Source of the DNA: Geobacteraceae bacterium
GTDB taxonomy: Bacteria > Desulfobacterota > Desulfuromonadia > Geobacterales > Pseudopelobacteraceae
Direction of reading: 5' to 3'
Assembly: GCA_025355325.1 (NCBI GenBank)
Contig: JANXZX010000221.1
Location: 1-51,498, forward strand
Length of the DNA: 51,498 nt
The position numbers and the translations under genes are program-made. Below are positions 1-51,498 of the stretch, piece by piece; positions within the stretch are counted from its first letter, which is position 1, and each line of letters opens with the position of its first letter. The notes under the pieces were generated by a model that did no database searches, had not been told where the DNA came from, and saw nothing but the letters and a program-made list of their open reading frames with translations.

Positions 1-1
1 T

Positions 2-247
2 GAAAACAGCGATGCAAAACTGGTTGAGGAACGGAAAGTTGAGAGATATTGCAGTTATGATCCTGAGCATCCCTTACGCGGGCATCTGCTCAGGAGCATC
101 GCCGATGCTCTTGCCGGATGCCGTGCGGTTGTGACCGCCCAGATGGGCGAACATCCGAAAGGTGAGCTGGAAAAACTCGGTGTCGAACCGTTTGTGATCA
201 ACGGCCCGATCAAGCAGACTCTGCTGGAACTGGCAAAAATTCTGTAA
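2..247 (+). CDS. NifX/NifB C-terminal-type FeMo-cofactor domain protein (3' end only)
   Basis: The frame is open from the window edge to TAA at 245-247 and gives 81 residues. The visible part has 'EERKVERYC' followed by 'CRAVVTAQMGEHPKGELEKL', the pattern of the dinitrogenase iron-molybdenum cofactor domain (NifX, NafY, C-terminus of NifB): an exposed ERKVE..YC strand and then a Cys-Arg-Ala-hydrophobic strand followed by (I/M)GE.P...L. Proteins with this fold bind or carry NifB-co/FeMo-co in nitrogenase maturation. Without the 5' part I cannot say whether a radical-SAM NifB domain precedes it. The neighbouring draT on the same strand supports a nitrogen-fixation context. Confidence 0.7.
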   Translation, partial: ENSDAKLVEERKVERYCSYDPEHPLRGHLLRSIADALAGCRAVVTAQMGEHPKGELEKLGVEPFVINGPIKQTLLELAKIL

Positions 248-289
248 ATGGTAAAATAGAAACTGTATTAGCTCTGATCATCTGCCGAT

Positions 290-391
290 CCCTTCTACCT
301 AAGGGAGAAGGTGGCCGAAGGCCGGATGAGGGGGCAGCGCTTATTAGCCACTCTTTCCCCTCACCCTGGCCCTCTCCCTCAGGGAGAGGGG
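290..391. repeat. Dispersed GC-rich palindromic intergenic repeat (copy 1)
   Basis: Two inverted arms flank a short centre. The left arm contains GGGAGAAGGTGG and GCCGGATGAGGG. The right arm contains CCCTCACCCTGGCC and CTCTCCCTCAGGGAGAGGG. The arms are imperfect inverted copies of one unit, and the right arm has its own small hairpin. Similar CCCT/AGGGG units occur near 8021-8130, 17804-17880, 40761-40782 and 51463-51498, so this is one family of dispersed intergenic elements. It separates the NifX-like gene from draT. An RNA stem here could slow transcription or stabilise the upstream 3' end; that is inference. Confidence 0.7.
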
Positions 392-423
392 ATATTTAAG
401 TCACAACGAGGTGATGACCCGTC

Positions 424-1218
424 ATGCATAACGGCTCCTTTAACAACTGCAATCTGCCGCCCTGGGTCATCGCCTCGCGACATTTCAATGACAATCCTCA
501 AAAGCTCGAAATCCAGGGTGTCAAAGAGGGAAACCGCTTTCTTTTTGACAAGCTTGCAACGTTCGAGAGTCATGAAGAGCGTGCCCTTACCTTCAACGAT
601 TATATGTCGGTGAAGTTTCAACTGCACCATTGGCAGGATCAGACTGACACTGCAAGAAAAAGCATCAAGAACAGCTATCTCCGTTATCTGCGCGGCTGGA
701 TGATGGATTCCAATTCGGTTGAAGGAGCTGTTCTGAAACGCTGGGTGGAGAGCCGTATGGGCATTCTGCCCAGCTTCCACCGTGCCCGTATCAATGGCAT
801 TCACAGTGAAGCCTATTTTGATTATTCGGTGGATGTAATGAAGGGGAGTGCCCGCACCAACGCTATTCAATCGCAGCTTGATATCCTCTACGAGTACTGC
901 CAGTTCGAGCTGACCTGCAAGTTTCCGTTATCCTCCTCAACCACGCTCTATCGCGGGACATACGACGCCAGTGAACATGATGTCATCGAACAGATCGATA
1001 AGCGCAACCAGATCATCCGGCTTAACAATCTCGTATCATTCACGTCCGATGAGGAGCGCGCCTGGGAATTCGGATCGACGGTCTGGGAGGTTCAGGTGCC
1101 GCTCTGTAAAATTGTCTTCTACAATGATCTACTGCCTGGCAGCATTCTGAAAGGTGAAGGAGAATATCTGGTTATTGGCGGGGAATACCGGGTCCGGCAG
1201 GTTATGTGTACGGTCTGA
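424..1218 (+). CDS. draT: NAD(+)--dinitrogen-reductase ADP-D-ribosyltransferase DraT
   Basis: The 264-residue product matches the DraT family in length and in its N-terminal block (LPPWVIASRHFNDNP, then LEIQGVKEGNRFLFDKL). DraT transfers ADP-ribose from NAD+ to an Arg of the nitrogenase Fe protein (NifH), shutting nitrogenase off in response to ammonium or energy drop. The ADP-ribosyltransferase R-S-E signature is visible: Arg177 in LYRG, Ser205-Phe-Thr-Ser208, and Glu245-x-Glu247 in GEGEY. The ATG at 424 follows a GAGGTGA ribosome site at about 410-416. The removing hydrolase DraG is not in this window. The NifX/NifB-like gene lies just upstream on the same strand, with a palindromic repeat between them. 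Confidence 0.92.
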   Translation: MHNGSFNNCNLPPWVIASRHFNDNPQKLEIQGVKEGNRFLFDKLATFESHEERALTFNDYMSVKFQLHHWQDQTDTARKSIKNSYLRYLRGWMMDSNSVEGAVLKRWVESRMGILPSFHRARINGIHSEAYFDYSVDVMKGSARTNAIQSQLDILYEYCQFELTCKFPLSSSTTLYRGTYDASEHDVIEQIDKRNQIIRLNNLVSFTSDEERAWEFGSTVWEVQVPLCKIVFYNDLLPGSILKGEGEYLVIGGEYRVRQVMCTV

Positions 1219-1408
1219 TAACTTCACTGCATCAACTCCCGCCATCCTGTAACACTAACACCACTGCGGAGAGCAGCCAGTCGCTGAATCGTAGCTGAAA
1301 GAGATCGATGTATCAATGCTGTTTCCTCCTTAGTGGACATTTTTATGCAATTTCACTATTTAATCGTTAATCTGCAAGAAGTATGTTCATAAAAGGAGTA
1401 ATTAGACC

Positions 1409-1450
1409 ATGATAGAAACCAATCAAAACGCCGTGAAACCCACACAATAG
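1409..1450 (+). other. Possible 13-codon leader ORF ending inside a terminator
   Basis: An AAAAGGAG site at 1391-1398 precedes ATG 1409. The 13-codon frame encodes MIETNQNAVKPTQ and stops at TAG 1448-1450, inside the loop of the terminator at 1425-1466. This resembles an attenuator leader, but no plus-strand gene follows (pyrG converges), so it may be a relic or chance. Confidence 0.2.
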
Positions 1451-1466
1451 GGTCGCACGGCGTTTT
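1425..1466. terminator. Bidirectional intrinsic terminator between draT and pyrG
   Basis: A perfect 11-bp inverted repeat, AAAACGCCGTG (1425-1435) and CACGGCGTTTT (1456-1466), is extended by ACCC/GGGT pairing in the loop (1438-1441 with 1450-1453). T-runs follow on the plus strand (1463-1466 and 1470-1474) and A-runs precede for the minus strand. It lies between convergent draT (+) and pyrG (-) and can serve both. Confidence 0.85.
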
Positions 1467-1509
1467 AACTTTTTACGTGTCATCATTCAATCAGAAGCAA
1501 GAAACACAA

Positions 1510-3117
1510 CTATCCCTTGTTTCTCTGTGCCAAAGAAGCTCCGACAAACGCTTTGAAAAGCGGGTGCGGAACCAGCGGCTTGGACTTGAACTCCGGATGA
1601 AACTGGCAGGCGAGGAACCAGGGATGATCGGCAATTTCGACCACTTCGACAAGATCTTTGTCTTTGTACACGCCTGATAAAATAAGCCCGTTTTTCGTAA
1701 GTACATCCCGGTAGGCGTTATTGAATTCATAACGGTGACGATGGCGCTCCGAAACTTCTGTCTGATTATAGGAATTATTGGCAAGTGTTCCCTTGACGAT
1801 GGAACAGGGGAACGCACCCAGACGCATGGTGCCCCCCTTTTTGCTGACTGATTTCTGCTCTTCCATCAGATGGATCAGCGCCTCGCCCCCTTCCTGACGG
1901 AATTCGCTCGAACAGGCTTCTGTAATACCGCAGACGTTGCGGGCAAACTCAATCACCGCCATCTGCATCCCGAGGCAAATCCCGAAGAAGGGGATTTTTT
2001 TCGTGCGGGCATACTCGATCGCCAGAACTTTACCCTCTGTACCACGCTCGCCAAAACCGCCGGGAACGAGAATTCCGTCAACATCATCAAAATGACCGTC
2101 AGCGCCATCCCTCTCAAGCTTTTCGGCATCAATATACTTCACGGAAACCCGGCAATCATTGCCGATACCGCCATGAGTGAGTGCCTCGGAAAGAGATTTA
2201 TAGGACTCCGTCAAATCGACGTATTTGCCGACAATCGCAATACGCACCTCACCGTTACTCGGATGACGGAGTTTTTCAACCACATCCTGCCAGTTGGTCA
2301 GATCAGGAGCTTTTGTCCAGATATTCAATTTTTCAACTATCTGGTCATCGAGATGTTCCTTGTTAAGCGCCTGGGGAACTGCATAAATATGCTCGGAATC
2401 CACAACCGGAATAACATCTTTTTCCCCCACATTACAGAACAGCGCGATCTTCTTCTTCATATCCACCGGCAAATCACGTTCGCAGCGACACAGCAGAATA
2501 TCCGGCTGAATACCGATCTTGCGCAACTCCATAACGGAATGCTGGGTAGGTTTGGTTTTCAGTTCTCCGGCGGTGCGGATGTAAGGAACCAGCGTAACAT
2601 GGACATACAGGGCGTTTCCAGGCCCCCGGTCAAAGCGGAACTGGCGGATCGCCTCCAGAAACGGCAATGACTCGATATCGCCAACCGTACCGCCCACCTC
2701 GATAATCGCGACATCGGCGCCTTTGGCGTTTTCAATGATCTTAAGCTTGATCTCATCTGTAATGTGCGGAATGACCTGAACCGTACCCCCCAGATAATCG
2801 CCGCGACGCTCCTTGGTGATTACCGAAAAATAAACCTGTCCGGTGGTAAAGTTGCTCTTTTTGGAAAGGACAGCATTGGTAAAGCGCTCATAATGACCCA
2901 GATCAAGATCTGTTTCAGCGCCGTCATCGGTAACAAAAACCTCTCCATGTTGAAAGGGTGACATGGTGCCGGGGTCAACGTTGATGTAGGGATCAAGCTT
3001 TTGCATTGTTACCCGTAGTCCGCGAGCCTCCAGCAATGCCCCCAGAGAAGCAGCAGCCAGACCCTTGCCGATGGATGAAACAACACCGCCGGTTATAAAG
3101 ACAAACTTTGTTTTCAT
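1510..3117 (-). CDS. pyrG: CTP synthase
   Basis: CTP synthase aminates UTP to CTP using glutamine and ATP, the last step of pyrimidine nucleotide synthesis. The 535-residue protein has the N-terminal synthetase P-loop region ([20 protein letters not shown]), the conserved GGTVGDIES block, and a C-terminal class-I glutamine amidotransferase domain with the nucleophile Cys in [10 protein letters not shown] and the His-x-Glu of FHPEF. The length is normal for the family. ATG 3117 is preceded by CAGGAG. It lies 35 nt downstream of kdsB on the same strand, an arrangement common in Gram-negatives, where CTP is the cosubstrate of KdsB. Confidence 0.98.
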
Positions 3118-3152
3118 GGTTTCTGCTCCTGAATATTGATCGAAATAAGATT

Positions 3153-3917
3153 CTATTTTAAAAGTTTACGATACAGATCCTGCGCTTTGTGCAAATCATC
3201 AGGCGTATCTACGCCGATGGACTCAAACTCGGTCTCAACCACTCGAATTTTGATGCCATTCTCAATTGCGCGCAGCTGTTCCAGTTTTTCGGAAATCTCC
3301 AGGAACGTCGGCGGCATGGCAGCAAATTTCAACAGAAAATCACGGCGATAGACATACATGCCGACGTGTTTGTAGCAGAGCAATCTGCCGCAGCAGAATG
3401 ATTCATCCTTCAGATCTTTCCATTTGTCGCGGAAAAAGGGAAGCGGTGAGCGGGAAAAGTAAAGCGCATCACCACGGTTGTCGGTCACCACTTTGACCAC
3501 ATTTGGTGAAAGGAAATCATGCAGGCATTTGATGCGGGTTTTGACGGTTCCCATCAGCAAACCGGACTCTTCAAGGAACGGCTGAATTGCCTGATCGATC
3601 ATGGCCGGATCAATCAGCGGTTCATCACCCTGGACATTAACGATGATATCGGCATCGAGGCTGGCCGCAACTTCTGCCAGACGGTCGGTGCCAGTTTCGT
3701 GGTCCGTAGAGGTCATGATCGCTTCTCCACCGATGACAGTGATGGCATCTGCAATACGGCGGTCATCGGTGGCAACAATAACCCGGCTGATCAGCTGTGA
3801 CTTGGCAGTTCTCTCATAGACATGCTGGATCATCGGACGACCATCGATTTCCGCCAGAGCTTTGCCGGGAAAACGTGTCGATGCATAACGGGCCGGGATA
3901 ACCGCTGTAATCTTCAT
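3153..3917 (-). CDS. kdsB: 3-deoxy-manno-octulosonate cytidylyltransferase
   Basis: KdsB activates Kdo with CTP to CMP-Kdo for transfer to lipid A, so the cell makes Kdo-containing LPS. The 254-residue protein begins with the nucleotide-binding signature [15 protein letters not shown] and has [10 protein letters not shown] and the C-terminal [11 protein letters not shown] block expected of the family. The length is normal. It is the first gene of a kdsB-pyrG pair on the minus strand, with pyrG 35 nt downstream. A sigma-70-like promoter is proposed at 3984-4012. Confidence 0.97.
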
Positions 3918-3983
3918 GCGAGAAACCTTCTAAAATGAGGGAATATATGACGAGAGCGTCAGAGTCCTGTGGTAGGACGTGAC

Positions 3984-4012
3984 AAGTTACCGCAAAAGCA
4001 AAGGGGTGTCAA
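3984..4012 (-). promoter_or_regulatory. Candidate sigma-70 promoter for kdsB-pyrG
   Basis: Read on the minus strand there is a consensus -35 TTGACA (4012-4007), a 17-nt spacer and a weak -10 TAACTT (3989-3984). This would leave a leader of about 60 nt before the kdsB ATG. The -10 match is only partial. Confidence 0.4.
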
Positions 4013-4039
4013 GGTGTGAACAACGGGTGTTCATCTCCT

Positions 4040-4528
4040 TCACTTATCCACGGAAGCAGCCGTTTTTCCCTTGCCGACGAGAACCACACCTGTTTCAGTG
4101 TTCATAATAATCTTCCGGCCGACCCGTCCACCAACATCTTTCGCAACCACCGAAACCCCGAACTCCTCCAGCATCTGAAATGCCAGCGTAGTATTGCGGT
4201 CTCCGATCATGAACACTTCCAGTCCGGTTCCGGAAACATTGGCACCCCCGAAAACCTTGGCAACCAGATGTTCACGACGGCAGCCTATGGCCAATACTTT
4301 GGCAAGCAGTTTTTCCATGGCGATATTGCCATATTTTGGCGTCGCCAATCCCTCGCCGTTCCATAGCGGTAGCATAAAATGGTTCATGCCACCTTTTCGA
4401 ACCACGCGATCCCACAGACAGACGGCGATGCATGAGCCAAGAACGGTACTGATCAGATATTCATGGGGTTCGGCAAAGATAGTGCCGGGAAAAAGGAAGT
4501 GCTTATTAGCGGGTTCTTCACTGCCCAC
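4040..4528 (-). CDS. cheD: Chemoreceptor glutamine deamidase CheD (copy 1)
   Basis: CheD deamidates specific glutamines of chemoreceptors to glutamate. The 162-residue product shows the family core: [11 protein letters not shown] with catalytic Cys33, GGMNHFMLP with His50, and KVFGGAN. The residue six before the Cys, Thr in the Thermotoga enzyme, is Ser27 here. The start is GTG 4528, overlapping nothing and lying 5 nt after the stop of the preceding kinase gene, whose 3' end supplies GAGG. It is the last gene of the long minus-strand chemotaxis cluster. A second, divergent CheD lies at 7471-7983. Confidence 0.93.
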   Translation of the reverse strand: MGSEEPANKHFLFPGTIFAEPHEYLISTVLGSCIAVCLWDRVVRKGGMNHFMLPLWNGEGLATPKYGNIAMEKLLAKVLAIGCRREHLVAKVFGGANVSGTGLEVFMIGDRNTTLAFQMLEEFGVSVVAKDVGGRVGRKIIMNTETGVVLVGKGKTAASVDK

Positions 4529-4533
4529 GCTGT

Positions 4534-5424
4534 TTACGCCTCGCTCATATCGTCAAAGAGAAACAGGTTGCCGGCTTCAGAAAAAGAATCTTCGTCATCC
4601 AAAATTGAACAGGGGGGGATCGATACTGTAAACAGCGTGCCTTCGCCCGGATTGCTGACCAGGGTAATGCTGCCCTGCATAAGATCAACCAGCGCTTTCG
4701 TGATGCTGAGCCCCAGCCCGTGACCCAGATGAGAACGAGTGGTTCCGGTATCCAATTGGACGAATCGGTCAAAAATGCGCTTCTGGTCTTCCTGAGCTAT
4801 TCCGAGACCGTGGTCCTGAATCGAAATATGCAGAGTACCATCTCCGCCAACAGAGAATGAAATCTCCACGATACCGCCATCGCGGCTGTACTCGATAGCG
4901 TTTGCCAGCAGATTGGAGATGGCAATGTGAAACTTTTCAAAATCAAGGACAGCAATACATGAATCTTCATCCGCCGAATGAGCCAGATTAAGTGACACAT
5001 TTCGCTTTGCCGCACTCTGCATAAATGAATCTGTCAACTCACGTAACGCCGATGCTATATGAACCTTAACGCAACACGGACTGACCTCTCCCGCCTCAAG
5101 TTCTGCGGCAATAAAAATATTCCTGAGCTGGAAATTAAGGTTGGCGGCTTCCGCTCCTATCAACGAGGAGAGCGAAGTAATTTCCTCATTTCCGGAACCA
5201 ATTATGGAAAGTTCACCGGCCAATCCCATGATCGCGTTAAGCGGATTATTGATCTCGTTACGGATATTTGACAGGAAGTTGCTTTTAAGGGATTCGGAGC
5301 GTTCAAGGCGTTCATTCATTTCAAGCAGTTTGCGGTTTACCACACTCAGATCGGAAAACGCTTTTCGGCTCATGGCAAAACGGTTTGATAATTCCTCAAT
5401 CAACTCGTCATCTGTAATGTTCAT
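4534..5424 (-). CDS. Histidine-kinase-like protein with Asn at the phospho-acceptor position
   Basis: The 296-residue cytosolic protein has a short coiled-coil start, a HisKA-type dimerisation helix and a complete HATPase domain: N-box (ISNLLANAIEYS), G1 (DHGLGIAQED), F-box (IFDRF) and G2 (GHGLGLSITKAL). The H-box reads FLSNIRNEINNPLNAIMG, so the residue expected to be His is Asn56; the codon is AAC and the surrounding motif is otherwise good. It should therefore not autophosphorylate in the usual way. It may act as an ATP-binding scaffold, allosteric partner or phosphatase of CheA/CheV/CheY. Its ATG overlaps the cheV stop (TAATG), indicating translational coupling inside the chemotaxis operon. 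Confidence 0.85.
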   Translation of the reverse strand: MNITDDELIEELSNRFAMSRKAFSDLSVVNRKLLEMNERLERSESLKSNFLSNIRNEINNPLNAIMGLAGELSIIGSGNEEITSLSSLIGAEAANLNFQLRNIFIAAELEAGEVSPCCVKVHIASALRELTDSFMQSAAKRNVSLNLAHSADEDSCIAVLDFEKFHIAISNLLANAIEYSRDGGIVEISFSVGGDGTLHISIQDHGLGIAQEDQKRIFDRFVQLDTGTTRSHLGHGLGLSITKALVDLMQGSITLVSNPGEGTLFTVSIPPCSILDDEDSFSEAGNLFLFDDMSEA

Positions 5425-6350
5425 TAACAGCTCCCTTCGGTAATACTGCTCCCGGACTCAATCAGATTGGAAATTTCACTGGAGAGGGAATCGGGATCAA
5501 ACTTGGCCACGAACCTGTTGGCACCGGCCTGTTCAGCTTTAAGTTGATTGGAAGGATTACTCATGGAGCTGTGGAGGATAACCTTGAGGTGTTTGAAACT
5601 CTCATGTTCCCGCAAAGTACGGGTAAAGGTAAAGCCATCCATTCCGGGCATTTCGATATCGGAGATCACCAGATCAACGTTTCCGTGATCTTTTTCCAGG
5701 TATTCCAGCGCCTTGTCGGCCGACATCACCGCTGTGTTGGTAAAACCCATTTTATCAAGCACCGATTGCAGCAGCAAGATAGCCGTACGCGAATCATCGA
5801 CGACAAGCACATGCCGTCCGCCGCCTTTTCCCTCGGCTCCGGACATGGCTACAGAGGTGAGATCCATCTCTATGCCGACAACAGCAGCCAATATCGATTC
5901 AATATCCAGCAGCATGATTGTCTCGCCGCTGTCCGAATAGGCAATGGCAACCAGCGACTGGGCATTCACGCCTTCCGGCTTGTGAATATCCTGCCAACTG
6001 CGCGTCAGAAGCGTATCCGGAGCATGAACGATAAAAGCGGTCAACGCGCGGTTATATTCACAGATAATGATATACGCTAATTCATTACGGAAATCCTTGG
6101 CGGGAAGACCGACTGCCTCAGACAGGTCGATAACGGCAAGCGCCGCACCGCGAAAATCAAGCGCACCCTTCACTGCCGGATGAGAATTCGGCATACGGTC
6201 AATCGTGTGAGGACATTCGAGTATTTCAATTATCTTGAAAACATTGATAGCGTAGAGTTGATTGTCCGTCAGGCGGAAGGTCAGCATCTCGATCTGGTTT
6301 GATTGAGAAAGGTTCGTGCGTTGGAGCGCCTCGTCAAGTGATGTTGCCAT
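5424..6350 (-). CDS. cheV: CheV: CheW-like adaptor fused to a receiver domain
   Basis: CheV couples receptors to CheA and adjusts that coupling by receiver phosphorylation. The 308-residue protein has a CheW domain at about residues 20-160 (LTFRLTDNQLYAINVFKI, GALDFRGAALAVIDLS) and a receiver at about 180-300 (VLVVDDSRTA, phospho-acceptor Asp in LVISDIEMPGMDG, Lys in FVAKFDPDSL). The Lys context is AKFDP instead of the usual KP. ATG 6350. It is tightly packed with the following kinase-like gene (1-nt overlap) and lies 53 nt downstream of cheB. Confidence 0.94.
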   Translation of the reverse strand: MATSLDEALQRTNLSQSNQIEMLTFRLTDNQLYAINVFKIIEILECPHTIDRMPNSHPAVKGALDFRGAALAVIDLSEAVGLPAKDFRNELAYIIICEYNRALTAFIVHAPDTLLTRSWQDIHKPEGVNAQSLVAIAYSDSGETIMLLDIESILAAVVGIEMDLTSVAMSGAEGKGGGRHVLVVDDSRTAILLLQSVLDKMGFTNTAVMSADKALEYLEKDHGNVDLVISDIEMPGMDGFTFTRTLREHESFKHLKVILHSSMSNPSNQLKAEQAGANRFVAKFDPDSLSSEISNLIESGSSITEGSC

Positions 6351-6403
6351 ATAATCTCCCGGTTGGAATTGAATCAGACGGCTTTATTTTCAGTTTTGTG
6401 CCC

Positions 6404-7474
6404 TCAGCTGCACAACCGCAGCACTTCACCGGCAATATTCTGTAGCGGCAGAATTTTGTTGACGCCACCCAGCTTCACCGCTTCATGCGGCATTCCGTAG
6501 ACAACACAGGTTGCCTCGTCCTGAGCAATCGTGATGGCGCCTCCGTCATGCATCTCCTTCATACCATGGGCACCATCATCCCCCATGCCGGTCATGATGA
6601 CGCCAACGGCATTTTTCCCGGCATAACGGGCGGCCGAGCGAAAAAGCACATCCACCGAGGGGCGGTGACGCGATACGAGCGGACCGTCCTTGATCTCAAC
6701 GTAATAGCGGGCGCCGCTCCGTTTGAGCAATACATGGTGGTTGCCGGGGGCTATCAGCGCCCTGCCGCGTACAACCGTATCGTTGTCTTGGGCCTCTTTA
6801 ACCGTCACGCGGCAGATTGAATCAAGCCGTTTGGCAAAGGCGGCGGTGAAATTTTCCGGCATATGCTGAACAATAACAATACCGGGGGTATCCTCCGGCA
6901 ACATCTCAAGAAAAACCCTGAGTGCTTCTGTACCGCCGGTTGAAGCCCCCACAACAACCACCTTCTCAGTGGTCTGAATCATCGCCTTGGAATTAGGCTT
7001 TTCCATTATGACATCGGCGGAATACTTCGGTGCAACTTCCTTCATGGTATGCATCGCCCGCATCGGCCCTAACCGGGCTGCGGCTGCTCCTTTCACGGCA
7101 TCACAGATGCGCACTCTTGACTCTTCAATAAATTGTTTCGTGCCCATCTTCGGTTTGGTGATGATATCTACCGCACCGTATTCAAGAGCCTTGAGCGCCG
7201 TTTCGTTGCCCCGTTCGGTAAGGCTGGAACACATTACCACCGGGATCGGATGCTGGCTCATCAGCTTTTGCAGAAAGGTTATCCCGTCCATTCGCGGCAT
7301 CTCAACATCCAGAGTGATCACGTCAGGAACAACCGTCCTAAGCCTTTCGGCAGCAAGAATCGGATCTGCTGCGCTGCCGACCACCTCAATGCCCGGGTCC
7401 GAATTAAGGATATCACACAATGTCTGGCGCACCAGGGCAGAATCATCAATCACCAGAACTTTAATTTTTTTCAT
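6404..7474 (-). CDS. cheB: Protein-glutamate methylesterase/glutaminase CheB
   Basis: CheB removes methyl groups from chemoreceptors when phosphorylated by CheA. The 356-residue protein has a receiver ([15 protein letters not shown], Asp in [15 protein letters not shown]) and a C-terminal methylesterase domain with Ser in VGASTGG, His in IVQHMP and Asp in MTGMGDDG, the expected triad. Length is normal. The ATG at 7474 overlaps the preceding cheD stop by 4 nt (ATGA-type coupling), so CheD and CheB are made together. Confidence 0.97.
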
Positions 7475-7983
7475 TGGATTATATCCTCATTGAACAGGTG
7501 CTTTCCTTGACGCATTCGACGCATAAACACGTCTCCGCTCCGGGTACAGAAAAACAGTTTGCGACCGCGCAGTCCGCCGGTATCACGGGCGGAAATTGTC
7601 AGCCCAAACGACGCCAGCACCTCTTCCGCTTTTGCTATATTTTGTTCGCCGATGGTACGTTTTGAGGATGTATGTTCGCCGACAGCCAGAACCTGTGCTC
7701 CGCCAAACAGCTTGATTACCAGATCATTGCCGACATGATTTTCAGTCAATTTATCAAAAATATGCCGCAAAGCGGTATCAACATACCGCAGGTCGGCACC
7801 CTGCCGTCCATTCTCGGGCAGCATCGCATGACATATAGCGCCGAAACCGCTGGATGCAGAATAGATGGTTACTGCCACGCACGATCCCAAAACTGTTGAT
7901 ATCAGCATCGGCGTGCGGGTTACCAGCACCTCGCCCGGCTTGAGGTACATGTTGTGAGTATGTGAGGCAATAAGCTTCTTCAT
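7471..7983 (-). CDS. cheD: Chemoreceptor glutamine deamidase CheD (copy 2)
   Basis: The 170-residue second CheD has [11 protein letters not shown] with Cys35, CHAMLP with His52 and KLFGGAQ. As in copy 1, the position six before Cys is Ser (Ser29) and not Thr. The two copies are clearly diverged in sequence, so this is not a recent tandem duplication. It is translationally coupled to cheB (4-nt overlap). The ATG at 7983 has no recognisable Shine-Dalgarno: the upstream leader runs directly into a palindromic element (7991-8155) that appears to have replaced the natural 5' region. Confidence 0.92.
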
Positions 7984-7990
7984 ATAGGAT

Positions 7991-8155
7991 GAAGCTCTTG
8001 CAAAAGTATCAAAATCAGTCCCCCCTCCCTCGACGGGAGGGGGTTAGGGGGTGGGTGAAGTTGCAACATGCTAAATTTCATGGCAGTCTCCCCCCCACCC
8101 TAACCCTCCCCCGCAAGGGGGGAGGGGACTTAAATGGTTTTTTTGCAAGAAGCTC
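7991..8155. mobile_element. MITE-like palindromic element inside the chemotaxis operon
   Basis: About 165 bp form one imperfect palindrome. Outer ends TCTTGCAAAA (7996-8005) and TTTTGCAAGA (8141-8150) are perfect inverted repeats. Inside, CCCTCCC..GGGAGGGGGTTAGGGGGTGGG on the left is mirrored by CCCACCCTAACCCTCCCCC..GGGGAGGGG on the right around a centre of about 40 nt. There is no ORF. This has the form of a small non-autonomous element or extended repeat. It sits between cheR and cheD2 and abuts the cheD2 start codon. No clear target-site duplication was found. Confidence 0.65.
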
Positions 8156-8224
8156 AAATAATTAAAATTGATCAAAAGGCGAAAAACAATCCCGTTGTCC
8201 CTGCCCCCTGTACTTCATTTGGCA

Positions 8225-9091
8225 TCACTTCCGATACACTGTTGACGCAACAGCCTTAAAATCAACATCAAGGCCGCTCAACGTCTCGGAATGGCCGATA
8301 AACAGGTACCCGCCCGGCTTCAGCTGTTTATGAAATTTCCGCATCAGCGTCTGCTGGGTCGGTTTATCAAAGTAAATCACTACATTTCGGCAGAAGATAA
8401 TGTCCATCTTTTCGGAAATGCCAAAATCATCATCCATGAAGTTGATCCGCCGGAAGGACACAAGTGAGCGAACCTGCGGAGCAATGCGCACGAGGGATTT
8501 CGTTTTTTCCCGGCTGCGCATCAGATATTTTCTTTTGAAGTTCAGGGGAATTGGATCGGTTCTTTCTTCCGGATAGATGGCTGTTTTGGCGGTCTGCAAC
8601 ACCTGGGTACAAATGTCGGACGCCGTAATAGCCACCCGAAAATCAGGCATTCCGGCAGCAAACTCGGACAGCACCATCGCCATGGTATACGGTTCTTCTC
8701 CGGTCGAACAACCGGCGCTCCAGATTCGCACCGGTTCACGCACGGAATTTCCACGGCTGTCGAGAATAGCGGGCAATGCCGTCTTTACCAAAAAATCAAA
8801 ATGGGCAGGTTCGCGAAAGAAGTCCGTCTTGTTGGTGGTTACTACATCAATCAGATGAATGAGTTCAGACGCCCGGCCCTGCTGGCTGAAAACGAAATCA
8901 GCATACTCTTCAAACGAAGCGATAGAGTTGGCCTTCAGCCGTTTCTGAAGACGCGCCTCCAGCATGGTTTTCTTGACTGGCGGCATCTTGATGCCGGTAT
9001 GATCATATATAAAACCGCTGAACCGCTGGAACTCCCGATCAGAGAGTGTTGCCGGCAGGCGGGGTTTCATGCTGTCGCGGGGATTTGTCAC
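8225..9091 (-). CDS. cheR: Chemotaxis protein methyltransferase CheR
   Basis: CheR methylates chemoreceptor glutamates with S-adenosylmethionine. The 288-residue protein has the N-terminal helical CheR domain, NKTDFFRE, the SAM-binding segment IWSAGCSTGEEPYTMAM, and DIIFCRNVVIYFD. No TPR extension is present. The start is GTG 9091 with AAAGGA seven bases upstream. It lies 72 nt after cheW. The palindromic element follows its 3' end, before cheD2. Confidence 0.96.
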   Translation of the reverse strand: MTNPRDSMKPRLPATLSDREFQRFSGFIYDHTGIKMPPVKKTMLEARLQKRLKANSIASFEEYADFVFSQQGRASELIHLIDVVTTNKTDFFREPAHFDFLVKTALPAILDSRGNSVREPVRIWSAGCSTGEEPYTMAMVLSEFAAGMPDFRVAITASDICTQVLQTAKTAIYPEERTDPIPLNFKRKYLMRSREKTKSLVRIAPQVRSLVSFRRINFMDDDFGISEKMDIIFCRNVVIYFDKPTQQTLMRKFHKQLKPGGYLFIGHSETLSGLDVDFKAVASTVYRK

Positions 9092-9163
9092 TTCATTGTC
9101 CTTTCGTGATCAAAACCCATATTTGGCTGAAGAAACAAGAATCATGGAGCAGGAAGGCAAAAA

Positions 9164-9643
9164 TCATCCCTGCGTCAGGTCGATTAATTCATCCTGGGAA
9201 AAAACTTTGTCAATATCCAGGATCATCACAAAACGGCTGTCAACCTTGCCCATTCCCCTGATGAAGTCGGTATTCAGCTTGGTTCCTATATGCGGTGCCG
9301 CCTCAATGCTCTCCGGCTCCATTTCAACAACTTCCTGAACCGAATCAGCCAGGGCACCCAGCACCGTGGTATCACCGTCCATATTGATCTCCACCACGAT
9401 GATGCAGGTATTCACCGTCTGCTCGGTCTCACTCATACCGAATTTGAGCCGCATGTCAATAACCGGCACCACGCTGCCGCGCAGGTTGATAACGCCGCGC
9501 ATGAAATCAGGGGTCTGGGGGACTTTGGTTATATTTGTTATTTCGAGTATCTCGCGTACTTTCGCTACATCCAGGGCAAAGATCTCTTCATCAAGCTTAA
9601 AAGTCAGATATTGAACCGTTTCAGTTATTCCAGCGACACTCAT
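9164..9643 (-). CDS. cheW: Chemotaxis adaptor CheW
   Basis: The 159-residue single CheW domain (YLTFKLDEEIFALDVAKVREIL, GVINLRGSVVPVIDMRLKF) links the receptor tips to CheA in the signalling array. Length is typical. It lies between the MCP at 9699-11384 and cheR, with spacing of 55 and 72 nt, consistent with one operon. Confidence 0.95.
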   Translation of the reverse strand: MSVAGITETVQYLTFKLDEEIFALDVAKVREILEITNITKVPQTPDFMRGVINLRGSVVPVIDMRLKFGMSETEQTVNTCIIVVEINMDGDTTVLGALADSVQEVVEMEPESIEAAPHIGTKLNTDFIRGMGKVDSRFVMILDIDKVFSQDELIDLTQG

Positions 9644-9698
9644 AGAGGCTCCTTTATCAATAGTTTACGGAATATATCTTCCATTAACCCATTAACAA

Positions 9699-11384
9699 TC
9701 AATATTTTTCGAAATCGTCATCCATATGATCAGGTCCGGCGTGACCAAGCTCAAGATTAATGCCGCCACCCGGAGCCCGTTTAGTCACGGCGCTTTTTCC
9801 TTTAGCACCAGCATGGGCAATCTGAATCTTTTTCACCTGTTTTGCCGCCTGTTGACGCGGAGCGCGGGAATGCCCTCCCCCGTCGATTTTGAAGAAAGCA
9901 ACCGCATCACTCAACTGCTCGGCCTGACTGGAGAGTTCTTCCGAGGTTGAGGCCATCTCTTCAGAAGCCGAAGCATTCTGCTGGATAACCTGATCGAGCT
10001 GCTGAATCGCCTTGTTGATCTGCTCGGCGCCGGTATCCTGTTCCTTGCTGGAAGCGGTAATTTCCTGAACCAGTTCGGCGGTTTTCTGAATGTCCGGCAC
10101 CATCTTGGTCAGCATTTCGCCAGCCTGTTCGGCAATCGCCACACTACGGGTCGAAAGTCCGGATATTTCACCGGCGGCTGATTGGCTTCGTTCGGCAAGT
10201 TTACGCACTTCAGAGGCAACAACAGCGAAACCTTTGCCATGCTCACCGGCACGGGCAGCTTCAATAGCGGCGTTCAAAGCAAGCAGGTTGGTCTGACGGG
10301 CAATCTCTTCGATAATTGAGATCTTGGTGGCAATTTCCTTCATGGCGGCAACGGTCTCGATTACAGCCTTGCCACCCTCTTTGGCATCGACCGAACTCTT
10401 GATCGAGATTTTCTCAGTCTGCATGGCATTATCAGTGTTCTGGCGAATACTTGAGGCCATTTCTTCCATGCTGGAGGAGATCTCTTCGGCGCTGGCAGCC
10501 TGCTCCGTCGCACCCTGGCTCATCTGCTGGGCGGTGGCGGAAAGCTGCTGGCTGCCGGAAGAAACGTTGTCTGCTGCCGACATGACATCGCCGACGACAT
10601 GTTTCAGTTTATCAACCATGGCGGCAATTGCAGCCATCATCATGCCGGTTTCATCCTTGGATTTTGATTCGACCGTTATCGTGAGATCACCCTCAGCAAG
10701 GGCATTGGCAACACTGACCGCCTCGTTGATGGGACGCACGATGCCGCGCGTCAGGAATACTGCGGTAAAAATTGCGATAATCAGGGCTCCCCCGCCAAGA
10801 CCAAGCATTGTAGTGCGGGCAGATACATATTCTTTGAGTGCTTCATCAAAGCGCTTCTTGTTTCGTTCAATCTGGTAATCCTTAAGTTTGTCTATTTCGG
10901 TAATCCAGGCGCGAACTGCGGGACGCGCTTCCTTGTTCATAAGCGCCAACGCATCACTATCCTTGCCAGCCAAAGCCAGTTCAAGAACTTTGCTGTTGAG
11001 CGGTCGGGCTTTCTCAGTGGATTCCTTTACCTTGGCAATTTGTTCATGCCCTTTGGTGTCATCTTTTGAAGTCAGTTCTTCAAGTTTCTTTATTGATTCG
11101 TTATATATTTCCCGCTGGTCGCCAATACGCTTCTGGTACTCCGCCCTTTTGGAAAAATCACTATCGAGAAGGGCATTGCGCAAGTTAATTGAGACCTCCT
11201 GCACCGACTGTAGCATGTCACCCGCCATATCAATACGGACATTGTTGACCTTGACAATCCGTTCCAGGTTTTTCTGGATATCGGTCATGCCGCTCAACCC
11301 TTCCCAGATCAGAGCCACCATAATCACCAGCAACACACCAAAACCGAGCGTCATCCGTTTACCGATTTTCATATTTGCAAACAT
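9699..11384 (-). CDS. Methyl-accepting chemotaxis protein (4HB-type sensor)
   Basis: The 561-residue transmembrane receptor has TM1 at about residues 12-29, a periplasmic helical bundle of about 160 residues (4HB_MCP type), TM2 at about 192-213, a HAMP domain ([11 protein letters not shown]), and a cytoplasmic hairpin with the tip [17 protein letters not shown]. The protein ends in a flexible Lys/Ala/Gly-rich tail and [10 protein letters not shown]. The signalling domain and tail are nearly identical to those of the MCP at 18805-20490, while the sensor domains differ. That pattern suggests two inputs feeding one array. It lies 54 nt downstream of cheA. The ligand cannot be read from the sequence. 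Confidence 0.95.
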
Positions 11385-11438
11385 ACGTTCCCCCTTTGAA
11401 AAATTTTCCCTGATGAATGAACATCAAGTATTACGGGA

Positions 11439-13562
11439 CTATACTTCCGAATGCTCCAACTGTTCGATCGACTGCAACAGCACGCCCATGTCCAGGATCA
11501 ACGCTACCGTTCCGTCACCAAGAATTGTAGCCCCGGAGACACCTTTAACATCGCGATACATTTTACCAAGCGACTTGATAACGGTCTGATGCTCGCCCAC
11601 CACATGGTCAACCACAAAACCGACCTTTGTGCCATGGATATCGGCAATCACAATCTGCTCAATTTCAGGCCGTGCATCCTTTATGCAGAAATGTTGGCGC
11701 AGCGGAATATACGGAATAATGGCACCGCGAACATTTGCGAGGTTTCTGCCATGGGAATTTTTGATATCTTCGCGGGTCAGCTCGACGCACTCCTCAATCG
11801 CAGCCAGCGGCAGAACGAAATGGTCTTTGCCGATTTTGACCAGCAGGCTGTCGATGATCGCCAGCGTCAGAGGAATTTTCAGAGTAATAGTCGTGCCGGT
11901 TCCGCGGACGCTATCAACACTGATAGACCCGCGCAGCCCTTCAATGCCCCGCTTGACGACATCCATACCTACCCCGCGACCGGAAACGCTGGTTACTTTT
12001 GCGGCGGTGGAAAATCCGGGAGCAAAGATCTGGGCATAGATTTCCCTGTCAGAAACTTCGGCAGTCGCAGACAGCAAGCCTCTTTCAATAGCTTTGGCAC
12101 GGATGGCGTCGCGGTCGAGACCAGCGCCGTTGTCACGGATGGTGATCAATACGGAGTCTCCGGAGTGTTCAGCTCCCAGATAGACGATGCCGGTTGACGG
12201 TTTACCGGCTGCCCTTCGTGTTTCCGGCATTTCGATACCGTGATCGATACTGTTGCGGATGATATGTACCAGCGGATCGTTCAGTTTTTCGATGACGGTC
12301 TTGTCCAGCTCCGTTTCGGCACCGAATGTTTCCATTTCGATTTCTTTGCCGAGTTCATTGGAAAGATCGCGGACCAGACGCTTGAATTTACTGAAGGTAC
12401 TGCCGATCGGCAGCATGCGGATATTTAAGGCAGTGTCGCGCAATTCGTTGGTAAGGCGCTCGACTTCCTCGGAAATGGCTATGAAGGTGGAGTCACCTCC
12501 TGCCATTGAAACCTGAGAGAGGTGTGCCTGAACGGTTACCATTTCTCCAACCAGATTTATCAGTTGATCCAGCCGTTCAGCCGGAACGCGGATACTGGCA
12601 GCCGCTTCCTGCGGCGGAGCTTCACTGCGTTCCTTGCGCACGCTTTTAACGTGCTGCTGTTCAATCAGAGCCGACTGCACTTTTTCCGGCGAGACAATGC
12701 CTTGTTCAACGAGCAGTTCACCGAAGCGTTTTTGCAGCATCAGGACTTTTTGCATTTCAACCGGCGAGAGATCACCACGTTCGACAAGAATATCGCCCAG
12801 TTTTTTGTAACCCTGTTCGCGGTCGATCAGGCCGCTGCTGTCAATCAGTTCGATCTTGAGTTCGCAGTCGTCCTCAACGAAGATAAAGACGTCTTTGATG
12901 GCATCTTCACCACGGGTGGTTGTCAGGATGATATCCCAGTAGATATGGCAGTTTTCCGGAACCAGTTCGTCAAGCGTCGGGATGTCTTCAAATTGGGCAA
13001 CAACATGGGCTGTGCCCAATTCGCGGAGCTCATTGATTAACGAAATGGGGTTGGTGCCGCACATAAGGATCGACGGGATGGGACGGAAGCGGATGCGCCA
13101 GGTGCATTCATTGGCCAGATCGTCTCCGGACAGGTTCGGAAGGTCTATGGCCGGCACATCACTGGAGCCTTTCTGGGGCAGATCCGATTTCGGAACCAGC
13201 TGCCGCAGGCCGGCTATAATTTCGTCCCCTTCGCTGCGATCAACTTCTTCGCCGGTGGGAATATTCAGAAGATAAAAAATGTGATCGCGGGATTTGAGAG
13301 TCAGGTCAAGAAGGGGTTTGGTGACAGTCATCTTGCCGTTGCGCACCATATCAAAGACAGTCTCGACTTCGTGGGTAAAGCCGGCTATTTCGTCAAAGCC
13401 GAACATGGCTCCGGATCCCTTGATGGTGTGCATGGCACGGAAGACACGGTTAATCAGGTCGTTGTCATCAGGAGTTTCTTCCAGATCAAGCAGGGATGTT
13501 TCCAGTTCGGCGAGCAGCTCTCCGGCCTCTTCCCTATACGTTGCAATGGCTTGTTCCATCAT
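11439..13562 (-). CDS. cheA: Chemotaxis histidine kinase CheA
   Basis: The 707-residue protein has an N-terminal HPt domain with His45 in MHTIKGSGAMFGF. A P2-like receiver-binding region follows at about 155-240 (WRIRFRPIPSILMCGTNPI). The dimerisation and ATPase domains come next (NLVGEMVTVQAHL; HIIRNSIDHGIE; DNGAGLD; GRGVGMDVV), then a C-terminal CheW-like domain. Between P2 and the kinase core lie two tandem 20-residue motifs: LGDILVERG..SP.EM..VL (255-274) and FGELLVEQG..SPEKVQSAL (280-299). They resemble the (L/F)GE(L/I)L(V)..G.(I/L)(S/T) helical repeats of secretion-ATPase N-termini. The start is the first of two ATGs. It is 4 nt downstream of the cheY stop. Confidence 0.97.
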   Translation of the reverse strand: MMEQAIATYREEAGELLAELETSLLDLEETPDDNDLINRVFRAMHTIKGSGAMFGFDEIAGFTHEVETVFDMVRNGKMTVTKPLLDLTLKSRDHIFYLLNIPTGEEVDRSEGDEIIAGLRQLVPKSDLPQKGSSDVPAIDLPNLSGDDLANECTWRIRFRPIPSILMCGTNPISLINELRELGTAHVVAQFEDIPTLDELVPENCHIYWDIILTTTRGEDAIKDVFIFVEDDCELKIELIDSSGLIDREQGYKKLGDILVERGDLSPVEMQKVLMLQKRFGELLVEQGIVSPEKVQSALIEQQHVKSVRKERSEAPPQEAAASIRVPAERLDQLINLVGEMVTVQAHLSQVSMAGGDSTFIAISEEVERLTNELRDTALNIRMLPIGSTFSKFKRLVRDLSNELGKEIEMETFGAETELDKTVIEKLNDPLVHIIRNSIDHGIEMPETRRAAGKPSTGIVYLGAEHSGDSVLITIRDNGAGLDRDAIRAKAIERGLLSATAEVSDREIYAQIFAPGFSTAAKVTSVSGRGVGMDVVKRGIEGLRGSISVDSVRGTGTTITLKIPLTLAIIDSLLVKIGKDHFVLPLAAIEECVELTREDIKNSHGRNLANVRGAIIPYIPLRQHFCIKDARPEIEQIVIADIHGTKVGFVVDHVVGEHQTVIKSLGKMYRDVKGVSGATILGDGTVALILDMGVLLQSIEQLEHSEV

Positions 13563-13566
13563 GGTT

Positions 13567-13932
13567 TCACCCCAGTACCTTCTTGATCACCGCGATTAGT
13601 TGCTCAGGCTTGAAAGGCTTGACGATCCAGCCGGTGGCGCCTGCGCTTTTACCTTCAATTTTCTTGGTGTCATTCGATTCCGTTGTCAGCATGACAATAG
13701 GAATGAATTTGTTCAGGGTCCCGGCGCGAACTCCCTTGATGAGGCCGATACCGTCCATGTTAGGCATGTTAAGGTCGGTAAGCAGCATATCCACTTTCTG
13801 CGAACCTAACTTGGTGAGAGCATCACGACCATCAACCGCCTCAATTACGTCATAGCCGTTCTGTTTTAGCGTGAATGCCACCATCTGCCGGACACTGGCC
13901 GAGTCATCAGCCGTCATGATTACTTTTGCCAT
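13567..13932 (-). CDS. cheY: CheY single-domain response regulator
   Basis: The 121-residue receiver starts at ATG 13932 (AKVIMTADDSASV) with GGAGGTG correctly spaced upstream. It has Asp-Asp near residues 8-9, phospho-acceptor Asp in MLLTDLNMPNMDG, Thr in VMLTTES and Lys in IVKPFKP. It is the presumed CheA phosphotransfer target; the output is not evident because no flagellar motor genes are present. Its ATG overlaps the stop of the STAS gene (TAATG), and cheA follows after 4 nt. Confidence 0.95.
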   Translation of the reverse strand: MAKVIMTADDSASVRQMVAFTLKQNGYDVIEAVDGRDALTKLGSQKVDMLLTDLNMPNMDGIGLIKGVRAGTLNKFIPIVMLTTESNDTKKIEGKSAGATGWIVKPFKPEQLIAVIKKVLG

Positions 13933-14279
13933 TACGAAGCACCTCCAAACCAAATACAGGTAGAATTGTTGTTATGTTTACAGATTGTGCTGCGCTCAGC
14001 GCCGCTGCTGGTGATGATATTTGCCAGAGCCTGCGGAAACGGGCCATGATAAGTAAATATCTTTCCGGTCTGTGCCGCACTCCGGCAGGCAGAACAGAGC
14101 ACCTGCAAGCCGGTGATGTCGATTTCAACAGCCGGCTCAAATTCAATCGCAACGACGTGCGACGCATCCAACGACTCGCGGACAACACGAGAAAAGTCGG
14201 CGGCGGTTTCAATCGTAAGGCGGTCACCACTGGTAACGGTTATTTCACCGTTCTCGCGGACAAAACTGTTAAGCGGCAT
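13932..14279 (-). CDS. STAS-domain protein of the chemotaxis cluster
   Basis: The 115-residue protein is a single STAS (anti-anti-sigma type) domain. The helix-start motif is EIDITGLQVL, where Thr takes the position of the phosphorylatable Ser of SpoIIAA-type proteins. It is coupled to cheY by a 1-nt overlap and follows the double-tip MCP-like gene by 12 nt. From memory, STAS proteins upstream of cheY-cheA also occur in Rhizobium-type clusters. Its partner could be CheA, the MCP-like protein or an anti-sigma kinase. No kinase of the RsbW type is in the window. Confidence 0.88.
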   Translation of the reverse strand: MPLNSFVRENGEITVTSGDRLTIETAADFSRVVRESLDASHVVAIEFEPAVEIDITGLQVLCSACRSAAQTGKIFTYHGPFPQALANIITSSGAERSTICKHNNNSTCIWFGGAS

Positions 14280-14291
14280 GTCTGGCTCCTG

Positions 14292-16115
14292 TTAGAACAA
14301 ATCTACATTATCACCGAATTCCGAATCATCAACGACATCGACTTTTGCGGCACTCTGAACGACAAGCGACTCCTGACCGCTCCGTTTGCGGGCCAGGGCT
14401 TCGTGAATATGCCGCTCACTCTCCATCGTGTAATGTTCTTCCATGTGTCGCAGGTTTTCCTTGAACTCGCTGCTGGCCGGTTCAATCTGGCGCGACTGGG
14501 CAACTATCCGCTCAAGATCGCCAAGTACGCCATCAGCCATAATTTTTGTACGTTCATGTACATCAACTCCGGCGGTCGCCTCTTCAACATCCTGCGTCAG
14601 ACTGAAAACCTGCTCGTTCAGATCAGACAGGACCGAAAGCATCTCGGCGTTCATCGGGCCCATAGTCTGCAGAATTTCCGACAATTCATCCTGCATTGTG
14701 GAGATGCGTACACCAAGCTGATCCTCTTCATTTTCCACATCGGACAGCAGATGCTCCGTTACCCCATGAATTTCAGTAAGTGTCACGGCAACCGAATCTG
14801 TCTGCCGCACAGCTTCGTCCGAGAGTCGTTTAATCGCTTCAGCCAGCACCCCCAAAGCAGCCCCCTCCGGTCCGGTAAGCGCCGCCTTGATCTGAGAATT
14901 GAGGGCAATCAGATCAATTTCAGATCCGATGGCCTCAATATCGGTAACGAATGTGGCTATTTCATCAATCGTCTGGGCCACTTTTTTCATAGTGGCAGAC
15001 ATATTCCGGTCGGCCAGGGCGCATGAGGTCAGCACGGACGTTACCGCAGTCATTCCCTGGCTCATTACCTCAACGAATGACGAACCGGACGAACCGGTTG
15101 ACCCGGTAATCGCAGCTGATTCGTGGGCAACAACAGCCTGCTTCCTGGCTATGTCACGCAAATTGTCAACAATGGCACAGACTGCCGAGTACAATTCGCC
15201 GGAAGCAAAGCGGAGTTGAGCCTCCTGAAGTTCGCAGACGTCACCCGTTTCGACGATCACCCTCCGCAAGGCATTATCAACGGCTTCAGATGTGTTTGCA
15301 GTGCCAAAATCGACGCTCAGGCGTTCCAGAGCTTCGACAACATGCTCAAGCTGCTGACGGGTCATATCGTGCATCTGCATGGAGGTAACGACATCGCTGA
15401 TACTGTTGGTTACATCGACGGAAATTGTTGCGGCGGTGGTGCCAAACTGCGTACACCGTTCGTTGACCGACACCAGTTCATGCAGGTTGGCTCCGGTGTT
15501 ACGAAGAATAGTCTTTACCTTGGCATCCTGATCAACCCCGGTCGAATGGACCGAGGTCAGATTGTCTGCAATCATGTTCATCAGCAGTTGCCTGTGAGAC
15601 AAAATCGCGGCCGACTTCTCGTTAACCTGATGAGACAAATTTTCCACATCCATGGCAAGGTTGACAAATCCGCTGCCGAGCTCGCCCAGACGCGCACTTT
15701 CAATTTTGGTGGATATGCTCAACATACGTAGTGTCTTGTTCATCTTCTGGAAACCTTCAAGCGGTTCGGAAAGTTTATCCAGAAGGACTTGAACATTCTC
15801 CAGAGTACCGCAACTGTCACTACTGCGTGACCGGGCATTGTCCAGATATCCTTCCATATCCGCCATAATTTGCCGCAACCGGGATGTCAGCGTAACAACA
15901 GCATCCCCGGATACGACCGTCACCAGCTGATTAGCCATTCGGGAGATATCAGCCGAGCGTTGATAAAATGATTGCAACCTGGAACCGATCTGAAGAAACT
16001 CATCTTCCGTCGTACCGGCCATCCGCCGCAGTGTATCAATGGCAGGAACAACGATGTCCCGCCATCCAGCCAACTGATTATAATTCCCGCTCGGGAAACT
16101 ATTGTTAAATGTCAT
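14292..16115 (-). CDS. Cytosolic MCP-like coiled-coil protein with two signalling tips
   Basis: The 607-residue protein has no transmembrane segment or HAMP and is almost entirely helical. Two segments align residue by residue with the MCP hairpin tip. The first, about 128-161, has MLSISTKIESARLGE then GSGF, and keeps the Glu, Arg and Glu that in E. coli receptors contact CheA/CheW and the trimer. The second, about 400-432, has DLIALNSQIKAALTGPEG and has lost all three (Lys, Leu, Pro). The spacing suggests two hairpins in tandem in one chain. The C-terminus is charged and flexible. It is followed after 12 nt by the STAS gene, so it is likely a soluble receptor or array scaffold for this CheA. 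A sensory domain is not recognisable. Confidence 0.8.
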   Translation of the reverse strand: MTFNNSFPSGNYNQLAGWRDIVVPAIDTLRRMAGTTEDEFLQIGSRLQSFYQRSADISRMANQLVTVVSGDAVVTLTSRLRQIMADMEGYLDNARSRSSDSCGTLENVQVLLDKLSEPLEGFQKMNKTLRMLSISTKIESARLGELGSGFVNLAMDVENLSHQVNEKSAAILSHRQLLMNMIADNLTSVHSTGVDQDAKVKTILRNTGANLHELVSVNERCTQFGTTAATISVDVTNSISDVVTSMQMHDMTRQQLEHVVEALERLSVDFGTANTSEAVDNALRRVIVETGDVCELQEAQLRFASGELYSAVCAIVDNLRDIARKQAVVAHESAAITGSTGSSGSSFVEVMSQGMTAVTSVLTSCALADRNMSATMKKVAQTIDEIATFVTDIEAIGSEIDLIALNSQIKAALTGPEGAALGVLAEAIKRLSDEAVRQTDSVAVTLTEIHGVTEHLLSDVENEEDQLGVRISTMQDELSEILQTMGPMNAEMLSVLSDLNEQVFSLTQDVEEATAGVDVHERTKIMADGVLGDLERIVAQSRQIEPASSEFKENLRHMEEHYTMESERHIHEALARKRSGQESLVVQSAAKVDVVDDSEFGDNVDLF

Positions 16116-16159
16116 GGGGTATCCCTACTCCTGAAAAAAAGAAACGAGTGCCTGGCACA

Positions 16160-16558
16160 TCACTGTACCAGCTGGAGCTTGCGCAACTCATTGGCAAGCT
16201 TGTGCCTGCTGAGCGGTTTTACGATGTATGCATCGGCCTCACACTCGTTAAACGACTTGATCACCGTATGCGGATCATCCAGAGCAGTGGTCATGATCAC
16301 CTTGACCGCAAGATTATGAGGAATCGCCATCTTTCTCTCAAGGGTGCGGATACACTGAAGCGCCTCAAGCCCGTCAACGACCGGCATCATAATATCCATA
16401 AAGATAACATCGTAGGGACGCTTTGACTCATGCGCCAGCACAAAGGAGTCTATCGCCTCCTGACCGTTCACGGCAATATCGCAGTCAAATTGGGAAGAAA
16501 GCAGCTCCTTCAGGATTCGACGGGACAACAAATGGTCTTCTGCAATCAAACATTTCAC
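16160..16558 (-). CDS. CheY-like single-domain receiver
   Basis: The 132-residue receiver has CLIAEDHLLSRR, phospho-acceptor Asp in VIFMDIMMPVVDG, Thr in VIMTTAL and Lys in YIVKPLS. The insertion KRPYD before the Asp strand and the overall pattern are those of receivers that pair with hybrid or REC-kinases. It starts at GTG 16558 with AAAGGAG eight bases upstream. It is 16 nt downstream of the REC-kinase gene, so it is the likely phosphate acceptor for that kinase. Confidence 0.93.
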   Translation of the reverse strand: MKCLIAEDHLLSRRILKELLSSQFDCDIAVNGQEAIDSFVLAHESKRPYDVIFMDIMMPVVDGLEALQCIRTLERKMAIPHNLAVKVIMTTALDDPHTVIKSFNECEADAYIVKPLSRHKLANELRKLQLVQ

Positions 16559-16574
16559 AAGCGGTCTCCTTTAA

Positions 16575-17789
16575 TCACGGAGCGATTATTTTCAAATTCA
16601 GGGTAAAGCAACTGCCCCCCCCCGGCACATTCTCAGCACGCAGTTTACCATTGAGAAGCAGGGCGTTTTTCATGGCTATGGCAAGGCCTAACCCTACACC
16701 TTCATATCTGCGGGTAAAGGATCCATCCCCCTGAACAAAGGGCTCAAAGATCCGCTCCTCCATTCCGGCAGGGATTCCGATGCCGGTGTCGGACACCGCA
16801 AACAACAGTTCACTTTCACCACCGGATTCCAGATTGGACACATCCACAGTCACACCGCCCTGCCCGGTAAATTTAAGTGCATTGCCCAGCAGAATATCCA
16901 GTAGCCTAGAAAGCTGCTCTTTGTCGGTCCAGAGACGGTCAGGTACATCAGTGGCAATATTCAAAACCAGTGAAAGCCCCTTTTTCCTGAAATCAGAAAA
17001 ATACCGGGTGACAAGGCCATTCAATAGTGCCGACAGATCGATCAGGTCGTACCGTGCGGTGCTGGAACCGGCACCGGTACTGCTGTTGAATGCCAGTAAT
17101 TTATCAATCAGCGCCAGCATATTGTCCGCCGACTGACGCGCCATGGAAAGAAACTCTGCGGCTGCTCCGGTCAGATTCTCTTCAGACAATAGTTCGAGAG
17201 AACCAATAACGCCATTCATCGGAGTACGCATTTCATGAGATATGGTAGACATAAAGGCGCTTTTGTCGGTGGCAGCCTGCTGAAGCATCGTCCTGGCAAA
17301 ATCAAGTTCGGCCATGGATTCTTTCAGTTCGGCAGTTCTTTGGGCCACCGTTTCTTCCAGCTCGGCACGATAATTTTTTTCCATTTTCTGCAGTTTTGAA
17401 TAGTTGACCGCCCGCGCAATAACTTTTCTGAGGTAGTCGAAATCGAACGGCTTGCAGATGAAGTCAAATGCGCCGTTTTTAATGGCATTGACTGCCATTT
17501 GCAGTTGCGCATGACCGGTCATCAGAATAACCGGAATATCCGGCCAGTAATCGTGAACCCGACCCAGGAAAACAATCCCGTCCTCGCCCGGCATCATGAC
17601 GTCACTGATAACTGCATCAAATTGTTCCACCGCCATCAATTTGCACGCTTCTGCTACATTTGAAGCACAGGAGGTACGGAAGTTGTCCCTCTGAAGACAG
17701 AGTGAAATCATCTGGCGGATCTCAGGTTCATCATCCAGGATCAGAATATTGGGGTTGTGCAGTTCTGCGGATTGTGCGGTTTCAGTCAT
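16575..17789 (-). CDS. Receiver-histidine kinase
   Basis: The 404-residue protein starts at ATG 17789 (TETAQS), chosen because GAGGA lies correctly upstream; a TTG 18 nt earlier is less likely. Order: receiver at about 10-130 (ILILDDEPE, Asp in AVISDVMMPGEDG, CKPFD), a coiled coil, HisKA with the acceptor His in FMSTISHEMRTPMNGVIG, and HATPase (LLGNALKFT, DTGIGIP, GVGLGLAI). It is soluble. The N-terminal receiver suggests control by another kinase, and the following single receiver is the probable output. Its leader begins in a palindromic repeat (17804-17880). Confidence 0.93.
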   Translation of the reverse strand: MTETAQSAELHNPNILILDDEPEIRQMISLCLQRDNFRTSCASNVAEACKLMAVEQFDAVISDVMMPGEDGIVFLGRVHDYWPDIPVILMTGHAQLQMAVNAIKNGAFDFICKPFDFDYLRKVIARAVNYSKLQKMEKNYRAELEETVAQRTAELKESMAELDFARTMLQQAATDKSAFMSTISHEMRTPMNGVIGSLELLSEENLTGAAAEFLSMARQSADNMLALIDKLLAFNSSTGAGSSTARYDLIDLSALLNGLVTRYFSDFRKKGLSLVLNIATDVPDRLWTDKEQLSRLLDILLGNALKFTGQGGVTVDVSNLESGGESELLFAVSDTGIGIPAGMEERIFEPFVQGDGSFTRRYEGVGLGLAIAMKNALLLNGKLRAENVPGGGSCFTLNLKIIAP

Positions 17790-17803
17790 GGCTTGATCCT
17801 CAA

Positions 17804-17880
17804 ACAACCCCTCCCCGCTCCCCTTATCAGGGGAGAGCCTTTAACCTCCCCCCTGATAAGGGGGGATTGAGGGGGGTTGG
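17804..17880. repeat. Palindromic intergenic repeat (copy 3)
   Basis: The inverted repeat has arms CAACCCCTCCCC..CCCCTTATCAGGGG and CCCCTGATAAGGGG..GGGGGGTTGG. Each arm also folds on itself. It lies between the P460-type gene and the REC-kinase start, ending within about 10 nt of the kinase ribosome site. It could act as a partial terminator or RNA-stability stem inside the operon. Confidence 0.7.
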
Positions 17881-17893
17881 TTTTAAGAAACCT

Positions 17894-18358
17894 CTACTTG
17901 AAATCTTTCTTTGTCGAAATCACAAAATCCTTCTGTGCTGCATCCTTCTGATGACACCCGAAACAGGTAGTTACCGGATCAAGGCCGCTCGGCTTGCCAT
18001 CTGCGCCAAACGAGGCAAAAAGCCACCCGCCGGTTGCTTTCTGACGCTTATCCTTCTGCATCAGCACAACCATGTTTTTTGGACCATCAACAGCAGGGTT
18101 ATCCTTGATATTGAAAAATTCAACAACAATGCGGCTTCCCTCGGCAAATTTGTTATCAGCCAGATATCCGCTCTGCGCCTTTTTGTCGGCGTAGATATAG
18201 TGTATACCATAAAAGAGCGAGCTTTTGTCAGTGACAATTTTACGCTCACTCTTCTTCCACGCGGAATACCCTTTCGGAAGAGACGGAGAAGCCGCCTCGG
18301 AAACGACTGCGGAAAAACAAAAAGACAAAGCAGACAAGAAAACAAAAAATGATTTCAT
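17894..18358 (-). CDS. Periplasmic cytochrome P460-family c-type haem protein
   Basis: The 154-residue product begins with a signal peptide (about residues 1-23, ending SEAA) and has one c-type haem site, CFGCH, near the C-terminus. The fold-level features (PKGYSAWKKSE; beta-rich middle; haem site near the end followed by KDFVIS) are those of the cytochrome P460/c'-beta family, members of which bind NO or oxidise hydroxylamine. Whether this one has the Lys-haem crosslink cannot be told. ATG 18358 with GGAG upstream. It lies between an orphan DHp gene and a REC-kinase in the chemotaxis cluster, so it may supply a redox or NO input. Confidence 0.78.
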   Translation of the reverse strand: MKSFFVFLSALSFCFSAVVSEAASPSLPKGYSAWKKSERKIVTDKSSLFYGIHYIYADKKAQSGYLADNKFAEGSRIVVEFFNIKDNPAVDGPKNMVVLMQKDKRQKATGGWLFASFGADGKPSGLDPVTTCFGCHQKDAAQKDFVISTKKDFK

Positions 18359-18397
18359 TATAAAGCTCCAGCAACAGAATTGTATACGTGGACTATA

Positions 18398-18736
18398 TCA
18401 ATTATTAGTTTTTTTGTCACGTGCTGATGCCTTTGCAGTGCCCAATTTTTGCGGTTCACCGGCACAAGATGTATGCTTCTCGGATTGGCTGGCCTGCATG
18501 AGCTTGTCCGACAAAACCGCCGCATGTTCCGCCGAAGTACGAATGAGCGCAACACACTGCAGGAGTTCAGCGTTAGCAGGATCATCCCGGTCGATCAAAG
18601 AACAGGCACCCATAACCGTTGTCAGGATGTTATTGAAATCATCCGCCATTCCGCCCGCCAGGGTGGTAATTGATTCCGGCATCACATGCAATGGCGGGCC
18701 TGAAGCTCGTCTCTGTTTTGTTTGCTTGTTTTTCAT
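18398..18736 (-). CDS. Orphan DHp-like (HisKA) protein with Asp at the His position
   Basis: The 112-residue protein matches only the dimerisation/phospho-acceptor hairpin of histidine kinases: TTLAGGMADDFNNILTTVMG, where kinases read AGGIAHDFNN. The acceptor His is Asp32 (codon GAT). A second helix follows (about 58-85) and then a Lys/Ala-rich tail; there is no ATPase domain. It may be a kinase fragment in decay, or a small helical partner that heterodimerises with or inhibits a kinase of the cluster. No ribosome site precedes ATG 18736; instead an inverted repeat TTAATC-TCT-GATTAA lies 4 nt upstream (18740-18754), so translation may be weak or coupled. Confidence 0.6.
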   Translation of the reverse strand: MKNKQTKQRRASGPPLHVMPESITTLAGGMADDFNNILTTVMGACSLIDRDDPANAELLQCVALIRTSAEHAAVLSDKLMQASQSEKHTSCAGEPQKLGTAKASARDKKTNN

Positions 18737-18804
18737 GGCTTAATCAGAGATTAAAGCAATGCGCAAAGGCTTTGTGAGCGTTTGGCACTGCTTTTACCCC
18801 GCCT

Positions 18805-20490
18805 CTAGAATTTTTCAAAATCATCGTCCATATGATCGGGACCGGCCTGACCAAGCTGCAGGTTTATACCGCCGCCAGGACGCTTGGCCTGTGGCCGGGC
18901 TGTCGCAGCACTCTTGGCATGGGCAATCTGAACCTTATGTGTCGGCTTGCGGGCAGCACTCGCAGTTGCGCGGCGCCCACCCTGGCTGCCGATATTGAAG
19001 AAACTGATCGAATCCTGTAGTTGTTCTGCCTGGCTTGAGAGTTCTTCCGAGGTAGAGGCCATCTCTTCGGAAGCCGAGGCGTTCTGCTGGATAACTTGAT
19101 CAAGCTGCTGAATCGCCTTGTTGATCTGTTCGGCACCGGTATCCTGTTCCTTGCTGGATGCGGTGATTTCCTGTACCAGTTCGGCGGTTTTCTGGATATC
19201 CGGCACCATCTTGGTCAGCATCTCACCTGCCTGCTCGGCGATCGCCACACTGCGGGTGGAAAGAGTAGATATCTCCCCCGCAGCTGATTGGCTCCGCTCG
19301 GCCAGCTTACGGACTTCAGAGGCAACGACGGCAAAGCCTTTGCCATGCTCACCGGCACGGGCCGCTTCAATAGCAGCATTCAGCGCCAAAAGATTGGTCT
19401 GTCGGGCAATCTCTTCAATAATGCTGATTTTGGTGGCGATCTCTTTCATTGCAGCGACCGTTTCAACTACCGCCTTGCCGCCATCTCTGGCATCGACGGA
19501 ACTTTTGATGGAGATCTTCTCCGTCTGCATCGCATTGTCAGTGTTCTGACGGATACTGGAAGCCATTTCTTCCATGCTGGAGGAAATTTCTTCAGCACTG
19601 GCGGCCTGTTCGGTGGCACCTTGACTCATCTGCTGGGCGGTGGCGGAAAGTTCCTGACTGCCCGAGGCGACATTATCGGCGGCAGCGGTGACTTCACCGA
19701 CAATACTGCTCAGCTTGGCAACCATTTCGTTGAGAGCCTGTGCCAACATGCCAACTTCGTCCTTCTGGTCCAGGTCGATCTTCTGGGTCAGGTCACCTGC
19801 AGCAACCGCCTGCGCAAAAGTCACCCCCTTACGGAGCGGACTGCTGATGATGTTGGATATTACCAAGCCAAACAAAATTGCGAGGATGATGCCCGCCACG
19901 GTAAAGCCGATCATCAGATTGCGTGCGTTGGTAGCAACAGTCCCGTTTTCTTCTTCGGTCAACTTTGCCTGTTTGAGCTTGGCGTCCTGTAGTTTGTCAA
20001 GTAATTCCTGCTCATGGAATGCGGCCTTTTTGCCAATGGTGGAGAGGAGAGCCATTGCTTCGGCATCCTTGTCCGCCATCGCCAACGGCGTCACCTGATC
20101 GATTACCTGAGCATATTCCTCACGACTCTTTTTGAATTCTTCGAACAGCTTACGCCCTTCATCGGTCAGGATAGTCTTTTCAAAGGCCGCAGACTTTTCC
20201 GATATTACCGCTCGCAGTTTTTTGATCGTTTCAAGAGCTGTCTGCTTTTCTGTCGCGTTATTGGTCTCCACAAGATCACGCATATTGATGCGAATACGTT
20301 GGAACGAAGTGGACATCTCTCCCAGATCACTTATAGGTATTGTTATTTTGACATACATCTTTTCACCGTTGTCATCGAGTACCTTAAGCTTCATGATCCC
20401 GACTACACCAATAGTTGCTGCAATCATTGCCACAACAATAAATGCCGACAAAAGCTTTACACTGATCCTAAGGTCATAGAACCATTTCAT
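18805..20490 (-). CDS. Methyl-accepting chemotaxis protein (4HB-type sensor)
   Basis: The 561-residue receptor has TM1 at about 11-33, a periplasmic four-helix-bundle type sensor, TM2 at about 190-212, HAMP, and a hairpin with [17 protein letters not shown]. The tail ends [10 protein letters not shown]. From about residue 270 to the end it is almost identical in protein, but not in codons, to the MCP at 9699-11384. ATG 20490 has GGAGG upstream. It is first after a 219-nt regulatory gap containing a -24/-12 element and phased repeats, so expression of this gene, and perhaps the whole downstream cluster, is probably sigma-54 dependent. Confidence 0.95.
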
Positions 20491-20529
20491 AACAAATTCC
20501 TCCGTTTCTTATTGAATTGAGGAAAATGT

Positions 20530-20547
20530 TTACATTAAGTGTGCCAA
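20530..20547 (-). promoter_or_regulatory. Candidate sigma-54 (-24/-12) promoter of the MCP/chemotaxis cluster
   Basis: On the minus strand TTGGCAC begins at 20547, with GG at 20545-20544. A-CTTA-ATGTA follows, placing the second element exactly at the -12 spacing. The -24 box is a near-perfect match to TGGCAC; the -12 box is ATGT where consensus is TTGC. The implied transcript starts near 20520, giving a leader of about 30 nt with GGAGG. Confidence 0.55.
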
Positions 20548-20638
20548 GGCAGAACAATGCGGGTTAGAAGTGAAAAGAGGTGGGATTTTGAAGAATTATC
20601 CGAATAGATTCGTTGAAAATACGGAATGGCATAGTGCA

Positions 20639-20721
20639 ACATGTTACACATTTATGCGTCACACGTTACATATAAAACGATACATGTTACACATCTACTA
20701 CTGTAAAAATTATACTGTTAC
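20639..20721. promoter_or_regulatory. Phased upstream activator repeats (ACAyGTTACAyAT)
   Basis: Three same-orientation 13-bp sites occur: ACATGTTACACAT (20639-20651), ACACGTTACATAT (20661-20673) and ACATGTTACACAT (20682-20694), at 22 and 21 nt spacing, two helical turns each. A weaker fourth GTTAC core lies at 20717, three turns further. They sit about 120-200 nt upstream of the proposed sigma-54 start, the usual position of enhancer-binding-protein sites. The gene for such an activator is 1.5 kb away. Confidence 0.6.
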
Positions 20722-22167
20722 CTTTCGCAACGACAGTTTATGCTCACGCATAAAGGCCTGCTCAATATCGGTAGCCTTAACATTCAAACCGGTCATCGAC
20801 AGATAGCGGAGTCCGCCTTCGATACTGTTTTCTATTACACTAAAAGCCCCATCCTTCTGTTCGTGTATCATTTCGGTCGTATCACCAAGAGTAAGTTGCA
20901 CGTTTTCATACAGTACGGCTTTTGCATTGATTTTGGCATTGGCAGAGGGATCTGTGGTATCTCGTATAGCCAGAATACTCACGGTCAGATCTGCGCACGC
21001 CCTCTGTATCTCTGCGGCCTCAGACGGTGTATGAGGTTCTTTCGCTTTATTCTGGAGATCTGTAAGTTCAGCGAACAGTTGTTCCAATTGACCGACAACA
21101 CGGTAATCGGCTCCGGCGTGGAGGCGGGTATGTACGGAAGCGCCAGAACCGAGCTTTCTCGCCTCTATGCCGCCAAGCGCAATATATGAACCGCCGGAAA
21201 TAGCACCCTTGTCGGCAACGATCCGGCCAAGCGTCCTGATGGTGCAGTTATGGATTTCGACGTCAACGATCACATCACCGGCGCACTCTACCACGGCATC
21301 GTGAATAAAGTGAGCCCGCAGTGTCCCGCCGCAGACGATGCGCCCCCTTTCCTGGCCATCCATGCCGCAGAAAGCAATATCGCCGTCACTGATTATGTTA
21401 CAGGCGCCGATATTTCCGGTGACGGTTATCCCCTTGGTCGATGTAACGTCGAAATTATCCAGGACATCGCCACGCACTTCCGTAACGCCTTTAAAATCTA
21501 TCGAACCGACCCTGAAGTTGACATCTCCCTTGACAATATACTCTTCCTCAACGGAGATCTCCCCGGCAGATTGGCAGAAGCGTCCCGTTGCGGCAGCAAT
21601 CAGGAGAGTGCCGTTCTCCTCGGTACGGATATTCTTACCGATAGTTACTTTCAGAGGCTTGCCAGCCTGAGGAGCTATCGTCATACCCGTGATATCCCTG
21701 CCCGGCGTGCCTGCTCCGGCAGGAATAATGCGGCCGATTTCTTCGCCGGTCGCAACGTTGACGAACGTTTGTACAATATGCATGTCAACATCAGTCGAAA
21801 CTTCTTCTCCGGCATGAACTGCCGCCGAAGAATTCACCGACAGCGCGATGCATTCATCTTCTCCTGCAACAGGCGGTGTTCCGGCTACCAGCAGTACATT
21901 AACCTGCTGTTTTCCGGCGGCAGCCTTGACAAGAAAATCATCAAACGCCTCTTGATCAATCCCTTCACGAACGTTGTACTGTTTCAGATAGGTGAGCAGC
22001 TCATCACGGGTTATCATGGAGCCCTGATTATGGGGAATGTAACTGCACCGGCACTCCAGACGGGTATCCGGTATTTTCAGATACAGACTGAAACCAAGTT
22101 TTTTAATTTCACTCCCGCCGGTGGCGGGCTCGGCATCAGTCTGCGGCGAATCAAGTTGATCTGTCAT
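20710..22167 (-). CDS. FapA/DUF342 family protein
   Basis: The 485-residue soluble protein has the DUF342/FapA layout: an N-terminal region, the conserved GTPGRDITGMTI block near 160, then a long stretch of short beta repeats (GDVNFRVGSIDFKGVTEVRGDV; GGTLRAHFIHDAV), predicted right-handed beta helix, and a C-terminal coiled coil. FapA proteins (flagellar assembly protein A) are linked to flagellar or polar-complex assembly. Here it is 26 nt downstream of the sigma-54 activator gene and upstream of an MCP, with no flagellar genes nearby, so a polar-organising or array-associated role is possible. ATG 22167. Confidence 0.85.
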   Translation of the reverse strand: MTDQLDSPQTDAEPATGGSEIKKLGFSLYLKIPDTRLECRCSYIPHNQGSMITRDELLTYLKQYNVREGIDQEAFDDFLVKAAAGKQQVNVLLVAGTPPVAGEDECIALSVNSSAAVHAGEEVSTDVDMHIVQTFVNVATGEEIGRIIPAGAGTPGRDITGMTIAPQAGKPLKVTIGKNIRTEENGTLLIAAATGRFCQSAGEISVEEEYIVKGDVNFRVGSIDFKGVTEVRGDVLDNFDVTSTKGITVTGNIGACNIISDGDIAFCGMDGQERGRIVCGGTLRAHFIHDAVVECAGDVIVDVEIHNCTIRTLGRIVADKGAISGGSYIALGGIEARKLGSGASVHTRLHAGADYRVVGQLEQLFAELTDLQNKAKEPHTPSEAAEIQRACADLTVSILAIRDTTDPSANAKINAKAVLYENVQLTLGDTTEMIHEQKDGAFSVIENSIEGGLRYLSMTGLNVKATDIEQAFMREHKLSLRKVTV

Positions 22168-22193
22168 GGTTTTCTCCTCGGTGCAACATCAAA

Positions 22194-23918
22194 TTACCCG
22201 GCCTCTCCAAGCTGTCGATAAATCGTCATACGGCTGATCCCGAGCAGCCGCGCAGCACGGGCCTTGTTGCCGCCGGAAGCTGCCAGCGCTTCGACCAGAG
22301 ACATCCCTGCAGATGCGACAGACAATGACCGCACCAGTGGTTTCAGCGCAGAGGCAGTCTCGGGCACTCTGACCAGCAAATCCTGCGGCAGATCATCGAC
22401 TGTTACTATGGAGTTTCTGCAAACAATAAAGGCATGCTCAATGGCATGTTCCAGTTCACGCACATTTCCCGGCCAACTGTAGGCACGAAAGACTGTCAAG
22501 ACATCGTCCGAGACGGCAATTATCGCCTTGGAGAGTTTGCCGTTAAACTTGGTAATGAAATGTGCCACCAGTAATTCAAGATCATCATGGCGGTCTCTCA
22601 ACGGCGGCAAATCAAGACGAACGACATTCAGACGATAATAGAGATCCTGGCGAAAATTACCCTGGCTTACTTTCTCGGTCAGACTTTGATTGGTGGCGGC
22701 AACAATTCGCACATCAACTTTCACCGGCGTTGAATCACCGACACGTTCGAATTCACTTTCCTGAAGCACACGCAACAGCCGCATCTGGATCGCCGGGGAA
22801 ATGTCTCCGATTTCGTCCAGAAAGAGTGTGCCGCCGTGTGCCTTCTGAAAACGTCCGATCTTGTCAGAAATTGCTCCGGTAAAAGCGCCCCTGACGTGAC
22901 CAAACAGCTCACTCTCCAACAGATGCTCCGACAGTGCCGAACAGTTAACCTTCACAAACGGCCCCCGTGAACGGACTCCGCAACCGTGAAGCGCCGCTGC
23001 AACCAGCTCCTTGCCGGTGCCACTCTCACCGTTAATCAGGACGGTCGTGGGAACACCTGCCAACGACTCGATCATTGTGTAAACCCGCTGCATCGGTTCC
23101 GATGAACCGATAATTCCGTGAAATCTCCCCCGTCGCAGTAATGACCGCTCCAGCTCGACCAGTTCGGTTTCATCACGAACAACCGCCACCGCACCACTGG
23201 TAGTGCCATCCGATTCTGCCACCGGTGTCGCACTCAAGCTGACAATACGAAGCTTCCCCGAAGAGGTGCGGCACTCGACTCGGCGGAGCTCACGAGGAGT
23301 GGAACTCCCAAGTGCTTCCTGTAACGCTGCCCGGCATACACCGCCACAACCAAAATCAATAGTTGAAGCATCAGTGCCGATCTGATCATGCCGGTATCCA
23401 CAGAATTGCTCTGCCTTAGAATTAAAATGAGCCAGCCGCCCATGCATATCAATCATGACAATGCCGTCGGTGACCGTCCGGAAAATGGCGTCAAGATTAG
23501 CACGGTACCGTTCCCGTTCGTCGCTCAGCGCCTTCATGCTCAATGCATGACGGGTCACCGCGATTAACGTTTCATAGCGTACCGGCTTGGTAATATAGTC
23601 AAATGCCCCCAAGTGAACCGCTTCGACAGCCGATGCGACCTGCGGAAAACCGGTGAACATGACAACCTGGGTAGAAGGCGCAGATTTTTTTATTGTGCGC
23701 AGCAGATCAAGGCCACTCACTCCGTCGGCCAGCATGATGTCGATAAACGCCAGATCGAAACGGGAGTTCTCTATCATTTCCAAGGCTTCCTCAAGCCGGG
23801 AAGCGGACTCAACCTGGTATCCCTCTTTTTTGAGGAGCATTCCCAGGGTAAAACAAATCCCTTCTTCATCATCGACAAGCAGGATGCGGTACAGCGGTTG
23901 CGGTATCGGCACAGTCAT
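22194..23918 (-). CDS. Sigma-54-dependent response regulator (REC-PAS-AAA+-Fis HTH)
   Basis: NtrC-family activator. Order: receiver at the N-terminus (RILLVDDEEG, Asp in LAFIDIMLADGVSG, TKPVR); a PAS domain carrying several cysteines (FCGYR, GCGGVC, VECR); an AAA+ domain with Walker A GESGTGKE, the sigma-54-contacting GAFTGA loop, Walker B GGTLFLDEIGD and the arginine-finger region; and a Fis-type helix-turn-helix (NKARAARLLGISRMTIYRQL). All catalytic motifs are intact. The start is taken at ATG 23918 (MTVPIPQ); an in-frame GTG at 23954 is the alternative, and neither has a good ribosome site. It is followed by the FapA gene, and its likely binding sites lie at 20639-20721. Confidence 0.93.
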   Translation of the reverse strand: MTVPIPQPLYRILLVDDEEGICFTLGMLLKKEGYQVESASRLEEALEMIENSRFDLAFIDIMLADGVSGLDLLRTIKKSAPSTQVVMFTGFPQVASAVEAVHLGAFDYITKPVRYETLIAVTRHALSMKALSDERERYRANLDAIFRTVTDGIVMIDMHGRLAHFNSKAEQFCGYRHDQIGTDASTIDFGCGGVCRAALQEALGSSTPRELRRVECRTSSGKLRIVSLSATPVAESDGTTSGAVAVVRDETELVELERSLLRRGRFHGIIGSSEPMQRVYTMIESLAGVPTTVLINGESGTGKELVAAALHGCGVRSRGPFVKVNCSALSEHLLESELFGHVRGAFTGAISDKIGRFQKAHGGTLFLDEIGDISPAIQMRLLRVLQESEFERVGDSTPVKVDVRIVAATNQSLTEKVSQGNFRQDLYYRLNVVRLDLPPLRDRHDDLELLVAHFITKFNGKLSKAIIAVSDDVLTVFRAYSWPGNVRELEHAIEHAFIVCRNSIVTVDDLPQDLLVRVPETASALKPLVRSLSVASAGMSLVEALAASGGNKARAARLLGISRMTIYRQLGEAG

Positions 23919-24028
23919 TACCTCGTTGGTCTGCTGATTCAGGCATACTGTCACTGTTCACGTACAAACTTATATATAGTATAATTTCGCCGTTACGCAA
24001 AATAATTATATTAAAATCGGCATCAATA

Positions 24029-24057
24029 TTGACCTGACCGAAAGAGTAAGGTACTTT
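24029..24057 (+). promoter_or_regulatory. Candidate promoter for the dCMP deaminase-nrdR-rib operon
   Basis: TTGACC (24029-24034), a 17-nt spacer and TACTTT (24052-24057) lie about 40 nt upstream of the ATG at 24096. The -10 match is weak. This region is divergent to the sigma-54 activator gene. Confidence 0.35.
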
Positions 24058-24095
24058 ACCGGACAGAATTGACAGAAGGAAGGAAGCCTCCCGAC

Positions 24096-24563
24096 ATGCA
24101 ACGCCCATCCTGGGATCAATATTTCATGGACATCACCAGTCTGGTGGCAACACGTTCATCCTGCCTGCGCCGACAGGTGGGTGCGCTACTTGTCAAGGAT
24201 CGCAACATCCTCGCCACCGGTTACAACGGAGTTCCATCCGGGATCACCCACTGTGAGGCGGTAGGCTGCCTGCGCGAACGACTCAAAGTTCCTTCCGGGG
24301 AACGTCACGAGCTCTGCCGTGGGCTGCACGCAGAACAGAATGCCATCATTCAGGCCGCCAAACACGGCACAAACATCGACGGCGCCACTCTATACTGCAC
24401 CACCATGCCCTGTATTATCTGCACCAAAATGATCATTAACGCCGGAATTACTACCGTGATCTACGGCGAAGGGTATGCCGACGACCTGGCCCGCGAAATG
24501 ATTGCTGAATCGGGGATCACCATTCATCACTTTAACCCCGATGACGGAGAGCACACTGCATGA
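24096..24563 (+). CDS. Deoxycytidylate (dCMP) deaminase, ComEB-type
   Basis: The enzyme converts dCMP to dUMP, feeding dTMP synthesis. The 155-residue protein has the zinc-site motifs of the cytidine/deoxycytidylate deaminase fold: LHAEQNAI (His-x-Glu) and TMPCIICTK (Pro-Cys-x-x-Cys). Substrate-recognition segments YNGVPSG and the extra Cys/His cluster (HCEAVGC) are typical of dCMP deaminases. The start is ATG 24096, preceded by AAGGAAGGAAG; a TTG at 24069 is less likely. It is the first gene of a tightly packed operon and overlaps nrdR by 4 nt. Confidence 0.93.
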
Positions 24564-25012
24564 AATGCCCGTTCTGCAACAATATTGACAGCAAAGTCGT
24601 CGATTCCCGCCCCGACAAGGGTGGCTCCGCCATACGACGGCGGCGGGAGTGCGAACAGTGCAGCAAGCGCTTTACGACATTTGAAAGGATTGAAGAAATG
24701 CTCCCTCAGGTGTGCAAGAAGGATGGCCGCCGGGAACATTTTGACCGTTTGAAGATCATTAACGGCATTGTTAAAGCCTGTGAAAAACGGCCGATTTCCA
24801 AGACCGAAATCGAATCGCTGGTGGATCGGCTTGAGACACGGCTTCAGGAATCGACCGAGCGGGAAATTTCCACAACTACCATCGGCGAGTGGGTCATGAA
24901 AGAACTGCACGGCATGGATGAAGTCGCCTATGTACGGTTTGCCTCCGTCTACCGCTCATTCCGCGATATCAGCGAATTTATGCAGGAATTGCAGGAGCTG
25001 CTCAAAAAATGA
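24560..25012 (+). CDS. nrdR: Transcriptional repressor NrdR
   Basis: NrdR senses dATP/ATP and represses ribonucleotide reductase genes. The 150-residue protein has the N-terminal zinc ribbon ([15 protein letters not shown], then [13 protein letters not shown]) and an ATP-cone domain ([15 protein letters not shown]). The length is typical. It overlaps the dCMP deaminase by 4 nt and ribD by 4 nt, tying deoxynucleotide control to the riboflavin genes. The nrdR-ribD pairing is common in bacteria. I found no NrdR-box pair in the window. Confidence 0.97.
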
Positions 25013-26115
25013 CCCCCTCGGACAGCACATACATGCAGCGGGCTTTGACGTTGGCTAAAAAAGGTGTCGGAAAAACAGCTCCCAATCCGGTCGTCGGCTG
25101 CGTAATTGTCAAAAATGGCGCCATTATCGGCGAAGGGTGGCATAAACGCGCCGGAGGGCACCATGCCGAAATTCATGCTCTGGAGATGGCAGGAAAAGCG
25201 GCAAAGGGAGCAGATGTCTATGTGACGCTCGAACCCTGCAGCCACACCGGCAAGACTCCGCCCTGCTGCGATGCCCTGATCCGGGCCGGAGTCAAACGGG
25301 TCGTAGCCGGCATGAGTGACCCGAATCCACAGGTTAACGGCGGCGGCTTACGTGCTCTACAGCTGGCCGGGATCGAGACTCTCTGCGGCGTTCTGGAAGA
25401 AAAATGCCGCGCCATCAATCGCCCCTTCCTGAAATTCATAACGACCGGCCTGCCATATGTCACCTACAAATGTGCCATGACGCTGGACGGCAAAATTGCC
25501 TGCTTTACCGGCCATTCCCGCTGGATCAGTTGTGCTGCCTCTCGCAAAATTGCCCATCGTATGCGGGCTGAAAACACAGCTATCATGGTTGGCGTTGATA
25601 CCATTATTGCCGACAACCCGCAGCTGACCGTTCGTCATACTGCCGGGCCCAGCCCGCTGAGAATTATCGTTGACAGCCGTCTGCGGACACCGGAAAGTGT
25701 CGCGGTATTAAGCGGAGAAATGGGCGGGAAAACTATAATTGCCACTACGGAAACGAACCCGAAGGTACATGCCCGCTACCTTAAAACCGGCGCCAGGCTT
25801 TTAGTTTGCGAAGCAACTAATGGCTCGGTTGATCTGCGTGATCTCTGGAGAAAACTGGCTGAGCTCGGCATTCACTCCGTTCTGCTGGAGGGGGGAAGCC
25901 GTTTGGCGGGAGGAGCTCTCAAACAGGGATTGATCGATGAATGTGTGTTTTTTTATGCACCCAAGGTAATCGGAAGTGACGGATTTTCCCCCTTTGCATT
26001 CACCGGCACCGAAGACATGGCTCAGTCTGTTCAGTTTCACACTATCGGAATGCGGCGTGTAGGCACGGATATCATGGTTATTGCACGCCCGGAGTATTCA
26101 TGTTCACCGGACTGA
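25009..26115 (+). CDS. ribD: Riboflavin biosynthesis deaminase/reductase RibD
   Basis: RibD carries out the deamination and then the side-chain reduction of the early pyrimidine intermediate of riboflavin synthesis. The 368-residue protein has an N-terminal deaminase domain with zinc motifs HAEIHAL and [12 protein letters not shown], and a C-terminal NADPH-dependent reductase domain from about residue 148 ([41 protein letters not shown]). The length is normal for the bifunctional enzyme. The start ATG overlaps the nrdR stop; the end overlaps ribE by 16 nt. Confidence 0.97.
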
Positions 26116-26741
26116 CAGAAGACACCGGACGGGTGGTTTCCTTTCATCGACGCGGCGAGGCCGGAGTCCTGACCGTGGAAACGGCCCTGCCAACAGCGGA
26201 TTGTGCCATAGGTGATTCGATTGCAGTCAACGGAGCCTGCCTGACCGTTATCGAAACAAGCGGCACTACTCTGACCTTCGACGTATCCCCTGAAAGCATG
26301 TCCCGTACGTTAATCGGGAAACTCGGCAGCGGCAACCGCGTCAATCTGGAGCGGGCTCTCAGACTGGGTGACCGCCTGGGCGGTCACATTGTCAGCGGCC
26401 ACGTTGACTGCACGGGACGTCTGGTCCGCGCCGAAAAATTATCCGGCAATCACCAGCTACAGTTCACCCTTCCGCCCGAACATGCCCGCTATCTGGTGGA
26501 GAAGGGCTCCGTCACGATTGACGGCATAAGCCTGACGGTAAACGCTGTCTCCCGGGACGGTTTCTCCGTAAACATCATTCCCCACACATATGCCACCACC
26601 ACGCTGGGTACCTTGAAAGTCGGGGACTCTGTCAACATTGAATCCGACATCATAGGAAAGTATGTAGAACGCTTGACCGCCCCCTGGAAGCCTGAACGGG
26701 GCTTGAGTATGAAAACATTGGCAGAAAACGGCTTTATCTAA
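26100..26741 (+). CDS. ribE: Riboflavin synthase alpha subunit
   Basis: The enzyme dismutates two molecules of dimethylribityllumazine to riboflavin. The 213-residue protein shows the two tandem lumazine-binding barrels: [12 protein letters not shown] with VNGACLTV and [10 protein letters not shown], then [16 protein letters not shown] and a C-terminal helix. The N-terminal MFTG is diagnostic. It overlaps the ribD end by 16 nt and is followed after 17 nt by ribBA. Confidence 0.97.
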
Positions 26742-26758
26742 ACATAGAAAGGTACACC

Positions 26759-27964
26759 ATGTCCGTAGCAACTATTGAAGAAGCAATTGAAGATATCCGT
26801 CAGGGAAAAATGGTCATCCTGGTCGATGATGAAGATCGTGAAAACGAAGGAGATTTGACGCTGGCGGCTGAAGCGGCCACTCCGGAGAACATCAATTTCA
26901 TGGCAAAATATGGCCGGGGCCTGATCTGCCTGACACTGACGCCGGAAAAATGTGATCAACTGGGGCTGCGCCCGATGGTGCGCGACAACACCTCCCCTTT
27001 TGAAACCGCATTTACGATATCCATCGAGGCCAAACATGGCGTAACCACAGGTATCTCGGCTGCTGACCGGGCTCACACGATTGTAACCGCAGTTGCCGAT
27101 GACGCCAGTTCCAATGACCTGGTCAGTCCCGGCCATATTTTCCCGCTCAGAGCCCGCAAAGGCGGCGTCCTTGTCCGTCTGGGACAGACTGAAGGTTCGG
27201 TTGATCTGGCGCGTCTGGCAGGCTTGAAACCGGCAGGCGTCATCTGCGAGATCATGAATGACGACGGCACCATGGCGCGCATGCCGGAGTTGAAGGTATT
27301 TGCCAAAGAACACAATATCAAAATCTGTACGATTGCCGATCTGGTGGCGTACCGGCTCAAGAACGAACGGCTGGTACGCACCGTAGCCGAAGCACACCTC
27401 CCCTCCTCATTTGGCGGTGAATGGCGGGCCATCGGCTTTGAAAACGAACTCGACCATCTGGAGCATATCGCCCTGGTAAAAGGGGATCTGAAAAAAGACC
27501 AGCCGGTGCTCGTCAGAGTTCATTCGGAATGTCTGACCGGCGATGTTCTCGGCAGTCAGCGCTGCGATTGCGGCGATCAGCTTCATCGTGCCATGGAACA
27601 AATTGCTGCGGAAGGATGCGGCGTCATACTGTATATGCGCCAGGAGGGGCGCGGCATTGGCCTGGTCAACAAGCTGAAGGCGTATGAGCTTCAGGATCAG
27701 GGGCGTGATACAGTGGAAGCAAATCTTGAGCTCGGCTTCAAAGCAGATCTGCGCGACTACGGAATCGGAGCCCAGATCCTGCTGGCACTTGGTATCACCA
27801 AGATTCGCCTGCTGACCAATAACCCGAAAAAATTGATCGGCCTGCAAGGCTACGGCATAGATATTGTCGAGCGAGTGGCAATAGAATCGGTACCGACTGA
27901 CAACAACCGGGACTATCTTGAAACCAAACGCAACAAGATGGGACACCTGTTGGGGAACCTGTAA
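26759..27964 (+). CDS. ribBA: Bifunctional DHBP synthase/GTP cyclohydrolase II RibBA
   Basis: This fusion makes both starting compounds of riboflavin: 3,4-dihydroxy-2-butanone 4-phosphate from ribulose 5-phosphate, and the pyrimidine from GTP. Residues about 1-200 are the RibB domain ([34 protein letters not shown]). Residues about 205-401 are RibA, with the zinc site [15 protein letters not shown] and [12 protein letters not shown]. All residues of both active sites that I can recognise are present. ribH, often next in such clusters, is missing here; queH follows with a 1-nt overlap. Confidence 0.97.
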
Positions 27965-28506
27965 TGAAAATCCTGCTGCACACCTGCTGCGGCCCCTGTG
28001 CCATTTTCCCGCTCCGGCAACTTCGGGTGGACGGGCATGAGGTGACCGGCTTCTTCTATAACCACAATATTCATCCCTATCAGGAGTATGTGAAACGGAG
28101 AGATACCGCCGTTCAAATGGCGGAGCAGCAGTCACTGCCGCTGATTATGCGGGATGATTATGATCTGGAGGGCTTTCTTGCCCAGGTTGCCGCCGAACCG
28201 GATACACGATGCAGCTATTGCTATGCGTCGCGTCTCCGGGCAACGGCTGAGGAGGCCGCCAGGGGAGGATTTGAGGCATTTACCGCTTCGCTGCTCTACA
28301 GCAGATACCAGAAGCATGATGAAATCAAATTATTAGGCGAGCAGATTGGCAGTGAATATGGTGTGGAATTCTTCTATCAGGACTTTCGCTCAGGATGGCA
28401 GGAAGGAATCCGGCTTTCTAAAGAACAGGGTCTGTACCGCCAGCAGTACTGCGGCTGTATTTACAGCGAGAAAGAGCGGTATCTGCCCAAAACAAAAGCG
28501 GCATGA
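27964..28506 (+). CDS. queH: Epoxyqueuosine reductase QueH
   Basis: QueH (formerly DUF208) reduces epoxyqueuosine to queuosine in tRNA wobble position 34, the role of QueG in other bacteria. The 180-residue protein has the defining Cys pairs: HTCCGPC at the N-terminus, RCSYCYASRL near 80, and YCGCIYS near the C-terminus, which hold an Fe-S cluster and iron in the family. TAATG overlap with ribBA shows translational coupling, although the pathways are unrelated. Confidence 0.93.
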   Translation: MKILLHTCCGPCAIFPLRQLRVDGHEVTGFFYNHNIHPYQEYVKRRDTAVQMAEQQSLPLIMRDDYDLEGFLAQVAAEPDTRCSYCYASRLRATAEEAARGGFEAFTASLLYSRYQKHDEIKLLGEQIGSEYGVEFFYQDFRSGWQEGIRLSKEQGLYRQQYCGCIYSEKERYLPKTKAA

Positions 28507-28718
28507 ACGGGATGGGACGCACCCTTATAATTCTGGGGCTCATTCTTCTTGTCGCCGGACTGCTTTTTTCCTTCGCACCAAAGCTTCTCACCTGGTTCGG
28601 CAGGCTGCCGGGCGATATTTCAATTAAACGGGAAAACTTCAACCTTTATTTTCCACTCACAAGCTGCCTGCTTCTCTCGGCTATCCTATCGTTAATCATG
28701 TGGCTGTTCAAAAAATAG
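28503..28718 (+). CDS. DUF2905 small membrane protein
   Basis: The 71-residue protein has two hydrophobic helices (about 7-30 and 50-68) around the conserved loop WFGRLPGDISIKRENF, the hallmark of DUF2905. Function unknown. ATGA overlap with queH. It closes the operon and is followed immediately by a terminator. Confidence 0.9.
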   Translation: MNGMGRTLIILGLILLVAGLLFSFAPKLLTWFGRLPGDISIKRENFNLYFPLTSCLLLSAILSLIMWLFKK

Positions 28719-28723
28719 ACAAC

Positions 28724-28753
28724 AAAAAAGCCCGTGTTGCCACGGGCTTTTTT
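28724..28753. terminator. Bidirectional intrinsic terminator
   Basis: AAAAAA-GCCCGTG-TTGC-CACGGGC-TTTTTT: a perfect 7-bp GC-rich stem with a 4-nt loop, T-run on both strands. It lies between the DUF2905 stop (28718) and the end of the convergent ferredoxin gene (28777). Confidence 0.95.
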
Positions 28754-28776
28754 GCGAACATTGTAAACAATGTCAA

Positions 28777-28944
28777 TTAGGCATGGATAGCGCTTACGGG
28801 GCAGGTATCTACGCATGCTCCGCAGTCGATGCAGGTATCGGCATCGATAACACGCTTAGAACCCTGCTCGCTGATTGAGTTAACAGGACAGGAATCCTCA
28901 CATGCTGCACAGTTTGTGCAATCATCAGTAATTGTATGGGCCAC
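28777..28944 (-). CDS. 2[4Fe-4S] ferredoxin
   Basis: This short gene encodes 55 residues. It starts at GTG 28944 (AHTITDDC) with GGAGGTG upstream and stops at TAA 28777. Two classical motifs, CTNCAACEDSCP and CIDCGACVDTCP, each give CxxCxxCxxxCP, so the protein carries two [4Fe-4S] clusters and is a clostridial-type low-potential electron carrier. Expected partners include pyruvate:ferredoxin oxidoreductase and nitrogenase; the neighbouring ackA fits acetate/pyruvate metabolism. It is transcribed alone, between a terminator and the ackA promoter region. Confidence 0.96.
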   Translation of the reverse strand: MAHTITDDCTNCAACEDSCPVNSISEQGSKRVIDADTCIDCGACVDTCPVSAIHA

Positions 28945-29192
28945 AATTTCACCTCCTTGTTAGATTAGCTCGCCAATCGGAAAGCGGAGTTTGATTTACC
29001 ACACCGTTTTTTAAATGTCCAGCAAAGAAATCTGCCGGTCGGCAAATCCTCCCGTATATATTTTGTTGAATTCATTTCTTGTTACGTGTATATATCAAAA
29101 ACAGTTTTATTCTAGCTAGTTATTTTAGTTTAGGTGTTATTTTTTTACTGATATTATAACCAAATAACCGTTTATTTTCGAAGGGGGTACAC

Positions 29193-30458
29193 ATGATTAT
29201 CATGGCACTAAACTGCGGCAGCTCATCGGTGAAATACCAGCTGTTCGACTGGCAAAAGATGGAGGTTGTCGCAAAAGGCATGGTAGAACGCGTTATTATA
29301 GGCGGATCGTTTATCATGCATGAGATTCCAGGCCGTGAAAATTATCATCACGAGCAGGACTGTGCCAATCATCAGGAAGCTATCGATCTGCTTATCAAAA
29401 CGGTTACGGACCCGGTTCACGGAGTACTGAAAAACGTCAATGAGATCTCGGCAGTTGGTCACCGGGTCGTCCATGGTGGTGAAAAGTTCACCTGTTCCGT
29501 CATGATCGACAAAAATGTGCTGGATGCCGTTAAAGAAGTACAGCATCTGGCTCCTCTCCATAATCCGCCTAACATTGAAGGAATTGAAGCAGCCCAGGCA
29601 TTAATGCCGACCGTCCCGCATGTTGCCATTTTTGACACGGCGTTTCACCAGACCATGCCGGAGCATGCCTATATCTATCCGCTCCCTTACGAGTGGTACG
29701 AGCAGCATCAGGTTCGCCGATACGGATTTCACGGCACGTCACACCTGTATGTCTCCAAGCGCGCAGCAGTACTGCTCGGCAAGAATCCGAAAGAGACCAA
29801 CATCGTCACAATGCACATCGGCAACGGCGTTTCACACTGCGCCATCAAAAATGGCGTATCGGTAGACACCACCATGGGTCTCACTCCGCTTGAAGGAGCG
29901 GTCATGGGTACCCGCTGCGGTGACATCGATCCCGCCATTCCGGCGTTCATGATGATGAAGACCAATCTCTCGGCAAAAGAAATAGACAGTATCCTTAACA
30001 AGAAGAGCGGTGTAATCGGCATTACCGGTCGCTTCACTGATCGCCGTGACGTCATAGAACACGCTGAGGCGGGTGACAAACGCTGCCAGCTGTCACTGGA
30101 TATTGAAGCATACCGCTTAAAAAAATACATCGGGGCATACATGGCTGCGGTCGGAAAACTTGATGCGGTCGTATTTACCGCCGGTGTCGGAGAAATGGGT
30201 GCAGCCATCCGTGAGAAAGCAATTGAAGGGCTTGAGCACATGGGCATCTTCCTTGACCGCGAGCGCAACAAAGGAGCCATGACCCGCAAACGGGAAACTC
30301 TGATCACCACCGACGACTCCCCGGTCAAAGTTTACGTAATCCCGACCGATGAAGAGCTGGTGTTCACAGAGGATGTCGTCGGAATTCTGAACGGCACCTA
30401 CACCGACCATATGCACTTCCAATATTCATTCGCAAAGCCTGAATTTGTCAGGAAATAA
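29193..30458 (+). CDS. ackA: Acetate kinase
   Basis: AckA interconverts acetate + ATP and acetyl phosphate + ADP, linking acetate use to acetyl-CoA. The 421-residue protein has both family signatures (ALNCGSSSVKYQLFDW; MGTRCGDIDPAIP) and active-site segments HRVVHGG, GFHGTSH and HIGNGVS. The start at ATG 29193 follows AAGGGGG. Monocistronic: pta is not adjacent. The 248-nt upstream gap to the ferredoxin start is AT-rich and must hold its promoter, but no convincing boxes were identified. A terminator follows at 30482-30518. Confidence 0.97.
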   Translation: MIIMALNCGSSSVKYQLFDWQKMEVVAKGMVERVIIGGSFIMHEIPGRENYHHEQDCANHQEAIDLLIKTVTDPVHGVLKNVNEISAVGHRVVHGGEKFTCSVMIDKNVLDAVKEVQHLAPLHNPPNIEGIEAAQALMPTVPHVAIFDTAFHQTMPEHAYIYPLPYEWYEQHQVRRYGFHGTSHLYVSKRAAVLLGKNPKETNIVTMHIGNGVSHCAIKNGVSVDTTMGLTPLEGAVMGTRCGDIDPAIPAFMMMKTNLSAKEIDSILNKKSGVIGITGRFTDRRDVIEHAEAGDKRCQLSLDIEAYRLKKYIGAYMAAVGKLDAVVFTAGVGEMGAAIREKAIEGLEHMGIFLDRERNKGAMTRKRETLITTDDSPVKVYVIPTDEELVFTEDVVGILNGTYTDHMHFQYSFAKPEFVRK

Positions 30459-30481
30459 GTGACGGATTCGTTATAGGATAA

Positions 30482-30518
30482 GCACAAAAAAGCCGGCGTC
30501 CTGCCGGTTTTTTTGTGC
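30482..30518. terminator. Bidirectional intrinsic terminator after ackA
   Basis: GCACAAAAAAGCCGG pairs with CCGGTTTTTTTGTGC around a short loop, giving a GC core with A/T tracts on both sides. It lies between ackA (+) and truD (-), which converge. Confidence 0.92.
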
Positions 30519-30540
30519 GAAAGCCACAGTAGTCAAGAGT

Positions 30541-31740
30541 TTAAAACGTCTTGGTTATCTCCCGAACCAGCGACGTCGCATACGACCCCTTCGGCAGCGC
30601 AAACTCAACCGTCACCATATCCCCGGAAGCGTTCCAGGAAAGATCCTCAACCGGTACCCGCAGCGGCCTCCGCTCCCCTTCCATGCGCAGAACTCCCGGC
30701 ACATCAAAACCAGAAAGAACCAATTCCGACTGCTCCAGAATTTCATTTTCCATTTCCAGCACCTCACCTTCCGGACGCTTCATTTTACAACCGAACATCG
30801 GACCGCTGGCTGATATTTCAAGCGCTGTCGCCCTTCCCTGCTCTGTTGCAGCATCTTCAACCAGAAAACAGGCGCCATTTACGTGCTTGCAGGCAAGATC
30901 GCCGGTAATTAGCTCGTCAATATGATCAATCCGGCGCGACACCACCTGATCGAACAGAAAAGATTGTGCTGCTGACAGATAAATTTTTTTCAGGCGTGGA
31001 TGGACTACAGAAAACGCCTTTTCGTACTCTCCCGGACGAGTAGCCAACCGCTGTAGTACGTCACGTTCACTGCGGCAATGACGCGGGAACAGGCAGAGCG
31101 CCTCATTAACATCCCCCTGTTGATATGCACGGATTGCGGCGGACCACTCTTCGTCCCGCACCAAAGCCGGATCGCCAATCAGACAGTCCACACAACCCCG
31201 CCAATCCCGCCGCAGCATGGCAGCACCGATCAGATGCGAATTCCCTTGCGCACCATAGCGCTGATAGCCAAAATAGTTCGGCACTCCCCGTTTTTCGAGA
31301 ACACCCAGAATTGCCGGAACCTGCCGGACGGAATCTTTCGAAACGCCGCGAATGACGATCTGAAAACGATTTCCCTTCAAATGCCCGATCTTAAGTTTAT
31401 TGGAGTGACGTGCTGCCGAAAGGACTCTGATATCATCCAACTGCAAAGAAAGGGCTTTCTCTACAGAAAGCCATTGAATAGAAATCGTCTGGCGCGTAAC
31501 GCCAACCGCATCCTTCATACCGGCATAGCCGATATCGCGCTCCGGCACCTTCAGGCTGCGAGCAATGCGGTTGATGGCTTCCAGGGTAGTTATGCCGCAT
31601 TTCTCGATCACCAGATAACAGTGTTCACCCGAACCGCAGGGAAGATAGGAAGGTATTTCCTCGACGAGAAAGTCGCCGGAAGCTTCTTTAATTGTTCCGC
31701 CGATGCCAGGCAGGTCAGATGTCAGATATGGATGTTCCAA
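30541..31740 (-). CDS. truD: tRNA pseudouridine(13) synthase TruD
   Basis: TruD makes pseudouridine at position 13 of tRNA. The 399-residue protein has the signature with the catalytic Asp, IGYAGMKDAVGVTRQ, the N-terminal KEASGDFLVEEIP strand, and PNYFGYQRYG. The start is TTG 31740 with GGGAG nine bases upstream; no ATG is better placed. It is 21 nt downstream of a hybrid kinase gene, so it may be co-transcribed with the signalling array by position only. Confidence 0.95.
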   Translation of the reverse strand: MEHPYLTSDLPGIGGTIKEASGDFLVEEIPSYLPCGSGEHCYLVIEKCGITTLEAINRIARSLKVPERDIGYAGMKDAVGVTRQTISIQWLSVEKALSLQLDDIRVLSAARHSNKLKIGHLKGNRFQIVIRGVSKDSVRQVPAILGVLEKRGVPNYFGYQRYGAQGNSHLIGAAMLRRDWRGCVDCLIGDPALVRDEEWSAAIRAYQQGDVNEALCLFPRHCRSERDVLQRLATRPGEYEKAFSVVHPRLKKIYLSAAQSFLFDQVVSRRIDHIDELITGDLACKHVNGACFLVEDAATEQGRATALEISASGPMFGCKMKRPEGEVLEMENEILEQSELVLSGFDVPGVLRMEGERRPLRVPVEDLSWNASGDMVTVEFALPKGSYATSLVREITKTF

Positions 31741-31761
31741 GTAAGTAATCTCCCTTTGTAA

Positions 31762-34068
31762 TCAGTCGGCCTTCTCAACCAGATTCAGCAGCATTTCGTA
31801 TTCCAGGTTCTTTGCCAAATCTTTGAGAACACTCCCGATAACCGGGGCAGTCACAGAGATCTTTTCAACCACCGCCATTGTTTGAGAGGTATCCAGAACA
31901 AGAACAGCACTGCGCAATTCGTTGAGCAGTTCGGGCGTCAATTCATTTTTCAGGCGTTGCGGAGAAAGTTTTTCACCGTCTATATGCTGTTTTTTATCTT
32001 CTTTCTCACTGCTATAGACATATTCAAGCCCGAGGTTCCGTGCCATCATCTCGTAGATCTGGTACTCACGAAATGGCTTGCTGAGAAAATCATCAAACCC
32101 CGCCGTCATAATCGACTCGCGATCCTCCAACATGCCACTGGCGGTCAGGGCGGCTATGATTATGGAACGGCCCCATTCGCTCCCCTTGATCAGTCTGGTG
32201 GCTTCCATACCGTCCATCAACTGCATACGGACATCCATCCAGATAAAATGGGGGCGCCATTCTTCCGCTATATCATAAGCTTCCCGACCGTTAACCGCCT
32301 CCCGCACATCGAAGCCAACCATTGTCAGAAACCGCACCAGCAGGATACGACTGTCAGAAATATCTTCCGCAACCAGAACGCGCGGCACAGCCTGCCCCGG
32401 AGCAAGACCAGCCACCTGTTGCCAATGCATATCTTTTTTCAGGGCAGCCTCATCTTTTTCCAAAATAGCAATATCAAGTTTGAACACGCTTCCTTCGTCC
32501 AAATCACTGAACACGGTTATGTCACCACCCAGCATCCTGGCATACTTCCTGCTGATCGTCATTCCGAGGCCGGTACCACCGGTAGCAATTTTACCGCTGG
32601 CAGTCTGTTCAAACGCCTGAAACACCTTCTCAAACTCTTCCCGGGCAATACCTGGCCCGGTATCCGCTACTTCAATCAGCAGACGCCTGTCACCCTGTAT
32701 TCCATCTCTAATTGAAGTCCGTATGACAACGCCACCCTCTGTTGTAAATTTAACCGCATTTCCTACCATATTGATTAAAATCTGACGCAGTTTCCCCTGA
32801 TCCGTCTCCACACAATCGGGCAGTTCATCAATCCCGACCAGGCTGAGCTGCAGATTCTTTGCCTCCGCTTTAAGCCGGAACATGCTATGGACATCACAGA
32901 TCATGGACTTGATATCGAAACACATCGGCACGGCAGAGACGCGATCAGCCTCGATGCGGGAAATCTCCAGCACATCGTTTATCAAAAGCAGCAGATGTTC
33001 ACCGCTGCGGTTGATGGTGGCAAGATATTCCAGTTGTTCGGAGGTGATGGGCCGCTTTCTCAGCAGCAATTGCGAATAGCCCAGAATGGCGTTCAGCGGG
33101 GTGCGTAGTTCATGGCTCATATTGGCAAGAAACTCTGTTTTCGCCCGATTGGCTGCTTCTGCCGTCAACTTGGCCTCGCGCAGTTCAGCTTCTATTTTCT
33201 TGCGCTCGGTTATATCCACCATCATACCGAACATCGCTTCTAATTTGCCTTCTGCATCACGGACAGCCATAACCGAAAGATCAACCCATACCGTCTCTCT
33301 GTTCTTTGTCAGATAGCGTTTCTCAATTCGATATCCCTTCGATGTGCCGTTGATAATAGAATCGAAGTTAGTCATGGATATCAGGTCGTCATCGGGATGA
33401 GTAAGTCGGGAAATTGTCGTACTGGAAAGTTCTTCCGCTGAATACCCGACCATCCTGGCAAAACTGTCGTTGAACTCTTGCAGCTCTCCCTGCGTACCGA
33501 CAATGAGTATCCCGACATTGGTCCGTTCAAAGACACTGCGAAGGCGCGCATCCTTTTCCATAACCTCCTGCGTGCGTTCGGCCACCCGCTGTTCCAGTAT
33601 GCCGCTCAGCGCTTTGACCTGCTCAAGGGACGCATTCAACTCGTGGATCAGCGCATCCTTCTCTCGCTCCATGCGTTTTCGCTCCATGGAGTAGATCATT
33701 GAGCGCACAAGCACAGAATCGCTCACGTTCCCCTTGACATGGTACTCCTGCGCCCCCTCTTTAAGGGCATCCAGTCCGATCTGGCTGTCAATGTGACTGG
33801 TCAGCACCACAACGGGCAGATCGGGGAATCGCGTACGCACTGTTCGAAGTGTCTCAATGCCCACGCTATCGGCCAAACCAAGATCCAGAAGCAAGATGTC
33901 TGTATGGACCTGTTCGAGAATATTCAGGCCTTCGGAAAGACACTCTGCCAATTCCAGTGCAAACTTGTACGGTACATCCCGGCATCCGCCTATCATATCC
34001 TGCAACAGACAGACATCATCCGGATCGTCTTCGATCAGCAACACGTTGTATGTTTGCCAATCCATCAT
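31762..34068 (-). CDS. Hybrid histidine kinase REC-PAS-HisKA-HATPase-REC
   Basis: The 768-residue soluble protein starts at the first of two ATGs (AGGTG upstream). It has an N-terminal receiver with Asp62 in ILLLDLGLAD; a coiled coil; a PAS domain at about 185-290 (LRSVFERTNVGILIV); HisKA with His in [18 protein letters not shown]; HATPase ([25 protein letters not shown]); a second receiver with Asp in [13 protein letters not shown] and FLSKPFRE; and a helical tail of about 95 residues. The tail is shared with two other kinases in the window and has no His in an HPt position. The second receiver reads RMQLMDG where its paralogues have RMPVMDG. It follows a single receiver gene and precedes truD. 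Confidence 0.93.
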   Translation of the reverse strand: MMDWQTYNVLLIEDDPDDVCLLQDMIGGCRDVPYKFALELAECLSEGLNILEQVHTDILLLDLGLADSVGIETLRTVRTRFPDLPVVVLTSHIDSQIGLDALKEGAQEYHVKGNVSDSVLVRSMIYSMERKRMEREKDALIHELNASLEQVKALSGILEQRVAERTQEVMEKDARLRSVFERTNVGILIVGTQGELQEFNDSFARMVGYSAEELSSTTISRLTHPDDDLISMTNFDSIINGTSKGYRIEKRYLTKNRETVWVDLSVMAVRDAEGKLEAMFGMMVDITERKKIEAELREAKLTAEAANRAKTEFLANMSHELRTPLNAILGYSQLLLRKRPITSEQLEYLATINRSGEHLLLLINDVLEISRIEADRVSAVPMCFDIKSMICDVHSMFRLKAEAKNLQLSLVGIDELPDCVETDQGKLRQILINMVGNAVKFTTEGGVVIRTSIRDGIQGDRRLLIEVADTGPGIAREEFEKVFQAFEQTASGKIATGGTGLGMTISRKYARMLGGDITVFSDLDEGSVFKLDIAILEKDEAALKKDMHWQQVAGLAPGQAVPRVLVAEDISDSRILLVRFLTMVGFDVREAVNGREAYDIAEEWRPHFIWMDVRMQLMDGMEATRLIKGSEWGRSIIIAALTASGMLEDRESIMTAGFDDFLSKPFREYQIYEMMARNLGLEYVYSSEKEDKKQHIDGEKLSPQRLKNELTPELLNELRSAVLVLDTSQTMAVVEKISVTAPVIGSVLKDLAKNLEYEMLLNLVEKAD

Positions 34069-34119
34069 AATATCACCTGCCCCGAGTGTGATTAAAATCT
34101 GAACTAAAGCATTGCGCTA

Positions 34120-34569
34120 TCAAGAAGGAGGAAGCTTCACTATCTCGAACCAATATTCATCAAGCGCCTGGACAATTCTGATGAACTCCTTGAAATCGAC
34201 CGGCTTCTGGATAAACGAATTCACCCCGAGATTATAGGTGCGGATGATATCCTCGTCAGCCTTCGAAGTGGTCAGGATTACAACCGGGATCATGCGCAGA
34301 TCGGGATGGGCCTTGATCTCCTTAAGCGCTTCCCGGCCATCCTTGCGAGGCATGTTCAGGTCGAGCAGTATCAACGTGGGCCTGGGAGCACGTTCCGGAG
34401 ATGAAAACTGCTCCCGATGCAGCAGGTAATCCAACAGTTCCTCCCCGTCTTCCACCCTGTAGATATTAATGCGAATCCGGGACTCCTCGAAGGCCTCCTT
34501 GATCAGCAGGAAGTCGTCATTATCGTCATCGGCAATCAGCACATTCAGTTCTCTCATCGAATCGACCAT
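34120..34569 (-). CDS. Rcp1-like single-domain response regulator
   Basis: The 149-residue receiver has DDDNDDFLLIKEAF at the acidic pocket, phospho-acceptor Asp in LILLDLNMPRKDG, Thr in VILTTSK and Lys in FIQKPVDF. The long loop before the Asp strand (EQFSSPERAPRPT) and the C-terminal YWFEIVKLP are typical of the Rcp1 family that partners kinases with an ASHDLQEPLR H-box. The gene directly upstream (14-nt gap) encodes just such a kinase fused to a transporter, so they are a probable cognate pair. ATG 34569 with AAGGAGAG. Confidence 0.93.
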   Translation of the reverse strand: MVDSMRELNVLIADDDNDDFLLIKEAFEESRIRINIYRVEDGEELLDYLLHREQFSSPERAPRPTLILLDLNMPRKDGREALKEIKAHPDLRMIPVVILTTSKADEDIIRTYNLGVNSFIQKPVDFKEFIRIVQALDEYWFEIVKLPPS

Positions 34570-34583
34570 ACATTTCTCTCCTT

Positions 34584-37211
34584 TTAACGCCAGAGTGGTA
34601 GTGTTACCAAAAACAGTGCCCCTTCGTCGGGTGCCGACCTGGCGGTAATTGTTCCACCATGACGCTCTACGATCTTTTTGCAGATAGCCAGCCCGATGCC
34701 GGTACCGCTATATTCCTGACGGGAATGAAGTCGCTGGAACGGAGCAAATATGCGATCAAGATACTTCTCGTCGAAACCAATGCCGTTGTCCTTTACCTGA
34801 ATCTCGACAAAAGAACTACCCGGTTGCTGAAAACTGCTAACGGCCACTTTAACCTGCCCGTCAGGTTTTCTATATTTTATAGCATTCGAAATCAGATTCT
34901 GAAGCAACTGCCCTATCTGCAATCTGTCTGCCTTTATCTGCGGCAATTCCCCCACCACGACCTCCGCCCCGCATTCGTTTATGGTATGATCAAGATCGGA
35001 AAGAACTAAGTGCACAACTTCTGCCAGAGACACCTCCGCCATCGTGCCGGCGGTGGTTGAAACCCGGGAATAAGCCAACAGGGCCTCAATCAAGTGCCGC
35101 ATACGCAAGGCCGCATTCTGCATCCGCTCAAGATAGTCAACACCTCTCTCGTCAAGCACATCAGCATAATTCGTCTTCAGCCGGTCGCCGAAGGCAACGA
35201 CTTTGCGCAGCGGTTCCTGCAGGTCGTGCGAGGCGACATACGCAAACTGCTGCAGTTCGCGGTTACTCCGCTCCAGTTCCTGGTTGGCGTCTGACAATTC
35301 CTGTCTCGAAAGACGCAGGCTCTCCGTCACCCGCTCAATCGATTCGGCAATCTCCACTTTATCCGCTTCAGTCAGAACAAACCGGTCTTCGAATACAATT
35401 GATGAAAGCGAAGGGCCTATGGAACCGGCCAGCATCTTCTCGGCCTCCGTGCGCAACTCGATCAGATCGCTTGAAAACAGCTCACTCCGATCCTTGTTCT
35501 TTCGCCCCAGAAACCCCTCTATCACCTTTTGCACCTCGTCCGCCCCCATATAGCGTCCAAGAATGTTCTCGATATCTTCGATCACGTATGAAACCGAATG
35601 CCCCGATACCGGCGCGACCTCATAGGATTCGACAAACAGAAGCGACTGCATCTCCTCTTCTTTTGACTGCCGGGTAGCAAGGGAGACACCGAAGAAAAAG
35701 ATCAGTTCTGCCAGCATGCTCCAAAATATCGTATGCAGGGTTTTGCCCATTCCCCAAACCCCGAACAGAGCAGTGGGATTAAAGAAGTGCGAGGCTGCCA
35801 TGATCCCGATAAAACTGTCCTTGTCAATCACCCCCACATTGATAAGAGGGGGGACGAACGAGGCATAGAGCCAGATCAGAAATCCGGCGCACAGCCCGGC
35901 AAAAGCCCCGTACTTGTTGCATCGTTTCCAGTACAGGCCGATGATCAGCGGCGGTGCGAACAGGGCAACAGCCTCGAAAGACTTAAGCCCCAGAGCCGCA
36001 AGGGATTCATAGGCTCCTACCGTTATGGAGAAAAGATAGCCCAGGAAAACAATTACGATAACCACCAGACGCTTGATATTGAGAACAATCGTCGAGAACC
36101 CGCGTACACCGTGGAATTTGTAGATTACCGGCATGACGATGCTGTTCATGACCATAGTGCTGATCGCAAGTACCTCGACAATCAACATGCCGGTCGCCGC
36201 CGAAAAGCCGCCGATGAAGGCGAAAATCGCCAGACTGCCGCTGCCATGATCTAACGGCAGGGTCAGAACGAAATAGTCAGGGTTCTGCCCACCCTGCGTC
36301 AGCAACAAGCCGCCGAAGGCTATCGGCAGCACAAAGATATTGATCAGCAGCAGGTAAAGGGGAAACAGCCAGGCGGCCTTGTCAATATGGCTCTCATCGT
36401 TATTTTCCACGACAGCCATATGGAATTGCCTCGGCAGGAAGACAATGGCAAGCATGCTGAGAAAGGTCATGGCAAACCACTCGGAATAGCTTGTTGTAAC
36501 ACTGGTTCCCAGAAGATTCATCAGATACGAGTTCCCGGAAATTTTTGTCCGGCTCAGAATGTCACCAAGCCCGTCAAACAGATGCCAGGTGACAAAAATG
36601 CCCACCAACAAAAATGCAACAAGCTTGACCAGCGATTCAAGGGCAATGGCAAATACAATGCCGCCATGCCGTTCCGAGAGATCCAGCCGCCTGATGCCGA
36701 ACATGATAATAAAAAGTCCCAGCAGTATGGTGACAGCCACCCCGGCGTTTGAAGCCAACTCACCTTTACCGGTGAAAATGATGATTGTGCTGAGGATGGC
36801 TTTTATCTGGAGCCCGAGATAGGGAGTGATGCCGATGACGGCCACCACAGTTACCAGCACCGAAAGCGCCAGAGATTTGCCGTAACGGAAACTGATAAAA
36901 TCGGAGATTGTGGTTATCCGGTTTGCCTTGGCAATCTTGACCACTTTTTTGAGCACGACCGGCCAGAGGGCCAACATAATGGTGGGCCCCAGGTAGATGG
37001 GGAGAAACATCAAGCCCGAGGTCGCCGCGCGACCGACGCTACCGTAAAAGGTCCAGGACGTGCAGTACACCGCCAGCGAGAGCGAGTAGACATAGGGATT
37101 ATTGACAAGACTTCTGCCGGAGGCTTCCCTGACTTCGGCAAAATAAGCCACACCGAACAGCAGCAGAACATAGAGCATTACTATTATGAACAGAGTGACG
37201 GGAGCGATCAT
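34584..37211 (-). CDS. SSS-family sodium/solute symporter fused to histidine kinase (CbrA-like)
   Basis: The 875-residue protein has about 13 membrane helices of the sodium:solute symporter fold over residues 1-510 (VYCTSWTFYGSVGRAA, ISDFISFRYG, TGMLIVEVLAISTMVMNS). A linker follows at about 515-640, then a coiled coil, HisKA with His in FAYVASHDLQEPLRK, and HATPase (NLISNAIKYR, DNGIGFDE, GTGIGLAI). There is no receiver. Such fusions (CbrA type) are thought to sense or couple to a transported nutrient; the solute is not predictable here. The start overlaps the stop of a small membrane-protein gene by 4 nt, and the Rcp1-like receiver follows. Confidence 0.93.
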   Translation of the reverse strand: MIAPVTLFIIVMLYVLLLFGVAYFAEVREASGRSLVNNPYVYSLSLAVYCTSWTFYGSVGRAATSGLMFLPIYLGPTIMLALWPVVLKKVVKIAKANRITTISDFISFRYGKSLALSVLVTVVAVIGITPYLGLQIKAILSTIIIFTGKGELASNAGVAVTILLGLFIIMFGIRRLDLSERHGGIVFAIALESLVKLVAFLLVGIFVTWHLFDGLGDILSRTKISGNSYLMNLLGTSVTTSYSEWFAMTFLSMLAIVFLPRQFHMAVVENNDESHIDKAAWLFPLYLLLINIFVLPIAFGGLLLTQGGQNPDYFVLTLPLDHGSGSLAIFAFIGGFSAATGMLIVEVLAISTMVMNSIVMPVIYKFHGVRGFSTIVLNIKRLVVIVIVFLGYLFSITVGAYESLAALGLKSFEAVALFAPPLIIGLYWKRCNKYGAFAGLCAGFLIWLYASFVPPLINVGVIDKDSFIGIMAASHFFNPTALFGVWGMGKTLHTIFWSMLAELIFFFGVSLATRQSKEEEMQSLLFVESYEVAPVSGHSVSYVIEDIENILGRYMGADEVQKVIEGFLGRKNKDRSELFSSDLIELRTEAEKMLAGSIGPSLSSIVFEDRFVLTEADKVEIAESIERVTESLRLSRQELSDANQELERSNRELQQFAYVASHDLQEPLRKVVAFGDRLKTNYADVLDERGVDYLERMQNAALRMRHLIEALLAYSRVSTTAGTMAEVSLAEVVHLVLSDLDHTINECGAEVVVGELPQIKADRLQIGQLLQNLISNAIKYRKPDGQVKVAVSSFQQPGSSFVEIQVKDNGIGFDEKYLDRIFAPFQRLHSRQEYSGTGIGLAICKKIVERHGGTITARSAPDEGALFLVTLPLWR

Positions 37212-37408
37212 GGCCTTGAATCCCCGGAAACAGCTCCATCAGCTTTTACAGACCGGTTCGACCTGTGCAGGGCAATCGCCAGGGTGGCGATAAACAGCAG
37301 CCACACGCCGTAAATATATGCGACGATTTCACCTTGGAATATATCAAGCAGAGGCCAGTTAAATACCAGCAGGCCTATAAAAAAAACAAACAGGCAACGT
37401 TCCGTCAT
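37208..37408 (-). CDS. Small two-helix membrane protein, CbrX-like
   Basis: The 66-residue protein has two hydrophobic helices (about 4-22 and 28-48; CLFVFFIGLLVFNWPLLDIF, AYIYGVWLLFIATLAIAL) and a polar tail. It overlaps the start of the SSS-kinase by 4 nt (ATGA). In Pseudomonas a comparable small ORF, cbrX, overlaps cbrA; small partner subunits also precede other SSS transporters. It is likely an accessory subunit or a translational-coupling ORF. Family assignment is by position and hydropathy, not close sequence recognition. Confidence 0.7.
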   Translation of the reverse strand: MTERCLFVFFIGLLVFNWPLLDIFQGEIVAYIYGVWLLFIATLAIALHRSNRSVKADGAVSGDSRP

Positions 37409-37436
37409 ACCTGGCTCCTCCCTGTAAATACTTTAA

Positions 37437-39746
37437 TCATTCTGTCTTCTCTATCAGATTCAGCAGTGTTTCATACTCCAGATTATCAGCGAGCTCTTTG
37501 AGGGCGCTGCCGATAGCCGGAGTAGACTCGGCAATCTTTTCAATCACCGCCATTGTATGGTTGGTGTCCAGCGCGGTAACGGCAATGCACAATTCATTGA
37601 GGAGTTCAGGAGGCAAATCATTTTTCAGCACATGCAGGGAGAGCTCCTCACTTTTCACAACCGGTTGTTCATCATGTTGCACGTTTCCATAGAGATATTT
37701 GAGCCCAAGGAACCGCGCCAACATCTCGAATATTTCGTGTTCGCGGAATGGTTTGCTGATAAAACCATCAAAGCCGGCGCTCATGATCGATTCACGTTCC
37801 TCCAGCATGCCACTGGCGGTCAGGGCGGCTATTATTATGGATGAGCCCCAATCGCTTCCCTTGATCAGCCGGGTTGCCTCCATGCCGTCCATCACCGGCA
37901 TGCGAACATCCATCCAGATGAAATGGGGGCGCCACTCCTCCGCTATATCGAGTGCCTCCCGACCATTAACTGCCACCCTCACATCAAAACCGGTCATAGT
38001 AAGAAGCCGAACCAGAAGAGTGCGACTGTCAGGGTTATCCTCAGCAACCAATATGCGCGGTTCAATGAGACCCGGAACAAGGCCGATGATCCGCTGCTGA
38101 TGGACATCCATCTTCAAATCAGCCTCATCCCTTTCCTGGATGGCAACTTCAAACCTGAAAATACTCCCTTTGCCTAAAACACTGGTCATGGTGACGTCGC
38201 CACCCATCAGTCGGGCGCACTTCCTGCTGATTGTCATTCCGAGGCCGGTGCCACCGGTGGCAAGTTTGCCGCTGGCCGTCTGTTCAAACGCCAGGAACAC
38301 CTTCTCAAACTCATCCTCCGCAATACCCGGCCCGGTATCCTCTACTTCGACTATCAGACGTTTATCACCGGCTATACCGTCTTTGACCGAAGTCCGCACG
38401 ACCACGCCCCCATCGGTGGTAAATTTGAACGCGTTGCCAACAATATTGACCAGAATCTGACGCAATTTCCCTGAATCCGTCTCCACAAAGCGAGGCAGTT
38501 TATCAACCCCGTCCAGAATGAATTGGAGATTCTTCGCTTCCGCCTTGAAGCGAAACATCAATTGGATATCGGCAAACATGGCCCTGAGATCGAAGCAAAC
38601 CGGCTCAAAGCTCATTTGCTCTGCTTCAATGCGGGATATTTCCAGCACATCGTTGATCAAAGAGAGCAGATGATCACCGCTGCGATTGATTGTGGCCAGT
38701 TGCTCCATCTGCCGGGAATTGATAGACGTATCTCGCAGCAGCAAATGCGAAAAGCCCAAAATGGCATTCAACGGTGTACGCAGTTCATGGCTCATATTTG
38801 CCAGAAAAATGCTTTTGGCTCTATTGGCCGACTCGGCATTTTCTTTGGCAATATTCAACTCAACAGTGCGCTTGAACACCTCCTCTTCAAGGTGATCACG
38901 ATGATCTTTCAGCTCATCCTCCCGCTCTCTGACGGCGTGGATCATCCGGTTGAATGCCGTGGAAAGGATACCGACTTCACTTTTGGGTGACACAACGGCA
39001 ACTTCGGAGAGTTTGCCCTCCCGCACTCCGCGTATCGCATTAATCAGCACATAAAAGGGCCGCAATGCAAGGGTGATGAACAGATAAAGCATCAGCACCC
39101 CGGCAATGGAAAAGATCAGTGCAATGATAGCGCAGCGAACGATAATAGCATGTTCCGATTGGACTATGATCTCCTTGGAAAGCCCGACACGCACCCAGCC
39201 GATATTTTCCCGTACGGCCGGCGAAGCTTCACCGGCCCCCAGAAGGAACAGCTCCTCGGTAGCCTTGACGGTAAAAACCGGGGCAACGAATTCAAAGAAG
39301 CCATCATGCTCGAACATGGTGAAAGGCTCTTTCGGGTCCAGGGAATGCGCAGTATCAAAAGGATGCTGCGGCCCTTCATGAAGCAGCGTTTCGGTGCGGC
39401 TATTGAGATAGGATATAAAGGCGACATCCTTGATCTCAATCATGGTAAGGGCCGAGGTTTTCAGTTGGTCGAGGTTTTCGGAAAGCAGCGGCAGTTCGGC
39501 AGTTCTGGCAGCGATTTTTGCTATGGTCTCGCCGCTTTTGACGAGCTCATTTCTGAGCATTTTTCTCTCGGTTGAGATCGACTCCAGCGTAAAGATAACC
39601 GAAATGGCAATAATCAACGGTACGAGAAACAATATCGCCCGTCCCTTGAAAGTCAAAGGCGCCAGCGCCTTCAAGAATTCTAGCAACCTGCGTATGCCAC
39701 GATTCGGCGGCCGACCTTCATTTGGTATCTCGGTTGTGCTCATCAT
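37437..39746 (-). CDS. Membrane hybrid histidine kinase with periplasmic sensor
   Basis: 769 residues: TM1 at about 37-55, a periplasmic sensor of about 150 residues, TM2 at about 204-228, HAMP, coiled coil, HisKA (His in [18 protein letters not shown]), HATPase ([25 protein letters not shown]), receiver (Asp in [21 protein letters not shown]) and the shared helical tail. It starts 12 nt after a periplasmic binding-protein gene on the same transcript. That pairing suggests the binding protein presents its ligand to this periplasmic domain. No DNA-binding output is encoded nearby. Confidence 0.93.
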
Positions 39747-39758
39747 ACCAACCCCTCG

Positions 39759-40694
39759 CTAATAGATCTTTTTCGCTTTTTTCATCATTTCCTCGGGGAT
39801 GTCGATCCCCATCTTCCTGGCCGTGTTGTCGTTGATAAACAGGTTGAATTTCCGGGGAGGCGATGCGGGCAATTCTGTGGCATTGGCGCCGTCCAGCAGA
39901 GCTTGCACCTTTTCGCCTATCTGGCGGCTAACCGTCTTGGCATCAAATACGAGCGCAAACAGTGATCCCTGTTTGACATTTGCTTCCGAAATGCCGAGCA
40001 GCGGGATATTACTCCTGAAGGAAAACAGGTAAAGGCTTGACATGACCTGTGAGGTCAGAAGGGTCGCATCAGGGAGCAATACGAGTGCTCTGGTGTTGGC
40101 AAGCCGGTTGACGGCGCTGACCAGCTCCGATGAATTAGTGACCGGGTACACGCCAACATGTGCGCTTTCAGCGCCCAGCAGACTCTTCAGCATATCCGGG
40201 CTCCCTACGACCGAAATCTTATTGAGACCGGGAAGATGTCGCCGGACTAAGGTTACATATTCGTTTACCGGTGGCGACATGAACACCCCGGTCTGATTTA
40301 CCCTGCCGGATTTGGGCGGCACAGCTACAAGACCATACACAACGTTGACATCCGGCGGCAGACGCAAGGCCTCGCTGAGCACATCCATGCCGAGTGCAAC
40401 GACAACCTGCGCATCCTCCCTGGCCACCACTGCGGCAAGCCGTCCCCTGACATCGGCAGTTGCATATTCCTTGTTTTGCACCCGCAGCAAGTCCCGGATC
40501 CCGGAGATTACATCGGCAACAACTGCGTACTGGCTGTCACCGACTATGATGACATCAGCGGCACCGGCCGACGAGTTGAGAAACAGCAAGGCGGCACATC
40601 CCGCCAGTATGTGACAGATGTTCACAAGCAGGCCATTAGGCCATATATTTTTATAATTGGTATGTTTATGCGGCTTCGGATATTCTTTTATCAT
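39759..40694 (-). CDS. Periplasmic ABC_sub_bind-type binding protein, orphan (copy 1)
   Basis: The 311-residue protein has a signal peptide with an unusually long N-terminal region (cleavage probably after SSAGA, near residue 45), no lipobox, and a two-lobe periplasmic binding fold of the ABC_sub_bind/TrpX-like type (VVALGMDVLSEALRLP, VYGLVAVPPKSGR, LVLLPDATLLTS, IPLLGISEANVKQGSLFAL). No ABC permease or ATPase occurs in the window. It is 12 nt upstream of the membrane hybrid kinase and about 107 nt downstream of a TonB receptor. A paralogue of equal length lies at 42919-43854. Confidence 0.88.
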   Translation of the reverse strand: MIKEYPKPHKHTNYKNIWPNGLLVNICHILAGCAALLFLNSSAGAADVIIVGDSQYAVVADVISGIRDLLRVQNKEYATADVRGRLAAVVAREDAQVVVALGMDVLSEALRLPPDVNVVYGLVAVPPKSGRVNQTGVFMSPPVNEYVTLVRRHLPGLNKISVVGSPDMLKSLLGAESAHVGVYPVTNSSELVSAVNRLANTRALVLLPDATLLTSQVMSSLYLFSFRSNIPLLGISEANVKQGSLFALVFDAKTVSRQIGEKVQALLDGANATELPASPPRKFNLFINDNTARKMGIDIPEEMMKKAKKIY

Positions 40695-40760
40695 ACCGTT
40701 ACCTTATACTTGGTCTTGCGACAAATTTGCCGAAAGTCACCACTTATAATGTTTTTATAT

Positions 40761-40782
40761 CCCCTCTTGCGGGAGGGGACTA
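40761..40782. repeat. Short half-copy of the GC-rich intergenic hairpin
   Basis: CCCCTC-TTGC-GGGAGGGG hairpin, one arm of the dispersed family, in the gap between the TonB receptor stop (40802) and the binding-protein start (40694). Could attenuate readthrough from receptor to binding protein. Confidence 0.6.
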
Positions 40783-40801
40783 AAAGCTCAATGTTTTCAT
40801 C

Positions 40802-42904
40802 TCAAAACTTGTACAAAGCGGTCACAAACGCTGAAATCCCCTCCCGGGGATAATCTCCGGGAACAGCAGGGGAATACGCCGGGTCACTGGAGCGCCTGTC
40901 AAAAAGATTGTGGATTGCCGTCTGAACCTCCAGAGTCTTAAAAAAATTCTTAAAGGTTACCGCCAGATCAACAGTGGTATTGTCCGCCATTTCCGGTCGG
41001 GGGTCACCCGCTTCGCGAGGGCGTGGCCCCGTCCAGATTACATCGGTATGCAGGTTGACAAATTTGTTCATGAGATAATTGAAGCTGCCTGACGCCTTGT
41101 GCGTAGGCGTTATGGGGAGCCGCTTGCCGGTGTCCGCATCTCGCGGGTCCTGGTAGGTATAGTTTGTCTTCCAGGTTAAGTTCTTTCCCAGGGCGCCATA
41201 CAGCCCCAGTTGCCAGCCCTGGGTCACTGATTTCCCTGAATTAATATATGTCCATCTGTGATTGGGATCCAGATAATATGAGATCTGGTCGGTAATCGTG
41301 CTGTGAAAATAGCTCAGATTGGCATTGAAATAACGGTTGAAATAACAGCCCACACTGCCTTCATAGGTTTCAATTTTTTCCGGTTTGAGGGAGGTATCAC
41401 CGTAAAACACCAGTATGGTGTTGGAGTAAAGTTCCAGAAAACTGGGCGCCCGGAAGGCCCGGCCATAGAGGAACTTCAGGTCGGCGTTGTCCAGAAAGCT
41501 CCAGACCAGGCCGACGCGCGGGTTGACGGTATCGCCAAAGTCGCTGTAATGGTCATAGCGCACCCCGGTCGTCAGGGTCATCTGATGTGGCAGCTTCCAT
41601 TCGTCCTGCAGATAGGTTGCCCATACCTGGCGGGTCGCATTTCTGTTCCAGTTGGGAGTAACCGGCTGTATGGAATTCAAAGGGGCAAACGTGGTTGGAT
41701 TGAAATTGGCCCAGTATTCCACACCGTACTGATTCATCTCCTCAAAGGCCAGTCCGGCGATCAGGTGGTTACCCGCAAAGACATCCCAGTCTACCTGTAA
41801 CTCACTCGCCATGGTCCGATCCGATATTGGCATCCTGTAGATTGCTCCCTGCGGCCACAGACCCATATAGCCGTCAGGAAAAATCTTGGTATTCTCGTCG
41901 TTAAACTTGGCTTCATCATAGCTGATTTTCAAACGTGCGGAGAGCCCTTTCCTGATGGGCATGGCATATTCGAGTTCCGCAAAGTACGTTTCGTTAAAAG
42001 CGTAACTGTCATGTGTCAGGTTATTGAGAACATTGCCCATATATTGCCCTTGCTTATGGGTCTGATAATAACCGCGAAAGCTCAAGTCGCCGTAGGCGGC
42101 TTTTATGAAGGCGGAGGTTTGTCTGGCGCTCATATCGACCGGCCCGGGTGCAGCGGAATAATGGGTTCCGTTCGCAATATCATCAACGGTCAGGGCATCA
42201 GCGCCGACGATCAGTCCGGGACCGTTGGTCTTGTATTGGTCCAGACTGAAGGAAGCGTTCAACTTGTCGCCAAAACTCTTTCCACCGGTGAGATTCGCCT
42301 GGTAGGTCTCGAAGCTTCCTCCGCCGGCCTTCACCTCCACGCCGTTGATCTCTTCGGCAGAGCGGGTGATGACATTGATGGTGGCCAAAAAGGCGCTGTT
42401 GCCATAGAGAGCGGAACCGGGCCCCAGCACTACCTCGACTTGCCGGATGTTTTCCACCGGAAGTCTGGCGATAGCATTATTAAACATGGCATTGCCGTAA
42501 AAATTTCTGTTCATGGGGTGGCCATCGATCATGAACAGGATCTTTTGATTGACGGAATAGATGCCGCGCACATCAAAATACAAAGTGTAAGAAGCGTTGG
42601 ATACCCCCAGGCCAGGCACCATCCTCAGGATATCCAGAAGATTGCGTGCGCCCATATCCCTGATCTCCTGAGCGGCAATAACTGTGGCGATGGCGGGAGC
42701 ATTACGGATTGTGGTGGGGCGCTTGGTGGCGGTAGTGAGTTCCTGCTCTTCAAAAAAAAGGAGCAGATCCTTATCACCGGCATTGCCGTTTTTGGCAACC
42801 GTGACCGCTTCAGGGACTGTATTCTGGTCATCCCCCCTTGCAAGAGGCGGCAGCCAGGGGCAGAGCATGCCGGCAACAACACAGACAAAACAGGCCATTT
42901 TCAT
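40802..42904 (-). CDS. TonB-dependent outer-membrane receptor (copy 1)
   Basis: The 700-residue protein has a signal peptide (about 1-24), a conserved N-terminal stretch (LLLFFEEQELTTATKRPT, the probable TonB-box region), a plug domain (APAIATVIAAQEIRDMGARN, VEVVLGPGSALYGNSAFL) and a 22-strand-type beta barrel. It ends in Phe after a terminal aromatic strand (FVTALYKF), as outer-membrane barrels do. There is no N-terminal STN signalling domain, so it is a CirA/BtuB-like importer rather than a FecA-type transducer. It lies 14 nt downstream of the second binding-protein gene. Substrate unknown. Confidence 0.93.
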   Translation of the reverse strand: MKMACFVCVVAGMLCPWLPPLARGDDQNTVPEAVTVAKNGNAGDKDLLLFFEEQELTTATKRPTTIRNAPAIATVIAAQEIRDMGARNLLDILRMVPGLGVSNASYTLYFDVRGIYSVNQKILFMIDGHPMNRNFYGNAMFNNAIARLPVENIRQVEVVLGPGSALYGNSAFLATINVITRSAEEINGVEVKAGGGSFETYQANLTGGKSFGDKLNASFSLDQYKTNGPGLIVGADALTVDDIANGTHYSAAPGPVDMSARQTSAFIKAAYGDLSFRGYYQTHKQGQYMGNVLNNLTHDSYAFNETYFAELEYAMPIRKGLSARLKISYDEAKFNDENTKIFPDGYMGLWPQGAIYRMPISDRTMASELQVDWDVFAGNHLIAGLAFEEMNQYGVEYWANFNPTTFAPLNSIQPVTPNWNRNATRQVWATYLQDEWKLPHQMTLTTGVRYDHYSDFGDTVNPRVGLVWSFLDNADLKFLYGRAFRAPSFLELYSNTILVFYGDTSLKPEKIETYEGSVGCYFNRYFNANLSYFHSTITDQISYYLDPNHRWTYINSGKSVTQGWQLGLYGALGKNLTWKTNYTYQDPRDADTGKRLPITPTHKASGSFNYLMNKFVNLHTDVIWTGPRPREAGDPRPEMADNTTVDLAVTFKNFFKTLEVQTAIHNLFDRRSSDPAYSPAVPGDYPREGISAFVTALYKF

Positions 42905-42918
42905 AACCTTCTCCTTTC

Positions 42919-43854
42919 TCAGTTATACGTTTTTCTGGCACTCCTCACCATCTCATCAGGTAAGTCGATACCCATTTTGCGTGCTGTATTCACATTGAGA
43001 TACAGATTGAACCTTTTGGGGGTCGCAACTGCAATTTCCGAGGCGTTGACACCGTCCAGCACCGCATGGACCTTCTCGCCAATCTGGCGACTGATCACTT
43101 TGGCATCAAAAACAAGCGCAAACAATGCCCCCTGCTTGACGTTCGCCTCGGATATGCCAAGCAGCGGTATGTTGTTTTTGAAAGAATGCAGAAGAATATG
43201 GGACATAACCGAAGCGGTCAGCAAAGAGGCATCCGGAAGCAGCAACAGAGCTTTCGTCCCGGTAAGATGATTGATCGTATTCACCAGGTCTGTAGAAGTG
43301 GTTACCTGATGAAGTAAAATACCGGGTGAATCACCTTTATACAGAACTTTTGCCATATCCCGGCTCCCAACGACAGCAACACTGCTGATTTCAGGCAGAT
43401 ATTTCCTGAGCGCGGCAACATAGTCATTTACCGGAGTGGACATGATCACCCCCGTTATATTTGCTCTCCCTGATTTTGGTGGTACAGCCACCAGGCCAAA
43501 GACAACCGCAACTTCCGGCGGCAGACGCAGGGCCTCGTTCAAGGCATCCATCCCGAGCGCGACAACAACCTGCACACCTTCCCGTTCCACGACTGCGGCC
43601 AGCCGCCCCCTGATTTCCGAGGTGGCATACTGTTTTCCGCGCGTACGTACCGACTCCTGGATATCCGTCATGACATCGGCAACTATCGGGTACTGGCTCT
43701 CGCCGACAATAATGAAACTCGCGGCGTCAGCAGATCTGCCGAACAGTATCAGGGCAATACAAAGCGCTGCTATGGCGCAACCACTCTCCAGCCGTGCCAA
43801 CCGCGCTATGACAATCAGGAATTTTAGCATAAAGTGGCTTATGGCATTCCTCAT
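42919..43854 (-). CDS. Periplasmic ABC_sub_bind-type binding protein, orphan (copy 2)
   Basis: The 311-residue paralogue of the protein at 39759-40694 has conserved blocks VVALGMDALNEALRLPPE, FGLVAVPPKSGRANITGV, LLLLPDASLLTA and LLGISEANVKQGALFALV. The signal peptide has its hydrophobic core at about 27-40 (IAALCIALILFG). No ABC transporter partner is present. The 14-nt gap to the TonB receptor downstream indicates one transcript. The second receptor lies 95 nt upstream. Confidence 0.88.
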   Translation of the reverse strand: MRNAISHFMLKFLIVIARLARLESGCAIAALCIALILFGRSADAASFIIVGESQYPIVADVMTDIQESVRTRGKQYATSEIRGRLAAVVEREGVQVVVALGMDALNEALRLPPEVAVVFGLVAVPPKSGRANITGVIMSTPVNDYVAALRKYLPEISSVAVVGSRDMAKVLYKGDSPGILLHQVTTSTDLVNTINHLTGTKALLLLPDASLLTASVMSHILLHSFKNNIPLLGISEANVKQGALFALVFDAKVISRQIGEKVHAVLDGVNASEIAVATPKRFNLYLNVNTARKMGIDLPDEMVRSARKTYN

Positions 43855-43949
43855 CAGTTCCGGTAGACACGTGATCTAACCGAATAATCCCGGCATCCCC
43901 GCATTCCATACCTCACAACTCCACTGTTCCGGCTACCGTGACAAAACGG

Positions 43950-46043
43950 TCAAAACCGGTATGACACCGTCGTCATGCACGAAATTCCCTCCCGGGGGAA
44001 GTCACCCGGCACCCTTTTGAGCGCTCCGGAGGTATCGGGATCGCTGTAGCGCGTATCCAGAAGGTTATACACCGCTCCCCGGATCTCAAGCGTCTTGTAA
44101 AAATTTTTCAGAGTCGCAGAAAGATCGATTGTCGCATACGACGGAGAATCCGCTCTGGTATCTCCTGTATCGCGCGGTCGCGGGCCGATCCAGATCAGAC
44201 CTGCGGTGGTGGTAAAATATTTCACCGGGGTATAGGTGACACTCGCCGATCCACGCTGTGATGGCACATACGGCAAATGCCGGCCGGTGATCGCATTGCG
44301 CGGGTCCTGGTAGGCATAGTTCAGCTTCCAGGAGAACTCCTTGCTGGCGATGCCGTTCGCTCCCAGCTCGATCCCCTGGGTGATGGATGTGCCGGTATTG
44401 TAGTAATGGCCGGTAGTTGAGTTATCAATCGTGATTTGGTCGGTGATGGTGCTGTAGAAATAGTTGGCCTCAACCCCCAGGTAACGGCTGAAACGCCACC
44501 CCACTCCCCCCTCGTAGGTTTCAATGCGCTCCGCTTTGAGGTCCGGATTACCGGACAGTTGCACATTGATGAGATACAGCTCCGCAAACGACGGGGCGCG
44601 AAACGCCTGGCCGTAGAGGATCTTCAGTTCGGCATTGTCGAGGAAGCTCCAGACCAGCGCAGCGCGAGGATTGACGGTGTCACCGAAATCGCTGTAGTGA
44701 TCATAGCGCACCCCGGCGGTCAGGTTGATCTGGTGCGGCAGCTTCCACTCATCCTGCATATAAACTCCCCAGGTCTGACGGGTTGCACTTTTCATCCATG
44801 GAACGACCTCCTGGACGGAGCCGAGATACGCGATGGTTTGCAGATTAAAATTGGTAAGCTGCTGGATCTCATACTGGCGTTGTTGGTCAAAGGAAAAGCC
44901 GGTGATCAGATGGTTGCCGCTAAATGGCTCCCAATCCAACTGCAATTCAGCACCTATAACGTCAAATTTCAACAGCGGTCTCTCAATACCTCCCTGGGGA
45001 AAACTTCCCCGGAAACCGCTTGGGTAAAAGAGAAGGTTCGGGTACTGGTTGTTATAGTCGTACGACACCTTAATATTGGCCGACAGGGTGTCGGTCAGGC
45101 GCTTTTCATACGCCAGTTCTCCCCAGTAGTTGTCGTATTGTACTTCACCGTCCCTGCCGGTCAGGATAAAGGTCCTGCCGATATAGGTGCCCCTTTTTTT
45201 AGTTAAATACTGACCGCGAAACGAGAGGCCGTTATATTCAAGCATCACATAGGCACCGGACTTCTCCGCCTTCAGATTCACAGCCCCGGGTGCCTGGGAA
45301 TAGCGGGCAATCAGGGGGTTGGGGTTAACGGAGAGCGCATCGACCGGCACGGTGAGCTGGGCGCCGTCAGTCCGGTAGTATTCAACGTTGCCCGCCACCC
45401 GCAATTTGTCGCCGATGACCTTGCCGCCGACCATGTTGGCCCTGTATGTACCGAAACTGCCGCCGCCGCTGTTCACCTCCAGGCCGTCGACCTCCTCTGG
45501 AGTGCGGGTAACGATGTTGATGACGGCAACAAAAGCGCTGTTGCCGTACAGTGCCGCGCCCGGTCCGCGAATCACTTCGACCCGGCGGATGCCTTCAATG
45601 GGCAGGTTGGAGGCAAAATTATCCAGGGAACTGCCAAAATAGCTGGCCCTGTTAATCGAGTGCCCGTCAATCAGGACGAGGATTTTTTCGTTAACGGTCG
45701 ACCGGATACCACGCATCTCAACCATATACGGTCCATATTCGCTGATCGAAATACCGATGCCGGGCACCATTTTCAGGACATCGAGCAGGTCTCTCGCCCC
45801 CATGTTCCTGATCTCTTCAGCGGTGATTACGGTGGCGATGGCGGGAGCCTTGCGGACGGAGGTGGGGCGCTTGGTGGCGGTAGTGAGTTCCTGCTCTTCG
45901 AAGTATAGGAGCAGATCTTTGTTGTCGGATTGTTCGGCCTGGGCCACAGCCATGTCCGGCGGAATTGCAGGGATCTCCACACCGAATACCGGGGCGGCAA
46001 TCCAGAGGAATGCTACGACTGCGGATGACAGGATATTTATCAT
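43950..46043 (-). CDS. TonB-dependent outer-membrane receptor (copy 2)
   Basis: The 697-residue paralogue of copy 1 has a signal peptide, LLLYFEEQELTTATKRPT, plug (VITAEEIRNMGARDLLDVLK; VEVIRGPGAALYGNSAFV) and a barrel with long shared segments (LPHQI.LTAGVRYDHYSDFGDTVNPR), ending in SYRF. The first 120 residues of the mature proteins are most alike while loops differ, so the two probably share TonB and partners but bind different ligands. The 149-nt gap upstream, to the PAS hybrid kinase, carries its promoter or leader; no motif was recognised there. Confidence 0.93.
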   Translation of the reverse strand: MINILSSAVVAFLWIAAPVFGVEIPAIPPDMAVAQAEQSDNKDLLLYFEEQELTTATKRPTSVRKAPAIATVITAEEIRNMGARDLLDVLKMVPGIGISISEYGPYMVEMRGIRSTVNEKILVLIDGHSINRASYFGSSLDNFASNLPIEGIRRVEVIRGPGAALYGNSAFVAVINIVTRTPEEVDGLEVNSGGGSFGTYRANMVGGKVIGDKLRVAGNVEYYRTDGAQLTVPVDALSVNPNPLIARYSQAPGAVNLKAEKSGAYVMLEYNGLSFRGQYLTKKRGTYIGRTFILTGRDGEVQYDNYWGELAYEKRLTDTLSANIKVSYDYNNQYPNLLFYPSGFRGSFPQGGIERPLLKFDVIGAELQLDWEPFSGNHLITGFSFDQQRQYEIQQLTNFNLQTIAYLGSVQEVVPWMKSATRQTWGVYMQDEWKLPHQINLTAGVRYDHYSDFGDTVNPRAALVWSFLDNAELKILYGQAFRAPSFAELYLINVQLSGNPDLKAERIETYEGGVGWRFSRYLGVEANYFYSTITDQITIDNSTTGHYYNTGTSITQGIELGANGIASKEFSWKLNYAYQDPRNAITGRHLPYVPSQRGSASVTYTPVKYFTTTAGLIWIGPRPRDTGDTRADSPSYATIDLSATLKNFYKTLEIRGAVYNLLDTRYSDPDTSGALKRVPGDFPREGISCMTTVSYRF

Positions 46044-46192
46044 TGAGATATCCTCCTTACGAACTTCCGAGGTATGCTGTGGCTATGAACCGTTTAGAAT
46101 GCCTATTATTTAAGTCTCCCTTTCAAATCCATCCAATGTTACGAGGGTCGATTATTTGTTCTACAAAAAAGTATTCAAATGTGCCGCCGAAT

Positions 46193-48169
46193 TCACTCTG
46201 TCTTTTCCAGCAGGTTCAGCAGTTTTTCATACTCCAGATTTTCAGCCAACCCTTTAAGAGCATTGCCAATAGCCGGAACAGACACCGTAATCTTATTAGT
46301 TACAACCTTTGTTTGAGCGATATCCAGAGCAAGAACGGCACGGCGTAACTCGTCGAGCAGTTCCCGGGGCACTTCGTTTTTCAAGTGGTGCGGTGTAATC
46401 TCTTCACCGTCCACGAGCAGTTGTTCATCGTGCGCCACATTGCCATAAAGATATTTGAGCCCAAGGGCCCGCGACATCACGTCAAATATTTCGTACTCAC
46501 GGAACGGCTTGCTGATAAAATCATCAAATCCGGCTGTCATGATTGACTCGCGATCCTCGACCATGCCACTGGCGGTCAAGGCGGCGATGATTATTGATTT
46601 GCCCCACTCGCTTCCCTTGATCAGCCGGGTTGCCTCCATGCCGTCCATTACCGGCATACGGACATCCATCCAGATGAAATGAGGGTGCCACTCCGCCGCA
46701 ATATCAAGAGCCTCCTTTCCATTACCCACCGCCCGCACCTCAAAACCGGTCATAGTAAGAAGCTGAACCAGCAGAGTACTGCTGTCAGGCATATCCTCCG
46801 CAACCAGAATACGCGGGATAGCCTGCCCCGGAGCAAGGCAGCGGACTTCCGTCCGGTAGAGGGCTTTCTTCAGTTTGGGCTCTTTTCCTTTCCGAACGGC
46901 AATATCAATCAGGAACGTGCTCCCTTTACCTAAAATACTGGTAAGAGAAATATCGCCTCCCAGCATGCGGGCGTAATTACTGCTAATCGCTATCCCGAGA
47001 CCGGAACCGCCATTGATGTGCTTGCAGGTTGTCACCTGTTCAAACGGCTGAAACACCCTTTCAATATCTGACTTATTTATGCCCGGTCCGGTATCCTCCA
47101 CCTCGATCAGTAGACGCGCATCGACCATACCCTCACTTTTTACCGAAGCCCGTAAGCATACTTCACCCTGGGCAGTAAATTTGATGGCATTGTCCACAAT
47201 ATTTACAAGTATCTGACGCAGCTTCCCTTCATCCGTTTCCACATAGGGGGGCAGTTCATCTAACCCGGCCAAAGTGAACTTCAGCTTCTTTGCACTCGCC
47301 TTAAGTTGGAACATTGAATAAATATTTTTTAAAGTTATTCGGGGACAGAAGTTGGACAGTTCAACTGAGATCTGTTGTGCTTCGATACGGGATATCTCCA
47401 GCACATTGTTGATCAGGGAGAGCAGATGATCGCCACTGCGATTGATTGTAGTCAGAAACTCCATCTGCCGGGAAGTAATAGACGGCTCTCTCAACATCAG
47501 CTGAGAAAAGCCCAGAATTGCATTCAACGGAGTCCGTAACTCATGGCTCATATTTGCCAAAAATATGCTTTTTGCCTTATTGGCAGCCTCCGCCTGTTGT
47601 TGGGCTAGATGTTCGGCTTCAACCCGCTTATGATCAGTTATATCTACGGCAACTCCAAGGTATCCGCTCACGGCTCCATGCTCGTCATTGACAGCGGTAA
47701 CTATCAGATTAACCAGCAACATCGATCCGTCTTTACGAACGTAGGTCCATTCCCGGCTTTCCGCGCCAAAAAGCCGGGCACACTCTATGAATACGGAGAA
47801 TCCGGCGGCCGGATGGCCAAGCTCTTTGCTAAGTAGCCGTGATCGTCCCTCAATTTCAGACATAAGATGAAATGCAAGGAGAGTCTGCTTGCCGACTACC
47901 TCGTCGGCACGGTAACCAAGCATTTTTTCGGCACCGTGATTAAATACCGTGATCAGCCCGTCACAATCAGTTGCGGCAATTGATATCTCGGAGGCGGCAT
48001 CCAGCACAGCCTGTAACTGGTGATTGGCAGCAAACAAATCGGCGCGTGTCTGCTCCAGTTCTTTTATTCTGTGTTGCAGTTCAGAATAAACACTCATCGG
48101 CTCACAATCAGGGCCCATCCCATTGGTCTGTTCTCTAAAACTGATGTTGTCGCCGGACGGAATATCCAC
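46193..48169 (-). CDS. Hybrid histidine kinase PAS-HisKA-HATPase-REC
   Basis: The start is placed at GTG 48169 (DIPSGDNISF) because GAGG lies six bases upstream; TTG 48196 is the alternative. The protein of 658 residues is soluble. It has a coiled coil, a PAS/PAC domain (LQAVLDAASEISIAATD; EWTYVRKDGSMLLV), HisKA with His in [18 protein letters not shown], HATPase (NIVDNAIKFT, DTGPGIN, GSGLGIAI), a receiver with Asp in [13 protein letters not shown] and FISKPFRE, and the shared C-terminal helical tail. It stands first in the TonB-receptor array and is a close paralogue of the kinases at 31762 and 37437. Confidence 0.93.
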   Translation of the reverse strand: MDIPSGDNISFREQTNGMGPDCEPMSVYSELQHRIKELEQTRADLFAANHQLQAVLDAASEISIAATDCDGLITVFNHGAEKMLGYRADEVVGKQTLLAFHLMSEIEGRSRLLSKELGHPAAGFSVFIECARLFGAESREWTYVRKDGSMLLVNLIVTAVNDEHGAVSGYLGVAVDITDHKRVEAEHLAQQQAEAANKAKSIFLANMSHELRTPLNAILGFSQLMLREPSITSRQMEFLTTINRSGDHLLSLINNVLEISRIEAQQISVELSNFCPRITLKNIYSMFQLKASAKKLKFTLAGLDELPPYVETDEGKLRQILVNIVDNAIKFTAQGEVCLRASVKSEGMVDARLLIEVEDTGPGINKSDIERVFQPFEQVTTCKHINGGSGLGIAISSNYARMLGGDISLTSILGKGSTFLIDIAVRKGKEPKLKKALYRTEVRCLAPGQAIPRILVAEDMPDSSTLLVQLLTMTGFEVRAVGNGKEALDIAAEWHPHFIWMDVRMPVMDGMEATRLIKGSEWGKSIIIAALTASGMVEDRESIMTAGFDDFISKPFREYEIFDVMSRALGLKYLYGNVAHDEQLLVDGEEITPHHLKNEVPRELLDELRRAVLALDIAQTKVVTNKITVSVPAIGNALKGLAENLEYEKLLNLLEKTE

Positions 48170-48348
48170 AGAGCACCTCACTGTTTTATAAATCAAGTGG
48201 CAGTAGCAGGTTCAGGCCGGATGCCGTAACGTATCCCCTTGAATCAGCCTTGTATCGGGCTCTGCCGGAGCAGTTTGACAATCCGCATACAAAACATAAG
48301 GCATCCAATGCTATATAACATTGTTACAGTTTAAGACTTAAAATCATA

Positions 48349-48375
48349 ATAATTTATCTATGATAATTTATCTAT
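48349..48375. repeat. Tandem direct repeat in an AT-rich leader
   Basis: ATAATTTATCTAT occurs twice (48349-48361 and 48363-48375) at a 14-nt period, within an AT-rich stretch (about 48330-48430) between the trmL end and the PAS hybrid kinase start. This 270-nt gap holds no gene that I can see. It is the probable promoter region of the kinase and receptor array. Confidence 0.4.
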
Positions 48376-48439
48376 TATTATTTTCTATATTGATATTTTT
48401 ATATTTTGATTTCTATATGATAACTTATTCAGGCGGGTA

Positions 48440-48904
48440 TCACTCAAGCCTCCCTGATTGGCGTAACGCCTCATATAACACTATACCAACCGAGGTAGAG
48501 AGGTTAAGGCTGCGAACATTTCCGGACAACATCGGAATGGTGAAGGAGGTGTCAGGGTTGGCGTTCAGGAGTTCTTCAGGCAAGCCTTTGGTCTCCTTGC
48601 CGAAGACGATGTAATCTCCCGGCCGAAACCCGGCAGAAAAATAACTTTGTTTCACCTTGGTACTCAGATAGAAAAACCGCTCTCCCGGCACAGCAGCCTG
48701 CAGCGTTTCAAGATCAGGCCACCGTTTAAGGGCAACAAACTCCCAATAGTCGAGACCTGCCCGCTTGAGATAGCGGTCGTCGAGGGAAAAGCCGAGCTGG
48801 CCGACCAGATGTAGAACCGTTCCGGTGGCAGCACACAATCGGGCAATATTGCCGGTGTTGGGAGGGATTTCGGGTTCGATTAGTACGATATTAAATGGTT
48901 TCAT
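48440..48904 (-). CDS. trmL: tRNA (cytidine(34)-2'-O)-methyltransferase TrmL
   Basis: TrmL methylates the wobble ribose of leucine tRNAs. The 154-residue SPOUT protein has NIVLIEPEIPPNTGNIARLC at the N-terminus, and the knot motifs VFGKETKGLPEELL and IPMLSGNVRSLNLSTSVGI. The start is ATG 48904 (MKPF); the open frame runs far upstream through serA antisense, but family length and alignment fix this start. Monocistronic, divergent from serA. Confidence 0.95.
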   Translation of the reverse strand: MKPFNIVLIEPEIPPNTGNIARLCAATGTVLHLVGQLGFSLDDRYLKRAGLDYWEFVALKRWPDLETLQAAVPGERFFYLSTKVKQSYFSAGFRPGDYIVFGKETKGLPEELLNANPDTSFTIPMLSGNVRSLNLSTSVGIVLYEALRQSGRLE

Positions 48905-49006
48905 GGTTGAAACGTATACCATTATTAGCGGCTCCCATGCTTGCATTTTTTTCTCCGCAGGGCTATTGTACGGGATCAAAATTCCACCACAACTGGAGAT
49001 TCGGTC

Positions 49007-50632
49007 ATGAAAATTATTGTAACTGATGAAGTTTCGGCAGAGGGTCTGGCGCTCCTGACTCAGGAGCCACGCATCCAGCTTGACGTAAAGCTTGGCTTGA
49101 AGAAAGAGGAGTTGCTGGCCGTAATCGGCAATTATGATGTTATCATCACCCGCAGCGGCACGACCGTGGACAAGGCGCTTCTTGATGCGGCGCCGCGCCT
49201 TAAAATGGTTGCCCGTGCGGGAGTTGGCATTGACAATGTCGATGTTGACTACGCCAGTTCGAAGGGTGTCATTGTTGTTAACGCACCGTTCGGCAACACC
49301 AACAGTGCCGCAGAGCATACCATGGCACTGCTGCTTTCCTACTGTCGCAACGTCCCGGTTGCAAACAACAGCCTGAAAGCGGGCGAGTGGAAACGTGCCC
49401 CCTTTACCGGCATTGAACTGAAGGGAAAAATTGCCGGAGTAATCGGCATCGGCAAGGTCGGCGGACGTGTCGCCACCCGCCTGAAAGCATTTGAATGCGA
49501 GGTTCTGGCCTGTGATCCGTACATTTCCGTCAAGCGGGCCCACGATCTGGGAGTCAAGCTGGTATCCCACGACGAGATCTACAAAAACTGCGACGTCATC
49601 ACCGTGCACACTCCTCTGAATGAAGAAACCAAGGGGATGATCGGCCCTCGCGAGTTCGGCCTTATGAAAAGCGGCGTCATCATCCTGAATGTAGCGCGCG
49701 GCGGCATCATCGAGGAACAGGCCATGCTCGACAACCTCAGCTCCGGCAAGGTACTCGGCGGCGCATTCGATGTCTGGAGTGAGGAACCTCCTGCCACCGA
49801 AACCCTCAAAAAGCTGATCGGCCACAAAAACCTGGTCGTCACCCCGCATCTGGGAGCCAACACTTTTGAAGCACAGGTCAACGTCGCCATAGATGTATCA
49901 AAGGAAATCATAAACTACCTTGATGACAAACCACTTGAAAATGCCGTGAATATTCCCCGCTTTGATTTGGCTCTAATGGATCAGATGCGGCCATTCCTCA
50001 ATCTGATGAGCGTTATCTGCGATTTCGGGGTTCAGCTGGTTGATACAAATCTGGAAAAAGTTACCTTCGGTTTTAGTGGAGCAATCGCCCACTATGACTG
50101 TTCACCGCTTGCCGTATGCGGTCTTTCCGCACTGCTGAACCGCAAAGTTGATCAGGATGTCAATATGGTCAACGCCTCGTTAATTGCAGAACAGATGGGC
50201 ATTGTCGTTGAAGAAACCAAATCCACCCAGTCCGATGCATTTTCCAATGTCATTACCCTTACCCTTGAAGGCCAGGGCAAGCGGCGCCTCGTTGCCGGCA
50301 CTCTCTTTGAAGGGCAGCCGCGCATTGTCCGTTTGCGCAACTACATAATGGACTTTGCCCCTGACGAGCATATGCTGCTGCTGAATTATGAAGACCGTCC
50401 CGGCATGATCGGAAAAATCGGTACCATCATGGGACAACATGAAATCAACATCGCATCTATGAACCTGGGACGCAGTGAAAAGAAAGGCGAGGCGATGGTC
50501 ATCCTGTCGCTTGATTCGCCGGTGCCTGCCCCTGTTGTGGAGGAGCTTCGCGCCGCGACCGAAGCATCTTTCATCCGGGCCCTCAAAATGAGAAGTGGCG
50601 CCTGCACCCGAAACTGCGGCTGCGGTCTGTAA
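49007..50632 (+). CDS. serA: D-3-phosphoglycerate dehydrogenase
   Basis: SerA oxidises 3-phosphoglycerate in the first step of serine synthesis. The 541-residue long-form enzyme starts at ATG 49007 with GGAG upstream. It has the substrate domain, the NAD-binding motif GVIGIGKVGGRVA, catalytic Arg/Glu/His regions (NVARGGIIEEQAM, VTPHLGANT), an intervening domain and a C-terminal ACT domain (LLNYEDRPGMIGKIG), the usual site of serine feedback. The protein ends unusually in a Cys-rich tail, SGACTRNCGCGL. lgt follows after 17 nt. Confidence 0.97.
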   Translation: MKIIVTDEVSAEGLALLTQEPRIQLDVKLGLKKEELLAVIGNYDVIITRSGTTVDKALLDAAPRLKMVARAGVGIDNVDVDYASSKGVIVVNAPFGNTNSAAEHTMALLLSYCRNVPVANNSLKAGEWKRAPFTGIELKGKIAGVIGIGKVGGRVATRLKAFECEVLACDPYISVKRAHDLGVKLVSHDEIYKNCDVITVHTPLNEETKGMIGPREFGLMKSGVIILNVARGGIIEEQAMLDNLSSGKVLGGAFDVWSEEPPATETLKKLIGHKNLVVTPHLGANTFEAQVNVAIDVSKEIINYLDDKPLENAVNIPRFDLALMDQMRPFLNLMSVICDFGVQLVDTNLEKVTFGFSGAIAHYDCSPLAVCGLSALLNRKVDQDVNMVNASLIAEQMGIVVEETKSTQSDAFSNVITLTLEGQGKRRLVAGTLFEGQPRIVRLRNYIMDFAPDEHMLLLNYEDRPGMIGKIGTIMGQHEINIASMNLGRSEKKGEAMVILSLDSPVPAPVVEELRAATEASFIRALKMRSGACTRNCGCGL

Positions 50633-50649
50633 CGGAAGTACATGCTTTC

Positions 50650-51432
50650 ATGAATTTTCCGCATATTGATCCAGTTTTCCTGAGCATCGGCCCGCTCCAG
50701 TTTCGCTGGTACGGGCTGATGTACGTTTTCTCCTTTATCGCAACCTACTTTATTATTCGTTCTGAAGCCGAGCGCAGAAAACTCCCGCTGACAAAAGATG
50801 ATGTCGCCGATCTGGTTTTTTACGGCGCCATGGGTGTCGTGCTCGGTGGACGCATCGGCTATATCCTGTTCTACAATCTCGGTTTTTATCTGGCCAACCC
50901 GCTCAAACTCCTTGCCGTCTGGGAAGGCGGCATGTCGTTCCACGGCGGGTTCCTGGGAGTCGGTGTAGCCTTCCTGCTGTTCTCTCGCCGCAAGAAGATA
51001 CCATTCCTGACATTGTTTGATTTTGCAGGGCTCTGTTCTCCGGTCGGCCTGGGACTCGGGAGAATCGGCAACTTCATCAACGGAGAATTATACGGCAGGG
51101 CAACCGATGTTCCATGGGGAATAATATTTCCGGGTAGTGATGGCGTTCCACGGCATCCGTCCCAACTCTACGAAGCGTTTCTGGAAGGTTTTGTCCTTTT
51201 TTTCATCGTACGCATAATGTCACGCAGGTATCCGGCAACCGGCATTGCTGGCTGTTCATTCGTTGCCGGATATGGACTTTTTCGCTTCATTGTTGAGTTT
51301 TTCAGACAGCCCGACGCCCAGTTAGGCTTTCTTTTCAGCATCTTCTCCATGGGGCAGCTGCTCAGTCTGCCAATGTTCCTGGCAGGAAGTTTCCTCGTGT
51401 ACCGGCTCGCCCAGCAACGCACAAAACCATAA
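50650..51432 (+). CDS. lgt: Prolipoprotein diacylglyceryl transferase
   Basis: Lgt transfers diacylglycerol from phosphatidylglycerol to the lipobox Cys of prolipoproteins in the inner membrane. The 260-residue protein has about seven membrane helices, the FRWYGLMYV N-terminal motif, GGMSFHGGFLG with the essential His, the PROSITE-type signature GRIGNFINGELYG, and RHPSQLYEAF. Length is normal. It is coupled to serA by a 17-nt gap. A palindromic repeat begins 30 nt after the stop and runs off the window. Confidence 0.97.
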   Translation: MNFPHIDPVFLSIGPLQFRWYGLMYVFSFIATYFIIRSEAERRKLPLTKDDVADLVFYGAMGVVLGGRIGYILFYNLGFYLANPLKLLAVWEGGMSFHGGFLGVGVAFLLFSRRKKIPFLTLFDFAGLCSPVGLGLGRIGNFINGELYGRATDVPWGIIFPGSDGVPRHPSQLYEAFLEGFVLFFIVRIMSRRYPATGIAGCSFVAGYGLFRFIVEFFRQPDAQLGFLFSIFSMGQLLSLPMFLAGSFLVYRLAQQRTKP

Positions 51433-51462
51433 CCTTTTAGTACGACAGAAATCATAAAAACC

Positions 51463-51498
51463 TCCCCTCCCCTTGCGGGAGGGGATTGAGGGGTGGGG
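51463..51498. repeat. GC-rich palindromic intergenic repeat (copy 5, truncated by window end)
   Basis: CTCCCCTCCCC-TTGC-GGGAGGGG followed by ATTGAGGGGTGGGG, the same ATTGAGGGG flank as the copy at 17804-17880. It follows lgt and could serve as its 3' stem. Confidence 0.6.

Follow-up and report, generated by a model that had tools for sequence, protein, structure and literature searches.

Bacteria carry many activators of the bEBP type, and most of these have no known site. In NtrC-type systems, a bEBP with a GAFTGA-bearing AAA+ domain and a Fis-type HTH acts through a UAS on a sigma-54 promoter with a -24/-12 element, and the dyad sites lie approximately 100–170 nt upstream. As the accessible parts of the following reports describe it, CbrB of Pseudomonas putida has three subsites spaced onto one side of the DNA, with half-sites TGTTAC and GTAACA (PMC6296734), and the Fis-type bEBP motifs of Desulfovibrio vulgaris have TGT and ACA halves with spacers of 9, 11 or 12, the similarity of motifs not always mirroring that of the DNA-binding domains (PMC4641369). 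Response-regulator motifs are mostly palindromic (PMC3333781), and HTH residues of LuxO and binding by NmpR have been reported (PMC11407668, PMC6211767). For Geobacter, some che clusters have predicted sigma-54 -24/-12 elements, and regulatory elements specific to che genes were described as yet to be found (PMC2577667). The RpoN consensus of Geobacter sulfurreducens is TTGGCACGGTTTTTGCT (PMC2725144).

Here, we analyze a chemosensory locus in a window of 51,498 nt (the whole stretch of DNA under analysis), which has in common with NtrC-type systems the GAFTGA-bearing AAA+ activator with Fis-type HTH, the upstream dyad sites and the -24/-12 element, and departs from them in its dyad (TGT-N8-ACA with a CATG centre, in three copies two turns apart), in an activator with an added PAS domain, in having a chemosensory operon as target and in GT at -12. 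It shares with CbrB the bEBP, the three one-side subsites and the half-sites, but the CbrB subsites are described as separate forward and reverse hexamers, whereas here two halves abut as a 14-bp dyad, and CbrB has 61 ChIP targets compared with one array found in the genome here (PMC6296734). The halves are also those of Desulfovibrio vulgaris, with a spacer of 8 in the present case and, unlike in the accessible part of that report, one helix residue that tracks one base (PMC4641369). The part of the Geobacter che paper available to us names no activator or enhancer (PMC2577667); both are proposed here. The bEBP/sigma-54 mechanism is classical, and the residue-base rule is the part that we did not find in print: among the matches listed from the open-access literature, no helix-to-site rule for bEBPs was recognised by title or start of abstract, and no open-access paper was found for the exact dyad sequences.

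We propose, with a probability of about 90%, that 20531–20691 is a bEBP-driven sigma-54 promoter region, at which the activator encoded at 22194–23954 would bind three dyads and from which the operon would start near 20520. The minus strand holds, in order, the activator gene, a fapA-like gene (20710–22167, Pfam FapA and FapA_N, stop codon at 20710–20712) that separates activator and enhancer in the clade of the window, an intergenic region (20491–20709) and 17 same-strand genes down to 4040. The first of these encodes an MCP (ATG at 20490, with a Shine-Dalgarno-like GGAGG at 20499–20503), followed by a HisKA-only protein, cytochrome P460, a hybrid kinase (16575–17807), a CheY-like protein, an MCP, a STAS protein, a CheY-like protein, CheA, an MCP, CheW, CheR, CheD, CheB, a CheW-receiver protein, a kinase and CheD. 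The gene map thus bears out the 17-gene chemotaxis cluster of the original prediction, and the genes at 4040–20490 presumably form one transcript. The predicted self-contained nature of the circuit is less well supported, the same genome having rpoN on a different contig (one Sigma54_DBD match, 212.8 bits). A GAFTGA activator encoded two genes upstream had also been predicted, and both Pfam and motif letters agree: the domains are receiver, PAS, AAA+ and C-terminal Fis-type HTH (Response_reg 92.3 bits, Sigma54_activat 232.9 bits, HTH_8), GAFTGA is intact at residues 356–361, and the letters of Walker A and B, of the acidic pocket (LVDDEE) and of the phospho-acceptor Asp (FIDIM) are present. 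Judged by its sequence, the protein has the features of a bEBP response regulator, namely receiver, AAA+ domain with GAFTGA and Fis HTH. Its recognition helix is GISRMTIYRQ, with Met after the invariant Arg. When the helix is profile-aligned with that of E. coli Fis, the Arg of GINRGT, which we take to contact a conserved guanine, falls opposite the invariant Arg of SR-X, and the Gly after it falls opposite X.

For comparison, 40 loci around activator or fapA homologues were taken from relatives, oriented and their genes mapped. Promoter and dyad counts cover 30 regions, that is, the window and 29 of these loci; the other 11 (L056–L058 and L071–L078) were left out because their DNA does not hold activator, enhancer and the same che order together, and L072–L078 and others among them have no such promoter array. 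A common order is activator, often fapA, the intergenic region, cheW, MCP, HisKA-only protein, P460, hybrid kinase, CheY-like protein, MCP, STAS and CheA. Except in L048 and L053, the mapped loci have the activator gene just upstream of the array, either directly or separated from it by fapA, and the gap from activator or fapA to cheW is 957 nt in L040 and 1126 nt in L068. Conservation in orthologous loci had been set beforehand as one test that could refute the prediction; promoter and dyads occur together in 28 of the 30 regions.

The promoter element, TTGGCACACTTAATGTA (GG-N10-GT, minus strand, 20531–20547), scores 11 of 13 consensus positions. It has the form TTGGCAC-N5-ATGTA, in which TTGGCAC and the spacing match the sigma-54 consensus and -12 is GT instead of GC; the letters lie as predicted, and the comparison supports a sigma-54-type promoter. 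With a threshold of at least 10 of 13 positions, the element is present in 28 of 30 intergenic regions and absent from L048 (174 nt) and L053 (155 nt), both short regions. The -12 had been called weak: it is GT, but with TGTA in 27 of the 28 promoters, window included, and TGCT in L063 alone, GT belongs to this operon as such instead of reflecting decay. The distance of 30 nt to the gene holds for the predicted start near 20520 but not for the element, which ends 40 nt before the ATG. No conserved IHF site was seen between enhancer and promoter, the best candidates matching 5–8 of 9 positions of the consensus at scattered places, without a shuffle control.

Upstream of the element, the three predicted 13-bp sites are there to the letter, with ACATGTTACACAT, ACACGTTACATAT and ACATGTTACACAT starting at 20639, 20661 and 20682 (spacing 22 and 21 nt). 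Their reading as same-direction 13-mers, however, had to be replaced, since relatives have perfect inverted repeats: the conserved unit is the 14-bp TGTAACATGTTACA, which is found, two turns apart, in L041, L046, L055, L060 and L061. The repeats in the window are three degenerate copies of this dyad, 21–22 nt apart on the minus strand: dyad a, TGTAACATGTATCG (20678–20691, 11 of 14 positions), placed by orthologous dyads at the same spacing, and, by dyad scoring, dyads b, TGTAACGTGTGACG (20657–20670, 11 of 14), and c, TGTAACATGTTGCA (20635–20648, 13 of 14), the last ending 87 nt before the -24/-12 element. Having 4, 4 and 6 of 7 pairs, they are among the more degenerate of all regions, which is why they look like direct repeats. 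A fourth GTTAC (20717–20721) does lie 31 nt further on, in the last codons of the fapA coding sequence, but as a site it has no counterpart in relatives; it scores 5 of 10 core positions, and GTAAC stands at that place in none of 14 fapA-bearing relatives with called dyads (L040 not covered), so it was rejected as a fourth phased site.

When TGT, CATG and ACA are used for scoring, there are 81 dyads in the 30 regions compared with 8.4 in dinucleotide shuffles; 4 of the 81 overlap the -24 element, and L053 has none. Adjacent dyads are 20–23 nt apart in 39 of 47 pairs (L048 and L053 left out), and the prediction that the repeats lie on one helix face, two turns from site to site, is supported by this comparison. 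The phase test further left out L039, L042 and L055, in which the array is more than 200 nt away (291–346 nt from the promoter). In 19 of the remaining 25 regions the nearest dyad starts 100–102 or 110–114 nt before the -24 element, two classes about one turn apart that fit a helical face; a called dyad is less than 80 nt away in two regions. Enhancer-promoter periodicity has an R of 0.65 at 10.5 bp and 0.72 near 12, and, given so wide a peak and the relatedness of the loci, a helical phase between enhancer and promoter is only suggested.

Of 58 genomes, nine have the strict double dyad, at one place each and every time before this operon (eight assigned by gene maps and the one in G002 by reading), and the reversed-pattern control has 0 matches. 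The genome of the window has a single place within one mismatch of the dyad, namely dyad c of the array, and at up to two mismatches there are 8 matches versus 11 in the reversed-pattern control; looser sites may lie elsewhere. Autoregulation of the activator through the same dyad thus finds no support. TGTAACATGTNACA is present in 13 of the 58 genomes, before this operon but for one extra place (G018:C31, L203). At approximately 1500–1540 of this locus, which is not part of the mapped che operon, there is a second dyad pair, TGTAACATGTTACA and TGTAATATGTTACA, for which a simple pattern gave no promoter.

The dyads change together with the recognition helix. ISR-M-T goes with TGTAAC in 19 loci, loosely, with base 4 being A in 71 of 108 half-sites, T in 20, C in 15 and G in 2. 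ISR-R-T goes with TGTG[AC]C (5 loci, G in 20 of 24), VSR-P-T with TGTAAT or TGTAAC (3 loci, A in 12 of 12) and VTR-L-T with TGTATC (1 locus, A in 6 of 6). G027 has Met-type and Arg-type activators and G022 has Met-type and Pro-type ones, each with its own dyad kind. With a phylum-wide homologue search added, the set came to 158 loci and 150 distinct activators. The stretch read was the 600 nt that follow the activator gene, or fapA if that intervenes; it contains a dyad for 73 activators and none for 77. Counting only strict dyads (TGTN8ACA with 6 or 7 of 7 pairs), there are 23 in 68.0 kb of 600-nt flanks of the activator gene versus 13 in 859.1 kb elsewhere in the loci for the 71 homologues L088–L158, among which L089, L098 and L123 repeat contigs of relatives already included. 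A dyad within 200 nt of the stop codon was found in 45 of 117 loci (L088 and up), compared with 0 of 117 in a control of equal length from the coding sequence of these loci and 2.0 in shuffles.

Strict dyads are present in 54 loci, and in these G occupies base 4 of 76 of 76 half-sites next to Arg or Lys activators and of 0 of 74 next to activators with other residues; in a looser dyad set the counts are 105 of 114 and 4 of 130. Since neither the half-sites of one dyad nor related loci count as independent, we built a tree without the HTH from 72 loci. The residue class changed at least 14 times, and across 8 independent supported pairs the base followed it in 7.7 on average and went against it in none (median p 0.0078). 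Even the close pair L268/L269 differs both in helix residue and in base. None of the 36 activators with Ser, Thr, Val or Ile has a dyad in the 150-activator set, and a relaxed search of 40 dyad-less activators with a residue other than R, K, M, L, P or Q gave other TG-CA dyads in 2. This covariation makes the encoded activator the likely binder of the dyads, and the repeats are very probably the sites through which the neighbouring activator switches on the 17-gene chemosensory operon.

The residue-base rule was then written down before 74 further loci were taken from a class-wide search, leaving 71 after removal of 3 duplicates. A strict dyad is present in 30 of these 71 homologues (coding control 0 of 71), and 41 have no dyad in the stretch read; together with the 77 of 150 above, this means that the adjacent location is common, not universal. 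Base 4 is G in 54 of 56 half-sites for Arg or Lys versus 3 of 16 for others. Of the 30 dyad loci, 28 are less than 80% identical to any training locus, and without the other two (L304, L306) the counts are 50 of 52 versus 3 of 16; without L366–L370, which are new loci of genomes already searched, they are 54 of 56 versus 3 of 12. The exceptions are L301 (Arg), in which one of two overlapping-register dyads has C, and L310 and L365 (Ser), with 3 G of 6. In a combined tree of 84 loci, L301 is the only locus whose majority base does not fit its residue class, a tie in L365 being counted as not G, and across 7 supported independent pairs the base followed the residue class in 6.8 on average and went against it in none (median p 0.016).

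Taken as a readable code, which we consider probable, these patterns would have residue X of R-X-T-[ILV]-Y-R contact base 4 of the TGT-N8-ACA half-sites, with its neighbours tuning bases 5 and 6. Arg and Lys, for which reading G is chemically ordinary, would read G; Met, Pro, Leu, Trp and mostly Gln would read A; and Cys would read C, with TGTC in L214 and again in the held-out L302 and L307. As for bases 5 and 6, TGTAAT accompanies Pro in separate lineages (L068, L070 and L259, then the held-out L343), TGTAGC accompanies Trp in two (L130, then the held-out L366 and L367) and TGTGGC accompanies Asp-Arg-Lys. Helices with the last triplet stand next to TGTGGC half-sites in L093, L124, L320, L328 and L335, a hint that the residue two before X may read base 5. 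If the code is true, a Met-to-Arg change in GISRMTIYRQ would shift the preference from TGTAACATGTTACA to TGTGACATGTCACA, that is, from TGTAAC to TGTGAC half-sites. Since the enhancer often lies right after the activator stop codon, enhancers and targets could be predicted from genome sequence alone, and a residue-to-base rule could assign sites to many uncharacterised activators. In the present case, enhancer, promoter and activator of one conserved che cluster can be named together.

Of the alternatives, the one we rate highest, although still improbable, accepts the enhancer and has most transcription of the operon start from a different promoter, the sigma-54 promoter being weak or dormant, as its GT at -12 would indicate. 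GT indeed departs from the RpoN consensus, as given in the available part of the Geobacter sulfurreducens study (PMC2725144), but the element is kept with GT in 27 of 28 promoters, and 8 of 26 strong -24/-12-like sites in the genome likewise have TGT (reversed-pattern control 5). A competing sigma-70-like promoter is not apparent either: such sites in 19800–22000 are at shuffle level (3 versus 3.2) and all on the opposite strand. Slightly less probable is that the dyads are operators of another regulator, for example a repressor, and that the neighbouring bEBP acts elsewhere. TGT-ACA dyads are common as regulator sites, and fapA separates the activator gene from the array in the window; yet on independent branches the dyad type shifts whenever the neighbouring activator has another type of helix, and dyads adjoin the gene in distant bEBP homologues.

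That the repeats arose by chance, or form a tandem array with no regulatory role, can practically be dismissed. Only the degenerate copies of the window favour it, and the window alone is no basis for judging chance, because the pattern was derived from it: at up to two mismatches the 13-mer pattern has 3 matches in 51 kb where 2.6 are expected, and these three fall within 56 nt and fit the degenerate pattern exactly. The conservation of promoter and dyads, which 28 of 30 regions have ahead of the orthologous operon, refutes this reading, and the protein-site covariation also stands against it.

As far as sequences can tell, then, the elements, their conservation and their covariation with the protein point to the bEBP-driven promoter. 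We infer that activator dimers would bind the three dyads, centred at approximately -121, -143 and -164 from the predicted start, where the two-turn spacing would line them up on one DNA face and let an AAA+ oligomer assemble. DNA looping would then bring the GAFTGA loop to the sigma-54 polymerase held on TTGGCAC-N5-ATGTA, and its remodelling would start transcription of the chemosensory operon near 20520. Specificity would come in part from the position that follows the invariant Arg in the recognition helix, the Met here being paired with TGTAAC half-sites. The activating signal may arrive through the hybrid kinase of the operon, a candidate partner of the activator that would close a positive loop.

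The loci also differ in smaller ways. In L044 (G032:C247), the activator gene is in two overlapping pieces in different frames, and promoter and dyads are kept. The fapA-like gene between activator and enhancer is found in one clade and is absent there from L059–L070, so it was gained or lost without breaking the activator-enhancer pairing. The first gene after the promoter is cheW in many relatives; the window has no cheW at that place (20491–20709), and by eye L046 and L049 seem to retain just a shortened cheW-like frame. Within the operon, 18398–18736 encodes a 112-residue protein with a HisKA domain only and no ATPase, perhaps a phosphotransfer or dimerisation piece, which is also present in at least 18 of the 40 mapped loci, many of which end early, at 49–70% identity. 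The chemosensory operon also includes a cytochrome P460 domain protein (17894–18358), found in at least 13 of the 40 mapped loci at 77–87% identity.
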